A DNA stretch of 64,000 nt. Source: Limnobacter humi. Lineage in GTDB: Bacteria > Pseudomonadota > Gammaproteobacteria > Burkholderiales > Burkholderiaceae_B. Below are positions 1-64,000 of this stretch, in pieces. The notes below the pieces were generated by a model. The model had not been told where the DNA came from. It made no database searches and was given only the letters and a program-made list of their open reading frames with translations. The translations under genes were made by a program, and so were the position numbers. The stretch's first letter is position 1. Every line of letters begins with the position of its first letter. The DNA lies in NCBI RefSeq assembly GCF_024518835.1, contig NZ_JANIGO010000003.1, positions 62,001 through 126,000 on the forward strand. The letters run 5' to 3'.

Positions 1-340
1 GATCTGGCGCATTGTAGTAACCAAAGGACACTGCATTGACGTCGTTGGTGAATGCATTGGGCAGGCGCGCGGAAAGGCTGGCACCACGGCCAAACCGAAT
101 GTGGTTAAACCATTCCGCGTTGAGCGACGTCAGGGTTTGTTCAATGTCCACGTCCCCCCGCACCGTGGTGTCGGTGCCCGATGGACTGGATGACCCAACC
201 GCATGCTGAACCACACCGGTCAGCCCGCCACGAACCAGCAACGGCGACGATGCGTCATCAACCTGCGCATGAACCAGCGAACAACACCCCAGCAGCAAGA
301 AGAAGCTGCCCCATCGTCTGTGTCCAAGTTGTTGCACCAT
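1..340 (-). CDS. Secreted protein, probably outer-membrane associated (3' end outside window)
   Basis: A minus-strand reading frame runs from an ATG at 340 off the left edge with no stop (113 codons visible). The N-terminus is a signal peptide: basic start, hydrophobic run FFLLLGCC, cleavage likely after LVHA. The mature part is polar, with short alternating hydrophobic stretches such as WFNHIRFGRGASLSARLP, which would fit an outer-membrane or surface protein. I do not recognise the family. It is transcribed divergently from the pentaheme cytochrome gene, with about 150 bp between the two start codons. Confidence 0.6.
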   Translation of the reverse strand, partial: MVQQLGHRRWGSFFLLLGCCSLVHAQVDDASSPLLVRGGLTGVVQHAVGSSSPSGTDTTVRGDVDIEQTLTSLNAEWFNHIRFGRGASLSARLPNAFTNDVNAVSFGYYNAPD

Positions 341-491
341 GGTGATTGAGGGAGATCGGTTTGAACAGATGTTGCCGATGATATTGAACAATCACCGGCA
401 GCGGCACAGTGTGGCGGTCGATGTCATGAAAAACTTGAACAGGGGGGTCAGCGTATACAATGGGGGCCCTGTCTCATTCAGAATCGCCGTC

Positions 492-2399
492 ATGCGCAGC
501 ATCGCTCTTGCCTTACTCCTCGTTGTCACGGTTGGCCCGGCCAAGGCCACTCCTCGAACGTTGACCGATGCGGAACTGAAGGACCGGGTGCAGGCTTGTA
601 TCCTTTGCCATGGCGAGCAGGGCCGCGCTGGACCCGATGGCTATTTTCCGCGAATTGCTGGCAAACCAGCCGGTTACCTGTACAACCAGTTGATTGCTTT
701 TCGCGACGGTGGGCGTGTACACGCTGCCATGAACAACATCGTGCAGCCACTGTCAAACGCAGCGTTGTGGGAAATGGCCAGCTACTTCTCGGCACAGCAC
801 CCACCCTACCCCAACCCGGCACCCAGCAAGGCATCCACCGCCGAACTGGAGCTGGGCAAACAGATTGTGACCCAAGGCTTGCCCGGCAAACAGGTGCCCG
901 CCTGCGTCAATTGCCACGCGGCAGGGTTGATGGGTGTTGAACCTTACACCCCGGGCCTGCTGGGCTTGCCCAGAGACTATTTGACCGCACAAATCGGCAA
1001 ATGGATGAATGGACAGCGGCATGCGGCAGAGCCCGATTGCATGGGTACCATCATCACGGCCCTGAGCAATCCAGAGATCAATGCAGCCACAGCCTACCTT
1101 GCTTCACGGCCAGTGCCCAAGGACACCACAGCAGCGCCGGCTGGCAGTGTGTCGTTTCCGATGGAATGCGGCACCCACACCCAAACCGCCAAACCCACCA
1201 CGCACACCGTGTCGCCAGAGCCTGTTGAGCTGTCGCTGTTGACTGAATCGGAAAAGCGCGGCGCTTACCTCGCCCGTGCAGGCAATTGCATGGGTTGCCA
1301 CACCAGCGAGCGCTCAAAACCCTACGCCGGCGGCAAGGGCATTCAGACCCCTTTTGGCATTGTGTATACCAGCAACTTGACACCAGCAGCCAATACCGGT
1401 TTGGGCAAGTGGACAGCCGACGATTTTTACAAGGCCATGCATGAGGGCATCTCGAAGAATGGTCATTATTTGTACCCGGCATTTCCATTCACCAGCTACA
1501 CCCGCATGACCCGACAGGATGTTCATGACCTTTATCAGTACTTGCGTCGCATCAAGCCTGTGGAGCAAGCCACACCCAAAGCGCAGATGACATTTCCATT
1601 CAAACAGCGGCAGTTGATGACGGTGTGGCGAGCCCTCTATTTTCGGGGCGGAGAATACACCCCGGACCCCCGACAAACCGCGCAATGGAACCGCGGCGCT
1701 TATCTGGTCAACGGACCTGGCCATTGTGCGGCCTGCCATACACCCCGCAATTCGCTGGGTGGTTTGAAATCCGATCAACATCTTGGTGGTGGCACCATTC
1801 CAGTTCTCAATTGGTTTGCACCGGCACTGAATGCACACCCCAGAGATGGTCTCGGTCAGTGGTCCATCAGTGATCTGGTCGACTATTTGGGGAGCGGAAA
1901 AAACAGGGACAGGGCTGTGACCGGTCCCATGTCCGAGGTGGTGGCCCACAGTCTGCAGTTTCTGAATCGCACTGACCTGGAGGCCATGGCGGTGTATTTG
2001 AAATCATTGCCAGCGCAATCGCCCGATGAAAAATCCAACACCGTTGTGGCGCGCCAAAACCTGGAACCGTTGCTGCGCAAAGGCGAAACGGTTTACCAAC
2101 AACACTGTGTGGATTGCCATGGCTCGCAGGGAGAAGGAAAAACCGGCGCGTACCCACGGCTGGCAGGCAACAGTGGCGTGATTGCGCCCAACCCGGCCAA
2201 TGCTATCCGAATGGTCTTGAATGGTGGGTTTTCACCCAGCACGCGTGACAACCCGGTGCCCCATGGCATGCCCCCCTACCGGGGCGAGCTCAGTGATGCG
2301 GATGTGGCTGCGGTGGTGAGTTATGTGCGGCAAAGTTGGGGCAATTCTGCCTCAGCCGTGTCCGGCAGTGAGGTTAACCGACTGCGCAGTGTTCAGTGA
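492..2399 (+). CDS. Pentaheme cytochrome c (c4-like diheme part fused to a triheme dehydrogenase-type cytochrome subunit)
   Basis: Periplasmic electron carrier of 635 residues. An in-frame ATG exists at 339, but the ATG at 492 is preferred because a clear signal peptide follows it (MRSIALALLLVVTVGPAKA). Five CXXCH heme sites are visible, at about residues 36 (CILCH), 138 (CVNCH), 266 (CMGCH), 412 (CAACH) and 539 (CVDCH). The first two lie in a cytochrome c4-like diheme unit. The last three lie in a region like the triheme cytochrome subunits of membrane alcohol/gluconate/aldehyde dehydrogenases. No dehydrogenase subunit is adjacent, so the electron donor is unknown. The last 26 bp overlap the 3' end of bfd, tail to tail. 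Confidence 0.88.
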   Translation: MRSIALALLLVVTVGPAKATPRTLTDAELKDRVQACILCHGEQGRAGPDGYFPRIAGKPAGYLYNQLIAFRDGGRVHAAMNNIVQPLSNAALWEMASYFSAQHPPYPNPAPSKASTAELELGKQIVTQGLPGKQVPACVNCHAAGLMGVEPYTPGLLGLPRDYLTAQIGKWMNGQRHAAEPDCMGTIITALSNPEINAATAYLASRPVPKDTTAAPAGSVSFPMECGTHTQTAKPTTHTVSPEPVELSLLTESEKRGAYLARAGNCMGCHTSERSKPYAGGKGIQTPFGIVYTSNLTPAANTGLGKWTADDFYKAMHEGISKNGHYLYPAFPFTSYTRMTRQDVHDLYQYLRRIKPVEQATPKAQMTFPFKQRQLMTVWRALYFRGGEYTPDPRQTAQWNRGAYLVNGPGHCAACHTPRNSLGGLKSDQHLGGGTIPVLNWFAPALNAHPRDGLGQWSISDLVDYLGSGKNRDRAVTGPMSEVVAHSLQFLNRTDLEAMAVYLKSLPAQSPDEKSNTVVARQNLEPLLRKGETVYQQHCVDCHGSQGEGKTGAYPRLAGNSGVIAPNPANAIRMVLNGGFSPSTRDNPVPHGMPPYRGELSDADVAAVVSYVRQSWGNSASAVSGSEVNRLRSVQ

Positions 2400-2592
2400 G
2401 GGCTTTGGCCTGAACCACCGCGGCATGGGCCTGGAGTTCAGCCTGGCAATGCCCACGGCATTGACCGCAACCAGAGCAAGCACCTGTTTTCATGGTGATG
2501 TCGTCCACCGACTGGCACCCTTCACGCACGGCTTGGGCAATCGCTCGGTCACTCACGTTGGCACAAATACAGACAATCACGGTAGGCTCCAC
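2374..2592 (-). CDS. bfd: Bacterioferritin-associated ferredoxin
   Basis: A 72-residue [2Fe-2S] ferredoxin of the Bfd family. In characterised members it reduces heme in bacterioferritin so that stored iron is released. The four cluster cysteines are visible in the BFD-type arrangement CIC near residue 8 and CSGCGQC near residue 39. It lies just downstream of bfr on the same strand, with a Fur-box-like sequence directly upstream (2612-2630), so iron-starvation induction is likely. Length and motif order are normal for the family. Confidence 0.92.
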   Translation of the reverse strand: MEPTVIVCICANVSDRAIAQAVREGCQSVDDITMKTGACSGCGQCRGHCQAELQAHAAVVQAKALTEHCAVG

Positions 2593-2611
2593 TGGGGGAA
2601 TTTGATTAAAT

Positions 2612-2630
2612 AATAATGATTCGCATTACT
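2612..2630. promoter_or_regulatory. Putative Fur box upstream of bfd
   Basis: The 19-bp sequence AATAATGATTCGCATTACT matches the dyad of the Fur consensus (GATAATGATAATCATTATC) at most positions. It lies about 20 bp upstream of the bfd start codon, where bound Fur would block transcription. Confidence 0.7.
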
Positions 2631-2672
2631 ATAATCAAGACCCCCAGTAGAGTTTTCTGTCAAATCCCGTGA

Positions 2673-3152
2673 TTAACTGCCCTGAACACCCATCATGGAC
2701 TGTTCAAAATTCTGCAACCCCACCCGATCAATCAAGCCCAGCTGGGTTTCCAGCCAATCGATGTGCTCTTCAGTGTCTTCCAGAATTTCCTTGAGCAAAT
2801 CGCGGGACACAAAATCTTTTTCAGCCTCGGCCGTGATGATGCCGTCCTTGATGGTGGCCTGCGCAGCGGTTTCCATTTTGAGGTCACTGTCCAGAATTTC
2901 CCGGGTGTTTTCACCAATCATCAATTTACCGAGGTCTTGCAAATTCGGCAGACCATCCAGCATGAGCACCCGTTCGATTAACTTGTCGGCATGCTTCATT
3001 TCCCCGATGGACTCCTCGTATTCCTTTTTCTTCAGCACCTCCAGCCCCCAATTTCCGAAAATCCGGGAATGAAGAAAATACTGATTAATGGCGGTCAATT
3101 CGTTTTTCAGTTGTGCATTGAGCGCGGCAATGACTTTGGCAGACCCTTTCAT
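2673..3152 (-). CDS. bfr: Bacterioferritin
   Basis: A 159-residue heme-containing ferritin that oxidises Fe(II) and stores Fe(III) in a 24-subunit shell. The frame opens further upstream (3215), but the family N-terminus is MKGSAKVIAALNAQLKNEL, so the ATG at 3152 is chosen; Glu18 then falls at its usual position. The heme-ligand Met is in GEMKHAD near residue 52, with the adjacent Glu and His of the ferroxidase centre. The later ligands lie in the EDTEEHIDWLE segment near residue 130. It is followed by bfd on the same strand, and an AT-rich palindrome (3248-3266) lies between it and tonB. Confidence 0.95.
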   Translation of the reverse strand: MKGSAKVIAALNAQLKNELTAINQYFLHSRIFGNWGLEVLKKKEYEESIGEMKHADKLIERVLMLDGLPNLQDLGKLMIGENTREILDSDLKMETAAQATIKDGIITAEAEKDFVSRDLLKEILEDTEEHIDWLETQLGLIDRVGLQNFEQSMMGVQGS

Positions 3153-3247
3153 GGCAATTCCTTGAATGTGGACAATCACGAATACACGAAGTGTACCGGC
3201 ATGCATGCGCCGCACACAAACACGATGTTGAGTACAGGCGAATTATT

Positions 3248-3266
3248 GCAAATGAGAATTATTTGC
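3248..3266. promoter_or_regulatory. Putative Fur box between bfr and tonB
   Basis: The 19-bp sequence GCAAATGAGAATTATTTGC is a near-palindromic Fur-type sequence, extended outward by ATT/AAT arms. It lies in the divergent region, about 95 bp before both the bfr and tonB start codons, and could control both. Confidence 0.7.
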
Positions 3267-3361
3267 AATATGATATGTGCCCTGTCGCGTTGAAATTGTT
3301 ACACTGACGCCGTGTTGCCTCGCGCACACGATTCCGAGCTGAACCCCGAATTGAAGTCTGT

Positions 3362-4060
3362 ATGCGTTTTGCACTGCCTGAAAAAACCATGCCACCTGCA
3401 CATCAAGCAGAGCCGCCACAAGCCCTGATTTTGGGCAGTGTGGTGCTGGTGCATCTGTTGGTATTGCTGTGGGTGGGGCGGCAGGTGCACATCGCGCAGC
3501 CCACCCTCACACAGCCCAGTGTAGAAGGCGTGCTGATTGCCATAGAACCTGCGCCCAAAGCGTCGGCAACACCTCAGCCTGCACCACCCAAGGACGTGGT
3601 GAAACCAAAACCCGCTGCAAAACCGGTCAAGCAGGAACAGCCAAAGCCAAGTACCCCCGCAATCGCGCCTGCGATTGCCCCAGAACCGGCACCGTTGACC
3701 GCAGCCACTGCACCTGCACAACCACAGGCTCAAGCCGTGAGCCCGAGTGCGCCACCACAGGACACACAAACCATTACCCCACCGCGCACCGATGCAGCGC
3801 ACCTGAACAATCCCCCCCCAGCGTACCCCGCCTTGTCGCGTCGCTTGGGTGAACAGGGCCGTGTGCTGGTGGATGTTTATATTTTGCCCGACGGCAGCGT
3901 GGGCGACCTGAAACTGAACAAGTCCAGCGGCTTTGGCCGTCTGGATGATGCAGCCATGACGGCCGTCAAGCAATGGAAATTCGTCCCCGCCAAACGCGGG
4001 GGTCAACCGATTGCATTCTGGTATGTGCAGCCGGTGTCATTTGTACTGAACAGCCATTAA
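3362..4060 (+). CDS. tonB: TonB energy-transducing protein
   Basis: A 232-residue inner-membrane-anchored protein that carries proton-motive energy from ExbB/ExbD to outer-membrane receptors. It has an N-terminal membrane anchor (about residues 22-42), then a long Pro/Lys/Ala-rich periplasmic spacer (about 55-145), and a C-terminal TonB domain starting near YPALSRRLGEQG and ending in WYVQPVSFVL. It is the first gene of a tonB-exbB-exbD run (21 bp to exbB) and has a Fur-like site upstream, which supports iron-responsive uptake. Confidence 0.93.
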   Translation: MRFALPEKTMPPAHQAEPPQALILGSVVLVHLLVLLWVGRQVHIAQPTLTQPSVEGVLIAIEPAPKASATPQPAPPKDVVKPKPAAKPVKQEQPKPSTPAIAPAIAPEPAPLTAATAPAQPQAQAVSPSAPPQDTQTITPPRTDAAHLNNPPPAYPALSRRLGEQGRVLVDVYILPDGSVGDLKLNKSSGFGRLDDAAMTAVKQWKFVPAKRGGQPIAFWYVQPVSFVLNSH

Positions 4061-4081
4061 ATTCAAGAAGGAAACCGTGGT

Positions 4082-4804
4082 ATGGATAGCAACCCTTACG
4101 GATTGGCAGCCATGTGGGCACAAGGCGATTGGGTCATCAAGGCCGTCGCTCTGGTCCTGTTGGTCATGTCGATTGCCTCATGGACCGTCATCGTGGCCCG
4201 CAGCCTGCGACTGATCAGCATCAAAAAAGCAGCTGCGGCAGTGGACCAGTTTTGGCACACCCACAGCTTTGCAGAAGGTTTGCAGGTGTTGGGAAAAGTC
4301 AGCGGAAACCCCTTTCTCAACCTCGCCATGGAGGCACAGGCTGCGGTCAACCACCACACCACCAACCAGGATGACCTGCATGGCCAGATGAACCTAGCCG
4401 ACTGGCTGAGCGAAGCCCTGCGAGGCGCCATGGACGACGCGGTGGAACGTTTGCAAGCCGGTCTGTCGATTTTGGCATCGGTGGGTTCTACTGCACCGTT
4501 TGTTGGATTGTTTGGCACGGTTTGGGGCATTTATCACGCCTTGGTGGGCATTGGAGTGTCTGGCCAGGCCAGCATTGACAAGGTTGCAGGCCCGGTGGGC
4601 GAAGCACTGATCATGACCGCCTTTGGTTTGGCAGTCGCCATCCCTGCCGTGCTGGGGTACAACGCCCTGACCCGAGGGAACAAGGGGGTGGTGGGTCGTC
4701 TGAACCGGTTTTCTCGCCAGTTGCATGCCTACTTCCTCACCGGCTCGCCGCTGAAAAAAGATTCAGCCGTGCGCACGGTTCCCCTGCAGCGGCAAGGCAA
4801 CTAA
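4082..4804 (+). CDS. exbB: ExbB/TolQ-family proton channel subunit
   Basis: A 240-residue member of the MotA/TolQ/ExbB family. One membrane helix lies near the N-terminus (about 18-38). Two more form the proton-conducting part after residue 135 (ILASVGSTAPFVGLFGTVWG and the EALIMTAFGLAVAIPAVLGY stretch). The motif STAPFVGLFGTVWGI is characteristic. It sits between tonB and exbD (19 bp to exbD), so ExbB rather than TolQ is the better name. Confidence 0.93.
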   Translation: MDSNPYGLAAMWAQGDWVIKAVALVLLVMSIASWTVIVARSLRLISIKKAAAAVDQFWHTHSFAEGLQVLGKVSGNPFLNLAMEAQAAVNHHTTNQDDLHGQMNLADWLSEALRGAMDDAVERLQAGLSILASVGSTAPFVGLFGTVWGIYHALVGIGVSGQASIDKVAGPVGEALIMTAFGLAVAIPAVLGYNALTRGNKGVVGRLNRFSRQLHAYFLTGSPLKKDSAVRTVPLQRQGN

Positions 4805-4823
4805 GGGAAAGGGAAACACAGCC

Positions 4824-5225
4824 ATGGCCATGAATGCCTACGATGACGATGAAATCAGTGAAATCAACATGACCCCTTTGGTCGATGTCATGTTGGTGCT
4901 GCTGATTATTTTCATGATTACCGTGCCGGTGATTACTCACTCCGTGAAGGTGGATCTGCCGCAGGCCAGCCAGCAACCCACAGACATCAAACCCGAGGTG
5001 GTAACCCTAACCGTGAAAAAGGACGGTGCACTGCTGTGGAATGACGATGCGCTGGACTTACCAGCGCTGGAAGGTCGACTGAAGGCAGCAGCCGCCCAAA
5101 CCACGCAACCGGAGTTGCGCATTCAAGGCGATCGCCATGTGGAGTACGAAAAGGTGGTGCAGGTGATGGCCGCCGCACAACGCGCCGGCCTTCAGAAACT
5201 GGGGTTCATCACGCAACCCCACTAA
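4824..5225 (+). CDS. exbD: ExbD/TolR-family biopolymer transport protein
   Basis: A 133-residue protein with one membrane helix and a periplasmic domain. The N-terminal signature EISEINMTPLVDVMLVLLII is present, including the membrane Asp that takes part in proton transfer in ExbD. It completes the tonB-exbB-exbD operon. The next gene (DUF6351) converges on it with only 16 bp between the stop codons, and I see no clear hairpin terminator in that gap. Confidence 0.93.
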   Translation: MAMNAYDDDEISEINMTPLVDVMLVLLIIFMITVPVITHSVKVDLPQASQQPTDIKPEVVTLTVKKDGALLWNDDALDLPALEGRLKAAAAQTTQPELRIQGDRHVEYEKVVQVMAAAQRAGLQKLGFITQPH

Positions 5226-5241
5226 GTATAGCGTGCTCCAA

Positions 5242-7842
5242 TCAGCGGAATGCCGCTGAATACCAGCCCTGCTGCGACAGGGCTGGACGCATTGGCAGGG
5301 GCGTACCCGCCACCACCTTTTCAGTGGCGGTGCCGTACTTCAGCCAGGTTTCCGTGCGGCGAACACCCACCGGCTCTTTCGTGAAGTCACACACACCTTG
5401 CGGGAAAATGGCTTTCACCTTGGCTGCAAAAGCGGCTGCATCGGTAATGGCGGGCACACCGGTGTAATCCTTTGCATCCACTGGTTTCAGTTGACACTTG
5501 TTGGTCAGTGTCTGGATGTTATCGCCCGCCACCGTGCGTGGCGTTCCAAACCGGGTTTGAAGAATCAGTTGCTGCAGATTGCTCAACGGGCCAGTCAGCT
5601 GGCCCGACTGCCCAGTCGGGTCATACGCTGAAAAATCAACGCCACACACCTGGTTGGCGACCGCATCAAAGATTTGACCGGCCTCCGGCGGTGGCGCTGG
5701 AACCTGGTTCGAGGCTGTTCCGGGTATCAACGGACGTGGGTAAAACAGGTTTCCGCTGAGCGGCACGAACGGACCATCCTGGGCATACAGGCTTTGGGCT
5801 GACAAGCACTTGTCCCGTGCAGCCGCCGGCTTGTCGGCCACCACTTTCTCAGCCAGGGGCTTGTTGCTGGTGTCGGCTTCAATGGCGCTCAGCCAACGGT
5901 CCATCACCAACAATGCTTCGGTGCTGTAGGTGCTGTCGCCCGCCAACACAATTTGGCCGAACCAGATCACCTGGTTGTTGAAGTGGCCTTGCTTCGCTTT
6001 CAGCCGGGCGCGCATTTGCCAGCTGTGGTAAGCATCATGAGCAATACCCGGGTCAGGTCCCCGCAGGTCGATGATGGGGATGGTGCTCAGGTTTTCCGCG
6101 GTATTGATGGCGCCGGTTTTGTAGGCATTCGAAATCGCGAACACATCGCCCAAGGTACGCTCGGGCTGACGTTTCACATCCACGCTGAAACCACCGATAT
6201 TCTTGTTCAAATCCAGGAACTGGTCAGGGGTAATCAAGCCCTGTTTCAAGGCACCCAAACCATACTGAACACCAATATTGTCCAGCGGAAGGCCGGTGAA
6301 GCCCCGTCCAATTTTTTTCTCATTGGCAGACCATCGTTCCGGTGGACGGGAGCCAAACTGGGTGTTCATGTAGTCAATCAAACCGCAGCGCAAACCACCA
6401 GGGTTGTTGACCGGGTCATATTGCGTGGCTGCGCCGCGCAGGCCAGGGCAATCGGCTTGTGTGGGGTACGCGCTGGGGAAAAACGCCAAGTCAGACACCA
6501 CCGGGTTCACAGGCAAATGCCCATACACAGCCGGATATTGAACAATCGGAATGAAGTTCCGGTTGTAGCTGGGAAACTGTGCAGAGTCTTCCTGCGGATT
6601 GGCACCCGGGTAGCGGTGACCAAAGTAGGTGTTCAGCAGGTTGTATTCCGCAAACTGGGTGGCCGTGGTCCACACATCCGGGTATGAGCACTGCACGATG
6701 ATGCCCTGGTAAATACCTGGGTAAGCATTGGCAATGTGCTGCTGGGCAATGGCACCGCCCGAGCACCCGGTGCCGATGGTATAACGCAACTCGCCGTACT
6801 GCTCGACAATGCGCTCCTTGGCCATCATCAGCGATTCGGCAGCGGTCACCAGGTTCACGTTGTGACCCAGGTTGGCCAGTGCGGTGGACAAGGTCACAAA
6901 GCCTCTCCCCAGGGCAACCGTGATGCTGTCACCCAGCACGAACTCCAGACCATCGGGCGCAGTGCCCGAAATATCTCCATTGGGCGGATTGCCGGGCCCA
7001 TAGGTCACGCCCACGTTGCCACCATGGTGAATCAACAGTTTGCGGTTCCACTGCGGCTGGGGTTTCCAGGGCTCCCAGCCATCCTTGGGGTTGTACAGCG
7101 ACATGATCTGGTATCGGTCGCGGTTTTGAAATCCACGCTCCACCCGCACAATAAACGGTAAGGTCACACCCGTTTCGGTGGTGGTGGTTGCAATCTCGGA
7201 GTCAGCCGGCGGGTTTTGCGGATCGTAAGGCAAGAAGGTGGGCGCAAACTCTTGTTTGGCAGGGTCAGACTTGGTCAACACATGCTGCAACTGGTTGGCT
7301 GGCAGATACTTGAAACTGTATTCGGCCGGCTGATCGCACTGAGCATTCATGGCCTTCTCATTGGTGCAGGTCCACGGTTGAACCTGAGGGCCAGAAAATA
7401 CCGGGCCACCGTTGGGGTGGTTCACCACGGTGGTCAACAGGTTTTTACCGCCCTTGAGTTTGGCCACAATCCGGGTTTCGCCCAGCGGAAGATTGTCCAC
7501 ACGGCCCATGTAACGGCCATTGCTGCGCAAGGCAAAACGGTCACTCACATCCACCGTGCCAGCCATCACCTTGACGCCCTGAAGGTCGGCTGGATCATCG
7601 GCTTTGATTTCCAGCAAGGCATCGCCCCCGCTGATCAGGTCAGACCGATTCGACAACACCAGTATGCCGGGAAAAAACTGCTCTTCCTGGGGTGTGGTGG
7701 GGCCACCTCCGCCACCATTTTCAGTGGGGGTGGTGGGTGTTCCGTTGCCAGACAAATTGGCGACAGATGAGCCGTCGCCCATGCAGGCTGACAGCAGGAT
7801 CAGGCTGCCCAGAGCCCAGGCGCGTGTGATGTGGTTTTTCAT
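5242..7842 (-). CDS. DUF6351 family lipoprotein (alpha/beta-hydrolase-like)
   Basis: An 866-residue exported lipoprotein. The N-terminus MKNHITRAWALGSLILLSAC ends in a lipobox (LLSAC), followed by a low-complexity Gly/Thr/Pro linker with a glycine run (about 30-52). The main body matches the DUF6351 type as I remember it, with an HHGGN segment and a nucleophile-elbow-like GTGCSGGA that would place Ser in an alpha/beta-hydrolase fold. The substrate is unknown. Tannase- or polyester-hydrolase-like activity is only a guess. It stands alone; modC lies upstream on the same strand with an 82-bp gap. Confidence 0.8.
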   Translation of the reverse strand: MKNHITRAWALGSLILLSACMGDGSSVANLSGNGTPTTPTENGGGGGPTTPQEEQFFPGILVLSNRSDLISGGDALLEIKADDPADLQGVKVMAGTVDVSDRFALRSNGRYMGRVDNLPLGETRIVAKLKGGKNLLTTVVNHPNGGPVFSGPQVQPWTCTNEKAMNAQCDQPAEYSFKYLPANQLQHVLTKSDPAKQEFAPTFLPYDPQNPPADSEIATTTTETGVTLPFIVRVERGFQNRDRYQIMSLYNPKDGWEPWKPQPQWNRKLLIHHGGNVGVTYGPGNPPNGDISGTAPDGLEFVLGDSITVALGRGFVTLSTALANLGHNVNLVTAAESLMMAKERIVEQYGELRYTIGTGCSGGAIAQQHIANAYPGIYQGIIVQCSYPDVWTTATQFAEYNLLNTYFGHRYPGANPQEDSAQFPSYNRNFIPIVQYPAVYGHLPVNPVVSDLAFFPSAYPTQADCPGLRGAATQYDPVNNPGGLRCGLIDYMNTQFGSRPPERWSANEKKIGRGFTGLPLDNIGVQYGLGALKQGLITPDQFLDLNKNIGGFSVDVKRQPERTLGDVFAISNAYKTGAINTAENLSTIPIIDLRGPDPGIAHDAYHSWQMRARLKAKQGHFNNQVIWFGQIVLAGDSTYSTEALLVMDRWLSAIEADTSNKPLAEKVVADKPAAARDKCLSAQSLYAQDGPFVPLSGNLFYPRPLIPGTASNQVPAPPPEAGQIFDAVANQVCGVDFSAYDPTGQSGQLTGPLSNLQQLILQTRFGTPRTVAGDNIQTLTNKCQLKPVDAKDYTGVPAITDAAAFAAKVKAIFPQGVCDFTKEPVGVRRTETWLKYGTATEKVVAGTPLPMRPALSQQGWYSAAFR

Positions 7843-7924
7843 ATTGTTGTGTGTGTGTGGGTTGTCTCCATGACGTGGTACTGAACATACCCAAAACCCG
7901 ATTCACATCAACAGTTTGCAAACG

Positions 7925-9103
7925 TCAATTCTTTGACACATCGACCAGGTTTTGGTCTGCTTTCTTGGGCATGATGTGGACGGACTGCAAATTCATGCTG
8001 ACCCACAGGGACTGCCCCCGGTGAAGGCCAGGCCGCTGGGGCCCGGACACCACCAAACGAAAACGCAAGCCGACATGCTCGGACAACCCCAACTCGACCA
8101 AACTGAGTTCACCCAAGTCCCGCAACTGCAACACCTCGACGGGAAACACCTCGACTGATGCATCGCCCAGGCGATGAACCGGCAGGGTGTGGTGCAGTTC
8201 CAGCGCATCGGGATGAACCACCCAGCTCACCGGAAAATTGGCGGGAATTTTCCCTTTGTCCAAAACCTGCAAAACTGGACCTGCCGCATCCAAGCCGTCG
8301 TCGGGCTTGCTCAACCATCGAAGTTGCCCACGGCCATCCGCTGGCCCTGGCCCCAGCCACACACCATGAAATCGGTTTTGAATACCCACCAGGTCTGCCA
8401 CGCGGGAATTTCGGGGGCGTTGATGAACTTCGGCTGGTGCGCCTTCCTGCAACACTTCACCGCCATCCAGCACCACCAGCTTGTCGCCCAGGTGACGGGC
8501 CTCCTGCAGGTCATGGGTCACCAACACCATCGGAATATTCAAAGCTTGGCGAAGATCAGCCAGCAGCCCGTACAGCGCCTGTCGGTTCATGGAGTCCACC
8601 GCTGAAAATGGCTCATCCAGCAACAGCAATTGTGGACGACGGGCCAGCGCACGGGCCATGGCCACTCGCTGCTGCTGCCCACCAGACAGTGCCGCTGGCT
8701 TGCGGTGAATTTCATCCCCCGTCAGCTTGACTCTGCCCAGCCATTCAATGGCGGCATGACGGCGCTGTGCCGGGCGCAGGTGCATCAACGCCAGCGCCAC
8801 ATTGTCAATGGCGGTGAGGTGTGGCATCAGCGCATAGTCTTGAAACACCAAACCCACGCGTCGTTCCTGGGGTGTCTTGAAAACGCCAGACTGCAGGTCC
8901 ATCCAGACCTCACCCTGCACCTGCATCAAACCGGAATCCGGGCGCATCAAACCCGCCATCACACGCAGCATGGAGGACTTGCCCGCACCCGATGGACCCA
9001 CCAACACGAGGAGTTCACCTGGCCGACAACTGAAAGCGCCCTTCAGGCGCATGGGATGAGCCTGGTTGACGTTCAGGACAAGGCCTTGCGGTGCATTGCT
9101 CAT
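7925..9103 (-). CDS. modC: Molybdate ABC transporter ATP-binding protein
   Basis: A 392-residue ATPase that powers molybdate import. It has Walker A GPSGAGKSS (about residue 36), the ABC signature LSGGQQQRVAMARAL and Walker B LLLLDEPFSAVD. A C-terminal extension of about 150 residues matches the TOBE/regulatory domain of ModC. It overlaps modB by 4 bp, so it is translationally coupled in modA-modB-modC order on the minus strand. The ATPase alone could fit other oxyanion or sulfate importers, but the ModA/ModB neighbours favour molybdate. Confidence 0.9.
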   Translation of the reverse strand: MSNAPQGLVLNVNQAHPMRLKGAFSCRPGELLVLVGPSGAGKSSMLRVMAGLMRPDSGLMQVQGEVWMDLQSGVFKTPQERRVGLVFQDYALMPHLTAIDNVALALMHLRPAQRRHAAIEWLGRVKLTGDEIHRKPAALSGGQQQRVAMARALARRPQLLLLDEPFSAVDSMNRQALYGLLADLRQALNIPMVLVTHDLQEARHLGDKLVVLDGGEVLQEGAPAEVHQRPRNSRVADLVGIQNRFHGVWLGPGPADGRGQLRWLSKPDDGLDAAGPVLQVLDKGKIPANFPVSWVVHPDALELHHTLPVHRLGDASVEVFPVEVLQLRDLGELSLVELGLSEHVGLRFRLVVSGPQRPGLHRGQSLWVSMNLQSVHIMPKKADQNLVDVSKN

Positions 9104-9765
9104 GCTAAACGCCTTTTCCTGCGACCCGACAGCGCCAGTGACATGACCACCGCAACCATCGAAAACAGCAACAACACCAGCGACATGCGGTTGGCGGCAG
9201 CCAGATCAAAGGCTTGGACTTGGTCATAAATGGCAATGGCCAGCGTTCGTGTTTCGCCGGGAATGTTGCCCCCAATCATCAACACCACACCAAATTCTCC
9301 CAAGGTGTGTACGAAGGTGAGCACCAATGCAGACAGAATGCCGGGCCACGCCAAAGGCAATTCAATCCGCAAAAAAATTTCCCACTGCGAGAGACCGCTG
9401 ACCTGGGCCGCCTCATTCAGACTGTGGGGAATGGATTCAAAAGCCCGTTGAATGGGCTGCACCATGAAAGGAATGTTGAACAACACAGAAGCCAGCAACA
9501 AACCAGAGAAAGTGAAGGTGAGGGATACACCCAAGGACTGAAGCCACGAACCCACAACGCTGTTGCCCCCAACAGCGACCAACAGGTAATAACCCATGAC
9601 CGTGGGTGGCAATACCAAAGGCAATAGCACGGCCGCCTCCACCCACACCCGGCCACGCCATGGTGTTTTAGACAACCAACGCCCCAGCAACAGCCCCAAA
9701 GGCAGCAACACCGCCAAGGTGCCCAGCGCCAGTTGAATCGAGACTCGGAAAGCGGACCAGTCCAT
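9100..9765 (-). CDS. modB: Molybdate ABC transporter permease
   Basis: A 221-residue inner-membrane permease of the binding-protein-dependent type. The frame is open further upstream, but homology starts at MDWSAFRVSIQLALGTLAVL, so the ATG at 9765 is used; it follows the modA stop by 4 bp. About five membrane helices are visible. The EAA-loop region includes ESIPHSLNEAAQVSGLSQWE, which contacts the ATPase. The family match is clear. Confidence 0.93.
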   Translation of the reverse strand: MDWSAFRVSIQLALGTLAVLLPLGLLLGRWLSKTPWRGRVWVEAAVLLPLVLPPTVMGYYLLVAVGGNSVVGSWLQSLGVSLTFTFSGLLLASVLFNIPFMVQPIQRAFESIPHSLNEAAQVSGLSQWEIFLRIELPLAWPGILSALVLTFVHTLGEFGVVLMIGGNIPGETRTLAIAIYDQVQAFDLAAANRMSLVLLLFSMVAVVMSLALSGRRKRRLA

Positions 9766-9769
9766 GGAT

Positions 9770-10570
9770 TTACTCGTAACCGAACTGGCGCAACACCGCC
9801 TTGCCCTGCGCAGTTTGTACAAAGGCCACAAACGCTCGACTGGCCTCGGTGGAGCGAACCAGCACCATGCCCTGCTGCAGGGGCCGGTGTTGGTTGCGGT
9901 CAATCAATACATAGTGGGTAGCCTGCGCCAATTGCGGGGCCAAGGCCAGCGACAAGGCCACCAAACCACCCTGCGCGGCCCCAGTGGACACAAACTGCGC
10001 AGCCTGGGAAATGTTTTCACCCAACACCAGCTTGGGTTGAATGACTTGCCAAAGCCCAGCTTTTTCAAGCGTTTCCTGCGCACGCAGACCATACGGTGCC
10101 AACTGCGGGTTGGCAATGGCAAAGCGAGAAAGGCGACCGTCTGCCATGGCGGCTTTTAAATCACCCAGGGTCGAATCGGCCTTCAGCAAAGTGGATGCGT
10201 CGGCACCGGAACGCCCTTTGGGCAGGAGTAACACCAAGCGCCCTTCAGCATACTGAATGACAGGGCCAGGCACCACGCGATCGTCCACCAGCTTTTGGGG
10301 AAACTCCAAGTCAGCCGCCATGAACACATCGAACGGTGCTCCCTGGCGTATCTGGCTGTAAAACTGGCCACTGGCACCGTACACCGCGCGCACGGTGTGG
10401 CCCGTTGCTTTTTCAAAGCGCGCGGAGAGCTCGTCCATGGCGTATCGCAGGGTGGCTGCTGTCGCCACCGTGACCGTATCGGCCAGGGCATGCAGTGGGG
10501 CCAGCGGCAATCCAATCAACAGCAGGGCTCTAACCCAGCGAACGGCTTGGGCAATCAGGGGCATGTTCAT
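9770..10570 (-). CDS. modA: Molybdate-binding periplasmic protein
   Basis: A 266-residue substrate-binding protein. A signal peptide ends around LAPLHALA-DTVTV. The mature part starts with TVATAATLRYAMDELSARFE and contains GASGQFYSQI and DVFMAADLEFPQKL, typical of ModA. It binds molybdate (or tungstate) and delivers it to ModB. It is the first gene of a compact modABC operon. A DedA-like gene precedes it by 43 bp on the same strand. Confidence 0.92.
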   Translation of the reverse strand: MNMPLIAQAVRWVRALLLIGLPLAPLHALADTVTVATAATLRYAMDELSARFEKATGHTVRAVYGASGQFYSQIRQGAPFDVFMAADLEFPQKLVDDRVVPGPVIQYAEGRLVLLLPKGRSGADASTLLKADSTLGDLKAAMADGRLSRFAIANPQLAPYGLRAQETLEKAGLWQVIQPKLVLGENISQAAQFVSTGAAQGGLVALSLALAPQLAQATHYVLIDRNQHRPLQQGMVLVRSTEASRAFVAFVQTAQGKAVLRQFGYE

Positions 10571-10613
10571 TCACAGGGTGATGGCACTTGCACATTGTGC
10601 CGATGCGGGCTGC

Positions 10614-11045
10614 CTAAAACCAGTTCACACTGTAATTTGATGCACAAATGACAAGACCGTAACGTGCAGCCTTGCCGACAGCCACCAAGGCAAGAAACGG
10701 CCAGAAAGGCACGCGCAACACGCCGGCAACGAAGGTCAGCGGGTCGCCCACCACCGGCAACCACGCAAAGAGCAGGCTCCAGCGCCCGTACCGATTGAAT
10801 GTCTGGGTCACGCGGTCCAATTGGTCCGCCTTGAACACAAACCAACGGCGATCCTGGAAATGCAGGAGCCAACGCCCCAGCGCATAGTTGATGACAGAAC
10901 CCAGGGTATTGCCGGCCGTTGCAACCAACAGCAGGGCCCACACGGGTTTGCCCTCGCGAACGAGGGCAAACAGCACCGCTTCAGACCCCATGGGCAGCAA
11001 GGTTGCCGCCACCAGGGCCGAAAAAAACAGCGCGAGGTAAGCCAA
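10614..11045 (-). CDS. DedA/YqaA-type small membrane protein
   Basis: A 143-residue integral membrane protein of the VTT/SNARE-associated (YqaA) group. It shows the family pattern of a GSEAVLFALV segment, a GNTLGSVINYALGRWL motif with conserved Gly and Asn, and RYGRWSLLFAWLPVVGDPLTFVAG near the middle. DedA relatives act in membrane homeostasis and probably lipid flipping; a specific role cannot be read here. It lies between ohr (upstream) and modA (downstream) on the same strand. Confidence 0.85.
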   Translation of the reverse strand: MAYLALFFSALVAATLLPMGSEAVLFALVREGKPVWALLLVATAGNTLGSVINYALGRWLLHFQDRRWFVFKADQLDRVTQTFNRYGRWSLLFAWLPVVGDPLTFVAGVLRVPFWPFLALVAVGKAARYGLVICASNYSVNWF

Positions 11046-11061
11046 CTAATGCCGAGCCCGC

Positions 11062-11484
11062 TTAAACCAGCGTGAGCTTTACATCCACATTGTTGCGAGT
11101 GGCGTTGGAGTATGGGCACACCTGGTGCGCTTTCTCGACCAGCGCATGCGCTGCGTTAGCATCCAGCCCTTCCAGCTTGATCTTCAATTCCACATCAATG
11201 GCAAAGCCCACGCCTTTGGGGTTACCGCCAATGCCGACCACCGCGGTGATTTCGGGCTCGACGGGTAGGCTGATTTTGTCCTGGCCGGCCACAAACTTGA
11301 TGGCACCAATGAAACAGGCCGAGTAACCGGCTGCAAACAGTTGCTCGGGGTTGGTGCCCGGGCCGCCGTTGCCACCCAATTCCTTGGGTGTGCTCAGGGC
11401 AACCGACAAACGCCCGTCATTCGTGGCTGACTTGCCTTCGCGGCCGCCGGTGGATGTGGCTTGTGTGGAGTAAACAACTTGCAT
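11062..11484 (-). CDS. ohr: Organic hydroperoxide resistance protein (Ohr/OsmC family)
   Basis: A 140-residue thiol peroxidase that reduces organic hydroperoxides. The start is taken as the ATG at 11484 (MQVVYSTQATSTGGREG), although the frame opens earlier. The two catalytic cysteines are visible in YSACFIGA (about residue 61) and in HQVCPYSNATRNN near the C-terminus, the Ohr arrangement. The ohrR regulator gene lies upstream on the same strand, and a perfect 14-bp palindrome lies between them. Confidence 0.95.
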   Translation of the reverse strand: MQVVYSTQATSTGGREGKSATNDGRLSVALSTPKELGGNGGPGTNPEQLFAAGYSACFIGAIKFVAGQDKISLPVEPEITAVVGIGGNPKGVGFAIDVELKIKLEGLDANAAHALVEKAHQVCPYSNATRNNVDVKLTLV

Positions 11485-11549
11485 GGTGGCTCCTGTGGAT
11501 GAATGAATCAGGGTTGTTGGGGAGTGGAACTGCCACTCAGGTTGCAAAT

Positions 11550-11563
11550 GTTATCGCGATAAC
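11550..11563. promoter_or_regulatory. Palindromic operator, probably for OhrR
   Basis: GTTATCGCGATAAC is a perfect 14-bp palindrome, about 65 bp upstream of the ohr start codon and downstream of ohrR. The heptamer GTTGCAA occurs on each side. Its position fits a MarR-family operator controlling ohr. That OhrR binds it is inference. Confidence 0.6.
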
Positions 11564-11601
11564 GATATGGTTGCAAGGACGGTGTGTCCCAAACGGTTCA
11601 A

Positions 11602-12039
11602 TCAGGTTGATTGGATCTTGGCGCGCAGTTCGTCCAGTTCAGCCTTCAGCCGCAACAAATGTTCAGTGCTGATGCCGCACTTTTCAAACAGACACCGGTT
11701 AACCATCAAGGCCTGTTCACGCAGGGCACGGCCCATGTCGGTCAAATGGATTTTGAGTTGACGTTCATCTTGACTGCTGCGTTCCCGGGTGAGCAAACCC
11801 TGATCGGCCATGCGCTTGAGCACCGGTGTTAAAGCCCCAGGTTGCTGGCCCAAGTGGCGGGCAATATTGATCAAACTCAAGCCGTCTTCTTTCCACAGAA
11901 TGAGCATGACCAGGTACTGGGGATAAGTCAGCCCAATCGGTTCCAGCAAAGGCTTGTAAAACTGCGTGATGGCCAACGATGTGGAATACACGGAAAAACA
12001 GAGTTGGTTGTCCAGCGACAGGGGATCGTGATCAGCCAT
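11602..12039 (-). CDS. ohrR: OhrR-type MarR-family transcriptional regulator
   Basis: A 145-residue winged-helix repressor of the MarR family. The start MADHDPLSLDNQLCFSVYST carries the N-terminal Cys (in QLCFS) that OhrR uses to sense organic peroxides. The recognition-helix region QQPGALTPVLKRMADQGLLTRERSSQDERQ follows the usual wing pattern. It sits upstream of ohr on the same strand with 117 bp between, including the palindrome at 11550-11563. Confidence 0.93.
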   Translation of the reverse strand: MADHDPLSLDNQLCFSVYSTSLAITQFYKPLLEPIGLTYPQYLVMLILWKEDGLSLINIARHLGQQPGALTPVLKRMADQGLLTRERSSQDERQLKIHLTDMGRALREQALMVNRCLFEKCGISTEHLLRLKAELDELRAKIQST

Positions 12040-12103
12040 GACAGTGGGAAGATGTTTTCATTTTTAGATGGCCCAACGGTAACACAATCCAGTCCGCATG
12101 GAT

Positions 12104-12778
12104 TTACAAGCGGTCCACTGCACGCGCAATTGCAAAGGCTCGTTCTTGCGGCCCGGTCACTTTCAGGGCAGTCAACAAGTCCGGTTGACCCAACAGTTTG
12201 TGTAGCAGGCGCGAGAAATCGTAAGGGGTGCCCTTCTCCACCGATCGCATTTTCATGAGGCCGATCTGGAAAGCGGGGCGATACTTGGGGTAGTAGCGCT
12301 CCACATGCGACAACGCAAACACATCGGCATACAACTCTTGCCGCTGGGCACGTTCTACCGGGCCGAAATCAATCTGTTCTTTGAACTGCACGCAGTGGCC
12401 TGACTCGTGCGCAAAAAACGCCTCATACACCACTTTCTTGGGCAAGCCTTCAAAAAACTGCAGGTAATGCTCAAAGCTGTGCCACGAGGTGTCTTTGGGA
12501 TTAATGAAAAAGGTGCAGGTCCGGTTGGCCGGTGTGTACTGCGTCATCAACGCCGATTCATAGGGCGTGGATTCATGGAGCATTTTGAACTGCACACGGT
12601 AGCCGTGCATGTTGCCGTAACCACGGGCCACCGCTCCCGCCACTTGGTCGATGAGTGCGGCATCGTCAAAATTCTGAAAGCCGTTGGCTTGCGCGCCCAG
12701 GGGCAGCAGGCAGAGCACGCTGGCCACCCCTGCTGCGCAAACCACGGTGTTCAACACTGCCCATGACGTGTGTCGCAT
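12104..12778 (-). CDS. Exported protein with an HESGH metallopeptidase-like motif
   Basis: A 224-residue secreted protein with a signal peptide (cleavage near GAQA-NGF, residue 31). Residues 124-128 read HESGH within EAFFAHESGHCVQF, which fits the HExxH zinc-binding signature of gluzincin-type peptidases. A downstream segment with Glu-rich helices (VERAQRQELYADVFALSHVE) could supply the third ligand. I do not recognise a named family. It lies 19 bp downstream of the PhaC-like gene, on the same strand. Confidence 0.65.
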   Translation of the reverse strand: MRHTSWAVLNTVVCAAGVASVLCLLPLGAQANGFQNFDDAALIDQVAGAVARGYGNMHGYRVQFKMLHESTPYESALMTQYTPANRTCTFFINPKDTSWHSFEHYLQFFEGLPKKVVYEAFFAHESGHCVQFKEQIDFGPVERAQRQELYADVFALSHVERYYPKYRPAFQIGLMKMRSVEKGTPYDFSRLLHKLLGQPDLLTALKVTGPQERAFAIARAVDRL

Positions 12779-12797
12779 GGGTTTGAGTGTACCGGCT

Positions 12798-13907
12798 TCA
12801 GGACTGGGCGTTGATCCAGCTCACGGTTTTGGCCCAAATGGTGTGGGGTGCATCTTTGCCGCTCATGATGGCAATGTGGCCACCTGGGCCGATGAAAAAC
12901 TCTTTGGCGTCCGAACCCACCACATTCACGATGGCCTTGCAGCAACTGACATTGGCCAGGTTGTCGGATTTACCGGCCACACCCAGCACTGGGCATTGAA
13001 TGTCCGCAAAATAAGCCACCTGTTTGCCCACCTTGAACTGTCCGCGGGCCGTTTCGTTTTCCAGCCAAATGCTGCAAAACCAGTCGCGCAGCGCACCACC
13101 CGGGTAGGCTTCCAGGCTGTCGATAAAGGCCGCCTGGTTGGCATGCTGGGCCACATAGTCGCGGTTGTCCAACTGGGTAAACAGGCTCCAATAGCCTTTC
13201 AGGCTACCCACCGGGTCCAGCAATTTGAAACCGATCACGTTGGCCCAGCCCGGTGTGTACAGCAGCTTGGCTGGCACTTTGCGGAAATTCAACCGGGCTG
13301 TTTTCAGCACATGGGCCAGTTTTTGATACTGCTTGCCAATGGCGCCATTCGCATGGCCATCAATCGGCGTGCCGTAGGTCACAATGCTGTGGATGTCGGT
13401 ATCCTTGAACAGAGCCGTGTACGCCAGCACCATGCCACCGCCCATGCTCCAACCCTGCAGGTTCAGTTTCCGGGAGCCCGAGTGTTCGCGGACGGCTTTC
13501 AGGCAATCGGGCAAAAAATCGGCGATGTAATCATTCAAGGTCAGCCCCGCCTGTTTGCGGGTTGGGCAACCCCAATCGACCAGGTACACATCGAAACCCT
13601 GCGCCATGAGGTAACGAACCAGGCTGCGCTCGGGCAACAGGTCGTAGACGTACATGTTGACGGCCAATGGTGCAACCAGCACCAACGGGATCGGGTTGCG
13701 GGTTTTGCTGACCGGCACCACCGATTCGCCCACCACAATCTCATCCTCGGTCAGTGGCAGGTAATGCCGCACTTGGTGAATGCCTCGCTCGTGCACCACC
13801 TCAAAAGGCTGCAAACCAGCGCGCACCATGGTTTTGGCTTTGAACAGGCGGTCCCAGCCATTGTTGGACATGGAACTGATGCGACGAAGACTGAGGGAAT
13901 TGGCCAT
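12798..13907 (-). CDS. PHA synthase (PhaC)-like alpha/beta hydrolase with a serine nucleophile
   Basis: A 369-residue cytosolic alpha/beta-hydrolase whose whole-length pattern follows class III-like PhaC: PLVLVAPLAVNMYVYDL near residue 75, FDVYLVDWG near 105, a nucleophile elbow at 152-156, an Asp near 315 (GKSDNLA) and a His near 344 (GPGGHIAI). True PHA synthases use Cys in the elbow (GxCxG). Here it reads GWSMGG, with Ser154. It may therefore be a depolymerase, thioesterase or other hydrolase rather than a synthase. The start at 13907 is chosen because upstream codons show no family similarity. It is divergent from the alcohol dehydrogenase gene. Confidence 0.78.
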   Translation of the reverse strand: MANSLSLRRISSMSNNGWDRLFKAKTMVRAGLQPFEVVHERGIHQVRHYLPLTEDEIVVGESVVPVSKTRNPIPLVLVAPLAVNMYVYDLLPERSLVRYLMAQGFDVYLVDWGCPTRKQAGLTLNDYIADFLPDCLKAVREHSGSRKLNLQGWSMGGGMVLAYTALFKDTDIHSIVTYGTPIDGHANGAIGKQYQKLAHVLKTARLNFRKVPAKLLYTPGWANVIGFKLLDPVGSLKGYWSLFTQLDNRDYVAQHANQAAFIDSLEAYPGGALRDWFCSIWLENETARGQFKVGKQVAYFADIQCPVLGVAGKSDNLANVSCCKAIVNVVGSDAKEFFIGPGGHIAIMSGKDAPHTIWAKTVSWINAQS

Positions 13908-14219
13908 GGCGATGATGTCTTTGAGTGATGTCTCTGGGTAACGGCGGACTGGTCTTGTGGGGGGCCAGCCTCGGGTTAAAACTTGCGGGATTGTTGCAGA
14001 TTTCAGCCAGGCAATTTGGTGGCTCAACTCTAAAGTTACCCCAAGGTTACTTAAATCGCGGCAAACCCGTGCACAATCACGGGCAGCAGCCAGGGTGCCC
14101 TGTCCGGCAAAAAAGCAGCAAGCCCCCGGCGAAATTGAAACCATGATGCGCCCGGCCTTTGTACAATCAAGACACAAGGGCCCAAACAACAGCCCATCAC
14201 AAAACCGGGAGACAGAACC
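13908..14219. other. Divergent intergenic region, 312 bp
   Basis: The spacer between the PhaC-like and alcohol dehydrogenase genes. A GGGAG ribosome-binding site lies just before the adh start (14220). No coding frame with family similarity and no strong hairpin was seen. It must hold promoters for both genes. Confidence 0.5.
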
Positions 14220-15434
14220 ATGTTGCACGCACTCGAGGTGATATTCCTTCGCCTTTACATGCTGATATTCAAAGCCGTGACCGCCATCCTGCCATTCAAG
14301 TGGCCCAAAGTGTTCGAAGGTGCCGACTCTTCTCTGGAGCTGGTTCGCTTTATTGCGTCACAAGGCCACAAGCGGGTGTTGATTGTTTCCGATGCGGTGC
14401 TGGTCAAACTGGGCATCCTGAACAAGATGCAAGCCGAACTGCAACGCTTGAATGTTCAATTTGCGGTGTACGATGGCGTCGAGCCCAACCCCACTGTGCA
14501 GCAAATTGAGGCGGGCTACGGCATCTTGAAGCAAAACAACTGCGAAGCCATTCTGGCCGTGGGTGGCGGTTCACCCATCGACGCTGCCAAAATGATCGGT
14601 GCGCGCGCCAAAAACCAAAAACCCATCGTCAAAATGACCGGGCTGTTCCGCATCTGGCGCGGCATGCTGCCCTTGTATGCGGTGCCCACCACTGCCGGCA
14701 CAGGTTCCGAGTGCACCATTGCTGCCGTGGTAACCGACACTGAAAACAAGCGCAAGCTGCCCGCCATGGACCTCAAGCTGATGCCCACCGCCTGTGCGCT
14801 GGACGGTGCGCTGATGACGGGCCTGCCACCCCACATTACGGCAGCCACCGGCATGGACGCGCTGACCCATGCCGTGGAAGCCTTTGTGTCCAACAACGCC
14901 ATGCGCAAAACCGATGTGAAGGCCATTGAAGCCACACAACTGATCATGAAATACCTGGACACGGCCGTGACCAACGGCAGCGATGTGGTGGCCCGCCAGA
15001 AAATGGCCCGGGCTTCCCACTTGGCTGGGATTGCCTTTACACAGGCCGGGGTGGGTTATGTGCACGCCATCGCCCACAAGTTTGGCGCCATGTACCACAC
15101 GCCACACGGCCTGGCCAACGCCATCGTCATGCCGCATGTGCTGGATTATTCCCTGCCCAACTGCGCTGGCCGACTGGCCGAACTGGCCCGCCATTGCAAC
15201 ATCGGCCCCGCCAAGGGCGACGACCTGCACGTGGCCCAGGCCTTTATCCAGCGCATTCGAGACATGAATGCCAAGTTTGGCATTCCAACCACCCTTGCCG
15301 CCCTGAAATCGGAAGACATTCCGGAAATCGCCAAGTCGGCGCTGGGTGAAGCCCGCTTCACCTATGCAGTGCCACGCTACATGACCATGGATGTGGCCAA
15401 GGGCGTGATCCGTCAAATGCTGCCCTCGGCATAA
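14220..15434 (+). CDS. Iron-containing (group III) alcohol dehydrogenase
   Basis: A 404-residue NAD(P)-dependent dehydrogenase of the Fe-ADH family. The nucleotide-binding GGGSPIDAAKMIGA (about residue 118), PTTAGTGSECT (about 157) and the metal-binding region with HAVEAF and HAIAHKFGAMYHTPHGLAN are all present. The family interconverts alcohols and aldehydes; the substrate cannot be assigned. A good GGGAGACAG ribosome-binding site precedes the ATG at 14220. The divergent PhaC-like hydrolase suggests carbon-storage or hydroxyacid metabolism, as inference only. Confidence 0.92.
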   Translation: MLHALEVIFLRLYMLIFKAVTAILPFKWPKVFEGADSSLELVRFIASQGHKRVLIVSDAVLVKLGILNKMQAELQRLNVQFAVYDGVEPNPTVQQIEAGYGILKQNNCEAILAVGGGSPIDAAKMIGARAKNQKPIVKMTGLFRIWRGMLPLYAVPTTAGTGSECTIAAVVTDTENKRKLPAMDLKLMPTACALDGALMTGLPPHITAATGMDALTHAVEAFVSNNAMRKTDVKAIEATQLIMKYLDTAVTNGSDVVARQKMARASHLAGIAFTQAGVGYVHAIAHKFGAMYHTPHGLANAIVMPHVLDYSLPNCAGRLAELARHCNIGPAKGDDLHVAQAFIQRIRDMNAKFGIPTTLAALKSEDIPEIAKSALGEARFTYAVPRYMTMDVAKGVIRQMLPSA

Positions 15435-15446
15435 AACCTGCGAACA

Positions 15447-15504
15447 GCGCCTCAAGAAACGGCCAGATCTGCCGTTAAAGCAGATGAACCGTTTTGCGAG
15501 GCGC
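15447..15504 (+). other. Nested hairpin before the H-box protein gene
   Basis: The outer arms GCGCCTCAAGAAACGG (15447-15462) and CCGTTTTGCGAGGCGC (15489-15504) pair except for about three central bases. An inner stem ATCTGC/GCAGAT (467-472/480-485 of the 15 kb) sits between them. The right arm contains the GAGG likely to serve as the ribosome-binding site for the next gene. No U-run follows, so a simple intrinsic terminator is unlikely. Confidence 0.5.
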
Positions 15505-15509
15505 CTGTG

Positions 15510-15860
15510 ATGAGCACCCCCTCGGCAGCCCACCTGGGCGAGCCCAATCACCAAACCCTGACAGCCCAGGACGACCTGAACGTTCGAGTGGCGCATGAAA
15601 TCAGCAATCCAGTGTCGTTTGTCATGGCCAATATCGGCCACCTTGGTTTTTACATCGACGATCTGTTTACCCTGATCGATGCCTATCGAGCAGAATTGCT
15701 GGCACACAACCAAAACCCCGACACCGATCACCTGGCCCAGCGGCTGGACCTCCATCACCTTCGCGACGACATTCAACATGTGCTGGATGAAAACCGGCAA
15801 AGCCTGGAGCGCGTGAAGCAAGCAGTTCAGGGCCTGAAGGCCAGAAATCTGCACATCTAG
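15510..15860 (+). CDS. Stand-alone histidine-kinase H-box (HisKA-like) protein
   Basis: A 116-residue protein (a GTG one codon earlier, at 15507, could also start it). Residues around 27-45 read VAHEISNPVSFVMANIGHL, close to the H-box of sensor kinases (HEINNP type), so the phospho-accepting His would be in AHEIS. The rest is predicted helical, as expected for the dimerisation/phosphotransfer hairpin. There is no ATP-binding (HATPase) domain here or downstream. It may be a phosphotransfer or decoy protein, or a decayed remnant of a kinase. The reading frame is intact, and a hairpin covers the ribosome-binding site. Confidence 0.6.
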   Translation: MSTPSAAHLGEPNHQTLTAQDDLNVRVAHEISNPVSFVMANIGHLGFYIDDLFTLIDAYRAELLAHNQNPDTDHLAQRLDLHHLRDDIQHVLDENRQSLERVKQAVQGLKARNLHI

Positions 15861-16029
15861 TGCACAACAACGGCCCATCGTCTTTTCCTATCGGTCTAGA
15901 TAGAAAAATTTCATGATTGCGGTAACCATTCTGTCCTCCAAACCGATTTAAGGTGAGCGTTGAGCGGGAGGCTCCGTTCAGCGTGCACGCGCACGTGCAA
16001 CACCCATTTCCGACAAGGATGCAGAAAAC

Positions 16030-17016
16030 ATGAAAAAAACAATCTTGAATTGCGCACTGGGCAGCCTGATGGTGGCTGCGGTGGCCCCTGCCTTGCATGC
16101 GCAGGAAACCAATGCCGTCACGCTGGTTGACGGGCTGGAGGGCGTTTTCGGAAAACAGGACGGCTTCCGCCGGTCTGGTGCCAAAGGCGTGTGTGCCAAA
16201 GGCGTATTTACAGGAACGCCAGCAGGCGCCGCATTGTCATCTGCCTCCGCATTCAGCGGCAAGCCAGTGCCGGTTACATTGCGCTTCTCGGTGGGGGGCG
16301 GCAATCCAAGGGCACCTGAGAATGCCAAATCCGTTCGTGGTATGGCGGTTCAGATGGAGCTGCCCAACAACGAGCAATGGCTGATGGCGAACATCTCCAC
16401 CCCAGTTTTTGGCGCAGCAACGCCAGAGAGTTTTCAGGCCTTCCTGGATGCACGACGCCCCGACCCTGCCACCGGAAAGCCAGACCCTGCAAAAATTGCG
16501 GCGGCCACAGCCGCCAACCCCGATCACAAGATTCAACCCGATTTCTTGAAAACCCGTGGTGTACCGGCCAGTTATGGCGCTGTTAACTATTGGGGCGTGA
16601 ATGCGTTCAAGATGACCAACAAGAAAGGAAAAAGCCAGATGGTGCGCTGGGTCTTTGAACCCGTGGGTGGCGAAGAATTCCTGAAGGAAGAGAACGTGGC
16701 CAGCACACCACCGAACTTCCTGGTCGATGAACTGAAAGGCCGGGTTGGACAGATTCCGGTCAACTTCAGCTTTGTGCTTCAGTTGGCCGCTGCCGGCGAC
16801 CCCACCAACAACCCCACCGTGCAGTGGCCTGCCGACCGAAAAACAGTGGTGGCGGGCAACCTGGCGGTGACCTCGGTCGAGGACAAAGCCGTGTGTGACA
16901 GCATCAACTTCAACCCATTGGTTCTTCCCAAGGGCGTTGAGGCATCGGATGACCCGATTCTGTTGGCTCGGCCTGGTGCCTATGCGGTGTCACAGGGTCG
17001 ACGCTTGAGCAAATAA
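16030..17016 (+). CDS. SrpA-type catalase-related peroxidase, exported
   Basis: A 328-residue heme protein of the short catalase-like (SrpA) group. The signal peptide ends near APALHA-QETNA. The mature part carries TLRFSVGGGNPRAPENAKSV and RGMAVQMELP, the family signature around the distal heme pocket. These proteins use peroxides in the periplasm, and several lack strong catalase activity. Normal length for the group (about 330-360). A rho-independent terminator follows at 17029-17059. Confidence 0.87.
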   Translation: MKKTILNCALGSLMVAAVAPALHAQETNAVTLVDGLEGVFGKQDGFRRSGAKGVCAKGVFTGTPAGAALSSASAFSGKPVPVTLRFSVGGGNPRAPENAKSVRGMAVQMELPNNEQWLMANISTPVFGAATPESFQAFLDARRPDPATGKPDPAKIAAATAANPDHKIQPDFLKTRGVPASYGAVNYWGVNAFKMTNKKGKSQMVRWVFEPVGGEEFLKEENVASTPPNFLVDELKGRVGQIPVNFSFVLQLAAAGDPTNNPTVQWPADRKTVVAGNLAVTSVEDKAVCDSINFNPLVLPKGVEASDDPILLARPGAYAVSQGRRLSK

Positions 17017-17028
17017 AACGCAGGCATT

Positions 17029-17059
17029 AAAAAACCCCGGTTTATCACCGGGGTTTTTT
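17029..17059. terminator. Bidirectional rho-independent terminator
   Basis: The 12-bp perfect arms AAAAAACCCCGG and CCGGGGTTTTTT enclose a 7-nt loop between two convergent genes (catalase and a lipoprotein gene). The A-run on one side and T-run on the other let it work on both strands. Confidence 0.93.
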
Positions 17060-17075
17060 GTGAACATTGCGGCGT

Positions 17076-17453
17076 TTAGAGTTTTTCCATGCCCGAAATT
17101 TTCCACTGACCGTTGACCTTGGACAGGGTCAATTTGGCAGAGGATTTTTCCTTCTTTTCGCCCACCTTGGTGGTGAAATTGGCTTTCACAACATAATCCC
17201 CATTTTCCTGCTTCTGTGCGTCGCTGACATCCATGTCTTCAATGTGAATGTCCTCAGGCTTGGGCATGCCCAACATGGCCTGTGCAGCTTCGGAGGCGCT
17301 TTTCCCGCCCAAGGCGCTCATCACATTCATCTGCTCTTGAACTTGAGTGCGCAAGGTGGTCTGGAGGGCTGTTTGTACATCGGAATCACCGGGCGCGCCA
17401 GAGCAGCCAAAAAGGCCCAAAGCCAGCACCACCGCCATGTAATGAGTTTTCAT
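17076..17453 (-). CDS. Small lipoprotein of unknown function
   Basis: A 125-residue protein. The start at 17453 gives MKTHYMAVVLALGLFGCSGA, a short lipoprotein signal with lipobox LFGC. The mature protein is charged and contains a C-terminal segment (KLTLSKVNGQWKISGMEKL) of the kind found in nuclear-transport-factor-2-like or DUF4878-like folds. I cannot assign a family firmly. It converges with the catalase gene across the terminator at 17029-17059. Confidence 0.65.
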   Translation of the reverse strand: MKTHYMAVVLALGLFGCSGAPGDSDVQTALQTTLRTQVQEQMNVMSALGGKSASEAAQAMLGMPKPEDIHIEDMDVSDAQKQENGDYVVKANFTTKVGEKKEKSSAKLTLSKVNGQWKISGMEKL

Positions 17454-17597
17454 GTCTCGTCCTGAATGTTGTTGTCGTTGCTCGATCGGGTTGGAGGATT
17501 CAGTACCGTTACCGGGCTGCATCGGCATGCCATGCAAGCCATCGATGCTCACAATGTATCAAAAGCCAGCGCAAATACAAGACAAGCCGCCCGGGTT

Positions 17598-18638
17598 TCA
17601 AGCACTGAGCAACGCCAGGGTCTTTTTGCTGTGGAAAAACCGCTTCAGATGGCGCCGAATAAAATCCTCGGCCAACCCCTCCGACACCAAAAGGCCGGCC
17701 AGGTCGGGCGCGTAATTGGCGATTTCTTCCACCACCATGTCACGGCTCACACCAATGTCATCGAGCAAGGCTTGCAGGCTTTGTTCGCCATACTTGTCGA
17801 AAAAGAAATCCACACCGGTGTCGATGCAACGCTTCAGGTAATCGGTGTCGCGGAAATTCAGCCAGAATTCATAGCCCAGCACCATGAATTCCTGCAAATC
17901 TTGTTCAGTGATGTAGTCCTTGTAGGACGCCAGCGGCCAATCGCGAATCACATCCCAAAAATTCAGGGCACTGTGCAGGGCAGTTTCCCGGTATTGCTCA
18001 TTGTCCAAGGCCTCATTGACCATTTCCAAAGAACCCGACACGCCCGAATCCATCAACTGTCGAACGCGGTCCTCCAGCGAATCGGACAATTCCGGGGCCT
18101 TGCTGCTCAACCACTCGCGCACTTTGCGTGTGCCCGCTGCAACAGAACCAAACTTCATGAGATTGTTTTGCTCGAGCAAATAACCCTTGAGCACCGTAAA
18201 CACCACATCGGCAAGGAAATGCTTAAACGCGGCGCTGTTGCGAATGTTGGTCACCGTGTGATCCAGCACCCCACCCTGTTCGAATATTTTTTCGATGAAC
18301 TCGGTGGCCACGGCATCGGACACCACCTCGCCAACCCGCGTGCTGCGGCTGGCGGGAAAGTCAAAAATCAGGCGGGCAATTTCACCAAACAACTCGGGAA
18401 TGGCGCCACCAATTTCCATGTCCACCGCGTAGCGACGCGCAGTGGCCTTCACCTTTTCACGGTCCGCCGCTGAATTCAAAGCAATGTGTTCGAGGTGGTC
18501 GTAGAGGCGACCCACCTCATCCTCCACCAAGCTTACAAACTTCTTGCCTTTGAGCTGTTGCATCCAGAAAGCCACTTGGGCCTCCAACAAGGCATCGGCC
18601 ACTGCAGTGGGGTCTTTTTTCGAAGTCGCCATGGTCAA
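17598..18638 (-). CDS. Conserved hypothetical cytosolic protein
   Basis: A 346-residue, acidic, largely helical protein with no signal peptide or membrane segment. I recognise no catalytic motif. Codon use and length without stops support a real gene, and the next gene upstream (a small membrane protein) ends 3 bp before its start, so they are probably co-transcribed. An alternative start is the ATG two codons in (18632). Confidence 0.65.
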   Translation of the reverse strand: MTMATSKKDPTAVADALLEAQVAFWMQQLKGKKFVSLVEDEVGRLYDHLEHIALNSAADREKVKATARRYAVDMEIGGAIPELFGEIARLIFDFPASRSTRVGEVVSDAVATEFIEKIFEQGGVLDHTVTNIRNSAAFKHFLADVVFTVLKGYLLEQNNLMKFGSVAAGTRKVREWLSSKAPELSDSLEDRVRQLMDSGVSGSLEMVNEALDNEQYRETALHSALNFWDVIRDWPLASYKDYITEQDLQEFMVLGYEFWLNFRDTDYLKRCIDTGVDFFFDKYGEQSLQALLDDIGVSRDMVVEEIANYAPDLAGLLVSEGLAEDFIRRHLKRFFHSKKTLALLSA

Positions 18639-18641
18639 TAT

Positions 18642-18872
18642 TTACTTGGGGGGTAGTTGGTCAGTGGACGAGTCCGAGGACTTTCGCAACAACTGAATGA
18701 TGATCAGCAACACCTCGGTAACCACCAAAGCCGCTGCCGCCAGCAAATATGGGCCAGCAGACTCCTCACCGTTGATGTAAGTCACCAGGCCTGCCACCAG
18801 AAAACCAATGGTCAGGATTTTGATCGTCAGCACGCCGGGCGTGCGATTGATGGTTTGCCAAAGATTGCTCAT
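18642..18872 (-). CDS. Small two-helix membrane protein
   Basis: A 76-residue protein with two hydrophobic segments, about residues 16-33 (IKILTIGFLVAGLVTYIN) and 42-62 (YLLAAAALVVTEVLLIIIQL), and a charged tail. Function unknown. It ends 3 bp upstream of the start of the 346-residue protein and is probably in the same operon. Confidence 0.6.
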   Translation of the reverse strand: MSNLWQTINRTPGVLTIKILTIGFLVAGLVTYINGEESAGPYLLAAAALVVTEVLLIIIQLLRKSSDSSTDQLPPK

Positions 18873-19111
18873 GGGGGGTCTCCAAATTGAAATTTATTAT
18901 TGGATACAGCGCGACATCAACGAATACCAGCGCTGCCAATGCGGCGCCAAGTGCAGTATAGACACAGGCGGCCCCTGAAAGCTCGACAAAACCGTCTAAA
19001 TGCGTGCGGCCGAACCAGCGCACGGGTTAGACTTTCTGTGCGGGACCGGTCGCCATATTCGAGGTTCCGAAGGTATTTCCCGTTGACCCAACCATTTCAC
19101 GACCGCAACCC

Positions 19112-20656
19112 ATGCCGATCACGATGTCGCCTGGCCAGTTGTCACGAAGCATTGGACCGCTTCACATCAACTTGGACCGCCAGTCCTACAGCTTGCAAAT
19201 GCTGAATGATTTTGAATCCAGCCAAGAGAACCTGCGCTTGAGGGATTTCATCGACGGGTTGTTTCGCGGTGCGGTGGTGAACCCCACTGAACAACGGGCA
19301 GCAGGCCACTGGAGTCTGCGTGCTGCTTTTCGTCGCAGCGAATATCCCGATTTTGTCGAATTGACCGTGGACGGCCGCGATGAGCTGGAACTGGCCAGAA
19401 CGGTGCAAGCACAGATGAACGCCTTTGTGGAACAGGTGCAATCCGGCGTTTACACCAACCCGGACGGCGAGACATACAACAGCGTGCTACACCTGGGTAT
19501 CGGCGGATCCGACTTGGGACCGCGCTTGCTGCACGATGTGTTTTCCAGACTGGAACTGCCGGGCGTTCATGGGCAACTGAATATTCGTTTTGTCGCCAAT
19601 GTCGACTTTCATGAAATGAAAGCTGCACTGGCGTCGCTCAACCCCAAGCGCACGCTGGTGCTGATCGCCAGCAAATCGTTTTCCACCAAGGAAACCCTGC
19701 ACAACGCCCAGCATATTTTCAATTGGCTGGACACGGCTGGCCCTGCCTACCGCGAGAAAGCCCTGCTGGCGGCCACTTGCAAGCCTGGAAAAGCTGCTGA
19801 GTTTGGCATACCGCCGGCGCGGATTTTTGAATTCAGCGAGACCGTGGGCGGCCGCTATTCGCTGTGGGGGCCAGTGTCCATCAGCATCCGACTGGTACAC
19901 GGCAACGCCGTCTTCGACGAATTGCTCGCTGGCGCTGCCTGCATCGACAACCACGTCTTGAGCACCCGATCCACCGATTGTGTGCCCATCTTGCTGGCCC
20001 TGTCAGACTTCTACAATCTGAAAGTGGGAATTGATTCGTTGCTGCTCAGCCCCTACGATTCCCGTTTGGGCATGCTGATTCCATACCTGCAACAATTGTG
20101 GATGGAATCCCTGGGCAAAGGGGTTGGCATTGATGGTGTGCCCATTCCGCGCTCCACTTGCCCCATCCTCTGGGGTGATGTGGGCACCAACGGCCAACAT
20201 GCATTTTTTCAACTGATGCACCAGGGCCGCAATGCCAGCACCGTGGAATTGGTGGCCGTGTTGAAACCCAATCACAGTGAAGCAGCATCGCACCGCATTC
20301 TGTTGTCCCATGCCCTGGCGCAGGCAGAAGCGTTTTCGGTCGGCCGTTTAAACAGCCCACAGGAAATGGCCGACCCCACGGTGAATTACAAAAGCTGCCC
20401 AGGTCAGCGGCCCGTTCAAATGGTGTTTCTGGATGAACTGACCCCGTACAGCCTGGGCGCGCTGCTCAGTTTGTGGGAGCACCGCACTTGCGCCTTGGGC
20501 GCCATGCAAAACATCAACCCATTTGACCAATGGGGTGTGGAATTGGGTAAAGTAATTGCCGAGCAAATTGAACCGAATTTGCCACCGGGGGAAAATCGGG
20601 CCGAGAACCCGATCACCGCACACCTCATCGACCACTTCATCAACCGGGGTCGGTAA
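19112..20656 (+). CDS. pgi: Glucose-6-phosphate isomerase
   Basis: A 514-residue enzyme that interconverts glucose 6-phosphate and fructose 6-phosphate. The phosphate-binding region LGIGGSDLGPRLL and the family signature VGGRYSLWGPVSISI are present, and the C-terminal NPFDQWGVELGK matches the second signature. Length is near the usual 530-550. The ATG at 19112 is used; MSPGQ at 19124 is an alternative. The desaturase gene broken by the island starts 54 bp downstream on the same strand. Confidence 0.96.
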   Translation: MPITMSPGQLSRSIGPLHINLDRQSYSLQMLNDFESSQENLRLRDFIDGLFRGAVVNPTEQRAAGHWSLRAAFRRSEYPDFVELTVDGRDELELARTVQAQMNAFVEQVQSGVYTNPDGETYNSVLHLGIGGSDLGPRLLHDVFSRLELPGVHGQLNIRFVANVDFHEMKAALASLNPKRTLVLIASKSFSTKETLHNAQHIFNWLDTAGPAYREKALLAATCKPGKAAEFGIPPARIFEFSETVGGRYSLWGPVSISIRLVHGNAVFDELLAGAACIDNHVLSTRSTDCVPILLALSDFYNLKVGIDSLLLSPYDSRLGMLIPYLQQLWMESLGKGVGIDGVPIPRSTCPILWGDVGTNGQHAFFQLMHQGRNASTVELVAVLKPNHSEAASHRILLSHALAQAEAFSVGRLNSPQEMADPTVNYKSCPGQRPVQMVFLDELTPYSLGALLSLWEHRTCALGAMQNINPFDQWGVELGKVIAEQIEPNLPPGENRAENPITAHLIDHFINRGR

Positions 20657-20710
20657 ACCAAGGCTGAATGCGGGCTTCCGGGCAGTACACACAAATCGGG
20701 AGACCGCAGC

Positions 20711-21313
20711 TTGAACCAACTCAGTCAATTTCAACTGGCCACACAACTGCTGTATGCCGTGGCCATCCCCTACTTCTTTGTGGCCATGTGGCTGGAATTC
20801 CGGCTGATCAAAAGCCTGCAGGGTCGGAAACCCGACATACAGGGCCCGATTGACCGCGTACAGGGTTATGAACTCAAAGACTCACTGTGCTCGATTGCCA
20901 TGGGCGCTCTAAAGCTCATGACAACAGCGATTGCGCTCATCTGGAGCCTGCCACTCATGGCGTGGCTGTACCAGCACAAGGTGTTCGAGCTGGGCATCTC
21001 CAGTTGGTGGTTCATTCCGCTGCTGATTGTGGGCGATGACTTCTGCTACTACTGGTACCACCGCGTGGCCCACCGCTGCGCCCTTTTTTGGGCAGAGCAT
21101 TCCAACCACCACACCAGCGAGCATTACAACCTCAGCACCGCGCTGCGGCAGTCTGTTCTGGGCCCGTTTTACAGTTTTGTATTCTGGTTGCCCCTGGCTT
21201 GGTTGGGCTTCGACCCGGTGACGCTCGCCTTTGCCCACACCGTCAACCTGCTGTACCAGTACTGGATTCACAGCGAAGTGTTTGAGGTGCATGGCTGGTT
21301 TGAAAAGGTGTTC
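20711..21313 (+). pseudogene. Fatty-acid hydroxylase/sterol desaturase, 5' part (interrupted by the island)
   Basis: A TTG start at 20711, with GGGAGA upstream, opens a membrane diiron enzyme of the fatty-acid hydroxylase superfamily. About 201 codons of host sequence remain: membrane helices and two histidine boxes, HRVAHRC and HSNHHTSEHYN. After GWFEKVF the frame enters the island, adding about 15 foreign residues before a stop at 21361. The third histidine box and C-terminus resume in the same sense at 55183. Joining 21313 to 55183 restores an unbroken frame of about 298 residues across EKVF-NCPQHHRLHH. The gene is therefore split by insertion rather than decayed. Confidence 0.93.
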
Positions 21314-21689
21314 CATTTTATACAAGAAAAATTGAAGTTAAATTGGATGCTTTTTGAATAAAATCGTTGCTGGGTAACGCTCGAGTCCCATTGAAGATTC
21401 TATGTTTTTACTTCTTTCTTGGGACTTAGGGTAAAAAGCGCTCAATCCGATTGAAATTGGGTACGGTTTTTACCCCAAATGCGTGATGACTTTAAAGAGG
21501 TTTAGAGAGCTGCCCTACTCATGTTTGTGGTCTGTGCTAGATCTGTAGCAGATTTCTGTTCTTCTGTTTATTGGAACGATGTAGTTGACACAGCGAGGGC
21601 AATTCCGGTTTGCAACATCTTTGCTTGTTTTGGTCGAGTGGCTAGTCCATGACAATCAGGCTATTTTCTAAATGTGCCGACAATTAAAA
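21314..21689. other. Left island end, non-coding, 376 bp
   Basis: AT-rich sequence between the left junction and the XRE gene. It contains a 9-bp inverted repeat GGGTAAAAA (21429-21437) / TTTTTACCC (21467-21475) and a sequence TACAAGAAAA (21321-21330) resembling the right end. I see no gene in it. It may hold recombinase binding sites. Confidence 0.5.
21321..21330 (+). repeat. Imperfect terminal repeat, left end
   Basis: TACAAGAAAA here, 8 bp inside the left junction, corresponds to TACACTAGAAAA read inward (minus strand) from the right end at 55168-55179. With a 2-nt gap it is an inverted pair, as expected for flanking arms of recombinase core sites. Short and imperfect, so tentative. Confidence 0.4.
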
Positions 21690-21965
21690 TTAAGCAGCGC
21701 CTTCAGGATGTGTTCTAGATCTTGGGTCACACAGTAATTCCACGATATCTATTTTGAGAGCAACTGCGAGTTTTTCGATGTTGTCCAGTGAGGGATTGCG
21801 GGCTCCTCTTTCTAGATGTGCAACGAATGTGTGGTGCAGGTCAGCCTCAATCGCCAAAGCATGTTGGCTCAAACCGTGGAATGCTCTCCATTTTTTTAAA
21901 TTCAATGCGAGTCTTTCGCGTGCACATACATTGGATGACAGATTTTGTTGTGGAATTTTATGCAT
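21690..21965 (-). CDS. XRE-family helix-turn-helix regulator
   Basis: A 91-residue DNA-binding protein. The HTH region ALNLKKWRAFHGLSQHALAI followed by HHTFVAHLERGARNPSLDNI matches the Cro/cI-XRE pattern (residues about 18-70). No second domain. It is the left-most gene of the island, facing the left end, and may regulate island genes; its target cannot be told from the sequence. Confidence 0.88.
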   Translation of the reverse strand: MHKIPQQNLSSNVCARERLALNLKKWRAFHGLSQHALAIEADLHHTFVAHLERGARNPSLDNIEKLAVALKIDIVELLCDPRSRTHPEGAA

Positions 21966-22046
21966 CCCACATCTTTTCTGTTTCGCTCTTTTAAGTCAGC
22001 CGCTTTTAAGTCAGAATATTGGGGATTCAACTTCCTCGATCTAATA

Positions 22047-22400
22047 ATGCGAAAAACACTTGCAATAAATAAACACATTAATTTTTCAGTCGATGACGAC
22101 GAAGTTTGGTGGCTCGAAGTTCCTTCGAAAGGACTCACCATAATGTTCTCTGTAGATATGAAAGATCAAGGTATTCTGTTTGATCACAACGATGATCAGA
22201 TCGTACTTTCAGGCAATTCAACTTTTGCCGTCTTCGCTGAGACTACGCTAGAGAAGGCTCGTAAATTGCTGAAAATGACCGGTGGCGCCTTCGAAGAGCA
22301 ACCCAAAATCACGGAAGAAATGCTTACGACATACTCGGTAGAAATTGAAAATGGTCGAGCCTGGATGGGTTTTGAAGATTTCAGGACAAGGAAGAAATGA
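22047..22400 (+). CDS. Hypothetical protein, 117 aa
   Basis: The frame opens at 21945, but the ATG at 22047 (MRKTLAINKHINFSVDDDE) avoids overlap with the XRE promoter region and gives a compact acidic protein with alternating strands. No family recognised. Its stop overlaps the next start by 4 bp (ATGA), which points to translational coupling with the 67-residue gene. Confidence 0.5.
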   Translation: MRKTLAINKHINFSVDDDEVWWLEVPSKGLTIMFSVDMKDQGILFDHNDDQIVLSGNSTFAVFAETTLEKARKLLKMTGGAFEEQPKITEEMLTTYSVEIENGRAWMGFEDFRTRKK

Positions 22401-22600
22401 AAAATCTATCCGGAATTGGTCGATCGAGGGAGGATGTCGAAATAGGGATAGACAAACCAGTTCGGAGTGGACTTGTAACAAGCGAAGATGTAAAGATGCT
22501 GGTTTTGTCGCACGGCGGGCTTATAACTGAAAATTGGTCATCCAGAAAATTGTGCATAAGAAGAGGTTGTCAGATTAGTGTCAAGTCAATTTGTCTCTAG
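22397..22600 (+). CDS. Hypothetical protein, 67 aa
   Basis: Small basic protein starting in the ATGA overlap with the preceding gene. No known motif. The start overlap supports it being translated; the C-terminus is rich in Cys/Arg/Lys (KLCIRRGCQISVKS). It precedes the broken DUF2384 gene by 59 bp in the same sense. Confidence 0.4.
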   Translation: MKNLSGIGRSREDVEIGIDKPVRSGLVTSEDVKMLVLSHGGLITENWSSRKLCIRRGCQISVKSICL

Positions 22601-22659
22601 CAAATTTAAACCTATCACTTACCACGAGAAGCTGAACTTAATTCAGGAGTTTTCCACCA

Positions 22660-22755
22660 ATGAATTCGCGCCAGTTTGGCATCCTGCGTAACGCACTTAA
22701 AATATTCGGCTCTAGGCGCAGGGCTGAAGTCTGGCTAAGGCGGCCTTATGAAATA
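22660..22755 (+). pseudogene. DUF2384 (ParS/MbcA antitoxin-type) gene, 5' part
   Basis: The ATG at 22660 opens 32 codons ending at the composite transposon. The segment ALKIFGSRRRAEVWLRRP matches the start of the DUF2384 toxin-binding domain (family pattern GxxxxAxxWLxxP). The remainder resumes at 37087. Joining them across the target duplication gives a 66-residue domain-only protein with the conserved ETEDGFEMVEDLLTKL helix. The family usually forms the antitoxin end of Xre/RES or MbcA/MbcT pairs; no HTH and no RES toxin gene are seen next to it. Confidence 0.75.
22748..22755 (+). repeat. Target-site duplication, left copy (ATGAAATA)
   Basis: The 8 bp directly before the left inverted repeat of IS copy 1, identical to 37079-37086 after the right inverted repeat of IS copy 2. 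Eight bases is the usual duplication length for ISL3 elements. Confidence 0.93.
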
Positions 22756-22813
22756 GGGTATGCGGATTTAATGGTTGATGGGGCACCTTCCCCTCACCAA
22801 CCTGATGCTACCC

Positions 22814-24103
22814 TCAGATGGTTGATAGATCGACCCCGTAGTTGAGCTCCTCTGCGAGGTCTGGCAGTCCGTAACCGATGGTTTTCTTGTAGAACGGAGA
22901 GACCTTCGCAGTCGGGGCCTTCTTCTTGTGCTTCGTGGTGTAGAGCATTCGCGCCCGCATCACCTCAAAGGAATAACCTCGTCCTTCACGGTTCTTGTCC
23001 TTGGCCAGTCGGTTGATGGACTCCGTGAAAGCGTTGGTGACAGGTATGTCCGTCTCGAAGTAGGTCATGATCTCTTCGCGCCAGTTGCCCACCGCCCTAA
23101 ACAGATCGCTCCAGACTTCTTTCTGGCCCTTCGGGATGGTGGATATCCACTCGTCCAGGGCGGCTTCTGCCTGGGGTCGTGTGGTGGCGTCCCAGATGCT
23201 GTAGAAGCGCTCCTTGTGCTCGTAGGCAGCCAGCAGTTGCGGGAATGCGCCTGTCCAGGTTTCCATGATCAGCCGCTCCCGGTCTGAGACTTCGTGAGCG
23301 CGCTTCAGCAGGATTTTCCGGTCTCCCTTGAGGGTTCGGATCTGGGCTGGTTTCAGCTCTTTCCGGAGCCCCTTGCGCACCTTCTCCAGAGCATCGTTGG
23401 CCATGCGCACCACATGGAATTTATCGACCACGATGCGGGCCTGTGGCAGCACCGCCCTGACCGCCGTTCGATATGGATTCCACATGTCCATGCTGACGAT
23501 ATCGATCTTCTGCCGGTCTTTCAGCTTCATCAGGTAGTTAGTCACGACGTCCTGACGGCGAGTGGCCAGCAGATCGAGCAGGGTCTTCTCCTCAATGTTG
23601 GTCAGGATGCAGCGGTAGCGCTTGTTCAGGTACAGCTCGTCGATGCCCAGAATGCGAGGCGTTTCGAAGCGGTGCCAGCGGCCTAAGAACGCGGCGCGGG
23701 CGTTGAAGATGTCCCGTACCGTCTTCTCGTCCAATCCGGTTTGCTGCGCCACGAAAGTGTAGGGGTGGTTAAAGGACTCCTTCTCTACGTATTCATGTAG
23801 CCGCAGTGTCATGCGGAAGCCGTCCACCACCTCCGGTAGCTGGGGCCTGAAGGTAGCCTCGCAGGCCCGACAGATGTACCGGCGGCGGAGCACCCAGAGG
23901 GTGACCCGCTTGCCGTGGATGGGCAGATCATGATAGGGAACATCACGCTTGCCGAAACGCACGAACTCACCCTGCACCCCGCATTCCTCGCAAGCAATGG
24001 GATCGGGCGCGTCTACCTGGAAGTGCATTTCATCGTCGGTGGCTTTGCAGCCCAGCACCTGGTATGAGGGCAGGTGCAGGATGTTGTCGGGCATTTCGGT
24101 CAT
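22814..24103 (-). CDS. tnpA: ISL3-family transposase
   Basis: A 429-residue DDE transposase. The N-terminal zinc ribbon shows CEECG near residue 36 and CRAC near 78. An HTH follows (about 100-125), then the catalytic region with RILGIDE (first Asp) and IVSMDMWNPYRTAV (second Asp). The C-terminal FTESINRLAKDKNREGRGYS is typical of ISL3. The protein is identical to that of copy 2. Confidence 0.96.
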   Translation of the reverse strand: MTEMPDNILHLPSYQVLGCKATDDEMHFQVDAPDPIACEECGVQGEFVRFGKRDVPYHDLPIHGKRVTLWVLRRRYICRACEATFRPQLPEVVDGFRMTLRLHEYVEKESFNHPYTFVAQQTGLDEKTVRDIFNARAAFLGRWHRFETPRILGIDELYLNKRYRCILTNIEEKTLLDLLATRRQDVVTNYLMKLKDRQKIDIVSMDMWNPYRTAVRAVLPQARIVVDKFHVVRMANDALEKVRKGLRKELKPAQIRTLKGDRKILLKRAHEVSDRERLIMETWTGAFPQLLAAYEHKERFYSIWDATTRPQAEAALDEWISTIPKGQKEVWSDLFRAVGNWREEIMTYFETDIPVTNAFTESINRLAKDKNREGRGYSFEVMRARMLYTTKHKKKAPTAKVSPFYKKTIGYGLPDLAEELNYGVDLSTI

Positions 24104-24153
24104 ACGTTATTCTCTTAAGACGACTAGCAACTGGCTAAAGCGTTCTTAAGAAC

Positions 24154-24774
24154 CTAGGCAACACGCGAAGGTTGGCGACTAAGAAGAAGCAGGATGCCGA
24201 AAGCAATCATTCCTCCACCTGAGGCGCGTTGAAACCAGTGCAGCTTGTTTGCTGCGAAAGCTGCTGCAAAACGCCCTGCTGACGCATATATCGCTATTGC
24301 AACGGCCTCTAGCGCGATAAAAACCGTCCCAAGAGTTGCATAGCTCAGCCAGTAATTCGTTATATCCACGAATTGCGGGAAGAATGCCGCGAAAATGAGG
24401 ATTGCTTTGGGGTTACTGATGGCGATCAGCGCCTCACTACGGAATGCCTTACGAAGCGAAGGTTTCATTGCATCTGCGTTTAGGTTAGTCGAGCCAGATG
24501 TTGTTCTGAGGAGCTTGATGCCCATCCAGACCAGATAGGCGGCACCAACGATCTTGATCACGTTGAAGACCAACGCCGAAGCAGACAAAAGCATCCCTAA
24601 ACCAAGCGCGCTAGCAGCAATCATGGGCACGAAGACGGCAAGCCGTGCTGTGCTTGCCATAAAGGAAAACCCTACGCCCTTTTGCGCACCGTGTGTCATC
24701 GCAACGAGGTTATTGGGGCCGAACGCCAGGTTCAGTGCGAAACATGCCGGGAGGAAAACAAGTAGATCGATCAT
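24154..24774 (-). CDS. LysE/RhtB-family amino-acid exporter (IS passenger)
   Basis: A 206-residue inner-membrane protein with about six hydrophobic helices and the family start LVFLPACFALNLAFGPNNLVAM, including the conserved Gly-Pro in GPNN. Family members export amino acids such as homoserine or threonine. It lies 50 bp upstream of tnpA on the same strand and inside the IS ends, so it moves with the element. The substrate is unknown. Confidence 0.9.
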   Translation of the reverse strand: MIDLLVFLPACFALNLAFGPNNLVAMTHGAQKGVGFSFMASTARLAVFVPMIAASALGLGMLLSASALVFNVIKIVGAAYLVWMGIKLLRTTSGSTNLNADAMKPSLRKAFRSEALIAISNPKAILIFAAFFPQFVDITNYWLSYATLGTVFIALEAVAIAIYASAGRFAAAFAANKLHWFQRASGGGMIAFGILLLLSRQPSRVA

Positions 24775-24817
24775 TAGCTTTGTTGTGACCTCAAGGGAGT
24801 AGGTTGGATATGCATGG

Positions 24818-25066
24818 TCAGTGCACCTCGTTCAAGTAGGGCGTGACATTACGCAACATCCGCTCAATGTAGTCTTCCATCTTGCCGACCGGCGCGACAT
24901 GGTGCAATGCACCCCGAGCCGCCTCAATACCTTCTAGCCGGGCGATGACCCAACTGGGGAGGTACTGAGCCCGTAGGCTACCACTCTTCGTGGCAATATT
25001 GCTTTTGGCGAAGAAAGGCTGGCTGAGCACAACGACACCCGCTTCTTGTACCGGGGCTATTGTCAA
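24818..25066 (-). CDS. Doubtful small ORF inside the IS, 82 aa
   Basis: A TTG-started frame upstream of the LysE gene, within the IS; there is no ATG near its 5' end. It resembles no family I know. It is conserved between the two copies only because the DNA is nearly identical. The leader of the IS transcript is an alternative explanation. Confidence 0.3.
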   Translation of the reverse strand: MTIAPVQEAGVVVLSQPFFAKSNIATKSGSLRAQYLPSWVIARLEGIEAARGALHHVAPVGKMEDYIERMLRNVTPYLNEVH

Positions 25067-25225
25067 GACAGATATGCCTAGTTTTCAAGTGTTCCCTACA
25101 TATGGCTATAGGGAAGGGGATCTGGAAAGACCGGCACGGTTAGCTATCAACCATTTAGTCCGTTGTGGATTTAGTTTTCCCTTCCGCTTTCTACTTCACA
25201 TATCAACCATTAAATCCGCATACCC

Positions 25226-26139
25226 CCGGATTATTGGCCCGCGAAGAGGTGATGATCGACCCGGTGGCGCGCGATCATCTCTGGTCAGCGCTCACCTCGC
25301 TTGCCTCGGCCCCGATCGAAGAACGCACGCTGACAGGTCTGTCGGTCCTCCTGCAATCGAACGATCTCAAGCGCGCACTGACCCCTTTCTGCCTCGGCGG
25401 ACCGTTTGGCCGTCTGCTTGATGCGGAAGACGAAGCACTCGGCAGTGCCGATTTCCAGGCCTTCGAGACCGAGGGGCTGATCGGCTCCGCCGCTGCGCCT
25501 GCCGTCCTCGCCTATCTCTTTCACCGCATCGAAGCGCGGCTCGACGGACGCCCGAGCCTCATTATCGTCGATGAAGGCTGGCTTGCCTTGGACGACGCGA
25601 CCTTCGGATCGCAACTGCGCGAATGGTTGAAGACGCTGCGCAAGAAGAACGCCTCCGTCGTCTTCGCCACCCAATCGCTCGCCGACATCGACGGCTCGGA
25701 CATCGCGCCCGCCATCGTCGAAAGCTGCCCGACACGCATCTTCCTGCCGAACGAGCGCGCCTTCGAGCCGCAGATCGCCGCGACCTATCGCAATTTCGGG
25801 CTCAACGACCGACAGATCGAGATCGTCGCCCGCGCGACGCCCAAACGCGACTATTACTGCCAGTCGCGCCGCGGCAACCGGCTCTTCGCTCTCGGCCTCG
25901 GCGAAGTCGCGCTCGCCTTTACCGCGGCCTCTTCCAAAGCCGACCACGCCGCGATCGACGCGATCCTCGACAAACACGGGCGTGACGGTTTTGCCGCCGC
26001 CTGGCTCGCCCGGTGCGATCTCGGATGGGCGACCGAACTGCTCGGTCCTTCCGACGCCGTGATCGAAGCCACCCCATCCGCAACCCCAGAAGCCAACGAC
26101 GACAAGGAGAAGACTGATGTTCACGACCAAGACACGTAA
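25226..26139 (+). pseudogene. trbE: TrbE conjugation ATPase, C-terminal part
   Basis: About 303 codons of the VirB4/TrbE ATPase remain. Walker B LIIVDEGWLALDD and the following EWLKTLRKKNASVVFATQSL motif are present. The N-terminal two thirds, including Walker A, are cut off exactly at the IS end, and the frame now opens inside the IS at 25165. Intact TrbE is about 800 residues and energises the mating-pair pilus; this remnant cannot. It overlaps the trbJ start by 23 bp, as in intact trb operons. Confidence 0.9.
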
Positions 26140-26896
26140 ACTGGCAGGGCGCGCCGCCGCAGCCCTGTTGCTGTCGAGCGCGATCGCAATGACCCCGGCG
26201 ACCGCGCCGCCCGCCCACGCATTCTTCGGCGGCGGGTTCGGCGGGATCGTCTACGATCCGACCAACCATGCCGAGAACCTGCTGACCGCCGCCCGGACGC
26301 TGGAGCAGATCAACAACCAGATCGCCCAGCTCCAGAACGAAGCGCAGATGCTGGTCAACCAGGCGCGCAATCTCGCGAGCCTGCCATATTCGTCGCTGTC
26401 GCGACTGCAGTCTTCGGTGCAGCAAACCCAGCAGCTCTTGGACGAAGCACAGCGCATCGCCCATGATGTGGCGACGATCGACGAAGCCTTCACCCAGGAT
26501 TACGGCGCGGCAGCCGCGCGCGGCGATTTCGACGACATGATCGCGGGCGCACAGGATCGCTGGCGCACTTCGGTCGCCGGTTTCGAAGACGCCCTCAAGG
26601 TGCAGGCAGGCGTCGTGGGCAACATCGAAACCGCCCGCACCGAAATGCAGGCGCTCGTCGGCCGCAGCCAGGCCGCGACCGGTGCCTTGCAGGCGACCCA
26701 AGCCGGTAATCAACTCCTCGCATTGCAAAGCCAGCAGATTTCTGACTTGACGGCGGCCATCGCCGCGCAGAACCGGGCGCAATCGCTCGAAGCCGCGCGT
26801 GTCGCAACTGCCGAAGCGCAGGCCCGCGAGAACCTCACGCGCTTCCTCGATTACGGCTCCGGCTACGAGCCGACCACCGTGCGGATGTTCCGGTAA
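26117..26896 (+). CDS. trbJ: TrbJ conjugal transfer protein
   Basis: A 259-residue exported protein of the TrbJ/VirB5 group. The signal peptide ends near PPAHA-FFGGG. A long helical region follows with LEQINNQIAQLQNEAQMLVN (about residues 58-77), typical of TrbJ. In IncP systems it is part of the mating-pair formation surface structure. It starts inside the trbE 3' end. GC-rich codons, unlike the surrounding island. Confidence 0.92.
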   Translation: MFTTKTRKLAGRAAAALLLSSAIAMTPATAPPAHAFFGGGFGGIVYDPTNHAENLLTAARTLEQINNQIAQLQNEAQMLVNQARNLASLPYSSLSRLQSSVQQTQQLLDEAQRIAHDVATIDEAFTQDYGAAAARGDFDDMIAGAQDRWRTSVAGFEDALKVQAGVVGNIETARTEMQALVGRSQAATGALQATQAGNQLLALQSQQISDLTAAIAAQNRAQSLEAARVATAEAQARENLTRFLDYGSGYEPTTVRMFR

Positions 26897-26902
26897 GCCG
26901 CG

Positions 26903-27178
26903 ATGAAGCTGACCGCTGAGACCACGCTGAAAGCCATCGCCATCGCCTTGGGCGCCATTGCCGCGCTCATGGCGGCGATGGAACTTCAGCGCGCGTTGGA
27001 AGTGGAACGGATGGAGCGCCCCGCCGTGGTCTCGGACGATCCGTTGCGTGAGACCTTGCAACACTGCCGCTCGCTGACCCCGGAAGCCCTTGAAGCCGAC
27101 ACAGAGTGCCAGGCCGCCTGGGAGGAGAACCGCCGCCGCTTCTTCGGCACGTCCACCGACAATTCGGACCCGGAGTAG
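26903..27178 (+). CDS. trbK: TrbK-like entry-exclusion protein
   Basis: A 91-residue protein with an N-terminal hydrophobic segment (AIAIALGAIAALMAAMELQ) and a C-terminal motif CQAAWEENRRRFFG that I associate with the TrbK-alt family found between trbJ and trbL in alphaproteobacterial trb operons. It would block redundant DNA entry. Position and motif agree. Only 6 bp separate it from trbJ and 3 bp from trbL. Confidence 0.8.
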   Translation: MKLTAETTLKAIAIALGAIAALMAAMELQRALEVERMERPAVVSDDPLRETLQHCRSLTPEALEADTECQAAWEENRRRFFGTSTDNSDPE

Positions 27179-27181
27179 GTC

Positions 27182-28471
27182 ATGGACGGAGTCGGCGTCA
27201 TCGATCGGTTCCTGGAGGTCTTTACGACCTATATCGACAGCGGGTTCGGCCTGCTCGGCGGCGATGTCGCCTTCCTCGCGACCACACTCATCGTTATCGA
27301 CGTCACGCTCGCCGCGCTCTTCTGGGCCTGGGGGGCGGATGACGACATCATCGGTCGCCTCGTCAAGAAGACGCTCTTCGTCGGCGTCTTCGCCTATATC
27401 ATCGGCAACTGGAATGCGCTCGCGCGCATCGTCTTCGAGAGCTTCGCAGGTCTCGGCCTCATCGCCACCGGCGGCGCGATCGGTGCGGGCGAGCTCCTGC
27501 AGCCGGGCCGGATCGCCGCTGTCGGGCTTGAAGCAGGGCAACCAATCTTGGAGTCCATCGCTGACCTGATGGGCTTCGTCTCCTTCTTCGAGAACTTTAT
27601 CCAGATCTCGATCCTGCTCTTCGCCTGGATCGTGGTCCTGCTCTCCTTTTTCATCCTCGCGATCCAGCTCTTCGTGACGCTGATCGAGTTCAAGCTGGCG
27701 ACGCTCGCGGGCTTCATCCTCGTGCCCTTCGGCCTCTTCAACAAGACCGCCTTCATGGCCGAACGCGTGCTAGGGCTCGTCATATCGTCCGGTGTCAAGG
27801 TGCTCGTGCTTGCCGTCATCGTCGGCATCGGCTCGACCATCTTCGGCGAGTTCACTGCCGGTTTCACCGGCGAACCGACCATCGAGGATGCGATGGCCGT
27901 CGTGCTCGCGGCGCTCTCGCTGCTCGCGCTCGGCATCTTCGGCCCCGGCATCGCCAACGGCATCGTTTCTGGCGGACCGCAGCTCGGTGCCGGCGCGGCG
28001 GTCGGTGCCGGCCTCGCAGCAGGCGGCGTGGTCGCAGGTGGTCTCGCGGGCGCGAAGATGGCCGGGGCCGCCGGTGGAGCCGCCCTGCGCGGTGGATCTG
28101 CCGTTGCAGGCGGTGCTTCGACTGCCTTCGGGATCGGCGCAGCCTCGGGCACGTCCACGGCCGGGAAAGCCGCGAGCGCCATGGCCGCAGTCGGCCAGGC
28201 CGGAGTCAACACAGCTGTCAGCCCGCTCAAGCGCGCTGTCGGCGACAGCTACCGCTCCGGCTCACGCGCTGCCTTCGAAGCCACCGGCGGCAAGTTCAGC
28301 AATTCCCCGTCATCCATGCCGACCCCCGCCAATGACGGTCCGCCCGCCTGGGCGCGCCGCATGAAACGTCAGCAGAGCCTGCAACACGGCACCGCCGTTG
28401 CCGCCCACGCCATCCGCTCCGGCGATGGCGGCGGCGCGGGCACTGCCATCAGCCTTTCGGAGAGATCATGA
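27182..28471 (+). CDS. trbL: TrbL/VirB6-type conjugal transfer membrane protein
   Basis: A 429-residue polytopic inner-membrane protein. Several helices lie between residues 25 and 265, including DVTLAALFWAWG and ILLFAWIVVLLSFFILAIQL. A Gly/Ala-rich C-terminal tail follows (about 270-350), a feature common to TrbL. It forms the inner-membrane channel part of the type IV system. It overlaps trbF by 4 bp. Confidence 0.92.
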   Translation: MDGVGVIDRFLEVFTTYIDSGFGLLGGDVAFLATTLIVIDVTLAALFWAWGADDDIIGRLVKKTLFVGVFAYIIGNWNALARIVFESFAGLGLIATGGAIGAGELLQPGRIAAVGLEAGQPILESIADLMGFVSFFENFIQISILLFAWIVVLLSFFILAIQLFVTLIEFKLATLAGFILVPFGLFNKTAFMAERVLGLVISSGVKVLVLAVIVGIGSTIFGEFTAGFTGEPTIEDAMAVVLAALSLLALGIFGPGIANGIVSGGPQLGAGAAVGAGLAAGGVVAGGLAGAKMAGAAGGAALRGGSAVAGGASTAFGIGAASGTSTAGKAASAMAAVGQAGVNTAVSPLKRAVGDSYRSGSRAAFEATGGKFSNSPSSMPTPANDGPPAWARRMKRQQSLQHGTAVAAHAIRSGDGGGAGTAISLSERS

Positions 28472-29154
28472 AATTCAAGAGAACCAGCGTGCGATACGCC
28501 AAGACCCCCGAACCCGTGACCCCTTACCGGAAGGCCGCCCAGGTCTGGGACGAGCGGATGGGTTCGGCCCGCGTCCAAGCCCGCAATTGGCGGCTCATGG
28601 CCATCGGGTGTCTCGCCACGACAGCGACCTTTGGCCTCGCGCTGGTTTGGCAATCCACCCAAGGCACAATCGTCCCTTATGTGGTCGAGGTCGATAGACT
28701 TGGGGCAGCCCAAGCCGTGGTACCGGCAACCGCCAACTACCGCCCAACCGATCCGCAGATCGCTTTCCACCTCGCACGCTTCATTGAGAACGTCCGCGAG
28801 GTTCCCGCCGATCCGATCGTGCTCCGCGAGAACTGGCTCCGCGCTTACGATTTCACCACCGATCGCGGGTCCGTCGCGCTCAACGACTTCGCCCGGGAAA
28901 ACGATCCCTTCGCCCGCGTCGGCGAGGTCCAAGTCACCGCCGAAATCTCCAGTGTCATCCGGGCTTCTGACAACAGCTTCCGCGTGGCCTGGACCGAACG
29001 CCGCTACGTGAACGGGCAGCTCGCCGTCACCGAACGCTGGACCGGCATACTCAGCGTCGTCGTCCAACCACCCCGCGACGCCGACCGCCTCCGCAAAAAC
29101 CCTCTCGGCGTCTTCGTCCACGCCATCAACTGGTCAAGGGAGAACGCCCAATGA
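28468..29154 (+). CDS. trbF: TrbF/VirB8-type conjugal transfer protein
   Basis: A 228-residue protein with an N-terminal cytoplasmic tail (TPYRKAAQVWDERMGSARVQ), a single membrane helix (about 47-65) and a periplasmic VirB8-like domain (FVVEVD-type PYVVEVDRLG near residue 75, LAVTERWTG near 195). It is an assembly factor of the type IV channel. It shares 4-bp overlaps with trbL and trbG. Confidence 0.93.
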   Translation: MKFKRTSVRYAKTPEPVTPYRKAAQVWDERMGSARVQARNWRLMAIGCLATTATFGLALVWQSTQGTIVPYVVEVDRLGAAQAVVPATANYRPTDPQIAFHLARFIENVREVPADPIVLRENWLRAYDFTTDRGSVALNDFARENDPFARVGEVQVTAEISSVIRASDNSFRVAWTERRYVNGQLAVTERWTGILSVVVQPPRDADRLRKNPLGVFVHAINWSRENAQ

Positions 29155-30209
29155 ATGATTGCATCATACGCAAAACCTGCATGCCCGCCAGACTTTCCAT
29201 CACTACACTTCTCGCCGGTTCGATGCTGGCCGGGTGCGCCACCTTCAAACCGCCTGAGATCAGCTACGATGATCCGGTCGCCGCAACGCTGGTTGCTGAA
29301 CCGGCGCGCCCAGTCCGGATCGTCGAGACACCCGAGCCTTTACCGCTGCCCGGCCAGCTCATGCGGGTCGATGCCGACGACCGTCCGGCAGAAGCTGCGG
29401 AACCGACCGAGCGCGTGACCAACGCCAATGCCGCCGCCCGGATCGAACCGGTGCGCGACGGCTTCATCAACGCCGTCCAGCTCTATCCCTACAGCTCCGG
29501 GGCGCTCTATCAGGTCTACACCTCACCCGGCCAGGTCACGGACATCGCGCTACAGACGGGTGAGAGTCTCGTCGGCGCCGGCCCGATCGCCGTGGGCGAC
29601 ACAGCACGCTGGATCATCGGCGATACCGAAAGTGGCTCCGGCGACAGCCGCCGCATCCATGTGCTCGTGAAACCGACCCGGCCCGATCTCGTGACCAATC
29701 TCGTCATCAACACCGACCGGCGCACCTATCACCTCGAACTGCGCGCGACGCCGCAGGCCTATATGGCCTCCGTATCCTGGCAATACCCCGAAGACGACCT
29801 GATCGCGCTTCGGCGCCAGAACGATCGTGCAGAGGCGAGCCTTCCCATCGGGCGCAATGTCGATCTCGACGATCTCAACTTCCGCTACCGGATCACCGGC
29901 GACCGCGCGCCCTGGCGGCCGCGCCGCGCCTTCGATGACGGGCGGCAGGTCTTCATCGAGTTCCCGCGCGGGATTGGCCAGGGCGAGATGCCGCCGCTCT
30001 TCGTGATCGGACCTGAAGGGGACGGTCAGCTCGTCAATTACCGTATCCGGCGCAACTACATGATCGTCGATCGGCTCTTCGCCGCCGCCGAACTGCGGCT
30101 TGGGGATCGCCAGCGGGTGGTGCGGATCGTGCGGACGGACGGGGTCCAGCGAAGCACCCAACGCGAAGAGCGCGTGGTGTCCGCCTGGCGTCCCGATGAG
30201 GACCGCTGA
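29151..30209 (+). CDS. trbG: TrbG/VirB9-type conjugal transfer lipoprotein
   Basis: A 352-residue exported protein. The lipobox-like LLAGSMLAGC lies near residue 28, and the C-terminal VirB9 domain includes FRYRITGDRAPWRPRRAFDD and VNYRIRRNYMIVDRLF. TrbG builds the outer part of the channel core. The ATG overlaps the trbF stop by 4 bp; an internal ATG (MPARLS) is an alternative start. Confidence 0.92.
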   Translation: MNDCIIRKTCMPARLSITTLLAGSMLAGCATFKPPEISYDDPVAATLVAEPARPVRIVETPEPLPLPGQLMRVDADDRPAEAAEPTERVTNANAAARIEPVRDGFINAVQLYPYSSGALYQVYTSPGQVTDIALQTGESLVGAGPIAVGDTARWIIGDTESGSGDSRRIHVLVKPTRPDLVTNLVINTDRRTYHLELRATPQAYMASVSWQYPEDDLIALRRQNDRAEASLPIGRNVDLDDLNFRYRITGDRAPWRPRRAFDDGRQVFIEFPRGIGQGEMPPLFVIGPEGDGQLVNYRIRRNYMIVDRLFAAAELRLGDRQRVVRIVRTDGVQRSTQREERVVSAWRPDEDR

Positions 30210-30212
30210 CCC

Positions 30213-31436
30213 ATGACCGGAACTGAAGATCAGCAACAAGACGACCGCGCCGAAGAGCCGCCACGCACCGAACAGGACATCGCGAAGGAACTCCGCCTAC
30301 GGCCCGATCCGCCGCGTGTCATGCGGCTCTCGCGCAAGGCGATCACGGTTCTGGTCGTCGCCGGTGGGCTCGGCATCGGCGCGATCCTGATCGGAGCCTT
30401 GCAAGGCTCCGATCCAGGCGATGGACCTTCCGAACTGTTCTCGACCGAACGAGTCCAGGAGGCCGAGGGCCTTTTGGGGCTGCCGCGCGACTACGCGTCG
30501 ATCCCACGGCTTGGCCCACCGCTACCGGGTGAGCTCGGGCGTCCGGTTCTGTCTGCGCAGCGGCGCGGTGAGCCCGTGCCCGTCGTTCCTGCGACCGGTC
30601 CTGCCGTCGATCCGGAAGAACAACTGCGCTTGCAAGAGGCCGAAGCCGCGCGGCTCGCGACGCTCTTTGCCGACGCGAGATCGAGCGGCACCGGGGCTGA
30701 AAGGCCACAGGCAGCCCCCGTTGCGGCCGCGGCCACCGGGCTACAAGGTCTCTTCCCGGCTTCTGCCGATCAGGCACGGAGGCCGGACACGACGGAGCGA
30801 CAGGAAGCCTTCCTAGATCGTGAGGTCGATAGACGAACCACCGCCGCAAATCGGCTACAATCCCCGCCGAGCCCCTACGTCCTGCAAGCGGGATCGGTCA
30901 TCGAGGCAGCGCTGCTGACAGGCCTGCGCTCCGACCTTCCGGGGCAGATCACCGCGCAGGTCACAGCGAACGTCTATGACAGTCCCACCGGGCAATTCCT
31001 GCTGATCCCACAAGGCGCGCGCCTGCTGGGCGAATATGACAGCCGCGTGGAAACCGGTCAGCGTCGTCTGCTGCTCGCCTGGACCCGATTGATCCTACCC
31101 GACGGTCGCTCCATCGTCCTCGAACGCCAGCCCGGCACGGATCAGGCCGGATACGCCGGGCTCGAAGACGGTGTCGACAATCACTGGGGCCAACTATTCC
31201 GCGCGGCGGGTCTGGCGACCATCCTCAATATTGGGCTTGAGACCGGCGAAGATGGCGGCGACGAGATCGCCAAGGCAATCAGAGACGGCACGCAGGACAC
31301 GATCGGACGCGCCGGCGAGGCCATCGTCCAGCGCCAGCTTCAGATTCCGCCGACACTTACGATCCGGCCAGGATTTCCGGTACGCGTGATGGTGACGCGC
31401 GATCTAATCCTCGAACCGCAAGGAGATGCCCGATGA
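30213..31436 (+). CDS. trbI: TrbI/VirB10-type conjugal transfer protein
   Basis: A 407-residue protein with a cytoplasmic tail, one membrane helix (AITVLVVAGGLGIGAILIGA, about 43-62), a Pro/Ala-rich periplasmic spacer and a C-terminal VirB10 domain (LQAGSVIEAALLTGLRSDLP, ending in PVRVMVTRDLILEP). It spans the envelope in the channel core. It follows trbG by 3 bp and overlaps the DUF2274 gene by 4 bp. Confidence 0.94.
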   Translation: MTGTEDQQQDDRAEEPPRTEQDIAKELRLRPDPPRVMRLSRKAITVLVVAGGLGIGAILIGALQGSDPGDGPSELFSTERVQEAEGLLGLPRDYASIPRLGPPLPGELGRPVLSAQRRGEPVPVVPATGPAVDPEEQLRLQEAEAARLATLFADARSSGTGAERPQAAPVAAAATGLQGLFPASADQARRPDTTERQEAFLDREVDRRTTAANRLQSPPSPYVLQAGSVIEAALLTGLRSDLPGQITAQVTANVYDSPTGQFLLIPQGARLLGEYDSRVETGQRRLLLAWTRLILPDGRSIVLERQPGTDQAGYAGLEDGVDNHWGQLFRAAGLATILNIGLETGEDGGDEIAKAIRDGTQDTIGRAGEAIVQRQLQIPPTLTIRPGFPVRVMVTRDLILEPQGDAR

Positions 31437-31678
31437 GCAAGTTGAAGCTAGGCGACATTCGCGACGACAAGCCCGTCAAGCTGACGATCGAGCTACCAGC
31501 GCAGGTGCATCGGGATCTGACAGCTTATGCGGAGATTCTTGCGGCTGAGAACGGGCGCAAACTCGAACCGGCCAAGCTCATCGCGCCCATGCTGGAGCGT
31601 TTCATGAAGACCGATCGCGGGTTCGCTAAGCTCAAGAAAGAGAACCGTTCGTCTTTGCTTCGATCTTCGCCAGACTGA
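31433..31678 (+). CDS. DUF2274 protein (end of the trb cluster)
   Basis: An 81-residue protein of the DUF2274 type that usually closes alphaproteobacterial trb operons: LTIELPAQVHRDLTAYAEIL and PAKLIAPMLERFMKTDRGF. The last 15 or so residues (ENRSSLLRSSPD) look atypical, and the final 47 bp overlap the LysR gene tail to tail. This suggests the trb fragment was joined to the next segment near here. Confidence 0.78.
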   Translation: MSKLKLGDIRDDKPVKLTIELPAQVHRDLTAYAEILAAENGRKLEPAKLIAPMLERFMKTDRGFAKLKKENRSSLLRSSPD

Positions 31679-32600
31679 TGAATCGTCGAAGTGCCGGGTT
31701 ATCGTTTTCTGGAAGCCATGTCAGAGAAAAAGGAGTTGGCTCACCATCACCCCCAATGGGAACATAGGTGACATTAGGGTAGGTAATCCCTCTACAGTGC
31801 TCGTAGACAAATGTGATGCCCAACCCCAGACCGACCAAACCCATGATCTCTTCGCGACTCAGCCGATTTCGGTGAACGAGTTCTGATTTTGCGAAAGCCG
31901 CAACGTGCCCTAGCCTGTGTGTATCGAAAGCCGTAAATGGCTCCGTCACCCAAAGAACATCAGAAGCCTCATTCAACTCTTCCCAGAGTATTTGATGACG
32001 TTCAGACCATTCGTGGTCCGTCGAGACCGCAAGAAGCATCCGCTCGCGCGAAAGTAAAACACTGTCTTCGACACTTGGCTTTGGCGCACGTGAAGTGATG
32101 ATTGCGTCCACGAGGCGTTGGTTCAATAGAGTGGAGAGTTCGTTGCTGGACGCTCCAATCACCTGAATGGCGACATCGCAATGGGCTTCGATAAAAGCCG
32201 AAAACAGGTTTCGCACGGGTCCGCCGGAAAGGCAGGCTGTAATGCCAACGTCCAGTTTTCCAGTCATAGCAGTCCCAGCCATAGAGGCGGATTCTAGAGC
32301 GTCCTGAACCCCGGCAACAAGCATCCGGGATTGTGACATAAAACGCCATCCAAAAGGCGTCAGGCGCACTCCTGTCGTACGCCTTTCAAAGAGCGACAAC
32401 CCAAGCATTTCCTCCAATTTCTGAATGCGTCTGCTCAAAGACGGTTGGCCAACGCCAATAGCCTCTGCCGCTTTACGAATGCTACCTGCCTCGCAGACAG
32501 ACAGAAAACACTGCAAGTCAGATATACAAAGAGGTATGCCAGAACTCGGTTCCCCTGCACCTAATTTAAGGCGTCGAGACACGATGCAATCCCGCAACAA
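31632..32600 (-). CDS. LysR-family transcriptional regulator
   Basis: A 322-residue regulator. The winged HTH is at about residues 30-90 (SIRKAAEAIGVGQPSLSRRI and LEEMLGLSLFERRTTGVRLT), followed by a substrate-binding-like effector domain (KLDVGITACLSG onward). No closer in-frame ATG exists, so the first one is used, giving about 28 residues before the usual LysR start. It ends the minus-strand SDR-cupin-MAPEG-LysR run but is separated from MAPEG by 120 bp. Base composition is less GC-rich than the trb genes. Confidence 0.92.
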   Translation of the reverse strand: MLRDCIVSRRLKLGAGEPSSGIPLCISDLQCFLSVCEAGSIRKAAEAIGVGQPSLSRRIQKLEEMLGLSLFERRTTGVRLTPFGWRFMSQSRMLVAGVQDALESASMAGTAMTGKLDVGITACLSGGPVRNLFSAFIEAHCDVAIQVIGASSNELSTLLNQRLVDAIITSRAPKPSVEDSVLLSRERMLLAVSTDHEWSERHQILWEELNEASDVLWVTEPFTAFDTHRLGHVAAFAKSELVHRNRLSREEIMGLVGLGLGITFVYEHCRGITYPNVTYVPIGGDGEPTPFSLTWLPENDNPALRRFISLAKIEAKTNGSLS

Positions 32601-32720
32601 ATACTAACTCCACCCCGTTGCTGCACGACTGGGGAGGGCGACAGGACGCGACGACTCTAGCTAGGAGATGCGCCACGTCACCGGAGCGAGTGGCGCGCGC
32701 TCTGAGTTTCGCTGCCACGA

Positions 32721-33116
32721 TCAAACGACCCCGAGGATGACCATGGCCAGAACCACTTGGACTATCCACCCAAGGACGAAGGTCAATGTCCGAGCGACCG
32801 GAATACCCAGCGTGTAGACGACAAAGTGCGCCAGACGGGCGAAGAAGTAGAGCATGCTGAGTGTGATCGTGAGGCTAGAGGACAAATTCAGGGCGACGAC
32901 TCCCAACACCAGAGCCGCGAAGATCGGAAAGTTTTCCATCGCGTTTTGATGGGCCGCCGTCGCGCGCTGCGCCCAGTCCGACAAGGGCTTATGCTCAGGG
33001 TTCGGATTTCCCAGCGATGCTGGTATCCCGATTACGGCAAAGCGGTTCAAGACATAGACCATCCAAAACAGGGCAGTCATGAGGCCAGTTGCAGCCATCC
33101 AGTGGATTTCAGTCAT
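32721..33116 (-). CDS. MAPEG-family membrane protein
   Basis: A 131-residue protein with four hydrophobic helices. The motif AHQNAMENFPIFAALVL matches the MAPEG family (membrane-associated eicosanoid/glutathione metabolism), which includes microsomal glutathione transferases. The C-terminal part has RLAHFVVYTLGIPVARTL. It is in line with the cupin and SDR genes and may take part in detoxification. The exact reaction is unknown. Confidence 0.88.
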   Translation of the reverse strand: MTEIHWMAATGLMTALFWMVYVLNRFAVIGIPASLGNPNPEHKPLSDWAQRATAAHQNAMENFPIFAALVLGVVALNLSSSLTITLSMLYFFARLAHFVVYTLGIPVARTLTFVLGWIVQVVLAMVILGVV

Positions 33117-33201
33117 TATTGTTTCCTTTCGATGACGAGATCAGCCTGAAATGCGGGTCGCTCTAGCAACCCGATTTCAGGGCGGCGCGTTTTCCGGCCG
33201 A

Positions 33202-33882
33202 TCAGGTGAGATGCCCCAAGTGGCCCCGTTTGGCCCAGATGCGACAGCCTGACGGGGATTGGATGGGCAATTCTGCCCCAGCCGGGAACCGCAGCCATGT
33301 GCCCGCGCCGCATAGGGTGTCGCCGTAAAGCAGCTCCCCTTCGATGACGAAAATCTCTTCGCCGGAAAAATCGCCGCGGTCAGCCCAATTGGTTCCTGGC
33401 GCAAGCCTCTCTGAAACGACCGTCTCGGACACATCCTGATGGAGCTGCGCGCGGGTCAGACCGTCCGTTCCGGTTGGCTCATATGCGAGGTCGTCAATAT
33501 GCTTGTGGACGGTCTGGCGATCATCTTCTTGGAACTGGCGCAGCTTCACAAAAATCGTGCATCCATCCTTCGTGAAGGGCGCGTGCTTGCTGCCCGGAGG
33601 GTTGCGCACGTAACACCCGGTGCGGAAATCCCCGTCACCATCAGAAAACACTCCTTCAAGCACCAGATATTCTTCGCCCATGTCATGGGTGTGTTCCGGA
33701 AACGCACTTCCCGGCGCATAGCGGACCACCGAGCTTGCCCGGGCAACTTCGGCCCCGTCGCGTTCCAGAAAGCGGCGGTCAACCCCGGCTGTCGGAGAAG
33801 GCGACCACTCTTGTTCAGCAGAATGAACGATGGCCGGTTGAGAAAGATCAGTGTTTACACTCTCTGGTACACTGTACGTCAT
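33202..33882 (-). CDS. Double-cupin protein of the ChrR type
   Basis: A 226-residue protein (start at 33882, MTYSVPESVNTDL). It contains two cupin halves. The first has SAFPEHTHDMGEEYLVLEGV, with the metal-binding His and Glu residues, and RNPPGSKHAPF. The second has GEEIFVIEGELLYGDTL and GTWLRFPAGAELPI, weaker in ligands. It resembles the ChrR anti-sigma cupin domain without the zinc anti-sigma part. It begins 10 bp downstream of the SDR stop. Confidence 0.85.
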   Translation of the reverse strand: MTYSVPESVNTDLSQPAIVHSAEQEWSPSPTAGVDRRFLERDGAEVARASSVVRYAPGSAFPEHTHDMGEEYLVLEGVFSDGDGDFRTGCYVRNPPGSKHAPFTKDGCTIFVKLRQFQEDDRQTVHKHIDDLAYEPTGTDGLTRAQLHQDVSETVVSERLAPGTNWADRGDFSGEEIFVIEGELLYGDTLCGAGTWLRFPAGAELPIQSPSGCRIWAKRGHLGHLT

Positions 33883-33892
33883 GATGAAGTCC

Positions 33893-34597
33893 TCAGAATT
33901 TCTCAGTCGCAGGGCGCATGTCGAATTCATGTGTCCAGGCTTTGGGGGATTGATTGATCAGCTGCAGATAGGCCGTCGCGATCGCGTCAGCGTCGAGACA
34001 ATCTTCTTCCTTGATGTTGAAGCGTTCCTGGGCTTGGGGTCCCCAGATGATGCCATCGAGCACGGAATGCACGACGTGGATCCCTTGCGGGCCAAATTCG
34101 CGGGCAAGGGACTGTGCCAGGCCACGCAGCGCGAACTTCGCTGATGCGAAGGCTGCAAAGCGCGGATTGCCTTTGAGAGCCGCTGTTGCGCCGGTGAAGA
34201 TCACTGTGCCGCTACCTGCAGAAACCATGCCGGGCAGCACGGCCCGCGCCGTGATCATTGCACCGAAGCAGGTCGACACCCAAGACGCCTGGAACTCCTC
34301 TGGTGTCAGTTCCAGAAAGGGTTTCGGGATGAGCTGCATCGCGTTGTAGATCAGCACCGTTGCAGGGCCATCCTGCCCGTCAATCAGCTCAATCGCCTTT
34401 TCGACACGCGCCTGATCGCTCAAGTCGTAAGGCAGGTGGGTGTAAGACGCGCCGAGGTCTTCTCCCTCAAGGCTGCTTTTCCGGGATAGGCCGTACACGT
34501 TGTAGCCATCCGCGATCAGCGTCTTTGCAATCGCTGCTCCAAAGCCCGGCGCCATACCGGCAATGATCGCAGATTTCTTTTGTTGTGAATCGTTCAT
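33893..34597 (-). CDS. Short-chain dehydrogenase/reductase
   Basis: A 234-residue SDR. The ATG at 34597 is chosen because a GGAGAAATAAC ribosome-binding site precedes it; a longer frame would start inside the IS. The N-terminal nucleotide motif is unusual, AIIAGMAPGFGAAIAKTL, with the usual TGxxxGxG reduced to AGMAPGFG. The middle has VLIYNAM (for the NNAG segment) and the active site looks altered: Ser/Thr in IFTGATA, and ASAKFALRGL where YxxxK is expected, with Phe-Ala-Ser in place of Tyr. Catalytic activity is therefore uncertain. First gene of the minus-strand run, 11 bp from IS copy 2. Confidence 0.82.
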   Translation of the reverse strand: MNDSQQKKSAIIAGMAPGFGAAIAKTLIADGYNVYGLSRKSSLEGEDLGASYTHLPYDLSDQARVEKAIELIDGQDGPATVLIYNAMQLIPKPFLELTPEEFQASWVSTCFGAMITARAVLPGMVSAGSGTVIFTGATAALKGNPRFAAFASAKFALRGLAQSLAREFGPQGIHVVHSVLDGIIWGPQAQERFNIKEEDCLDADAIATAYLQLINQSPKAWTHEFDMRPATEKF

Positions 34598-34666
34598 GTT
34601 ATTTCTCCGGGTATGCGGATTTAATGGTTGATGGGGCACCTTCCCCTCACCAACCTGATGCTACCC

Positions 34667-35956
34667 TCAGATGGTTGATAGATCAACCCCGTAGTTGAGC
34701 TCCTCTGCGAGGTCTGGCAGTCCGTAACCGATGGTTTTCTTGTAGAACGGAGAGACCTTCGCAGTCGGGGCCTTCTTCTTGTGCTTCGTGGTGTAGAGCA
34801 TTCGCGCCCGCATCACCTCAAAGGAATAACCTCGTCCTTCACGGTTCTTGTCCTTGGCCAGTCGGTTGATGGACTCCGTGAAAGCGTTGGTGACAGGTAT
34901 GTCCGTCTCGAAGTAGGTCATGATCTCTTCGCGCCAGTTGCCCACCGCCCTAAACAGATCGCTCCAGACTTCTTTCTGGCCCTTCGGGATGGTGGATATC
35001 CACTCGTCCAGGGCGGCTTCTGCCTGGGGTCGTGTGGTGGCGTCCCAGATGCTGTAGAAGCGCTCCTTGTGCTCGTAGGCAGCCAGCAGTTGCGGGAATG
35101 CGCCTGTCCAGGTTTCCATGATCAGCCGCTCCCGGTCTGAGACTTCGTGAGCGCGCTTCAGCAGGATTTTCCGGTCTCCCTTGAGGGTTCGGATCTGGGC
35201 TGGTTTCAGCTCTTTCCGGAGCCCCTTGCGCACCTTCTCCAGAGCATCGTTGGCCATGCGCACCACATGGAATTTATCGACCACGATGCGGGCCTGTGGC
35301 AGCACCGCCCTGACCGCCGTTCGATATGGATTCCACATGTCCATGCTGACGATATCGATCTTCTGCCGGTCTTTCAGCTTCATCAGGTAGTTAGTCACGA
35401 CGTCCTGACGGCGAGTGGCCAGCAGATCGAGCAGGGTCTTCTCCTCAATGTTGGTCAGGATGCAGCGGTAGCGCTTGTTCAGGTACAGCTCGTCGATGCC
35501 CAGAATGCGAGGCGTTTCGAAGCGGTGCCAGCGGCCTAAGAACGCGGCGCGGGCGTTGAAGATGTCCCGTACCGTCTTCTCGTCCAATCCGGTTTGCTGC
35601 GCCACGAAAGTGTAGGGGTGGTTAAAGGACTCCTTCTCTACGTATTCATGTAGCCGCAGTGTCATGCGGAAGCCGTCCACCACCTCCGGTAGCTGGGGCC
35701 TGAAGGTAGCCTCGCAGGCCCGACAGATGTACCGGCGGCGGAGCACCCAGAGGGTGACCCGCTTGCCGTGGATGGGCAGATCATGATAGGGAACATCACG
35801 CTTGCCGAAACGCACGAACTCACCCTGCACCCCGCATTCCTCGCAAGCAATGGGATCGGGCGCGTCTACCTGGAAGTGCATTTCATCGTCGGTGGCTTTG
35901 CAGCCCAGCACCTGGTATGAGGGCAGGTGCAGGATGTTGTCGGGCATTTCGGTCAT
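34667..35956 (-). CDS. tnpA: ISL3-family transposase (copy 2)
   Basis: Identical in protein sequence to the copy 1 transposase (429 residues), with a zinc ribbon, HTH and DDE region intact, so either copy could supply transposase. One silent base differs (A at 34685). It lies 70 bp upstream of the SDR start, and read-through could express the SDR-cupin-MAPEG genes. Confidence 0.96.
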   Translation of the reverse strand: MTEMPDNILHLPSYQVLGCKATDDEMHFQVDAPDPIACEECGVQGEFVRFGKRDVPYHDLPIHGKRVTLWVLRRRYICRACEATFRPQLPEVVDGFRMTLRLHEYVEKESFNHPYTFVAQQTGLDEKTVRDIFNARAAFLGRWHRFETPRILGIDELYLNKRYRCILTNIEEKTLLDLLATRRQDVVTNYLMKLKDRQKIDIVSMDMWNPYRTAVRAVLPQARIVVDKFHVVRMANDALEKVRKGLRKELKPAQIRTLKGDRKILLKRAHEVSDRERLIMETWTGAFPQLLAAYEHKERFYSIWDATTRPQAEAALDEWISTIPKGQKEVWSDLFRAVGNWREEIMTYFETDIPVTNAFTESINRLAKDKNREGRGYSFEVMRARMLYTTKHKKKAPTAKVSPFYKKTIGYGLPDLAEELNYGVDLSTI

Positions 35957-36006
35957 ACGTTATTCTCTTAAGACGACTAGCAACTGGCTAAAGCGTTCTT
36001 AAGAAC

Positions 36007-36627
36007 CTAGGCAACACGCGAAGGTTGGCGACTAAGAAGAAGCAGGATGCCGAAAGCAATCATTCCTCCACCTGAGGCGCGTTGAAACCAGTGCAGCTTG
36101 TTTGCTGCGAAAGCTGCTGCAAAACGCCCTGCTGACGCATATATCGCTATTGCAACGGCCTCTAGCGCGATAAAAACCGTCCCAAGAGTTGCATAGCTCA
36201 GCCAGTAATTCGTTATATCCACGAATTGCGGGAAGAATGCCGCGAAAATGAGGATTGCTTTGGGGTTACTGATGGCGATCAGCGCCTCACTACGGAATGC
36301 CTTACGAAGCGAAGGTTTCATTGCATCTGCGTTTAGGTTAGTCGAGCCAGATGTTGTTCTGAGGAGCTTGATGCCCATCCAGACCAGATAGGCGGCACCA
36401 ACGATCTTGATCACGTTGAAGACCAACGCCGAAGCAGACAAAAGCATCCCTAAACCAAGCGCGCTAGCAGCAATCATGGGCACGAAGACGGCAAGCCGTG
36501 CTGTGCTTGCCATAAAGGAAAACCCTACGCCCTTTTGCGCACCGTGTGTCATCGCAACGAGGTTATTGGGGCCGAACGCCAGGTTCAGTGCGAAACATGC
36601 CGGGAGGAAAACAAGTAGATCGATCAT
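36007..36627 (-). CDS. LysE/RhtB-family exporter (copy 2)
   Basis: A second, identical copy of the 206-residue passenger exporter. The duplication doubles the gene dose in this chromosome. No difference from copy 1 was seen. Confidence 0.9.
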   Translation of the reverse strand: MIDLLVFLPACFALNLAFGPNNLVAMTHGAQKGVGFSFMASTARLAVFVPMIAASALGLGMLLSASALVFNVIKIVGAAYLVWMGIKLLRTTSGSTNLNADAMKPSLRKAFRSEALIAISNPKAILIFAAFFPQFVDITNYWLSYATLGTVFIALEAVAIAIYASAGRFAAAFAANKLHWFQRASGGGMIAFGILLLLSRQPSRVA

Positions 36628-36670
36628 TAGCTTTGTTGTGACCTCAAGGGAGTAGGTTGGATATGCATGG

Positions 36671-36919
36671 TCAGTGCACCTCGTTCAAGTAGGGCGTGAC
36701 ATTACGCAACATCCGCTCAATGTAGTCTTCCATCTTGCCGACCGGCGCGACATGGTGCAATGCACCCCGAGCCGCCTCAATACCTTCTAGCCGGGCGATG
36801 ACCCAACTGGGGAGGTACTGAGCCCGTAGGCTACCACTCTTCGTGGCAATATTGCTTTTGGCGAAGAAAGGCTGGCTGAGCACAACGACACCCGCTTCTT
36901 GTACCGGGGCTATTGTCAA
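36671..36919 (-). CDS. Doubtful small ORF inside the IS (copy 2)
   Basis: Identical to the TTG-started 82-residue frame of copy 1. Coding status is doubtful for the reasons given there. Confidence 0.28.
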   Translation of the reverse strand: MTIAPVQEAGVVVLSQPFFAKSNIATKSGSLRAQYLPSWVIARLEGIEAARGALHHVAPVGKMEDYIERMLRNVTPYLNEVH

Positions 36920-37078
36920 GACAGATATGCCTAGTTTTCAAGTGTTCCCTACATATGGCTATAGGGAAGGGGATCTGGAAAGACCGGCACGGTTAGCTAT
37001 CAACCATTTAGTCCGTTGTGGATTTAGTTTTCCCTTCCGCTTTCTACTTCACATATCAACCATTAAATCCGCATACCC

Positions 37079-37086
37079 ATGAAATA
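37079..37086 (+). repeat. Target-site duplication, right copy (ATGAAATA)
   Basis: Eight bases after the right end of IS copy 2, the same as 22748-22755 before IS copy 1. It defines the insertion event of the whole composite unit. Confidence 0.93.
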
Positions 37087-37191
37087 TTTGAAGGAAAAAA
37101 TGCGCTTCAAATGATCGAAACCGAGGACGGGTTCGAAATGGTAGAGGATTTGTTGACCAAACTTCGCTACGTGTTTGACTTCCACCCCTAA
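37087..37191 (+). pseudogene. DUF2384 antitoxin-type gene, 3' part
   Basis: Thirty-four codons and a TAA that continue the frame of 22660-22755. The segment FEGKNALQMIETEDGFEMVE followed by DLLTKLRYVF matches the second half of the DUF2384 domain (pattern G-x-x-P/A-L-x-x-x-x-T-E-x-G-x-x-x-V). No start codon or ribosome-binding site is seen on this side, so it should be silent. Confidence 0.75.
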
Positions 37192-37249
37192 ATGCGACAT
37201 GTGTTGTCGGCACACTGACTAACGCGAATAACCAGTACATATTCCAGAT

Positions 37250-37483
37250 CTAGTCTTGGTTACCTTTCATCTCTTTAAAAACACCGCTTTCGAAAGTCCC
37301 TGTTGTGACGGTGCCATCTGGTGAAATTCGCCTCAACAAACTAGGTTGGTTTTTTACGGACTCATAAACTGATCCGTTGGTATTTTCTTTTATTTGTGCC
37401 GAGGCTTGATCAAAAGCATCTTTGTTCTGATGTGATTTCGCCAAAGCAACGATGTCAATATCGGTCTTATTCATAATTTTCAC
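37250..37483 (-). CDS. Hypothetical protein, 77 aa
   Basis: Small acidic protein 55 bp downstream of the large STAND-like gene on the same strand, so possibly on the same transcript. A second ATG three codons in (MNKTDIDIVALAKSH) could be the start. No domain recognised. AT-rich like the rest of the island. Confidence 0.5.
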   Translation of the reverse strand: MKIMNKTDIDIVALAKSHQNKDAFDQASAQIKENTNGSVYESVKNQPSLLRRISPDGTVTTGTFESGVFKEMKGNQD

Positions 37484-37537
37484 CGAGGTGTAATCAACTA
37501 CGACAATTCTTGAGGCATCTACTCATAGGTTCAGCTG

Positions 37538-40500
37538 TCACTTTAATTCATAATCAGACAGTACCTTTCCTGAAGCAAGCGCATCCTTCAACCATTGCGG
37601 TCGACGACCTTTACCTGACCAATATTTACCCTGTCCGTCCCCGTATTTTTGAGCAGTCGCGATTGTACTTTTTTTTGCTTGCTTAGCATCACGAAAATCG
37701 GAAGGAGGTACTGCGTTTATACCCACGACCTGCAGAAATAGTGAACTATCTTCAGCCCGAAATTCCGAAGCCTTCGCTTCAAGAAGCTTTAACAATCCAT
37801 CGAAATCCAGTGTCTCTCCTTCGGGGTAATTCCAAGTACGGTTGGCCCGTTGAAGAACAATTACAAAGAAACCAATCTTTGAGTTGGGGGCTTTCATATA
37901 TTGCCCCTTTAACTGAGCTTCCAAAGCTTCTAGATAATTAGGAACTGTCCAATGCTCCGACATTTTCAGTTCAATCGTAGCCCGAAGGTCACCAAGTTGA
38001 CACAACACATCTCTACGGGTTGACTCTGGCAGAATGGACTCCAAAGTAACAGCATATCGTCCGCCGCTGGCGTGATTTAACTCACTACCGAGCAAAGCTT
38101 GAAAATCCTCCTCAAGTGCTAACCCTTCAGTGTCAGTCTTAATATGGTTAAACATTACTTTGCTGAAGAACCGCCGAAGACTGAATTCACCGCACTCAAT
38201 ATTCCGTTTAACAGTACCCAAATCGTTGCGAATTGTCTGGGCAAATTGTGTATAGCCTGAAACAGGCGGGGCAAAATCTCGCTCGAATTTTTCGTAGTGT
38301 CGTTGCTTAAGTGGTGCAATGTGGGCTTCTTCCTCTCGCATTTGAAATTGCAAATGACGGATATATCTCGCGCGCGTTCCAGAAGCTTTGACCCGTAGCC
38401 CATCGAGAGCGTCATACGCTGCTTGAGATTTAAGATTCGAAATCGCTGGCAGTAAAGCATCTCTGAGACGCTGAGCATTGTCACGTGGTTCGAACTGGTA
38501 CACGAGCCCATCGTCATGAATGATGTCATCAGACTCTTGAACTACCTCCACCACCCATTCGTAGAGTGACGAAAGAAGCTCCAAACCACGATTTCCTTGA
38601 TGCTTTATTGTGTTTAATCGACTTAGTCGATCTTGGCCAATGTGCGCAGCAATTTCAAACATGAATTTGTCCGCGCTATCTTTATGACTCACACGCCAGT
38701 TTTCGAAATCTCGTCTAAATGTGGAGGGGTAATTGAGTAGCCAAAATTGCCCCCATATTACTGCGTTTGACCTTAAACGCCCAATATCGGCCTCGGTCGG
38801 TTTCAGCACCGCAGACGCATCGTCTTCGCTATCACACGCAGAACTACCTTGAACTTGAAAAGCCTCGACTATGCGCGCTGCCGCCACCGATTCAAGTGCC
38901 GTCTGATCTAGGCTTCCTCTAATCTCCTCATTACTAAAGATGGCACTTAGAATATTTTCAAGGGTATGTGAGCTAACTGCGCTCGAATCCCTGGCTATTG
39001 TCCACAGTGAGTCATGTAGGCCGAGTAGAACAACGGGAGGGCATTCAGCAATATGGCGAATTAATTTCTCCACGATTTCCGCCGATTTACCACCCGAACC
39101 AAACTTAGCTAGGCAAGATTGAAATTCCGCAATTGCTATCGACGGATAGGATAATACAAGCGGCCAGAACCATTTTGGATAACCATTTAGCTCAAAATGA
39201 CCATAATTCAGAGCTTGTTTCACCTCTGAGTCCGAGAGCTTAGGGAGACTATCACCATTGCCTAAGTCCAAATGAAGACCTTGAAGGCCTGCGATAGTAA
39301 TGAGATAAATTGAATTTGGCTCAGACTCTTTGTATTGCGGAGGACGATCGCGCCAAATAGAGCGTAATCCCTGGTCAGCGGCCTTTCCTAACTCTTGTCC
39401 TGCTAGTTCTTCAAAAGCAGAGAAATCAAAATCACTGTAATGTGATAATTGGCTGGTCTGCGACAGCCATCGAGCGATCCAAATAAGAGCACCTGTGTTC
39501 GTGCCTGTACTTATGCTCTCTATTTCTTTTTGCAAAGCAATCTTGGAGGACTCATCCAATTTTAATCTGCTATTGTTTTTTTTCGCAGGTTGTGAGGATG
39601 GTTTACGCGTAGCCACATTATTTCTAAGTACCGTCATTAGCTCACTAAACCCGGCCTCAGAGACCGCCTCAGCATCACCTTCTGATAAAAATGATTGAAG
39701 CCGATGTGAACATAACTCACTCCATATACCGTCGGGTGTCCGATCACTTTTTCTGATAACTGCTCGAAATAAATTCTGACGAACAGCATCAGAAGACTTT
39801 AAAGCCCTACCTAGCTCGGTATGGTCAATACTTCCAAGGTAAAGTCGAGCGTTAGCTTCAAAATACTTCATACATAACTGAGTGGCGCGTTCTAACGACA
39901 GCTCTTCGTTCTTAATGACCAGTGCTATGAGGTCTCGAACAACATCCGCGTAGTCGTCGTTTCTATAATTTTCAGCGTGGCATTTTGCTCCATAGTACGT
40001 CACCATCCGAGATAACAATTTTTCGGTTAACGCGAACAGCTGTTCAGCACTTGCAGATTCCGCAATCGAATGCGTTAAGTCCCAACTTAAATTAAACCCG
40101 CCACCTTGATGCTCATATTGCCTGCTTGCTAGATCGGAGATAGTCTCTGCATCAAATTTCTTCCAGGCCAAGCCGACGAGCACAAGTCCAAATGCTCTTT
40201 GTTCAATTTTCGGAGTTAATTTTGCTGCCTCAGCTAGCCCCTGAAAGTCGTCTTCCCGATTAAGAGACAAGATGTACACAAGATCAGATGGACTGTTCAG
40301 AAGCTGAGCATAGTCGTTGCCATACGCAAAGAGAATCCGATCACGGAATACGTCTATCCGCGAATAGGTGGCAATGTCAAGTAAGGCAGAGCGCGCCTTG
40401 TATGAGTGCGCGTCAAGACGATCGTAAGCATTCTCAAGGGTTTCTTCGACCCCAGGTTTTCCGGCCTGCCAATAGTTTTCTGCAGTTAAATTGTAATGAT

Positions 40501-41974
40501 TCCGTCCAAGCGAATCGCCGAGCTTCTCTAGTCGCTCAATAGTAAGCTTAATCGCCAAACAAGCATCTGCCACTGGGAATTGTGAGTTTCTCAAGTCTCC
40601 GAAAAACGCAACTGCTTGGGGATCAATGTCTAGTAGCTCGGCCCTACAGTGAACGTTAAACGTTGCAAGCCAACCAGCAACAGCAAGATAGGCACTACGA
40701 ACTCCGCACTCACCAGTTACCGATTTCCAAGACAACTCAGCAACGAGTCGTCGAGCATCTTCGGGTGAGTTAACTCGCGCCGAAAGACGCTTAGCGGCGA
40801 GATAAGGTAACAACTGCTCAGGATAAATCTTTACTTGGTGGTAACCAGAATCGATGAATAACCTAGAACCAAGTAAATATTGAAGTTCACTTTCCGACAA
40901 CAAACCACCAATTAGTGGTCGAGTCGAAAGCACTCCCTCTTGTAATTTCAGGGCATCAGTCGACAACTCCAAATTTGGCAACTGACATATTGCTGATGCT
41001 CCAGCGAGCTTCTCTAAAGCATCGTTCAAGCTTCTAGTACAAGACAGCCCGACAATCTTTTCACGATGATCTGTGCGCTGTTGAGCTTGAACCCCCGCGA
41101 TCATGGTTTCAAAGATAGAGGTTAAATCGACTGGAGGGTTAGTCACTGGATCAACGTACGCAAGTATATCGAGACTTCCTGGACCCTCCGTAAGGTCACC
41201 CAATCCAAAACGCCAAGCTGCATCAAGTAGAGCCTTCCCATCGGCAATTGAGTGGCGACTCTCAAGGTAGAACTTAGCCGCTTTCGTCGATAAAGGAAGA
41301 AGTCTATATAACTTTAACTGTGCCTTTGAAACCAGCTTGGTTTTGATAGTCGTGACCGGATCAAGGCTAGAAAGATCTGAGAAACCATCGTCGCCAGCTG
41401 GCATATCTTCCAACGAATCCTCAGCCACTGATTCTTCAGCTTCGCCCAAATATAAATTAGTATCCAGCTCTGCTTGAATCACATCGAGCACCGCGGGCGT
41501 TAGTGTTGCTGGACGCGAAGTTAAAACCCAACTAACCTGATTTAATCTATCCCCCATGGCTTGAGTCACCCTCCTGAGAGCAGACTGCAAACCTGACTCT
41601 CGACCCAACACAGCCTCATCTATAGAATCTACAAAGAGAAAGAGCGGGGCTTCTAGATCAGATTTCCATGCTCTGTAAGCAGTTGCGTCACTCGGTTCTA
41701 GTGCAACTTCAAAGTCAGACTCAGCTAAAAGCCTATGGAGACTGGTAAAAACTGCATGGCGACCATTTTTTTGAAGGCGCCGCGTACTGGCCCGCAATTC
41801 CTGAGTTTTCCCAAAGTTGGCTCGGGCAGTGATAAGTGAAAAACGCTCTTCCAGGAGTTGTTCCCAGCTGATACGTTTACGAGAAATCACATCCGTAGCT
41901 ATTAGTTTATCGACTGAATATTCGGTCAATTGCCCGAAGCATCGTTCTAAATCAAGATATCCAGACATCAGCAC
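37538..41974 (-). CDS. STAND-like NTPase with PD-(D/E)XK-like segment and C-terminal H-NS DNA-binding domain
   Basis: A 1478-residue protein. Residues 46-60 read SLITARANFGKTQEL, a P-loop with GKT but Ala in place of the first Gly. Walker B is LFLFVDSIDEA (111-121) and VLTSRP (150-155) is sensor-like, all as in bacterial STAND/NACHT-type NTPases. A long helical region follows. Near 1329-1337, GDLRATIELK plus the helix LEALEAQLKGQYM resembles a PD-(D/E)XK nuclease (Asp1329, Glu1335, Lys1337). The last 35-40 residues contain KYWSGKGRRPQWLKDALASG, matching the H-NS C-terminal DNA-binding motif. STAND proteins with nuclease parts are known in phage defence; the H-NS fusion is new to me. It sits next to a type I R-M operon. 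A role in defence is inferred. Confidence 0.8.
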   Translation of the reverse strand: MLMSGYLDLERCFGQLTEYSVDKLIATDVISRKRISWEQLLEERFSLITARANFGKTQELRASTRRLQKNGRHAVFTSLHRLLAESDFEVALEPSDATAYRAWKSDLEAPLFLFVDSIDEAVLGRESGLQSALRRVTQAMGDRLNQVSWVLTSRPATLTPAVLDVIQAELDTNLYLGEAEESVAEDSLEDMPAGDDGFSDLSSLDPVTTIKTKLVSKAQLKLYRLLPLSTKAAKFYLESRHSIADGKALLDAAWRFGLGDLTEGPGSLDILAYVDPVTNPPVDLTSIFETMIAGVQAQQRTDHREKIVGLSCTRSLNDALEKLAGASAICQLPNLELSTDALKLQEGVLSTRPLIGGLLSESELQYLLGSRLFIDSGYHQVKIYPEQLLPYLAAKRLSARVNSPEDARRLVAELSWKSVTGECGVRSAYLAVAGWLATFNVHCRAELLDIDPQAVAFFGDLRNSQFPVADACLAIKLTIERLEKLGDSLGRNHYNLTAENYWQAGKPGVEETLENAYDRLDAHSYKARSALLDIATYSRIDVFRDRILFAYGNDYAQLLNSPSDLVYILSLNREDDFQGLAEAAKLTPKIEQRAFGLVLVGLAWKKFDAETISDLASRQYEHQGGGFNLSWDLTHSIAESASAEQLFALTEKLLSRMVTYYGAKCHAENYRNDDYADVVRDLIALVIKNEELSLERATQLCMKYFEANARLYLGSIDHTELGRALKSSDAVRQNLFRAVIRKSDRTPDGIWSELCSHRLQSFLSEGDAEAVSEAGFSELMTVLRNNVATRKPSSQPAKKNNSRLKLDESSKIALQKEIESISTGTNTGALIWIARWLSQTSQLSHYSDFDFSAFEELAGQELGKAADQGLRSIWRDRPPQYKESEPNSIYLITIAGLQGLHLDLGNGDSLPKLSDSEVKQALNYGHFELNGYPKWFWPLVLSYPSIAIAEFQSCLAKFGSGGKSAEIVEKLIRHIAECPPVVLLGLHDSLWTIARDSSAVSSHTLENILSAIFSNEEIRGSLDQTALESVAAARIVEAFQVQGSSACDSEDDASAVLKPTEADIGRLRSNAVIWGQFWLLNYPSTFRRDFENWRVSHKDSADKFMFEIAAHIGQDRLSRLNTIKHQGNRGLELLSSLYEWVVEVVQESDDIIHDDGLVYQFEPRDNAQRLRDALLPAISNLKSQAAYDALDGLRVKASGTRARYIRHLQFQMREEEAHIAPLKQRHYEKFERDFAPPVSGYTQFAQTIRNDLGTVKRNIECGEFSLRRFFSKVMFNHIKTDTEGLALEEDFQALLGSELNHASGGRYAVTLESILPESTRRDVLCQLGDLRATIELKMSEHWTVPNYLEALEAQLKGQYMKAPNSKIGFFVIVLQRANRTWNYPEGETLDFDGLLKLLEAKASEFRAEDSSLFLQVVGINAVPPSDFRDAKQAKKSTIATAQKYGDGQGKYWSGKGRRPQWLKDALASGKVLSDYELK

Positions 41975-42306
41975 ACTGCCCCACTCACAATATTTCTAGT
42001 TGATTAATTCTTTTATTTGAACGTAGATCCCAAATTTGTTAGCTTTAAGTGTGAAGCCAAGTCCAGTAATGCCTGTGTTTCAAGAAGTTTGTCTTTGGAT
42101 ATTCCTTGTATCTAGCTTTTCTCAAATACCCCAAGGCGGATCCATCAGAATATACCGAACCGTCAACTACATTTTTAGCAGTTTAGGCCAAACCTTAGGA
42201 TCTGGATGGATCGCCTGAAAATGCATTATGGCCTCAAGGCCATTAACTGGACCCTAGCGCCTGAGTCGGGCTTTCAGGGTAACGGTCTGAATAATAAATT
42301 GTTGAT
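41975..42306. other. Intergenic region, 332 bp
   Basis: AT-rich spacer between hsdR and the STAND-like gene, both on the minus strand; it should contain the promoter of the STAND-like gene. A short dyad GGCCTCAAGGCC and the arms CCCT/AGGG occur near the hsdR end but make no convincing terminator. I see no gene. Confidence 0.5.
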
Positions 42307-45300
42307 TCAATCTCTTTCGATTTCTGCATCTTCAAACTTATCCGCCAAGGCAACAAACCGATCCCTCATTGCGTCTCCTACCTCTGCTCGTTTGGTGATC
42401 TTTGGCTTCACGGACAAAAGGTTGATCAATGTATTGCGATCGGGCAGGGTACCTCGGTACACAAAGTCCTGATAGAGCTCTTTGAGCCTCACGCAATTTG
42501 CAGAAAACTCAGTACAAATCGCCTCCAGGGCCTTACGCTTTTCCTGGTCTACAAACTCGTTGAATTTCGTGATCACGATACCTTCATCGTGCTGATTTTC
42601 ATCAAGCTTGAGCTTGTCGAGCTCCTCGTCGATGAAGGTTTCAAAGAGCTCTCGCTTGCTTCTCAAGTCTGGATTGGACTGCAACACATCGAGAATCATG
42701 TCTCGGCCAGCTGCAAATTTCTTCTCGTTGGATTGGTCCTTCAATTTCTCGATGAGACCCAAGATGTACGACACCGTGATCTCGTCTCGCTTGATTAGCT
42801 CGATCTGAAAGTCAATACCAAAAAGAACCTGTTGAATTGGGCTTGGTGGTTCTGGCTCGGCATCGCGAGTACCATCTTCAACTGATTTTGCCCTGCGTCG
42901 CTCCCGTTCAGCAGCCTCAATGTCCTCACGCAAGTCGAGGTATTTACTCTGGTAATCCAGCAGGCCCTGCTCATCAATGCCCAGCCCCCCCTTGTCCAAA
43001 TCACCATCAAATTGGGAGAAGGTTTTAAGGGTGTTCTGCAGTCGCAGCACATCGCGGAATTTCACAATGAAATCGAGCTGATCTTCCTCCTTGATGAGCT
43101 TATCGACGGCCTCCACGTCCGGGGCGATCGCTTTGAGCTTTTCAACCTCCACCCTGAACACTTCAATCAGGTCTTCATACGGCTGCATGATGACTGTACC
43201 AATCACCTCGTCCACGCTGGACTTGGCATTCTTGTTGGCGAAGATTGCCAGCGCCTCATCGGTTGCGTCTTTCAGGTTGCGGTAGCTAACCACGTTGCCG
43301 TGGGATTTCTTTGCATCAAAAACTCGATTGGTGCGTGAATAGGCCTGAATCAGCCCGTGGTGTTTCAGATTCTTGTCCGCGTAAAGGGTGTTCAAGCGTG
43401 GCGCATCAAAGCCGGTAAGGAACATGTTAACCACCAACAGAATGTCCACTTCCTTTCGTTTCACACGCTTGGACAAATCCTTGTAGTAGTCGTAGAAGGA
43501 CTTGTTGTCATTGGCCACATAGGACGTGCCATACATGGCGTTATAGTCAGCAATGCACCCTTCAAGAAACTGCAGGCGACTTTGGTCCACGTTCTTGCTC
43601 ATGTCTGGCAGGTCCTGGTCAGAAACACCCGAGAACTCATCAGCCTCGCCCGGGGCGCAGCTGAAAATGGTGGCGATTTTCAGGTCATGGGCACCAGAAG
43701 TCTTCTTGCTTGAAAAGATCTGGTAGTAGGTCTGCAGCACATCGACACTTGCCACGCAGAACATAGCGTTGTACTCCCGGCCATGAGTCTTGGCTCCATG
43801 TATTTCGATGATGTCGTCCACCACCTTTTCAATTCGGGCTGTGGACTCCAATACAGCTTTGCTGTTGGCCGCTTCAGGATCAAGTTGAGTGGAGGTCTTG
43901 GTGCCATCTGCTGCAATCGTGGTCTCAGTGATCACCACATTCACCATGTCCCGGTATTCCACCGAGAAGCGCAGCACGTTTCGATCCCGAATAGCATCTG
44001 TGATCACATACTTGTGAAGCGCCTGACCAAAAAGGTGTTCAGTCGTGCGTTTGCCGTACTTGGTGTTGGCCACGTTTGCATCGAAAATCGGTGTACCCGT
44101 GAAACCAAACATTTGCCGATTTGGGAAGAAATCACAAATGCGCTGGTGGGTTTCACCAAACTGGCTACGATGACACTCATCAAAGATGAAGACGAACTTA
44201 TTGTCTTTGACTGTCTCGCACTTTTCCTGAAATTGCTTCTTGCTGATCGCAGCGTTGAGCTTTTGGATGGTGGTAACGATCAACCGGCAATTGGGATCGG
44301 TCAGCTGTTTGACCAGCTTTTCCGTGTTCTCAGTGGTATCCACGCTGTCGGCGCTGAAGGCATTGAATTCCAGGGCGGTTTGGTAGTCCAGATCCCGCCT
44401 GTCCACCACGAACATCACCTTGTCCACGTTTGGGTCGTTGGAGAGCAATTGGCTGGACTTAAAGGAGGTCAGCGTTTTGCCCGAACCTGTGGTGTGCCAG
44501 ATGTATCCATCTCCGCGACCCAGCTTCACTCTTTCAAGGATCTTCTCGACAGCGTAGTACTGATAAGGCCTAAGCATCATCAAGGCACGGTTGGTTTCGT
44601 GCTGCACGATGTACCTGGCAATCATCTTGGAGAGGTGGCACTTCTCCATGAAGACTTCAGTGAACTGGGACAGCCGGTTGATCCGGTTGTTCTCGATGTC
44701 CGACCACTCAAAGGTGAACTGGTAGGACAAATCCTTGTTGTTGGCAAAGTAGCGGGTGTCCACACCATTGCTGATGATGAACATCTGGATGTAATCGAAA
44801 ATGCCGGAGTTTGAGCTGTAAGATTTTTTGCGGTAGCGAACAATTTGGTCAAACGCGGCACGGATTTCACTGCCACGGGCCTTAAGCTCAATCTGAACCA
44901 TGGGAAAGCCGTTTATCAGCAAGGTAACGTCGTACCGGCTGTGATTGTCAGCTGATTTGTTCGTGATTTGTCGGCAAACTTGGAAGATATTCTGGCACCA
45001 GTTGCGGGTATCGAAAAGCTCTAGGTAGATAACCGAGCCATCAGACCGCTCAACATCCAAACGCTTTCTAACTTGCTTAGACCGGTCAAAAATATCGCCT
45101 CGGTTAAGCTTGTTCATTACCTGATTGAACTCATCATCCGTCAGGCCAGTTGCACCCGCCTTGGCCAGCTCTGACTTGTTGTGCTTTTCAAGTTGGAGTT
45201 TCAGGTTAGCAACCAGGTCACGCTCATTGCGAATATCCAAAGGCTCGTAGCCCAGGGTTTCCAACTGGGCCACCAGGGCCTTTTCCATTTCGATTTCGCT

Positions 45301-45312
45301 TTGGGTTGCCAT
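42307..45312 (-). CDS. hsdR: Type I restriction enzyme, restriction/translocase subunit
   Basis: A 1001-residue subunit that translocates and cuts DNA. The N-terminal nuclease has Asp128 and the EXK-type motif IELK (141-144). The SF2 motor follows: Walker A TGSGKT (275-280), DECH (378-381), and FGFTGTPIF. A helical C-terminus would contact HsdM. Length fits the IC-like subgroup (about 1000-1040). It is the last gene of the operon, 6 bp after the 79-residue gene. No sign of decay. Confidence 0.96.
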   Translation of the reverse strand: MATQSEIEMEKALVAQLETLGYEPLDIRNERDLVANLKLQLEKHNKSELAKAGATGLTDDEFNQVMNKLNRGDIFDRSKQVRKRLDVERSDGSVIYLELFDTRNWCQNIFQVCRQITNKSADNHSRYDVTLLINGFPMVQIELKARGSEIRAAFDQIVRYRKKSYSSNSGIFDYIQMFIISNGVDTRYFANNKDLSYQFTFEWSDIENNRINRLSQFTEVFMEKCHLSKMIARYIVQHETNRALMMLRPYQYYAVEKILERVKLGRGDGYIWHTTGSGKTLTSFKSSQLLSNDPNVDKVMFVVDRRDLDYQTALEFNAFSADSVDTTENTEKLVKQLTDPNCRLIVTTIQKLNAAISKKQFQEKCETVKDNKFVFIFDECHRSQFGETHQRICDFFPNRQMFGFTGTPIFDANVANTKYGKRTTEHLFGQALHKYVITDAIRDRNVLRFSVEYRDMVNVVITETTIAADGTKTSTQLDPEAANSKAVLESTARIEKVVDDIIEIHGAKTHGREYNAMFCVASVDVLQTYYQIFSSKKTSGAHDLKIATIFSCAPGEADEFSGVSDQDLPDMSKNVDQSRLQFLEGCIADYNAMYGTSYVANDNKSFYDYYKDLSKRVKRKEVDILLVVNMFLTGFDAPRLNTLYADKNLKHHGLIQAYSRTNRVFDAKKSHGNVVSYRNLKDATDEALAIFANKNAKSSVDEVIGTVIMQPYEDLIEVFRVEVEKLKAIAPDVEAVDKLIKEEDQLDFIVKFRDVLRLQNTLKTFSQFDGDLDKGGLGIDEQGLLDYQSKYLDLREDIEAAERERRRAKSVEDGTRDAEPEPPSPIQQVLFGIDFQIELIKRDEITVSYILGLIEKLKDQSNEKKFAAGRDMILDVLQSNPDLRSKRELFETFIDEELDKLKLDENQHDEGIVITKFNEFVDQEKRKALEAICTEFSANCVRLKELYQDFVYRGTLPDRNTLINLLSVKPKITKRAEVGDAMRDRFVALADKFEDAEIERD

Positions 45313-45318
45313 GATGGT

Positions 45319-45558
45319 CTACTTGAATAGTTTTTTTAGTGATTTATTTAGCTCTGTTTTTGCATACGCTAGGGCCTGATCCTTACCCTCTTCTTTGGCT
45401 ACTTCAATAACTGAACTTTTCAATGACGACTCACCACAATTTGCACATTTAATGAGTTCATCTTCTGGGCTTTGTAAATCGCACGAATTTTTTGGAAGTG
45501 GTTGCAAGCAAAATAAGCATTTTAAAGCGATCGAAAACTCCTTGTTATCCAATCTCAA
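45319..45558 (-). CDS. Small zinc-ribbon-like protein within the R-M operon
   Basis: A 79-residue protein with two Cys pairs, CLFC (about residue 14) and CANC (about 38), spaced like a zinc ribbon, and a basic C-terminus. It overlaps orf138 by 4 bp and precedes hsdR by 6 bp, so it belongs to the operon. Family unknown. It could be an accessory or modulator of the restriction complex. Confidence 0.65.
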   Translation of the reverse strand: MRLDNKEFSIALKCLFCLQPLPKNSCDLQSPEDELIKCANCGESSLKSSVIEVAKEEGKDQALAYAKTELNKSLKKLFK

Positions 45559-45971
45559 CCTCCAAAAACCGCTAGACCAATCAACCCCAAAACCGCAGCA
45601 AAAATAGCTGTGGCCCCTTGATATTTATTAAAAAAGAGCAATGATCTTTCAAGCCAGCCTCGGCTTGCCTCTTGCTCTAGACTCGCCCTGTTGGATCTAA
45701 CCACTCCAACCCCTTGGGTGGTTAGGCACAGTCTAATGTAACGGCCTGAGCCACCCCCAAGAACAGTATGTTTTAGCCACTGATTAGCAATGCAAACCGA
45801 GCCCGCTGCATTAAATTCATCGATTGAAAGCTTTAAATTCATTTCCAAATTGAAAGCAGAAAGCGTCTTTTCATCTAAGTCTATGCGCCCAGTATTTGGA
45901 GTTAGACCCTGTTTTTCGTTCTGCCTGAAATGAAATTCAAGAATCGCCTCCTCTGCCTTTAATTTTTTCAT
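45555..45971 (-). CDS. Protein with C-terminal membrane helix within the R-M operon
   Basis: A 138-residue protein. The first 90 residues look like a compact helical/strand domain (possibly winged-helix-like), and the C-terminus has one hydrophobic helix (YQGATAIFAAVLGLIGLAVF), so it may be tail-anchored. It overlaps hsdS and orf79 by 4 bp each (ATGA type). I do not recognise the family. A membrane protein inside an hsd operon is unusual. Confidence 0.6.
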   Translation of the reverse strand: MKKLKAEEAILEFHFRQNEKQGLTPNTGRIDLDEKTLSAFNLEMNLKLSIDEFNAAGSVCIANQWLKHTVLGGGSGRYIRLCLTTQGVGVVRSNRASLEQEASRGWLERSLLFFNKYQGATAIFAAVLGLIGLAVFGG

Positions 45972-47221
45972 ATAGCTTCCGAAGTAAAAACTCTTTTCTT
46001 GCCCGTTAGTAGCTGCTGCATTAGGGCATCCTTTTCTTTTCGGAGCGACTTCAATCTTTCGTTAATCGCCCCTATTGATGAGTCTGCGAGCTTAAAGATT
46101 TCAGCAATCATCTCCTGCTCTTCAGTTGTAATTTTTGGAAACTGAATTTCCCCGACAATTGAGGTGTTGAGATTCCTCTGTGTCCCAGGCTGCCCTTCGC
46201 CATCAAGCTTGTCAGTAATAAATTGGATAACGTAATACAGAAGATTCAGAGAAAGTGAATCAGATGGGTTCCTGAAAACCACGAACCCATCATGGATACA
46301 TGCTGGGATTTTCACGAATTTCGGGACTCCGATAGTTGCACAAATTGACATTATTAAGTCACCGTCGTTTACTTTAACGCTTTTGCTCTCCCCAAGCGGA
46401 GACAGGTACTGGCTGGTTTTTCTAAAGAAGGGTGTTTCATCAGAGGTGACATCAGAAATTCTCACCCATCCCCTTCCTGAATCAGAAAAGTACGATGGAT
46501 CAGATATTGGTCGTGGAGAAGCTCCACGCCTAATTTCGCAAAGCGTTGAAAGCTTAGTGGTAGACCACGGTTGTTTGAACCCCGGCAATCTCTTCTTCCC
46601 AGTCAACAACTGCTGCATCAGCGCCTTCTTACGCTTCTTGCTGTTCTCTAAAAGTCGCTCAGTAGCCTCGATGGACTTGTCCCAGGCCGAGAGGATTTCT
46701 GCGATCTTGTTTTGTTCCGCCATCGAAGGGCAAGCAAATTTTTGATCTAAAAATTCACCCGTTCGAATATGCACCTGAGTGCTACCGACCATAATTCTCC
46801 GCATTGCCTTGCGGTATGGCTGAGAATTGGAGAGAGCACAAAAATAATCAGGATTCATGAATTCATTGATTTCCAAACCATAAGTGCCTTGCGATAGGAT
46901 AAATTCCAAGCCTTGCTGTATTCGTACGGCGAGACCAATTGAAGGCCCTGAAGGCACTAAATCTCTTAAAGTAACCACCACATGATTAGAGTCCACCTTG
47001 CTCTGCGCATTCGATTCAGCAAAAGATTCTGAGCAATAAGTGGGCTCATCTATAACTAACCAGCCACCCTCCTGAACTCCCTTTTTAGGTATCACTGGAA
47101 AGCCTGACTCACGAAAATCATCAGGAGTGAGAGATGCCCCTCCTTTATAGTTCTCTACAAAACTAGCGATGCTTTTTAGCTCCCAGCCCAATGGAGCTTG
47201 ATAATGAATTTGAACAGTCAT
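45968..47221 (-). CDS. hsdS: Type I restriction enzyme, specificity subunit
   Basis: A 417-residue subunit with two target-recognition domains and two conserved helical spacers. Each half ends in the same sequence, KKALMQQLLTGKKRLPGF (about 195-212) and KDALMQQLLTGKKRVF (near the C-terminus), which shows the internal repeat typical of HsdS. The DNA target cannot be predicted. It overlaps hsdM by 4 bp. Confidence 0.95.
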   Translation of the reverse strand: MTVQIHYQAPLGWELKSIASFVENYKGGASLTPDDFRESGFPVIPKKGVQEGGWLVIDEPTYCSESFAESNAQSKVDSNHVVVTLRDLVPSGPSIGLAVRIQQGLEFILSQGTYGLEINEFMNPDYFCALSNSQPYRKAMRRIMVGSTQVHIRTGEFLDQKFACPSMAEQNKIAEILSAWDKSIEATERLLENSKKRKKALMQQLLTGKKRLPGFKQPWSTTKLSTLCEIRRGASPRPISDPSYFSDSGRGWVRISDVTSDETPFFRKTSQYLSPLGESKSVKVNDGDLIMSICATIGVPKFVKIPACIHDGFVVFRNPSDSLSLNLLYYVIQFITDKLDGEGQPGTQRNLNTSIVGEIQFPKITTEEQEMIAEIFKLADSSIGAINERLKSLRKEKDALMQQLLTGKKRVFTSEAI

Positions 47222-48771
47222 GACAACCCCAACTCTTTCAAGTATCCCTGCATCTTGGCATTCAGCTCAGCGATCTCTTTTTCTATCTCAACCCGCTCAG
47301 CATTCACAGCCACAAGGTCGATTTCTTCCTCTTCCTCGAAGGTGTCCACGTAGCGGGGGATGTTCAGGTTGTATTCGTTCTCTGCAATCTCTGACAGAGG
47401 TGCCAGGTAGCTGTATTTCTCGATCGCTTGACGGCTGGCCAAGGTGTCGATGATCTTGTCTACATCCTGATTACGCAGGTTGTTCTGATTTTTGCCTGGC
47501 TCAAAATCACGGCTTGCATCGATGAAGAGAATGTTCTCTGAATCCTCTCGACATTTCTTGAACACAAGAATAGCCGCTGGGATACCCGTGCCGAAGAACA
47601 GGTTGGCTGGCAGGCCGATCACCGCATCCAGTGCATTCATTTCCCGAATGATATGCTCACGAATGTGACCTTCACTCGATCCACGGAACAAAACGCCATG
47701 GGGCACAACTACTGCGGCTACGCCCTTGTCGTCTAGGTGATGCAGCATGTGCTGAATAAAGGCCAAGTCGGCCTTGGTCTTGGGAGCAAGCTTGCCGTAG
47801 GGCGAAAAGCGATCATCCGACAACTTCAAGTCATTGGCATCCCAGTTCAATGAGAACGGGGGATTGGCCACAATCGCCTCGGCTTTTAGATCTGGGTGCT
47901 GGGGTCGCTCAAGCGTGTCGTCCTGCTTGATGTCAAAGTGTTTGTAGTGAACACCGTGCAGGATCATGTTCATCCGTGCGAGGTTGTAGGTTGTGCGGTT
48001 GAATTCCTGACCGTAAAACCGACCGACCTTCTTCACATGCTTGGCCACACGCAACAGCAAGGAGCCGGAGCCGCAGGTGGGGTCGTAGACTGACTTCAGT
48101 TCAGTCTTACCGAGACTCACCACTCTGGCCAATATTTCAGATACCTTTTGAGGGGTGTAGAACTCACCAGCTTTTTTTCCCGCATCTGATGCAAAATTGG
48201 AAATCAGGTATTCGTAGGAATCTCCCAATACATCGGCTTCAATTTGATTGATCTGGAAATCGATCTCGTCCAGTTGCTTGATGATCCCTTTGACCACCTC
48301 GTTGCGCTGATCTGGGGTTTTCCCCAGCTTTGAGCTGTTCAAATCCATGTCTTCGAACAGGTGGATGAATTCATCCTCAGACTCTTCACCACGGGTGCTG
48401 TTCTCAATGTCGGAGAGCAACTGCTGAATGTCACCAATCACAAAAGCGTCTTTGTCTGCTTTTATCTTCTTGGCAATCTGGTCAAAAAGCTGACTGGGAT
48501 TCAGGTGGTAGCCAAGTGCATCAACCGCCTCCTGGCGAACAGCTTCGATGATTTCTTTGTGGTCTGGGTTGGTTTCGTCCAAATCCTCATATTGAATGCC
48601 ATCGGCTTCCAGTGCGTTTTGTGCAATCGCGTAGAGGCGCTCAGACAGGAACTTAAAGAAGATGAAGCCCAGGATGTAATCCCTGAACTCATCACCACTC
48701 ATCTTGCCGCGCAGATAATTACAGATCGACCACAGTTGGGTTTGGAGGCGGCGTTTTTGTTCTTCAGACAT
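47218..48771 (-). CDS. hsdM: Type I restriction enzyme, methylase subunit
   Basis: A 517-residue N6-adenine methyltransferase. The AdoMet-binding motif DPTCGSGS (230-237) and the catalytic NPPF (303-306) are both intact. The N-terminal helical domain (HsdM_N) precedes them. It is the first gene of the hsdM-hsdS-orf138-orf79-hsdR operon, and starts 78 bp downstream of the recombinase module on the same strand. Confidence 0.96.
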   Translation of the reverse strand: MSEEQKRRLQTQLWSICNYLRGKMSGDEFRDYILGFIFFKFLSERLYAIAQNALEADGIQYEDLDETNPDHKEIIEAVRQEAVDALGYHLNPSQLFDQIAKKIKADKDAFVIGDIQQLLSDIENSTRGEESEDEFIHLFEDMDLNSSKLGKTPDQRNEVVKGIIKQLDEIDFQINQIEADVLGDSYEYLISNFASDAGKKAGEFYTPQKVSEILARVVSLGKTELKSVYDPTCGSGSLLLRVAKHVKKVGRFYGQEFNRTTYNLARMNMILHGVHYKHFDIKQDDTLERPQHPDLKAEAIVANPPFSLNWDANDLKLSDDRFSPYGKLAPKTKADLAFIQHMLHHLDDKGVAAVVVPHGVLFRGSSEGHIREHIIREMNALDAVIGLPANLFFGTGIPAAILVFKKCREDSENILFIDASRDFEPGKNQNNLRNQDVDKIIDTLASRQAIEKYSYLAPLSEIAENEYNLNIPRYVDTFEEEEEIDLVAVNAERVEIEKEIAELNAKMQGYLKELGLS

Positions 48772-48849
48772 TTAATTTGATTTCCGTGTCTTGTAGTTTA
48801 TTTAAATAGGGCGTATCAACAGTTTTATCACGTACGGCGCGTTGCGCGA

Positions 48850-49344
48850 CTAAACTAAGATCTCAGGATCGGGGTCCGAACCATCATGAATGTTACGTTT
48901 CAAATCTTCAAAAAACTTGGGGCCTCGGGGACCTTTGAGAAATCTGGCATTTTGAGGTCTCGAGAGGAAAGCCTCAAATTCAATAATTTTTCTTTCTTTT
49001 TCTCGAACCAATTCATCGCGAGTCTCTTGAAGATTGGCCTCAAGCTTACTTATAACTTCAAGTAGCCTTTCCTTGCTGTACTTAACATATGTTTTTAGAT
49101 GTAATGTATTACCCCTAGCATTTGTCTTGGCTTTGTCATAAGCGAGCTTGATCTCTGCAACGCTTCGAAGCGTTTTTTTGGTAGTTGGTGCATTCGGGCA
49201 CACCTCGCGATTTACATTCTCACAAATGTAGTCCCAAGTTATTTTTTCTCCTTTTCTTGACATCCCACTGATTAAAGCTTTAATTTTCGCGATGTCTACT
49301 CGGTTGAATTTTGCTGGACGACCACCAGCGTTCTTAATTGTCAT
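48850..49344 (-). CDS. Small coiled-coil helper protein of the recombinase module
   Basis: A 164-residue protein with a basic N-terminal part (GGRPAKFNRVDIAKIKALIS, HTH-like) and a predicted coiled coil (about 95-130, KERLLEVISKLEANLQETRD). It overlaps the long recombinase by 4 bp. Its position matches the small last gene (srap) of SE modules and, more loosely, TnpC of Tn554. Name based on context only. Confidence 0.65.
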   Translation of the reverse strand: MTIKNAGGRPAKFNRVDIAKIKALISGMSRKGEKITWDYICENVNREVCPNAPTTKKTLRSVAEIKLAYDKAKTNARGNTLHLKTYVKYSKERLLEVISKLEANLQETRDELVREKERKIIEFEAFLSRPQNARFLKGPRGPKFFEDLKRNIHDGSDPDPEILV

Positions 49345-51974
49345 GCGGCACCTTCATCTGGTCCTAGATACGGGCGATTCAATAAGCCTTTGGTTTCTTC
49401 TATTGCGAGTGATTGGTCCACAAAGGAAACTTGTTCTTTGTATCGCTTTCTATTTTCTGTATTGAGATGCTCAATCTTTTCTTCAATTCCGTCGATGTCA
49501 TTAATAAGCTTTGAGCGTATCTTTGCTTTATTGTCGCCAAGGTAACGCATAGAGTCACCTTTCTTGTAGCGATCATCACATTCAAACTCTATGTTTCTCT
49601 TCGAGACGAAAGCCTCTTCGACAGTTTGAAAAATGACGGGCCATTCTTTCAGTCGTTCATATTGAAGCTCAAAAAGCTCAATCAACTCATTGGTCATTTC
49701 AGCGGGGTCTAGGTCTCTATTTACAAGCAAAGGGAAGAGATTCTTAGCATCATCCTCGCTCATCTTTCCAGTCTCAATCGCATCAATATAGTGCTCCATC
49801 TGGCGATAAAGGAATTCGAATCCGCTCTCGTAAATCTTTTTCACTTGGGCGTATCGATGTTCATCTCCTTTGGTATAAATACGCTGATTACATCCGAAAC
49901 AATGTGTGACGATATGCTGACAAGGATGCAATACGTGGTCGTGTAAACAAGAACCATGCCTTAATGGGATCATAGTTCTGACTTTTCCTAAGGAGTCGAT
50001 CCCTGCATGAGCTCTATCTAAGGAATCTGATAAAGCAATAGTCACGTCTGAGCCATGGCTAGTACTGTATGTAAATGTCGTCAGCCCACGATCGGTTGCC
50101 CTTTTTCGTACTGAGGCGTCGAAATCTTTGATCATCTCACTGCAACCGCCAAGATCTTCAAGTAGACGCATTTCAAATTTTGAAGGGTGAAGAGAATTAG
50201 AGCGTGTGGTGGTTTCTGAAAAGGGTCTTCTATAACTTGATAGCTGCCCGATATCTTTTCTGTTGGCCCAACTATTGATCAGAACGTCAGACAACTTCCG
50301 CATTCCTTCTACGGCATTTTTGCACTCTAGTGCGTTGTCGGTTAGAAACCGCCGAAAGTCATGTGAGTCAATCCACGCTGGGACATCTTCATCAAACTGG
50401 ATCATCCTAATCCCTAAGTGATCGAAGAGATTTTTTTTTCGTCGTCCTTTTTTCCCGTTTGATTTTGCAAACTGCATCTGCAACTTATCTGAATCGATCG
50501 CTCCGATCAAAAAGGGGGCTTGACGCTCATAGTCCGAAAGACAAAGCATTTCTGATAATTTGCCGTAATAACGAGTGGTTGTCGTTATTCTTCTGGCAGT
50601 TGCTTCAGATGCCCGTATTCTTTTTAGTAGTATTTTTTTTATACCCTCGGCGTCATATGCTTCAACTTTTGTATTCCGTCGGTGCGATGGATTTAGTGGT
50701 TCAGTAACAAGTCCAGTTTTGAGTTCGTGCAACAAGAACCGTTCGCTTACGCCGCTTTTTTTGGACTTATCGACAAAATATTCCACGAATACGTATCTGA
50801 CGCTATTTCGAGCTGCCTTACGTCCAGCGCGGTCATCTGGGTCAGGAAAAGGTTCGCAAAAGTGAGTGATTCTGTGTATCTCATTTAGAGTCCACTCTGA
50901 CTTGTCTTTAAGGTACTCAAAGCCTGGTGGATAGTACAACTCATCAGGGTTGTCTTCATAGTAACGCGCCAGCATGCGTGAACGAGTTCCTAACTCGCGG
51001 AGCCGGTTCATGGTCTGTCCGCATAAATTATTCATGTGCTGTAGAACTGGCTTAGCACTATACTTTGCGCCCTTTGATCCTTTTTGTAATAACACGGTAT
51101 GACGATCAAACAACCTTTGGTGCGCGCGGTGTACATTAAGGGTGCCATGGTTGACCTCTTCATCGTGGTTCTCATCATTAGCATCGGAAAAATAACTGCG
51201 ATAATTGAGGGGAAATTCTTGATAAGTGTTCAAGGTAACAATGTCATTAATCGTCATCGAAAGAACTTCATTGATTCTTGCAGGTGCGCACAACTTAAGT
51301 ACATAAAATAGTGTTCCTTGCTCCTGTCTTGGTCCGAAGTATTTCTTTTCTAAATCAGTCTTATCTTCGTCAGGCGTAAAGGCGAGACGTAAGATATCTG
51401 TAAAGGCAGCTACCCGATGATCGACGTTGGTGTAGCCACCATTGTTGATATACCAATTATCTAGATTTTTTGTCTTATCCCCTTTTCTATAAAGATGGTT
51501 GAATCTCTCTTTGTCCCTATGCCACGAAAAATCAATTATCCCTTTTTCGCAGAAAAGGTTGGCTAGTGACTCTAGAGTCGAGGCCGAAGAAGCGATCGTT
51601 TTCTTGGCTTTAAATCGTTCCGCACATCGCTCCTGTGCCGCGTCGAAGTGTTCAGGTAAAAAACTAAAGATATTTTCGATGCCTGCTTGTATAAGAGTCC
51701 TGTAAACATTGTCTGCCAGCATGTTTGATTGAACGCCTGCTTCGATTCTGCTGCTCATGATGCATCGTAGTAGGGTGTCGCATGTCGGATCGAGGCCAAG
51801 CTCAAGCGCCTTCTGTTTTGTTTTCTTAAAATAGATTGGTTGGGTATAGGGAACTAGCCAAGTGTCACTTTCAAAAATAATTGATTGGTGGTTCAAGGCA
51901 AGAAAATTTCGGCTCGCATTCTCCCAGTCCGCCAGATTCCGCTCGCGCCTTTTTGTAATTAGGGAGTCACTCAT
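49341..51974 (-). CDS. Long tyrosine recombinase (IntB-like)
   Basis: An 877-residue site-specific recombinase. The catalytic set is readable: Arg233 in APARINEVLSM, His538-x-x-Arg541 in SHDFRRF, Trp569 and nucleophile Tyr581 in SSYRRPF. A Cys/His cluster follows (HGSCLHDHVLHPC, CFGC), which may bind zinc. The long C-terminal part has no close known fold. It overlaps both neighbours by a few bases (8 bp and 4 bp). Confidence 0.88.
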   Translation of the reverse strand: MSDSLITKRRERNLADWENASRNFLALNHQSIIFESDTWLVPYTQPIYFKKTKQKALELGLDPTCDTLLRCIMSSRIEAGVQSNMLADNVYRTLIQAGIENIFSFLPEHFDAAQERCAERFKAKKTIASSASTLESLANLFCEKGIIDFSWHRDKERFNHLYRKGDKTKNLDNWYINNGGYTNVDHRVAAFTDILRLAFTPDEDKTDLEKKYFGPRQEQGTLFYVLKLCAPARINEVLSMTINDIVTLNTYQEFPLNYRSYFSDANDENHDEEVNHGTLNVHRAHQRLFDRHTVLLQKGSKGAKYSAKPVLQHMNNLCGQTMNRLRELGTRSRMLARYYEDNPDELYYPPGFEYLKDKSEWTLNEIHRITHFCEPFPDPDDRAGRKAARNSVRYVFVEYFVDKSKKSGVSERFLLHELKTGLVTEPLNPSHRRNTKVEAYDAEGIKKILLKRIRASEATARRITTTTRYYGKLSEMLCLSDYERQAPFLIGAIDSDKLQMQFAKSNGKKGRRKKNLFDHLGIRMIQFDEDVPAWIDSHDFRRFLTDNALECKNAVEGMRKLSDVLINSWANRKDIGQLSSYRRPFSETTTRSNSLHPSKFEMRLLEDLGGCSEMIKDFDASVRKRATDRGLTTFTYSTSHGSDVTIALSDSLDRAHAGIDSLGKVRTMIPLRHGSCLHDHVLHPCQHIVTHCFGCNQRIYTKGDEHRYAQVKKIYESGFEFLYRQMEHYIDAIETGKMSEDDAKNLFPLLVNRDLDPAEMTNELIELFELQYERLKEWPVIFQTVEEAFVSKRNIEFECDDRYKKGDSMRYLGDNKAKIRSKLINDIDGIEEKIEHLNTENRKRYKEQVSFVDQSLAIEETKGLLNRPYLGPDEGAA

Positions 51975-53547
51975 TAGATTTGCCTAGTTTACTTTTGTAT
52001 GACTGACACGCTTGAATGACCGCCTCGATCCGTAGCGCTATCACATTTATGTTGTTGATTTCGAGTTGAAATGATGAAGATTTATGTGGTAGCTCTTCAT
52101 CTCTGTATTTGATTAAGTCACTTAGGACGGACTGATGGTCAGCATCTGCAAAAGGAATAAAAGACCTAGATGGACACAAATAACATTGGAATGGTACGCC
52201 TTCACATCTTTTCGTTTTACATGCACCTGTCGTAATTATTTCGACTCCAACCTTGGTTTGGATCAGTTGCTTTTGATCATAACGACCATTATTGACGTCA
52301 ACAGAAGCTTCAACTCTTTTAAGCAAATGGCTGAGTATCGGTGCAGTTTGTTCTTCAAACTTTTGTCCGAACTCATCCAAAATACCAGCGAAGCAGAGAT
52401 CAACATAATATTGCGCAGACCCTTCGTCTGTGTGTTGTAGGATTCTTGCTATTGTTCGCGACTCATAACCTAGCTGAGCAAGGTAAGTACCTATCGTATG
52501 CCTAATTACGCTGGTACCAATTACTCCGTGCCCAACCAGTTTTCTAATTGGGTTAAGGTAACTATTGCTCATTTGTCCAGGTCTAGCAAACCTGCCAAGT
52601 AGGGCAATCCACTCAAGCTTGTTAGCTTCTGTAGCATGCCCAGGACTAGGTGTTCGCTTCGTATCAGTACGATCGATTATTTCTTGCCAAAGGAAACTAG
52701 GAAATAGAGCGATCTCATCTAGATGATTTGGGAAGAATCGCCCTAATTTAAAGATCACTTCCTTCCTGTGAAGATCTAATCTATCTCCTACTTCTCTTGG
52801 CAAAGGCTGCAGTGAACCCTTGTCTCGTGCTTTGTCGAGTCGGGCCTTTGCGAGATAGGTTCGAAGGTACCATTCCTTTTCGTCGTGGCCACCCGAATTT
52901 TTTATGTTTAACTGTATGAGATCAGATACCTTGCATGGCCAAAGATTGGCATCGCGCGCGTTAGTTGATGCTTGTGTTGCGAAGTAAACAAAATGTTGAT
53001 TCGAAATTTTGCCGTCTGCTAAAGCTGTTTCTAACTGAGCCCATATGGACGCGTATGTGGCGGGTGACATTGCTTTGCTAACAATCGACGTAACCATCGA
53101 CTTAGTAGAGTCTTGTTTTAGTTTTAGTATGCCTATGACTCTCTTATTCACAGTGTCATCAAATAACTCTCTGCCTAAATCTTTTCTGTCGAACGCTCGC
53201 TCAAAAATGGACTTGATACCCCTCTGTTTAAACCTCTCTGGCAGCTTCGCGTTGATATAGGCTATGTCAAATGACGAGAGACGGTCCTTTATTCCATCCT
53301 CGAAGTGAATTTGAATCAGCGCGTTAAAATTCTCTAGGTAGCCTTGGAAGGTTAGTAGCGCGGGACTCCTTGTTGCCTCAAATTCAGTACATAACCTAAG
53401 AAGCAGAAGCCATCTCCTACTGTAGTTTTTTAGGCCGTTGCGATAGTCCAAATTGAAAGGTTGATAAGGTCTTTCTTTGTGCACTATTGAGAAAATTAGA
53501 TCATCATTTTCTTCATGAAAAATGGTGCTAGTTTTGCTTTTATGCAT
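51967..53547 (-). CDS. Degenerate tyrosine-recombinase homologue (cds2-like)
   Basis: A 526-residue protein (ATG at 53547; a TTG 11 codons earlier is an alternative). The fold is that of a tyrosine recombinase: the C-terminal IRHTIGTYLAQLGYESRTIA and LQHTDEGSAQYYVDL align with boxes II and III, including a His and Tyr. The second catalytic Arg (HxxR) is replaced (HTIG), so activity is doubtful. A Cys cluster (CKTKRCEG, CYLC) lies near the end. It overlaps intA-like and intB-like genes, and may be structural. Confidence 0.8.
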   Translation of the reverse strand: MHKSKTSTIFHEENDDLIFSIVHKERPYQPFNLDYRNGLKNYSRRWLLLLRLCTEFEATRSPALLTFQGYLENFNALIQIHFEDGIKDRLSSFDIAYINAKLPERFKQRGIKSIFERAFDRKDLGRELFDDTVNKRVIGILKLKQDSTKSMVTSIVSKAMSPATYASIWAQLETALADGKISNQHFVYFATQASTNARDANLWPCKVSDLIQLNIKNSGGHDEKEWYLRTYLAKARLDKARDKGSLQPLPREVGDRLDLHRKEVIFKLGRFFPNHLDEIALFPSFLWQEIIDRTDTKRTPSPGHATEANKLEWIALLGRFARPGQMSNSYLNPIRKLVGHGVIGTSVIRHTIGTYLAQLGYESRTIARILQHTDEGSAQYYVDLCFAGILDEFGQKFEEQTAPILSHLLKRVEASVDVNNGRYDQKQLIQTKVGVEIITTGACKTKRCEGVPFQCYLCPSRSFIPFADADHQSVLSDLIKYRDEELPHKSSSFQLEINNINVIALRIEAVIQACQSYKSKLGKSNE

Positions 53548-55024
53548 GGTTACTACCAAGAATTCTATTCTTGAGTTCAATAACTAGGTCATGGAAATCT
53601 GATCGCACACCGTTTGCAAAAATTTTTTCCACTCGTTTCGCATACAAAGCAGCCATCTCACTTTCCGGAGCCCAGCCAAAAACTTGGACTAGGTACTTTT
53701 CTAGTGCACTTAGATCTTTTGAAATTTCGATGGTTCTGAGCTCGTCGATGATGTGTCTTGGTGCATTTATCTTTTCGAGTTCCTGAACGATCCTCGCCGC
53801 TCTCGATCCAGTGTGAAACCAATTTATTGCGCGCTCACACACGCCGCTATGACGAAATACATGCGGTCGACACTCATATTCGTTGTTGCCCGTATCTGTA
53901 ATGAAGGGGTCCGAATCGTCAATTTTTAGAAGTTGTTTTGCAGATAAGCCCTCCTTCAAAAGTCTAAAGGTCTCTGTGACGTGTTCGCGATTTGTATATG
54001 GTAGCCCTGAGCTAGGTTGGATAAATAAGAAGCCGTGTGTTCTGTCAGAGCCGTATTTATCAACAATTCTTTTCCTCTGAGTCAAATATTGCTTGAAAAA
54101 GAAATTAGTTAAAGGATTAATCATGAAATGGAAAACTGATTCTCGAGGGTCGGCAAATCTTTGTTTTAGACTTGCTGTGCCACGTTTTCTTTTGCCACCG
54201 TTGACTTGATACCAGTACTGCTCATTACCGCGGACAAGCAACATCCCGTCATCCTTGTGATCTTGAATTCTCAAATTAGCCACAGCGCCACGGCGTAATC
54301 CCTCGCTACAGAGCAATGCGACTAATTGATGCTTCATGAGGTTAGTGGAGGGTTTACCGCCTCTTGTTAGAAAGGCTTCTTCAGGCTTTAGTGCGATCAA
54401 TTCGATTATTTGGTACCAACGACTTTGAGGGTACGAGCTGATTTGTGATTCATGGGGCTTCCCAGTTGGTACGGCGTCTTTAAGGATCTTTAAAATCTCA
54501 TCCAGCTCGTTACGAAGAGAACCGGATCTGTCGAAGTTAACCATCTCTTTACCAAAGAATCGGTAATGATGTTTTAGGTATGAAGACACTACTTGCACAC
54601 GCTGAGAGTATGTACTCAAGGCAACATAAGCTGCGTCTACCGATGGTCTACCATTTTTCGTAATTAAACGAATTTTTCTGAGCTGTGCCTCTCTCGCATA
54701 AGCATTCATCAGTCTGCCTGGAATTTGCCTGCAAGACTTCATGAAGTTGTATGTAAAACCAAGCCAATATTTCAATCTTAGGGCTTGGTGAGAATCTAGA
54801 TATATTCCTTTTTCAAGAATATTTTTTTCAATCGTAATTCCTTCTAGCGAAAGAAAAAGTTCAAACGATTTAAGTGCATCGTGATATTTAATTTGAGAGT
54901 CTACTTTGGGAGGAGAAGTGGAACTACCTAAGAAATTCAGAAAGTGTGATTGTGGGAAAAGTACTATCCCATCATGCGTCTGCACGATGGTTCGTAAGTT
55001 TCCAATCAGAATTTGTGTCTCCAA
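53540..55024 (-). CDS. Tyrosine recombinase (IntA-like)
   Basis: A 494-residue site-specific recombinase with a full catalytic set: Arg245 in GLRRGAVANL, His388-x-x-Arg391 in HVFRHSG, Trp451 in VFGWAP and nucleophile Tyr461 in ALYAKR, with W-to-Y spacing as in the family. First gene of the module, reading inward from the right end of the island, about 160 bp from the junction. Probably performs excision and integration together with the other two. Confidence 0.9.
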   Translation of the reverse strand: METQILIGNLRTIVQTHDGIVLFPQSHFLNFLGSSTSPPKVDSQIKYHDALKSFELFLSLEGITIEKNILEKGIYLDSHQALRLKYWLGFTYNFMKSCRQIPGRLMNAYAREAQLRKIRLITKNGRPSVDAAYVALSTYSQRVQVVSSYLKHHYRFFGKEMVNFDRSGSLRNELDEILKILKDAVPTGKPHESQISSYPQSRWYQIIELIALKPEEAFLTRGGKPSTNLMKHQLVALLCSEGLRRGAVANLRIQDHKDDGMLLVRGNEQYWYQVNGGKRKRGTASLKQRFADPRESVFHFMINPLTNFFFKQYLTQRKRIVDKYGSDRTHGFLFIQPSSGLPYTNREHVTETFRLLKEGLSAKQLLKIDDSDPFITDTGNNEYECRPHVFRHSGVCERAINWFHTGSRAARIVQELEKINAPRHIIDELRTIEISKDLSALEKYLVQVFGWAPESEMAALYAKRVEKIFANGVRSDFHDLVIELKNRILGSNHA

Positions 55025-55182
55025 TGTTTTTACCTCTTTTTTCTATAGCCAGTATAACCCAATGAAAAAAAAGGATTTGACATTTTTCCATCTGTCAAAA
55101 AACCACTCTACAAGCTGTAAGGCACGTAAATGCTGTGTTCTGGAGGTTAAGTTACTTAAGTACCCCGTTTTCTAGTGTAATC
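55025..55182. other. Right island end with recombinase promoter region
   Basis: 158 bp between the IntA-like start and the right junction. AT-rich, with poly-A/T tracts likely to carry the promoter. Near the end are a dyad GTTACTTAAGTAC and the terminal repeat at 55168-55179. No gene seen. Confidence 0.5.
55168..55179 (-). repeat. Imperfect terminal repeat, right end
   Basis: TTTTCTAGTGTA, read inward on the minus strand as TACACTAGAAAA, partly matches TACAAGAAAA at 21321-21330. It ends 3 bp from the junction. Candidate arm of the recombinase core site. Confidence 0.4.
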
Positions 55183-55476
55183 AATTGCCCCCAGCACCAC
55201 CGCTTGCACCATGCCAAAAATGAGGCGTACCACGACTGCAACTACGGCGGGATTTTGATTGTGTGGGACCGCTGGTTCGGCACCTTTCGCGACTTTCAGC
55301 CCGGCGTGGCGCCAGTGTATGGCACCCTCACGCCCGTGCTCTCAACCAACCCGCTCAAACAGGGCATCATGGGTTGGGTACATTTGCTCCAAAAAGTGGG
55401 CAAGGCACCGGGATTGCTCAACAAATTGAAGTGCCTGTGGTTGCCACCCGGCTGGACACCGTCCAAAACCGCTTGA
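55183..55476 (+). pseudogene. Fatty-acid hydroxylase/sterol desaturase, 3' part
   Basis: The 97 C-terminal codons of the gene begun at 20711. The third histidine box CPQHHRLHHAKNE and the family segment NYGGILIVWDRWFGTF are here. A chance ATG inside the island (55135) opens the same frame, but there is no family sequence before 55183. The stop (55474-55476) overlaps the CueR-type promoter of copA by 4 bp. Confidence 0.92.
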
Positions 55477-55497
55477 CCTTGACATCATGGTAAAGTT
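55473..55497 (+). promoter_or_regulatory. CueR-type promoter/operator of copA
   Basis: TTGACCTTGACATCATGGTA begins a dyad between a -35 TTGACC and the start of copA, the MerR-family layout with a long spacer. The same TTGACCTTG core is found on the minus strand before gst (58832-58856) and copZ (59557-59580). Confidence 0.82.
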
Positions 55498-55529
55498 CAA
55501 AGTCAGTCCATCGACTGATGGAGAACGCC

Positions 55530-57749
55530 ATGAACACCAACACCAACCCGCATCCAACGGTGTTGCGCATCGAGGGCATGACCTGTGCCTCGTGCGTGGC
55601 ACGGGTTGAAAAAGCCCTCAAAAAAGTACCCGGTGTGCGGGAAGCCACCGTCAACCTGGCGACCGAGAAAGCCCAGATTGAGGCGCAGGGTGTGAGCCCA
55701 GCACAACTGATTGAGGCGATTCAAAAAGCAGGTTATGACGCCAGCCTGGTGGACCATGACCAGGCACCTTCTGCCAGTGAAACGTCCACGCCTGGGCTAC
55801 CAGCCTGGTGGCCAGTGGCCGCCGCTGCCGCCCTCAGCATTCCATTGGTGCTACCCATGCTCTGGATGCCGTTTGGCATCGACTGGATGCTGCCGGCCTG
55901 GTTGCAATGGCTGCTGGCAACCCCAGTTCAGTTTGTGCTGGGTGCCCGGTTTTACAAGGCCGGTTGGCGAGCGTTGAAAGCTGGCGCTGGCAACATGGAC
56001 CTGCTGGTGGCCCTGGGCACGAGTGCTGCCTATGGCCTGTCGGTGTATTTGGTGTTTGCACACAGCAGCCATGAGGGCATGGTCCCCCACCTGTACTTTG
56101 AGTCATCTGCGGTGGTCATCACCTTGGTACTCCTGGGAAAATTCCTGGAAGGCCGGGCCAAAGCCCAAACCGTCGAGGCGCTTCGGGCACTGGAGGCTCT
56201 GAAGGTGACATCGGCCATTGTGCGTCGCCACGGGCTGGAAGCGGAAATCCCGGTTCATGAAGTGCGCATCGGTGATTTGATTGTGGTGCGCCCTGGCGAC
56301 CGCATTGCGGTGGACGGCATTGTGCGCGACGGCGAGAGCCATGTGGATGAATCGTTGCTGACCGGTGAAAGCCTGCCCGTCACCAAGCAGGTGGGCAGCA
56401 CAGTCACAGGCGGTGCCATCAACAGCGATGGGGTACTGTTGATCGAAACCACCGCCATCGGCAGCGACACGGTGTTGTCCCGCATCATTCAACTGGTGGA
56501 AGATGCCCAAGCCAAAAAAGCCCCCATCCAACGTTTGGTGGACCAGGTCAGCAGTGTGTTTGTACCGGTGGTGCTGGTGCTGTCAGTCCTGACTTTATTG
56601 GCATGGGGTTGGTTAACGGGCGATTGGGAGCAGGCGCTGTTGAACGCGGTGGCGGTGCAAGTCATTGCCTGCCCTTGCGCCCTGGGGCTGGCCACACCGA
56701 CGGCCATCATGGCCGGTACAGGCGTGGCTGCCCAACACGGTATTTTGATCAAGGATGCGGAGGCGCTTGAACTGGCGCACCGCATATCCGTGGTCGCATT
56801 CGACAAAACAGGCACACTCACCGAAGGCAAACCCCGCGTGGTCGCCGTGGATGCAGCCGCCCAGGCTTGGGATGCGCATCAAGTCCTGGAATTGGCCGCA
56901 GCAGTCCAGGCCCACAGTGATCACCCGCTGGCCAAAGCCATTGTGTCGCAAGCGCAGGCAGAACAACTGCAATGGCCCACGGTGCAAAACCTCAAAGCCC
57001 TGCCAGGGCGCGGCGTGGAGGCCCAATGGAACGGGCAACGCGTGTTGTTGGGCAATGCACGGCTGATGCAGGACAACAGCGTTGATCTGGACTCACTTTT
57101 CCAGCAAGGGCAAGCCCATGAAGCGGCGGGGAAAACACTGTCTTGGCTGGCCTTGGACCATGCCCTGCTGGGCCTGATTGCCCTGGGTGACACATTGAAA
57201 CCCCAGGCAGCCCAAGCCATCCAGCAGTTACAGCAACACGGTGTGCGCAGCGTGATGCTGACCGGCGACAATGCCGGCGCTGCGGACAACATTGCACAGC
57301 GATTGAAGCTGACAGACTTTCGCGCCAACGTACTGCCTCAAGACAAAGCAGCCGTCGTGAGCGAACTGCGGGGGCAAGGCCAGGTGGTGGCCATGGTGGG
57401 CGACGGTATTAACGATGCCCCCGCACTGGCTGCCGCCGATGTGGGCATTGCCATGTCCACAGGCACCGATGTGGCCATGCACACGGCTGGCATTACGCTG
57501 ATGCGGGGCAACCCAGCCCTGGTGGGCGATGCCATCGACATTTCGCGCCACACCTTCCGCAAAATCCGCCAAAACCTGTTTTGGGCCTTTGTGTACAACG
57601 CAGTCGGCATTCCGTTGGCTGCCTTGGGTTTGTTGAACCCCATGCTGGCTGGTGCGGCCATGGCCATGAGCTCCGTGAGTGTGGTCAGCAATGCGCTCTT
57701 GCTCAAGCGCTGGAAACCCAAAGCCGATGTTTTAAACAAGGGCCATTAA
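55530..57749 (+). CDS. copA: Copper-exporting P1B-type ATPase
   Basis: A 739-residue pump (start at 55530, with GGAG six bases upstream; an ATG at 55518 is also in frame). The N-terminal metal-binding domain has GMTCASC, the membrane metal site is CPC (in [16 protein letters not shown]), the phosphorylation motif is DKTGTLTEG and the ATP-hinge is [16 protein letters not shown]. It exports Cu(I) from the cytosol. cueR follows 13 bp downstream and a CueR-type promoter precedes it. Confidence 0.96.
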
Positions 57750-57762
57750 GGAATTGAACCCC

Positions 57763-58173
57763 ATGATGAATATTGGAGAAGCGTCCAAACACACGGGCAT
57801 CAGCGCCAAGATGATCCGCTACTATGAAAGCATCGGATTGATTGGCGAGGCCAACCGAACCTTCTCCGGTTACCGCCAGTACAACGACCGGGATGTGCAA
57901 ACCCTGCGCTTCATTCGCAGGTCCCGAGACTTGGGGTTTTCCATTGAACGCATCAAGACCCTGCTGGCCTTGTGGCAAGACCAGGGGCGCAAAAGCGCCG
58001 ATGTCAAAAAGCTGGCCCAGCAATACATCGCTGAATTGGACGCAGACATTGAGAAACTACAGTCCATTCGACAACAGCTTCAACACCTTCAGCACTGTTG
58101 CCATGGGGACAACCGCCCGGACTGCCCCATTCTGGATGAATTGGGCGCACCGGGCGGCAAAGGATCACACTGA
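57763..58173 (+). CDS. cueR: CueR-type MerR-family copper regulator
   Basis: A 136-residue activator. The ATG at 57763 is used (AAGGA about 10 bases upstream; the in-frame TTG at 57754 is poorly spaced). It has the MerR HTH (MNIGEASKHTGISAKMIRYY and ANRTFSGYRQYNDRDVQTLR) and a coiled coil. The metal-binding loop CCHGDNRPDCPIL has the two Cys of CueR spaced for Cu(I). Downstream of copA, it would activate the three similar promoters in this region. Confidence 0.94.
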   Translation: MMNIGEASKHTGISAKMIRYYESIGLIGEANRTFSGYRQYNDRDVQTLRFIRRSRDLGFSIERIKTLLALWQDQGRKSADVKKLAQQYIAELDADIEKLQSIRQQLQHLQHCCHGDNRPDCPILDELGAPGGKGSH

Positions 58174-58181
58174 GGGTCGAT

Positions 58182-58793
58182 TTATTTGATCCAGCCTTCT
58201 GCCTTCATGGCCCGCTGCACGGCGGGCCGTAGTGCCACACGCTGGCGATAAGCCTCCAGGGCGGGCCAGCCACCAGGCAGGTCCACGCCCACAAACCCGC
58301 ACCAGCCCAACACGTTGAACAGGTAGGCATCGGCCACGGTGAATTGCTCGCCCATCAGGTAGGTGTTGCTGCCGAGCAATTCCACGATGTCAGTGAGACG
58401 TTTACCCAGCTTGTTCCGGAAGTGCGGCTTGATCTCGGTCGACAACTCACGGTCAAACAGCGGTGAAAACCCTTTGTGAATTTCAGAATTGATGAAACCC
58501 AACAACGACTGCAATTGGGTTCGGGCCAAGGTGCCGTTGGCGGGGGCCAACTTCAATTCAGGTTTTAAGTCGGCCAGGTATTGCACAATGGCCGGGCCCT
58601 CGCTGATGCGTTCGCCGCCGTCCAGCTCCAACAGCTGGACGTGGCCTTTGGGGTTGATGGCGTAATAATCACTGCCGTCTTCCAAGGTGTGGGTTTTCAA
58701 ACTGACCGCAACGGCCGAGACGGGCAAGCCCAGCTCTTCAATCACAATGCGGGGGGACAGGGAACAGGTTCCCGAGGAGTAGTACAGCTTCAT
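58182..58793 (-). CDS. Glutathione S-transferase
   Basis: A 203-residue GST with a thioredoxin-like N-terminus (MKLYYSSGTCSLSPRIVIEE, with the Ser/Cys glutathione site of beta-class enzymes, and GDGGERISEGPAIVQYLADL-like ERISEGPAIVQYLADL) and an all-helical C-domain. The ATG at 58793 starts the family homology. A TTGACCTTG CueR-type box on the minus strand lies about 40 bp upstream, so copper may induce it. Converges with cueR. Confidence 0.92.
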   Translation of the reverse strand: MKLYYSSGTCSLSPRIVIEELGLPVSAVAVSLKTHTLEDGSDYYAINPKGHVQLLELDGGERISEGPAIVQYLADLKPELKLAPANGTLARTQLQSLLGFINSEIHKGFSPLFDRELSTEIKPHFRNKLGKRLTDIVELLGSNTYLMGEQFTVADAYLFNVLGWCGFVGVDLPGGWPALEAYRQRVALRPAVQRAMKAEGWIK

Positions 58794-58831
58794 GGCGTTC
58801 TCCGGAATCAATCAAACGGAACATCATCCTG

Positions 58832-58856
58832 AAGTGTGCCACGGTGGCAAGGTCAA
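58832..58856 (-). promoter_or_regulatory. CueR-type promoter of the GST gene
   Basis: On the minus strand it reads TTGACCTTGCCACCGTGGCA, with the dyad GCCACCGTGGC. It shares the TTGACCTTG-C-A...TGG pattern with the copA and copZ sites and sits about 40 bp before the GST start. Confidence 0.78.
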
Positions 58857-58869
58857 GAGCGCAGTGGAC

Positions 58870-59181
58870 TCAACTGTGGTGAGGTTCTTCGATCAAGCGC
58901 TCGGCTGGTGCACGGTTGACCGCACACCCACCATCGCGAAACGAACTGGTCCACTTGTCCTCGGATGTCAACAGCGACACAGCCGCCAAAGCGCCGGGAA
59001 GCCTTTTCAGCTCACTCGCGAGGATGTCTGGCTTGACCGGGCTCGCCCCCAGCCAGCTTTCTTCCCGTCGGTCGGTGTATTTGGATTTCTTGGAAAAACC
59101 GGGCAAGCCTTCATCGGCCAGGGCCGGAGCGGTCATGGCCACGCTGGAGGCCAGCAGGGCAGACAAGGATGCGTGCTTCAT
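58870..59181 (-). CDS. Secreted protein of unknown function in the copper block
   Basis: A 103-residue exported protein, with a signal peptide ending near APALA-DEGL. The mature part is polar, with a single Cys and two His at the C-terminus. Family unknown. It lies between copZ and gst, on the same strand as both, and may be part of copper stress handling (inferred from position only). Confidence 0.55.
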   Translation of the reverse strand: MKHASLSALLASSVAMTAPALADEGLPGFSKKSKYTDRREESWLGASPVKPDILASELKRLPGALAAVSLLTSEDKWTSSFRDGGCAVNRAPAERLIEEPHHS

Positions 59182-59312
59182 GCGGAAAAACCTGCAAAGA
59201 GAATCGAACCTGAGAAAGCTAACGCCCTGCTCAGCTGCTTCGTTGACGCCCCCGTCAAACCATTTGGGGGATAAACAGGCCGCAATTCTGGCTTTGGTGC
59301 ATGAAACCTTGA

Positions 59313-59519
59313 TTACAGCGCTTTCACACCGGTTACGACGTAGCCATCGTCGGCCAACGCGGCTTTGACCTCATCCAGATCCACCTCACCGTCCACCGTC
59401 ACGGTTTTGGAAGGCAGGTCCACGCGTACCTTGGCCTGTGGATGAAGGCCAACAATGGCTTTTGTAACATGGCTGGCACAATGGCCACAGGTCATGCCGT
59501 TTACGGTCATCTCAATCAT
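59313..59519 (-). CDS. copZ: Copper chaperone CopZ-like heavy-metal-binding protein
   Basis: A 68-residue ferredoxin-like metal-binding domain with the Cu(I) motif MTCGHC near residue 9. It probably passes Cu(I) to CopA. A TTGACCTTG box precedes it on the same strand (59557-59580). Normal length for the family. Confidence 0.92.
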   Translation of the reverse strand: MIEMTVNGMTCGHCASHVTKAIVGLHPQAKVRVDLPSKTVTVDGEVDLDEVKAALADDGYVVTGVKAL

Positions 59520-59556
59520 GGAGTTCTCCTGGGTGCAACAACAAGAATGATGATCA

Positions 59557-59580
59557 GCCTTACCACCATGGCAAGGTCAA
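59557..59580 (-). promoter_or_regulatory. CueR-type promoter of copZ
   Basis: On the minus strand, TTGACCTTGCCATGGTGGTA, with the dyad CCATGG-centred, about 40 bp before copZ. Closest to the classic CueR/MerR sequence of the three sites. Confidence 0.82.
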
Positions 59581-59666
59581 GCACTGAAAACACAATCATC
59601 CGTAATTTGCGTACACTGGGTGCAACACGTGCGTGTCTTTTTTCTGCACTTTGCCCGGAAAGCACT

Positions 59667-60383
59667 GTGAATCATCGCCCCGCCCTTCATGTGTCTGCCA
59701 TCGCCTTGCTCATGCTGACGTCAGCCTGCGGCACGCTGGAACCCGAGCCCAAACAGGACCTGGTCAGCATGGTGCAGCTCTTTGAGACACTGCGAAATGA
59801 ATACGAAGTGCCTTATTCACGCTTGGGGCTGGAAGACACGCAATTGTATGCCTATGCCAAAGCCAATCACCATGTCGTCATGGACGAGCCATTTGCCAGC
59901 CAGCTAACCGAGCCCGCCATGCGGTTTGTGCTGGTGCATGAACTGACCCACGTGCGCTTTCAAGACCCGCGGCAAGCCCACCAGCTGCTGAAAAAAATCC
60001 ATGCTGAGCAAGGCGGTGATGGTGACCAGCGATTCATGACGTTGTTGGGTCGGTACGCTGCGCACCCTGAATTTCAGGCCTTTGTACGACAGGCCGAAAC
60101 CCGTGCCAATGAGGCCGCCATCGAACACCTGGAAAAGCGCCACATGGATGTGTGCGCCGCCGTTCGGGAAATTGAAACCCAAACCGGGCAGCGCTTCTCA
60201 GTGGGCACCAACACCGCGTGCAACATCGCCAACCAGGTGGATGCCCCCAACGCTGTGGACGTTAGCCCCCCGAACGGCGTGGGTCCAATGCCATCCGTTT
60301 CTGAATCACTTCCGTTGCCTTCGCCGCAGACAACGCTGCCACATAAAAGCGAAGACCCCGCGCCAGCAGAGAAGTCAGAATAA
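59667..60383 (+). CDS. Lipoprotein with HExxH metallopeptidase motif
   Basis: A 238-residue protein from a GTG at 59667, which gives a lipoprotein signal with lipobox LTSAC. The frame is open further upstream through copZ, but that part is antisense to a real gene. HELTHVRFQ (about residue 90) fits a zinc HExxH protease motif. The C-terminal 45 residues are Pro/Ser-rich and overlap the DedA-family gene on the other strand by 122 bp, so the true end may be non-essential. A similar exported HExxH protein lies at 12104-12778. Confidence 0.65.
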   Translation: MNHRPALHVSAIALLMLTSACGTLEPEPKQDLVSMVQLFETLRNEYEVPYSRLGLEDTQLYAYAKANHHVVMDEPFASQLTEPAMRFVLVHELTHVRFQDPRQAHQLLKKIHAEQGGDGDQRFMTLLGRYAAHPEFQAFVRQAETRANEAAIEHLEKRHMDVCAAVREIETQTGQRFSVGTNTACNIANQVDAPNAVDVSPPNGVGPMPSVSESLPLPSPQTTLPHKSEDPAPAEKSE

Positions 60384-60855
60384 ACACCGCGATGTTCATG
60401 CCGAACAATCCCGATGTGATGGTCATCACCTTGTAAGGCAGGGGGCTGATGGCACTGACCAGAATCGACAAACCACCCCACTCTTTGAAAAAGGCCTCCG
60501 TGGCTGCAAAAGCGCCGGTGTAGCCCCACTGAGCGATCAACTCACGCGACCAATCGGCCGCAAAATGCCCAATGGCATAGCCCAGCAGTCCCCCCGCAGT
60601 GGACGCCACGGTGCCCACCAAGGCAAACCACTTGGCTTTCTCCGGTTTGGCAATGCACATGGGAATGAGCATGGCATAGGGCGGTATCGGAAAGAACGAT
60701 GCCTCAATGAAACTGATCACAGCCAGCAAGGCCGGCGCATGTTTGTGTCCCGCCCAACGGGCGAACAAGCGGGCAAAGTAGCCCATTTTTTGTTCAACCG
60801 CCGCTTGTTCGGCAACGGCCTGTTTTGACGGTGGCGTGGTGTTGTGCGGGTTCAT
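60262..60855 (-). CDS. DedA-family (YqaA-like) membrane protein
   Basis: A 197-residue integral membrane protein. The ATG at 60855 (MNPHNTTPPSK) is used although the frame runs back to 61716, because that extension lies antisense to the DUF6091 gene. Conserved features: AVISFIEASFFPIPPYAMLI, GLLGYAIGHF and ISPLPYKVMTITSGLFG. Role in membrane maintenance, as in other DedA proteins. Confidence 0.88.
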   Translation of the reverse strand: MNPHNTTPPSKQAVAEQAAVEQKMGYFARLFARWAGHKHAPALLAVISFIEASFFPIPPYAMLIPMCIAKPEKAKWFALVGTVASTAGGLLGYAIGHFAADWSRELIAQWGYTGAFAATEAFFKEWGGLSILVSAISPLPYKVMTITSGLFGMNIAVFILTSLLARGLRFYVAALSAAKATEVIQKRMALDPRRSGG

Positions 60856-61026
60856 GGCGAAAGACAAAACATCGAATGGGGCCATTGTAGACGGGGAATG
60901 TGAATCCAATCCGAATTCGCCTCCATTCGCAGCCGATACTTGCCGTCCTGGGGATAGCGCTGCCATACTCCGATGGCAACAAGAGGCTGTAAGCCCGTTC
61001 CCCATCGTTATCCGGAGACAATAATC

Positions 61027-62028
61027 ATGAACAAAACCGCCGCCTTGCTGGCGTTGGCCACCGGCCTGTTGATTGCGCCCAGCGCCTTTGCCGCCCCCAC
61101 CAAAATGTGTATTTTCGACATTGCTGGACGCAATGGCCCCGCCTTCAACCAGGCCCGTGACTATGCGGTGGCCGCCAAGGAATGGGGCGCCGACATTGAA
61201 TTGCAAGCGTACGTGGATGAGCGCTTGGTGGCGGAGGATTTCAAGACAGGCAAGTGCGACGCGGTGGCCATTTCTGCCCTGCGTGGACGGCAGTTCAACC
61301 AGTTTGTGGGCAGCATCGACTCGATTGGTGCAGTGCCCACCTACAAGCACTTGCAGGCGATTATTGACCTGACCAACAATCCGAAACTCGCCCCCAAGAT
61401 GACGCAAGGGCATTTTGAGGTGGTGGGTATTTTGCCGATTGGTGCCGCTTATGTGATGGTGAACGATCGCAGCATCAACTCGGTGGAAAAAGCGGCTGGC
61501 AAAAAAATCGCGGTGCTGGATTACGACAAGTCGCAAGCCAAGATGGTGCAGCAATTGGGCGCACAACCCGTGTCGTCTGAGGTGATCAACTTTGGCAGCA
61601 AATTCAACAACGGCCAAGTGGACATTATTGCTGCACCGGCCATTGCCTACCAACCGCTTGAACTCTACAAAGGCATCGGTCAAAAAGGTGGCATTTACCG
61701 TTTTTCGCTGGTACAACTAACGGCCAACCTCATCATACGGAAAGACAAATTTCCGGAGGGTTTCGGTGCCAAGTCCCGGGTGTGGGTTTCAAAGCAGTTT
61801 GACCGCGCTGTGAAACTGGTCGACATTGCTGAAAAAGCTGTTCCAGCAGCCGCATGGCTGGACATTCCACCAGCAGACCATGCCAAGTACGAAGTGCTGA
61901 TGCGCGAAGCCCGAATCCAGATGACCAAGGAAGGCTTTTACGACGCGGAGATGACCAAGCTGCTGAAGAAAATTCGGTGCAAGTTTGACGCGGGTTTGGG
62001 TGAGTGTGCGGACAAAAACGAGAGCTGA
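61027..62028 (+). CDS. Putative solute-binding protein (DUF6091-like)
   Basis: A 333-residue periplasmic protein. The ATG at 61027 is followed by a signal peptide ending near APSAFA-APTK. The mature part resembles periplasmic binding proteins: EDFKTGKCDAVAISALRGRQ (ligand-region fold), SVEKAAGKKIAVLDYDKSQA. I assign DUF6091 from memory of the pattern. The ligand is unknown. No transporter genes are adjacent. Confidence 0.78.
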   Translation: MNKTAALLALATGLLIAPSAFAAPTKMCIFDIAGRNGPAFNQARDYAVAAKEWGADIELQAYVDERLVAEDFKTGKCDAVAISALRGRQFNQFVGSIDSIGAVPTYKHLQAIIDLTNNPKLAPKMTQGHFEVVGILPIGAAYVMVNDRSINSVEKAAGKKIAVLDYDKSQAKMVQQLGAQPVSSEVINFGSKFNNGQVDIIAAPAIAYQPLELYKGIGQKGGIYRFSLVQLTANLIIRKDKFPEGFGAKSRVWVSKQFDRAVKLVDIAEKAVPAAAWLDIPPADHAKYEVLMREARIQMTKEGFYDAEMTKLLKKIRCKFDAGLGECADKNES

Positions 62029-62188
62029 TCGGGACAGTTCGACAATGCGCGGGGCAACCTTTACATTCGGGGGGCGTTCGGACTGGGCTACCGGAGCTGC
62101 TGGAGGCCAATAAACCTCGATGAGTAACAGTACCGCCAGGGGTAATAACCGACCCGGCAATTGACCATGGTCGGCGATACTCAACAAC

Positions 62189-62320
62189 TCAGGACTTCTT
62201 CTCGTCCTTCACCGGTGCGTTGCTCTTGGGCTGGTCACCCAGGATACTTTTGGCTGGGCAAATCTTGAATGCGGGGCATTTCTGGCAACCAACAGCCACT
62301 GCAATGGGGCATACAGTCAT
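62189..62320 (-). CDS. Small cysteine-rich protein, 43 aa
   Basis: Starting at the ATG at 62320, MTVCPIAVAVGCQKCPAFKI followed by a Cys and a charged tail: four Cys in about 21 residues (C4, C12, C15, C21), which could bind metal or an iron-sulphur cluster. The frame extends 26 codons further upstream without good signals. It lies between the DUF6091 gene and edd. Unknown function. Confidence 0.5.
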   Translation of the reverse strand: MTVCPIAVAVGCQKCPAFKICPAKSILGDQPKSNAPVKDEKKS

Positions 62321-62410
62321 GGCAATATCCTTGATATGAGTAGGGGTATCACCATCATGGCAGAGGGCTGCCCCGAACTCAAGCAAAAAACCCGACAAAT
62401 CCTTCCATTT

Positions 62411-64000
62411 TCAAGGCTGCTCACCCGGTATTTCAAACAACACGCTGGCCCCCTCTTCTGCTGTGCTCACGTGCTGACGCCACAACTGAAAATAACCACG
62501 CCCCAGGCTCACAGCCTGAGCCTGTTTCGGTGATGATGCCCGGCTATCCAGATCGGCGTCGGTGTTCAACACACCGGAAACGGCATCCACAGAAACCCAG
62601 TCTCCGTCACGCAGCTTGGACAGCGGGCCACCACTGTCCGCTTCTGGGCACACGTGGATGGCCGCCAACACTTTACCCGAGGCACCGCTCATGCGACCAT
62701 CGGTCACCAAGGCCACATTCAAGCCCCGATCAAGCAGCACGCCGAGGACAGGGGTTAATTTGTGAAGCTCCGGCATGCCATTGGCCCTTGGCCCTTGGTG
62801 GGTCACCACGACCACCACATCCGACTGGAACTCATCCCGCTTGAATGCGTCGATCACCTGTGCTTGATCATTGAATACACGGCATGGCGCTTGAACCACC
62901 CGGTGGTTTTGCTTCACGGCAGACACTTTGCACACGGCACGTCCCAAATTGCCGGTCAACAATCGGATACCGCCATCGGGCTGAAAAGGCTGGTTCCAAG
63001 GGCGAAGCACATCCGGATTCCGGGTGGCCTGGGGTTTGCGCACCGAAAAAATTTCACGTTGGGGTTCCACTTCACCCACCGTATCCGCCAGAGAAGTACC
63101 CCACACGGTCATGGCAGTGCCATCCACATAACCGCCATCCATCAACGTGGCCAGCAAACCTGCTGTGCCGCCTGCAGCCTGAAATGCATTCACGTCTTCC
63201 ACACCGTTGGGATACACACGGCACAACAATGGCACTGCGGCAGAAATGGCATCCAGATCGGTCCAATCCATGGTGTATCCAGCAGCACGGGCCACTGCAA
63301 GCCAGTGGATGGTGTGGTTGGTTGAACCACCCGAGGCCATGAGGCCCACCAAGGCATTCACCAAACTGGCGGCATTCACCAAATGCCCCAAAGCCAAAGT
63401 GGGGTTGCGCGTTGCACTGGCCACAGCCCGCACACTGTCGTTCAGTACCGCATCCCGTTGTGGACCAAATGGGGACTCAAACGCAGCGCCCGGAAACTGC
63501 AAACCCATGAAATCCAGCATCAGCTGGTTGGAATTGGCCGTGCCGTAAAACGTGCAAGTGCCAGGGCTGTGGTAAGCCCGCTCCTCGGCCTGCAGCAATT
63601 CATCCCTGCCGGCTTTGCCCTCTGCCGCCAACTGGCGAATGCGGGCTTTTTCGGGATTGCTCAAACCGGTTTCCATGGGGCCAGCCGGAATAAACACAAA
63701 CGGCAAATGCCCAAATGCCAAAGCCCCCATGAGCAGGCCCGGCGCAATCTTGTCGCACACCCCCAGCAAAACGCCGCCATCAAACACATTGTGAGACAGG
63801 CCAATGCAAGCGGCCTGCGCAATCACATCGCGGGAAAACAGTGACAACTCCATCCCTTCACGCCCCTGCGTGACCCCGTCGCACATGGCCGGTGTGCCGC
63901 CAGCCACCTGGGTGGTCGCGCCCAGGGCTTGTGCCGCTTCGGCGATGCGGGCAGGGTATTGCGCAAACGGTTGGTGGGCCGACAACATGTCGTTGTAGGC
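62411..64000 (-). CDS. edd: 6-phosphogluconate dehydratase (5' end outside window)
   Basis: 530 codons of the Entner-Doudoroff dehydratase are visible; the family is about 600-620 residues, so the N-terminus lies beyond the right edge. The frame is open to 64000 with [12 protein letters not shown], and an internal ATG (63988) is not the true start. Iron-sulphur Cys in [10 protein letters not shown] and GVCDKIAPG, with [20 protein letters not shown] near the end. It converts 6-phosphogluconate to KDPG. Confidence 0.94.

Follow-up and report, generated by a model that had tools for sequence, protein, structure and literature searches.

The protein encoded at 37538-41974 joins, from N- to C-terminus, a P-loop STAND-like NTPase, a long helical solenoid, a PD-(D/E)XK-type nuclease and an H-NS DNA-binding domain. 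This fusion of NTPase, nuclease-type region and H-NS domain is real, and on balance we favor an antiphage role for it as a STAND-like (bacterial NLR-like) relative of HyoA and EruA whose effector would be the C-terminal DNase and whose H-NS domain would strengthen the hold on DNA with an AT bias. The switch itself is related to known antiphage proteins, and the H-NS tail looks to be the new part. The features of the protein in the window (the whole 64,000-nucleotide stretch of Limnobacter humi DNA that was analyzed) are as follows.

37538..41974, minus strand: HyoA/EruA-related STAND-like NTPase-nuclease with H-NS tail, 1478 aa
41804..41827, minus strand: Walker A, residues 50-57 (A-R-A-N-F-G-K-T), from the alignment; strand-loop-helix in the model
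41612..41635, minus strand: Walker B, residues 114-121 (FVDSIDEA), from the alignment; beta strand 111-116 in the model
41510..41521, minus strand: TSRP, residues 152-155; R154 conserved in 34/34 rows having the N-terminal part
38585..40696, minus strand: helical solenoid, residues about 427-1130, presumed sensor; modeled helices and Foldseek matches
37715..38134, minus strand: PD-(D/E)XK-type nuclease, residues about 1281-1420, from model topology and weak structure matches
37964..38041, minus strand: active-site stretch E1312, D1322, E1335, K1337, each in 35/36 rows
37547..37648, minus strand: H-NS DNA-binding domain (Pfam PF00816), residues 1443-1476, with K-G-R replacing the Q/R-G-R hook

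One frame and its conserved motifs

The minus-strand frame from 41974 to 37538 is uninterrupted over 1478 codons plus the stop, and the plus-strand frame over 37538-41974 has many stops. Translation may begin at GTG 41974 (1478 residues) or, two codons on, at ATG 41968 (1476 residues); the ATG resembles the starts of the homologs L007 and L124 (MMTDYLDLERRFG, MTEYLDLERHFG) more than the GTG does. The fusion is not a product of chance, because two full-length homologs of 58-59% identity, from Massilia rhizosphaerae and from another genome in the same genus, have retained every part. The single frame, the Pfam match and the conserved motifs thus bear out the proposal of the earlier note that an NTPase core, a nuclease-like segment and a C-terminal H-NS motif share one 1478-residue protein.

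Conservation was assessed in an alignment of 36 rows, which left out L011 (broken, in several frames), L003 (broken), L123 (cut by a contig end), L126 (the same locus as L008) and the split or partial L104, L128, L129, L134, and L135. For the tree, which was a quick build, L133 (without the C-terminal part) was dropped and the first open piece of L003 added. The homolog set excludes matches G493, G502, G749, G798, G804, G092, G251, and G267, seven genomes matched only via small H-NS frames, and 34 of 37 plasmid records. Because long branches meet between L127 plus three rows and the 11-row group holding the window protein, where that group belongs deep in the tree is uncertain.

Residues G55-K56, D116/D119/E120 and R154 are conserved in all 34 rows having the N-terminal part (L004 and L125 are without a true one, and their residues in those columns are misaligned). 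The protein thereby has the Walker A, Walker B acidic pair and conserved Arg that we take to be the STAND/NACHT NTPase motifs, and the GKT, FVDSIDEA, and TSRP signatures named earlier are present as described. The absence of the first P-loop Gly, which had been considered odd, is common in this family, with Ala in 15 of these 34 rows, Ser in seven and Gly in 12. The Pfam NACHT profile had no match at E ≤ 1 in the window protein, and among six distant relatives it matched one (L110, E 0.0065, below the cut-off). In a Foldseek comparison of the modeled residues 1-1080, the best PDB match, and the sole one at E ≤ 0.001, was Avs4 bound to a phage portal (E 9.5e-4, with TM-scores of 0.17 and 0.12), followed mostly by long solenoid proteins; the N- and C-terminal models had pTM values of 0.44-0.47.

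The nuclease assignment draws on the E...D...ExK pattern conserved over the homologs: E1312, D1322, E1335, and K1337 each occur in 35/36 rows, the exception being L133, which is without the region. Of the PD-(D/E)XK residues originally suggested (D1329, E1335, K1337), the E1335-x-K1337 pair was right, whereas position 1329 is Asp in just 5/36 rows; the conserved Asp is D1322, preceded by E1312. In the C-terminal model these four residues are borne on a beta-beta-beta-alpha-beta core. Its best PDB match was Cdn1 (probability 0.99, E 8e-3), with no solved structure matched at E ≤ 0.001; ranks 2-5 were an unrelated dioxygenase at low probability and EcoO109I was sixth (E 0.06). From a viral structure library, the second-ranked match was a phage restriction endonuclease (probability 1.00, E 2e-3), and the first was an XRE-domain phage protein that is not a nuclease by name. 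The Pfam search of the window protein gave no nuclease match, and sequence-profile searches of solved structures returned nothing useful.

The H-NS tail and its counterparts

Histone_HNS is the only Pfam family listed for the protein at E ≤ 1, matching residues 1443-1476 with 39.3 bits (curated gathering cut-off 25.6, E 5.6e-10). The StpA and H-NS models match the C-terminal stretch only and far below cut-off (NCBIfam StpA, 18 bits over residues 1431-1475), and the protein, a 1478-residue NTPase, has neither the N-terminal oligomerization domain nor the small size of the H-NS family. With H-NS and StpA it shares the DNA-binding domain (PF00816), which makes up about 2% of a large NTPase and has a K-G-R rather than a Q/R-G-R hook; the rest of H-NS is unmatched. 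The tail was modeled at low confidence (10-residue block means of 38-64 from about residue 1425 onward). Among the literature matches listed, no title or abstract opening describes an H-NS fusion to a defense protein.

In the tree the tail is confined to one supported clade of seven loci and is absent from the 29 other rows; a single gain would be the most economical account of this distribution. Of the seven genes, three are intact, three are broken and the last runs intact as far as a stop codon within its tail. In L004 (TGA) and L005 (TAG) one and the same Trp codon of the tail has become a stop, and as two of seven tails carry one, the tail may be dispensable: it would have been acquired a single time and have drifted since then, without much effect on defense. 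The existence of tail-less sisters fits this idea, as does L004, whose conserved tail residues are also changed and whose gene is split between contigs. Against it, five of the seven tails keep the motif, in the window's genome as well as in Cupriavidus, Massilia and a member of the Thiocapsa family, and tail dN/dS is 0.13 (L007 vs. L124, 43 codons; nuclease 0.16) and 0.24 in the two computable pairs, the third being saturated. Moreover, the tails of L003, L004, and L125 carry little information since those genes are broken elsewhere as well, and L005 is a metagenome contig with a stated coverage of 5.4. We regard a dispensable tail as unlikely. A point that weighs against our favored reading is the tail dS of 0.98, above the 0.13-0.30 of other regions.

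The same two stops could instead suggest that, in some members of the clade, readthrough decides whether the tail is made, yielding two isoforms, as H-NS-like codons run on in frame past both to a later stop and L004 and L005 are not sisters in the tree. Striking at first, this idea was weakened by the broken copies (L004 among them), by the mutation count and by the Trp codon itself, which is kept in 5/7 tails including that of L125. In four tails examined the Trp codon offers two of the 5-8 transition-to-stop changes, so coincidence is likely, and we give readthrough hardly any credence. A Ruegeria plasmid match (L138) was considered as a third stop-in-tail case and rejected, because the sequence past its annotated stop has no H-NS motif.

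The tail-less relatives offer a different perspective. In all 13 cases where such a protein ends in an extension of 20 residues or more, that extension has a net positive charge and lies at the same place as the H-NS tail, and 10 of the 13 are in the top 2.5% for charge among same-length windows of their own protein; several of the 13 rows are closely related. Among the 17 tail-less rows with shorter ends, 11 have a net positive end, four a neutral one, and two a negative one. As the four untruncated H-NS tails have a net charge of +1 to +6, vs. up to +14 in the Lys/Arg tails, the match is one of position rather than charge. Based on the 13 positive extensions at this place, the most likely role of the tail is to improve the grip of the activated nuclease on DNA, with an AT-rich preference.

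The domain is an add-on in one clade of a presumed sensor family, and might on that account be an integrated decoy that baits phage proteins attacking the H-NS DNA-binding domain, their binding triggering the NTPase. Integrated decoys occur in plant NLRs. Phage T4 Arn is a DNA mimic whose proposed target is the DNA-binding domain of H-NS (PMC8501957). The tail, however, sits after the nuclease, where many relatives have basic tails, and outside the presumed sensor solenoid, and a decoy function appears remote.

Known systems and genomic setting

A known relative is HyoA, a NACHT domain-containing antiphage protein (NCBIfam NF058534, 1430 positions), whose profile scores 432 bits against a cut-off of 1200. 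Of its two matched stretches the better aligns residues 793-1420 with profile positions 830-1426 (E 4e-129), so that the profile covers the nuclease region and ends where the tail of the window protein begins. The tail-less sisters L006 and L010 score 467 and 436 bits, and the tailed L007 416 bits. EruA (NCBIfam NF058535) reaches 75 bits against a cut-off of 1000, its best stretch (residues 215-755) excluding the nuclease part. There was no paper on HyoA among the literature matches listed, and neither "Hyo" nor "Eru" occurs in the main text of PMC13092281; the only bacterial gene named EruA among those matches is, by the opening of its abstract, a SlyA-like regulator and not the NCBIfam protein.

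The likeness to Avs4, the best structure match of residues 1-1080, would lie in the STAND-type NTPase and helical repeats, and Avs1-4 also have nuclease effectors (PMC12931631). STAND proteins are described as having an N-terminal effector, a central NTPase and a C-terminal sensor (PMC12931631), whereas the window protein has its P-loop at residue 50 and its nuclease at about 1281-1420, an arrangement that differs from that of AVAST/Avs proteins too. We use the label "STAND-like" because of this unusual order. The earlier note knew of no described defense protein with its order of parts; the aligned relatives share the NTPase-first, nuclease-last order and the HyoA profile spans the nuclease region, leaving the tail alone as special. 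PADLOC profiles matched the window protein with no family at E ≤ 1.

Upstream of the gene in the window lies a type I restriction-modification system.

42307..45312, minus strand: hsdR, type I restriction-modification system, 332 bp upstream of the NTPase-nuclease gene
45968-47221, minus strand: hsdS, type I restriction-modification context
47218-48771, minus strand: hsdM, type I restriction-modification context

Such a system also stands beside L124, and ZacA/ZacB-like genes adjoin L005. The gene is 45.9% GC (GC3 39.8%) and its island 42-49% GC in 2-kb bins, vs. 51-66% in the other bins. A Gamma-mobile-trio was considered as the carrier element, an idea that was not established. Phages yielded no copy at E ≤ 1e-5, and none of 20 pattern matches in viral contigs was confirmed as one; the plasmid collection gave 37 records, all below 60% identity and none covering 80%, with no near DNA match.

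This setting bears on the idea of composition sensing in the earlier note, in which the AT content of incoming DNA, read by the H-NS domain, switches on the NTPase and nuclease. The domain is genuine and has been conserved throughout its clade, restriction genes adjoin, and H-NS proteins recognize AT-rich, often foreign, DNA (PMC4466236); what stood is that a single chain combines the STAND-like NTPase, the PD-(D/E)XK-type nuclease and the H-NS reader, and that its gene lies in an AT-rich island next to type I restriction-modification genes. The H-NS domain as trigger did not fare as well, since the 29 tree rows without the tail all keep the nuclease and NTPase motifs. The host chromosome also holds AT-rich DNA, the island included, and binding alone would therefore turn the nuclease against the cell's own DNA. 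Although sensing by composition is possible, it is unsupported, and we consider it improbable; as a single clade has the domain and many tail-less rows have a plain basic tail there, the tail would rather be an effector helper. The AT-rich gene and island, together with an H-NS-type gene of the host's own, might also suggest that the domain keeps the protein located on islands that are AT-rich and covered by H-NS, or that it vies with the host's H-NS for the gene's own AT-rich promoter. The tail-less relatives manage without it, which makes such a role very unlikely.

A proposed role for the tail in DNA cutting

Our favored reading, that of an effector helper, starts from four observations: how the protein is built, which motifs are conserved, that the H-NS tail belongs to a single clade, and that many relatives have a basic tail in the corresponding position. 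At rest, the NTPase and solenoid would keep the protein inactive until the solenoid recognizes some phage component, and nucleotide-driven assembly would presumably follow, by analogy with Avs proteins. The clustered PD-(D/E)XK domains, to judge from their conserved motif and predicted fold, would then cut DNA. H-NS recognizes the AT-rich minor groove via its Q/RGR motif (PMC4466236), and the H-NS domain, placed by a short linker directly after the nuclease, may insert its AT-hook-like K-G-R into the minor groove, raising the nuclease's hold on DNA and biasing it towards AT-rich DNA.

A further step, which we consider doubtful, is that, once the sensor has been triggered, the H-NS domain steers the nuclease to AT-rich DNA (phage or mobile) and spares more of the GC-richer chromosome. 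The Avs1-4 nucleases are described as cutting the host genome along with that of the phage, with altruistic death of the cell as the outcome (PMC12931631). If the further step were true, the invader would be destroyed and the cell's own chromosome partly spared, whereas other STAND nucleases cut indiscriminately and kill their cell. In this family a C-terminal slot seems to be filled interchangeably by basic tails or by a folded DNA-binding domain, and the clade with the H-NS tail, which joins xenogeneic silencing by H-NS and NLR-like immunity in one molecule, would make it directly testable whether base composition can bias a defense effector towards foreign DNA.

Domain architecture and conserved motifs

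A single gene with an unbroken frame runs on the minus strand from 41974 to 37538 and encodes 1478 residues from a GTG start or 1476 from an ATG at 41968, the latter being the better match to the starts of two homologs, L007 and L124. The only part recognized by Pfam is an H-NS DNA-binding domain at residues 1443-1476 (E 5.6e-10, above the curated cut-off), which bears out the C-terminal H-NS motif of the earlier note. No PADLOC family matched the protein at E <= 1. In NCBIfam it matched two NACHT-type antiphage proteins, HyoA at 432 bits (E 4e-129) and EruA at 75 bits, in each case far short of the cut-off (1200 and 1000 bits, respectively).

AlphaFold models of residues 1-1080 and 1075-1478, built from small alignments (9 and 10 sequences, respectively), were of middling confidence (mean pLDDT 73.5 and 74.3, pTM 0.44 and 0.47). 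They place a P-loop strand-loop-helix at residues 45-153, with Walker A, Walker B and then a strand ending in TSRP, a long succession of helices at residues ~427-1130, and the strand/helix order of a PD-(D/E)XK-type nuclease at residues ~1281-1420, containing E1312, D1322, E1335, and K1337. The H-NS tail was modeled with low confidence and is backed by its sequence, not by the model. In Foldseek searches of solved structures, the top and sole match to the N-terminal model at E <= 0.001 was Avs4 bound to phage portal (E 9.5e-4, TM-scores 0.17 and 0.12). The C-terminal model had no match to solved structures at E <= 0.001; its first rank was the nuclease Cdn1 (probability 0.99, E 8e-3), followed by a dioxygenase at ranks 2-5 (probability ~0.2) and the restriction enzyme EcoO109I at rank 6 (E 0.06). 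Against the viral library, the same model matched an XRE-domain phage protein (rank 1, E 2.8e-4) and a Synechococcus phage restriction endonuclease (rank 2, probability 1.00, E 2e-3).

In an alignment of 36 rows, the window protein among them, E1312, D1322, E1335, and K1337 are each conserved in 35 rows, the exception being L133, which lacks the region. Thus E1335 and K1337 of the nuclease motif first proposed are retained, and its third member, D1329, is not, as Asp occupies that position in only 5/36 rows. G55, K56, D116, D119, E120, and R154 are conserved in all 34 rows having the N-terminal part; L004 and L125, which lack it and are misaligned there, were left out of these counts. At the first P-loop position the 34 rows have Ala (15 rows), Gly (12), or Ser (7), so the missing Gly, considered odd in the earlier note, is ordinary in this family.

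Distribution and evolution of the H-NS tail

Scanning genome contigs revealed nine relatives. A tail-less query matched 4/200, 21/398, 3/62, 6/146, and 3/64 genomes, each count including the center genome. With the full-length protein as query, 16/274 genomes matched across the class, seven of the 16 through small H-NS frames only. The matches are mostly distant (roughly 21-35% identity over pieces). Seven loci carry the tail and form a single clade in the tree (SH-aLRT 100); three of their genes are intact.

Loci carrying the H-NS tail
Window gene: intact
L003, Cupriavidus: frame broken near residue 1120
L007, Massilia rhizosphaerae: intact
L124, a genome of the same genus as L007: intact
L125, a genome of the Thiocapsa family: interrupted after ~residue 401
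L004, Thiocapsa: two pieces on two contigs
L005, a Burkholderiales metagenome bin: full-length, stop in tail

The L004 tail has TGA at a Trp codon together with changes at conserved tail residues, and L005 has TAG at the same codon. At both in-frame stops (L004:4050-4142, TGA; L005:10372-10452, TAG) H-NS-like codons carry on in frame. Four tails have K-G-R as the hook and two have R-G-R; in the broken L004 it is R-G-P. Tail dN/dS was 0.13 for L007 vs. L124 (43 codons) and 0.24 for the window gene vs. L124 (dS 1.88), with the third pair saturated; for L007 vs. L124 the nuclease gave 0.16 and the linker 0.64. In the L007-L124 pair, dS is higher in the tail (0.98) than in the other regions compared (0.13-0.30), a difference that may reflect recombination or noise from the small sample.

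The tail is missing from the four-member sister clade and 25 other tree rows, and no H-NS motif was seen by eye in the last 60 residues or 60 post-stop codons of these 29 rows. Across 143 genomes from a single class, 22 of which gave a match, the frames holding H-NS domains have <= 219 residues, except for the window gene and some open frames of 271-455 residues in the same genome and one giant frame in another. In the latter (L139, G1245:C55:1-14000), an H-NS domain at 8922-9008 lies within a 3948-residue open frame starting at 5232, a second giant fusion that by appearance we take to be like a polyvalent injected phage protein.

Outside the tail clade, 13 of 30 alignment rows have at least 20 residues past the last nuclease strand. 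Each of these extensions carries a net positive charge, and when compared with windows of equal length from the same protein, 10 of the 13 fall within the top 2.5%, although several of these rows are closely related and do not represent 13 independent events; the 17 shorter ends were positive in 11 cases, neutral in four, and negative in two. The four untruncated H-NS tails in this comparison have net charges of just +1 to +6. The charge of the extensions suggests that the post-nuclease slot serves to strengthen binding to DNA and was filled, in one lineage, by a folded binder of AT-rich DNA.

Genomic surroundings

The window gene lies 332 bp past hsdR of a type I restriction-modification system, in an AT-rich island (42-49% GC in 2-kb bins, 36-56 kb; other bins 51-66%) whose far end holds three overlapping genes.

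45555-45971, minus strand: 138-aa gene flanked by hsdS and hsdR
48850-55024, minus strand: the three overlapping genes and a 164-aa gene, 41-43% GC

The 138-aa product matched no family in Pfam, PADLOC, or NCBIfam at E <= 1. Two of the overlapping genes (537 and 494 aa) have weak integrase matches and the third (877 aa) has no meaningful family match; the genes at 48850-55024 are probably the mobility module of the island. Elsewhere, L124 is divergently oriented from a type I hsdM, and a ZacA/ZacB-like pair (L005:1355-5636; PADLOC E 0.0017 and 1.4e-12) is directly upstream of the L005 homolog. At L007:3301-6001, the L007 homolog starts 871 bp beyond a neighboring gene, presumably glmS, a classic insertion hot spot (the Tn7 site). 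At L125:15195-15758, a 187-aa gene with weak PADLOC matches to HEC-01B overlaps the homolog's end.

Proposed function and relationship to antiphage proteins

Given the observed architecture, motifs, tail clade, and contents of the tail slot in relatives, our best reading is of an NLR-like sensor, NTPase first and nuclease last, that would be triggered by some phage component; oligomerization would then cluster the nuclease domains, enabling them to cut DNA, and the H-NS tail would improve the grip on DNA, with an AT bias. The earlier note had proposed that the protein could sense incoming DNA by its composition, which is possible but disfavored, as the tail is narrowly distributed and self DNA includes AT-rich stretches too.

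The core is a relative of HyoA and EruA, but the protein is not a HyoA, as it scores below the curated cut-off (432 vs. 1200 bits). The core also resembles Avs proteins, STAND antiphage proteins from which it is excluded by its different domain order. Among the literature matches listed, none described an H-NS domain on such an NTPase-nuclease protein. The core is related to known antiphage proteins, and the H-NS domain seems to be the new variation.
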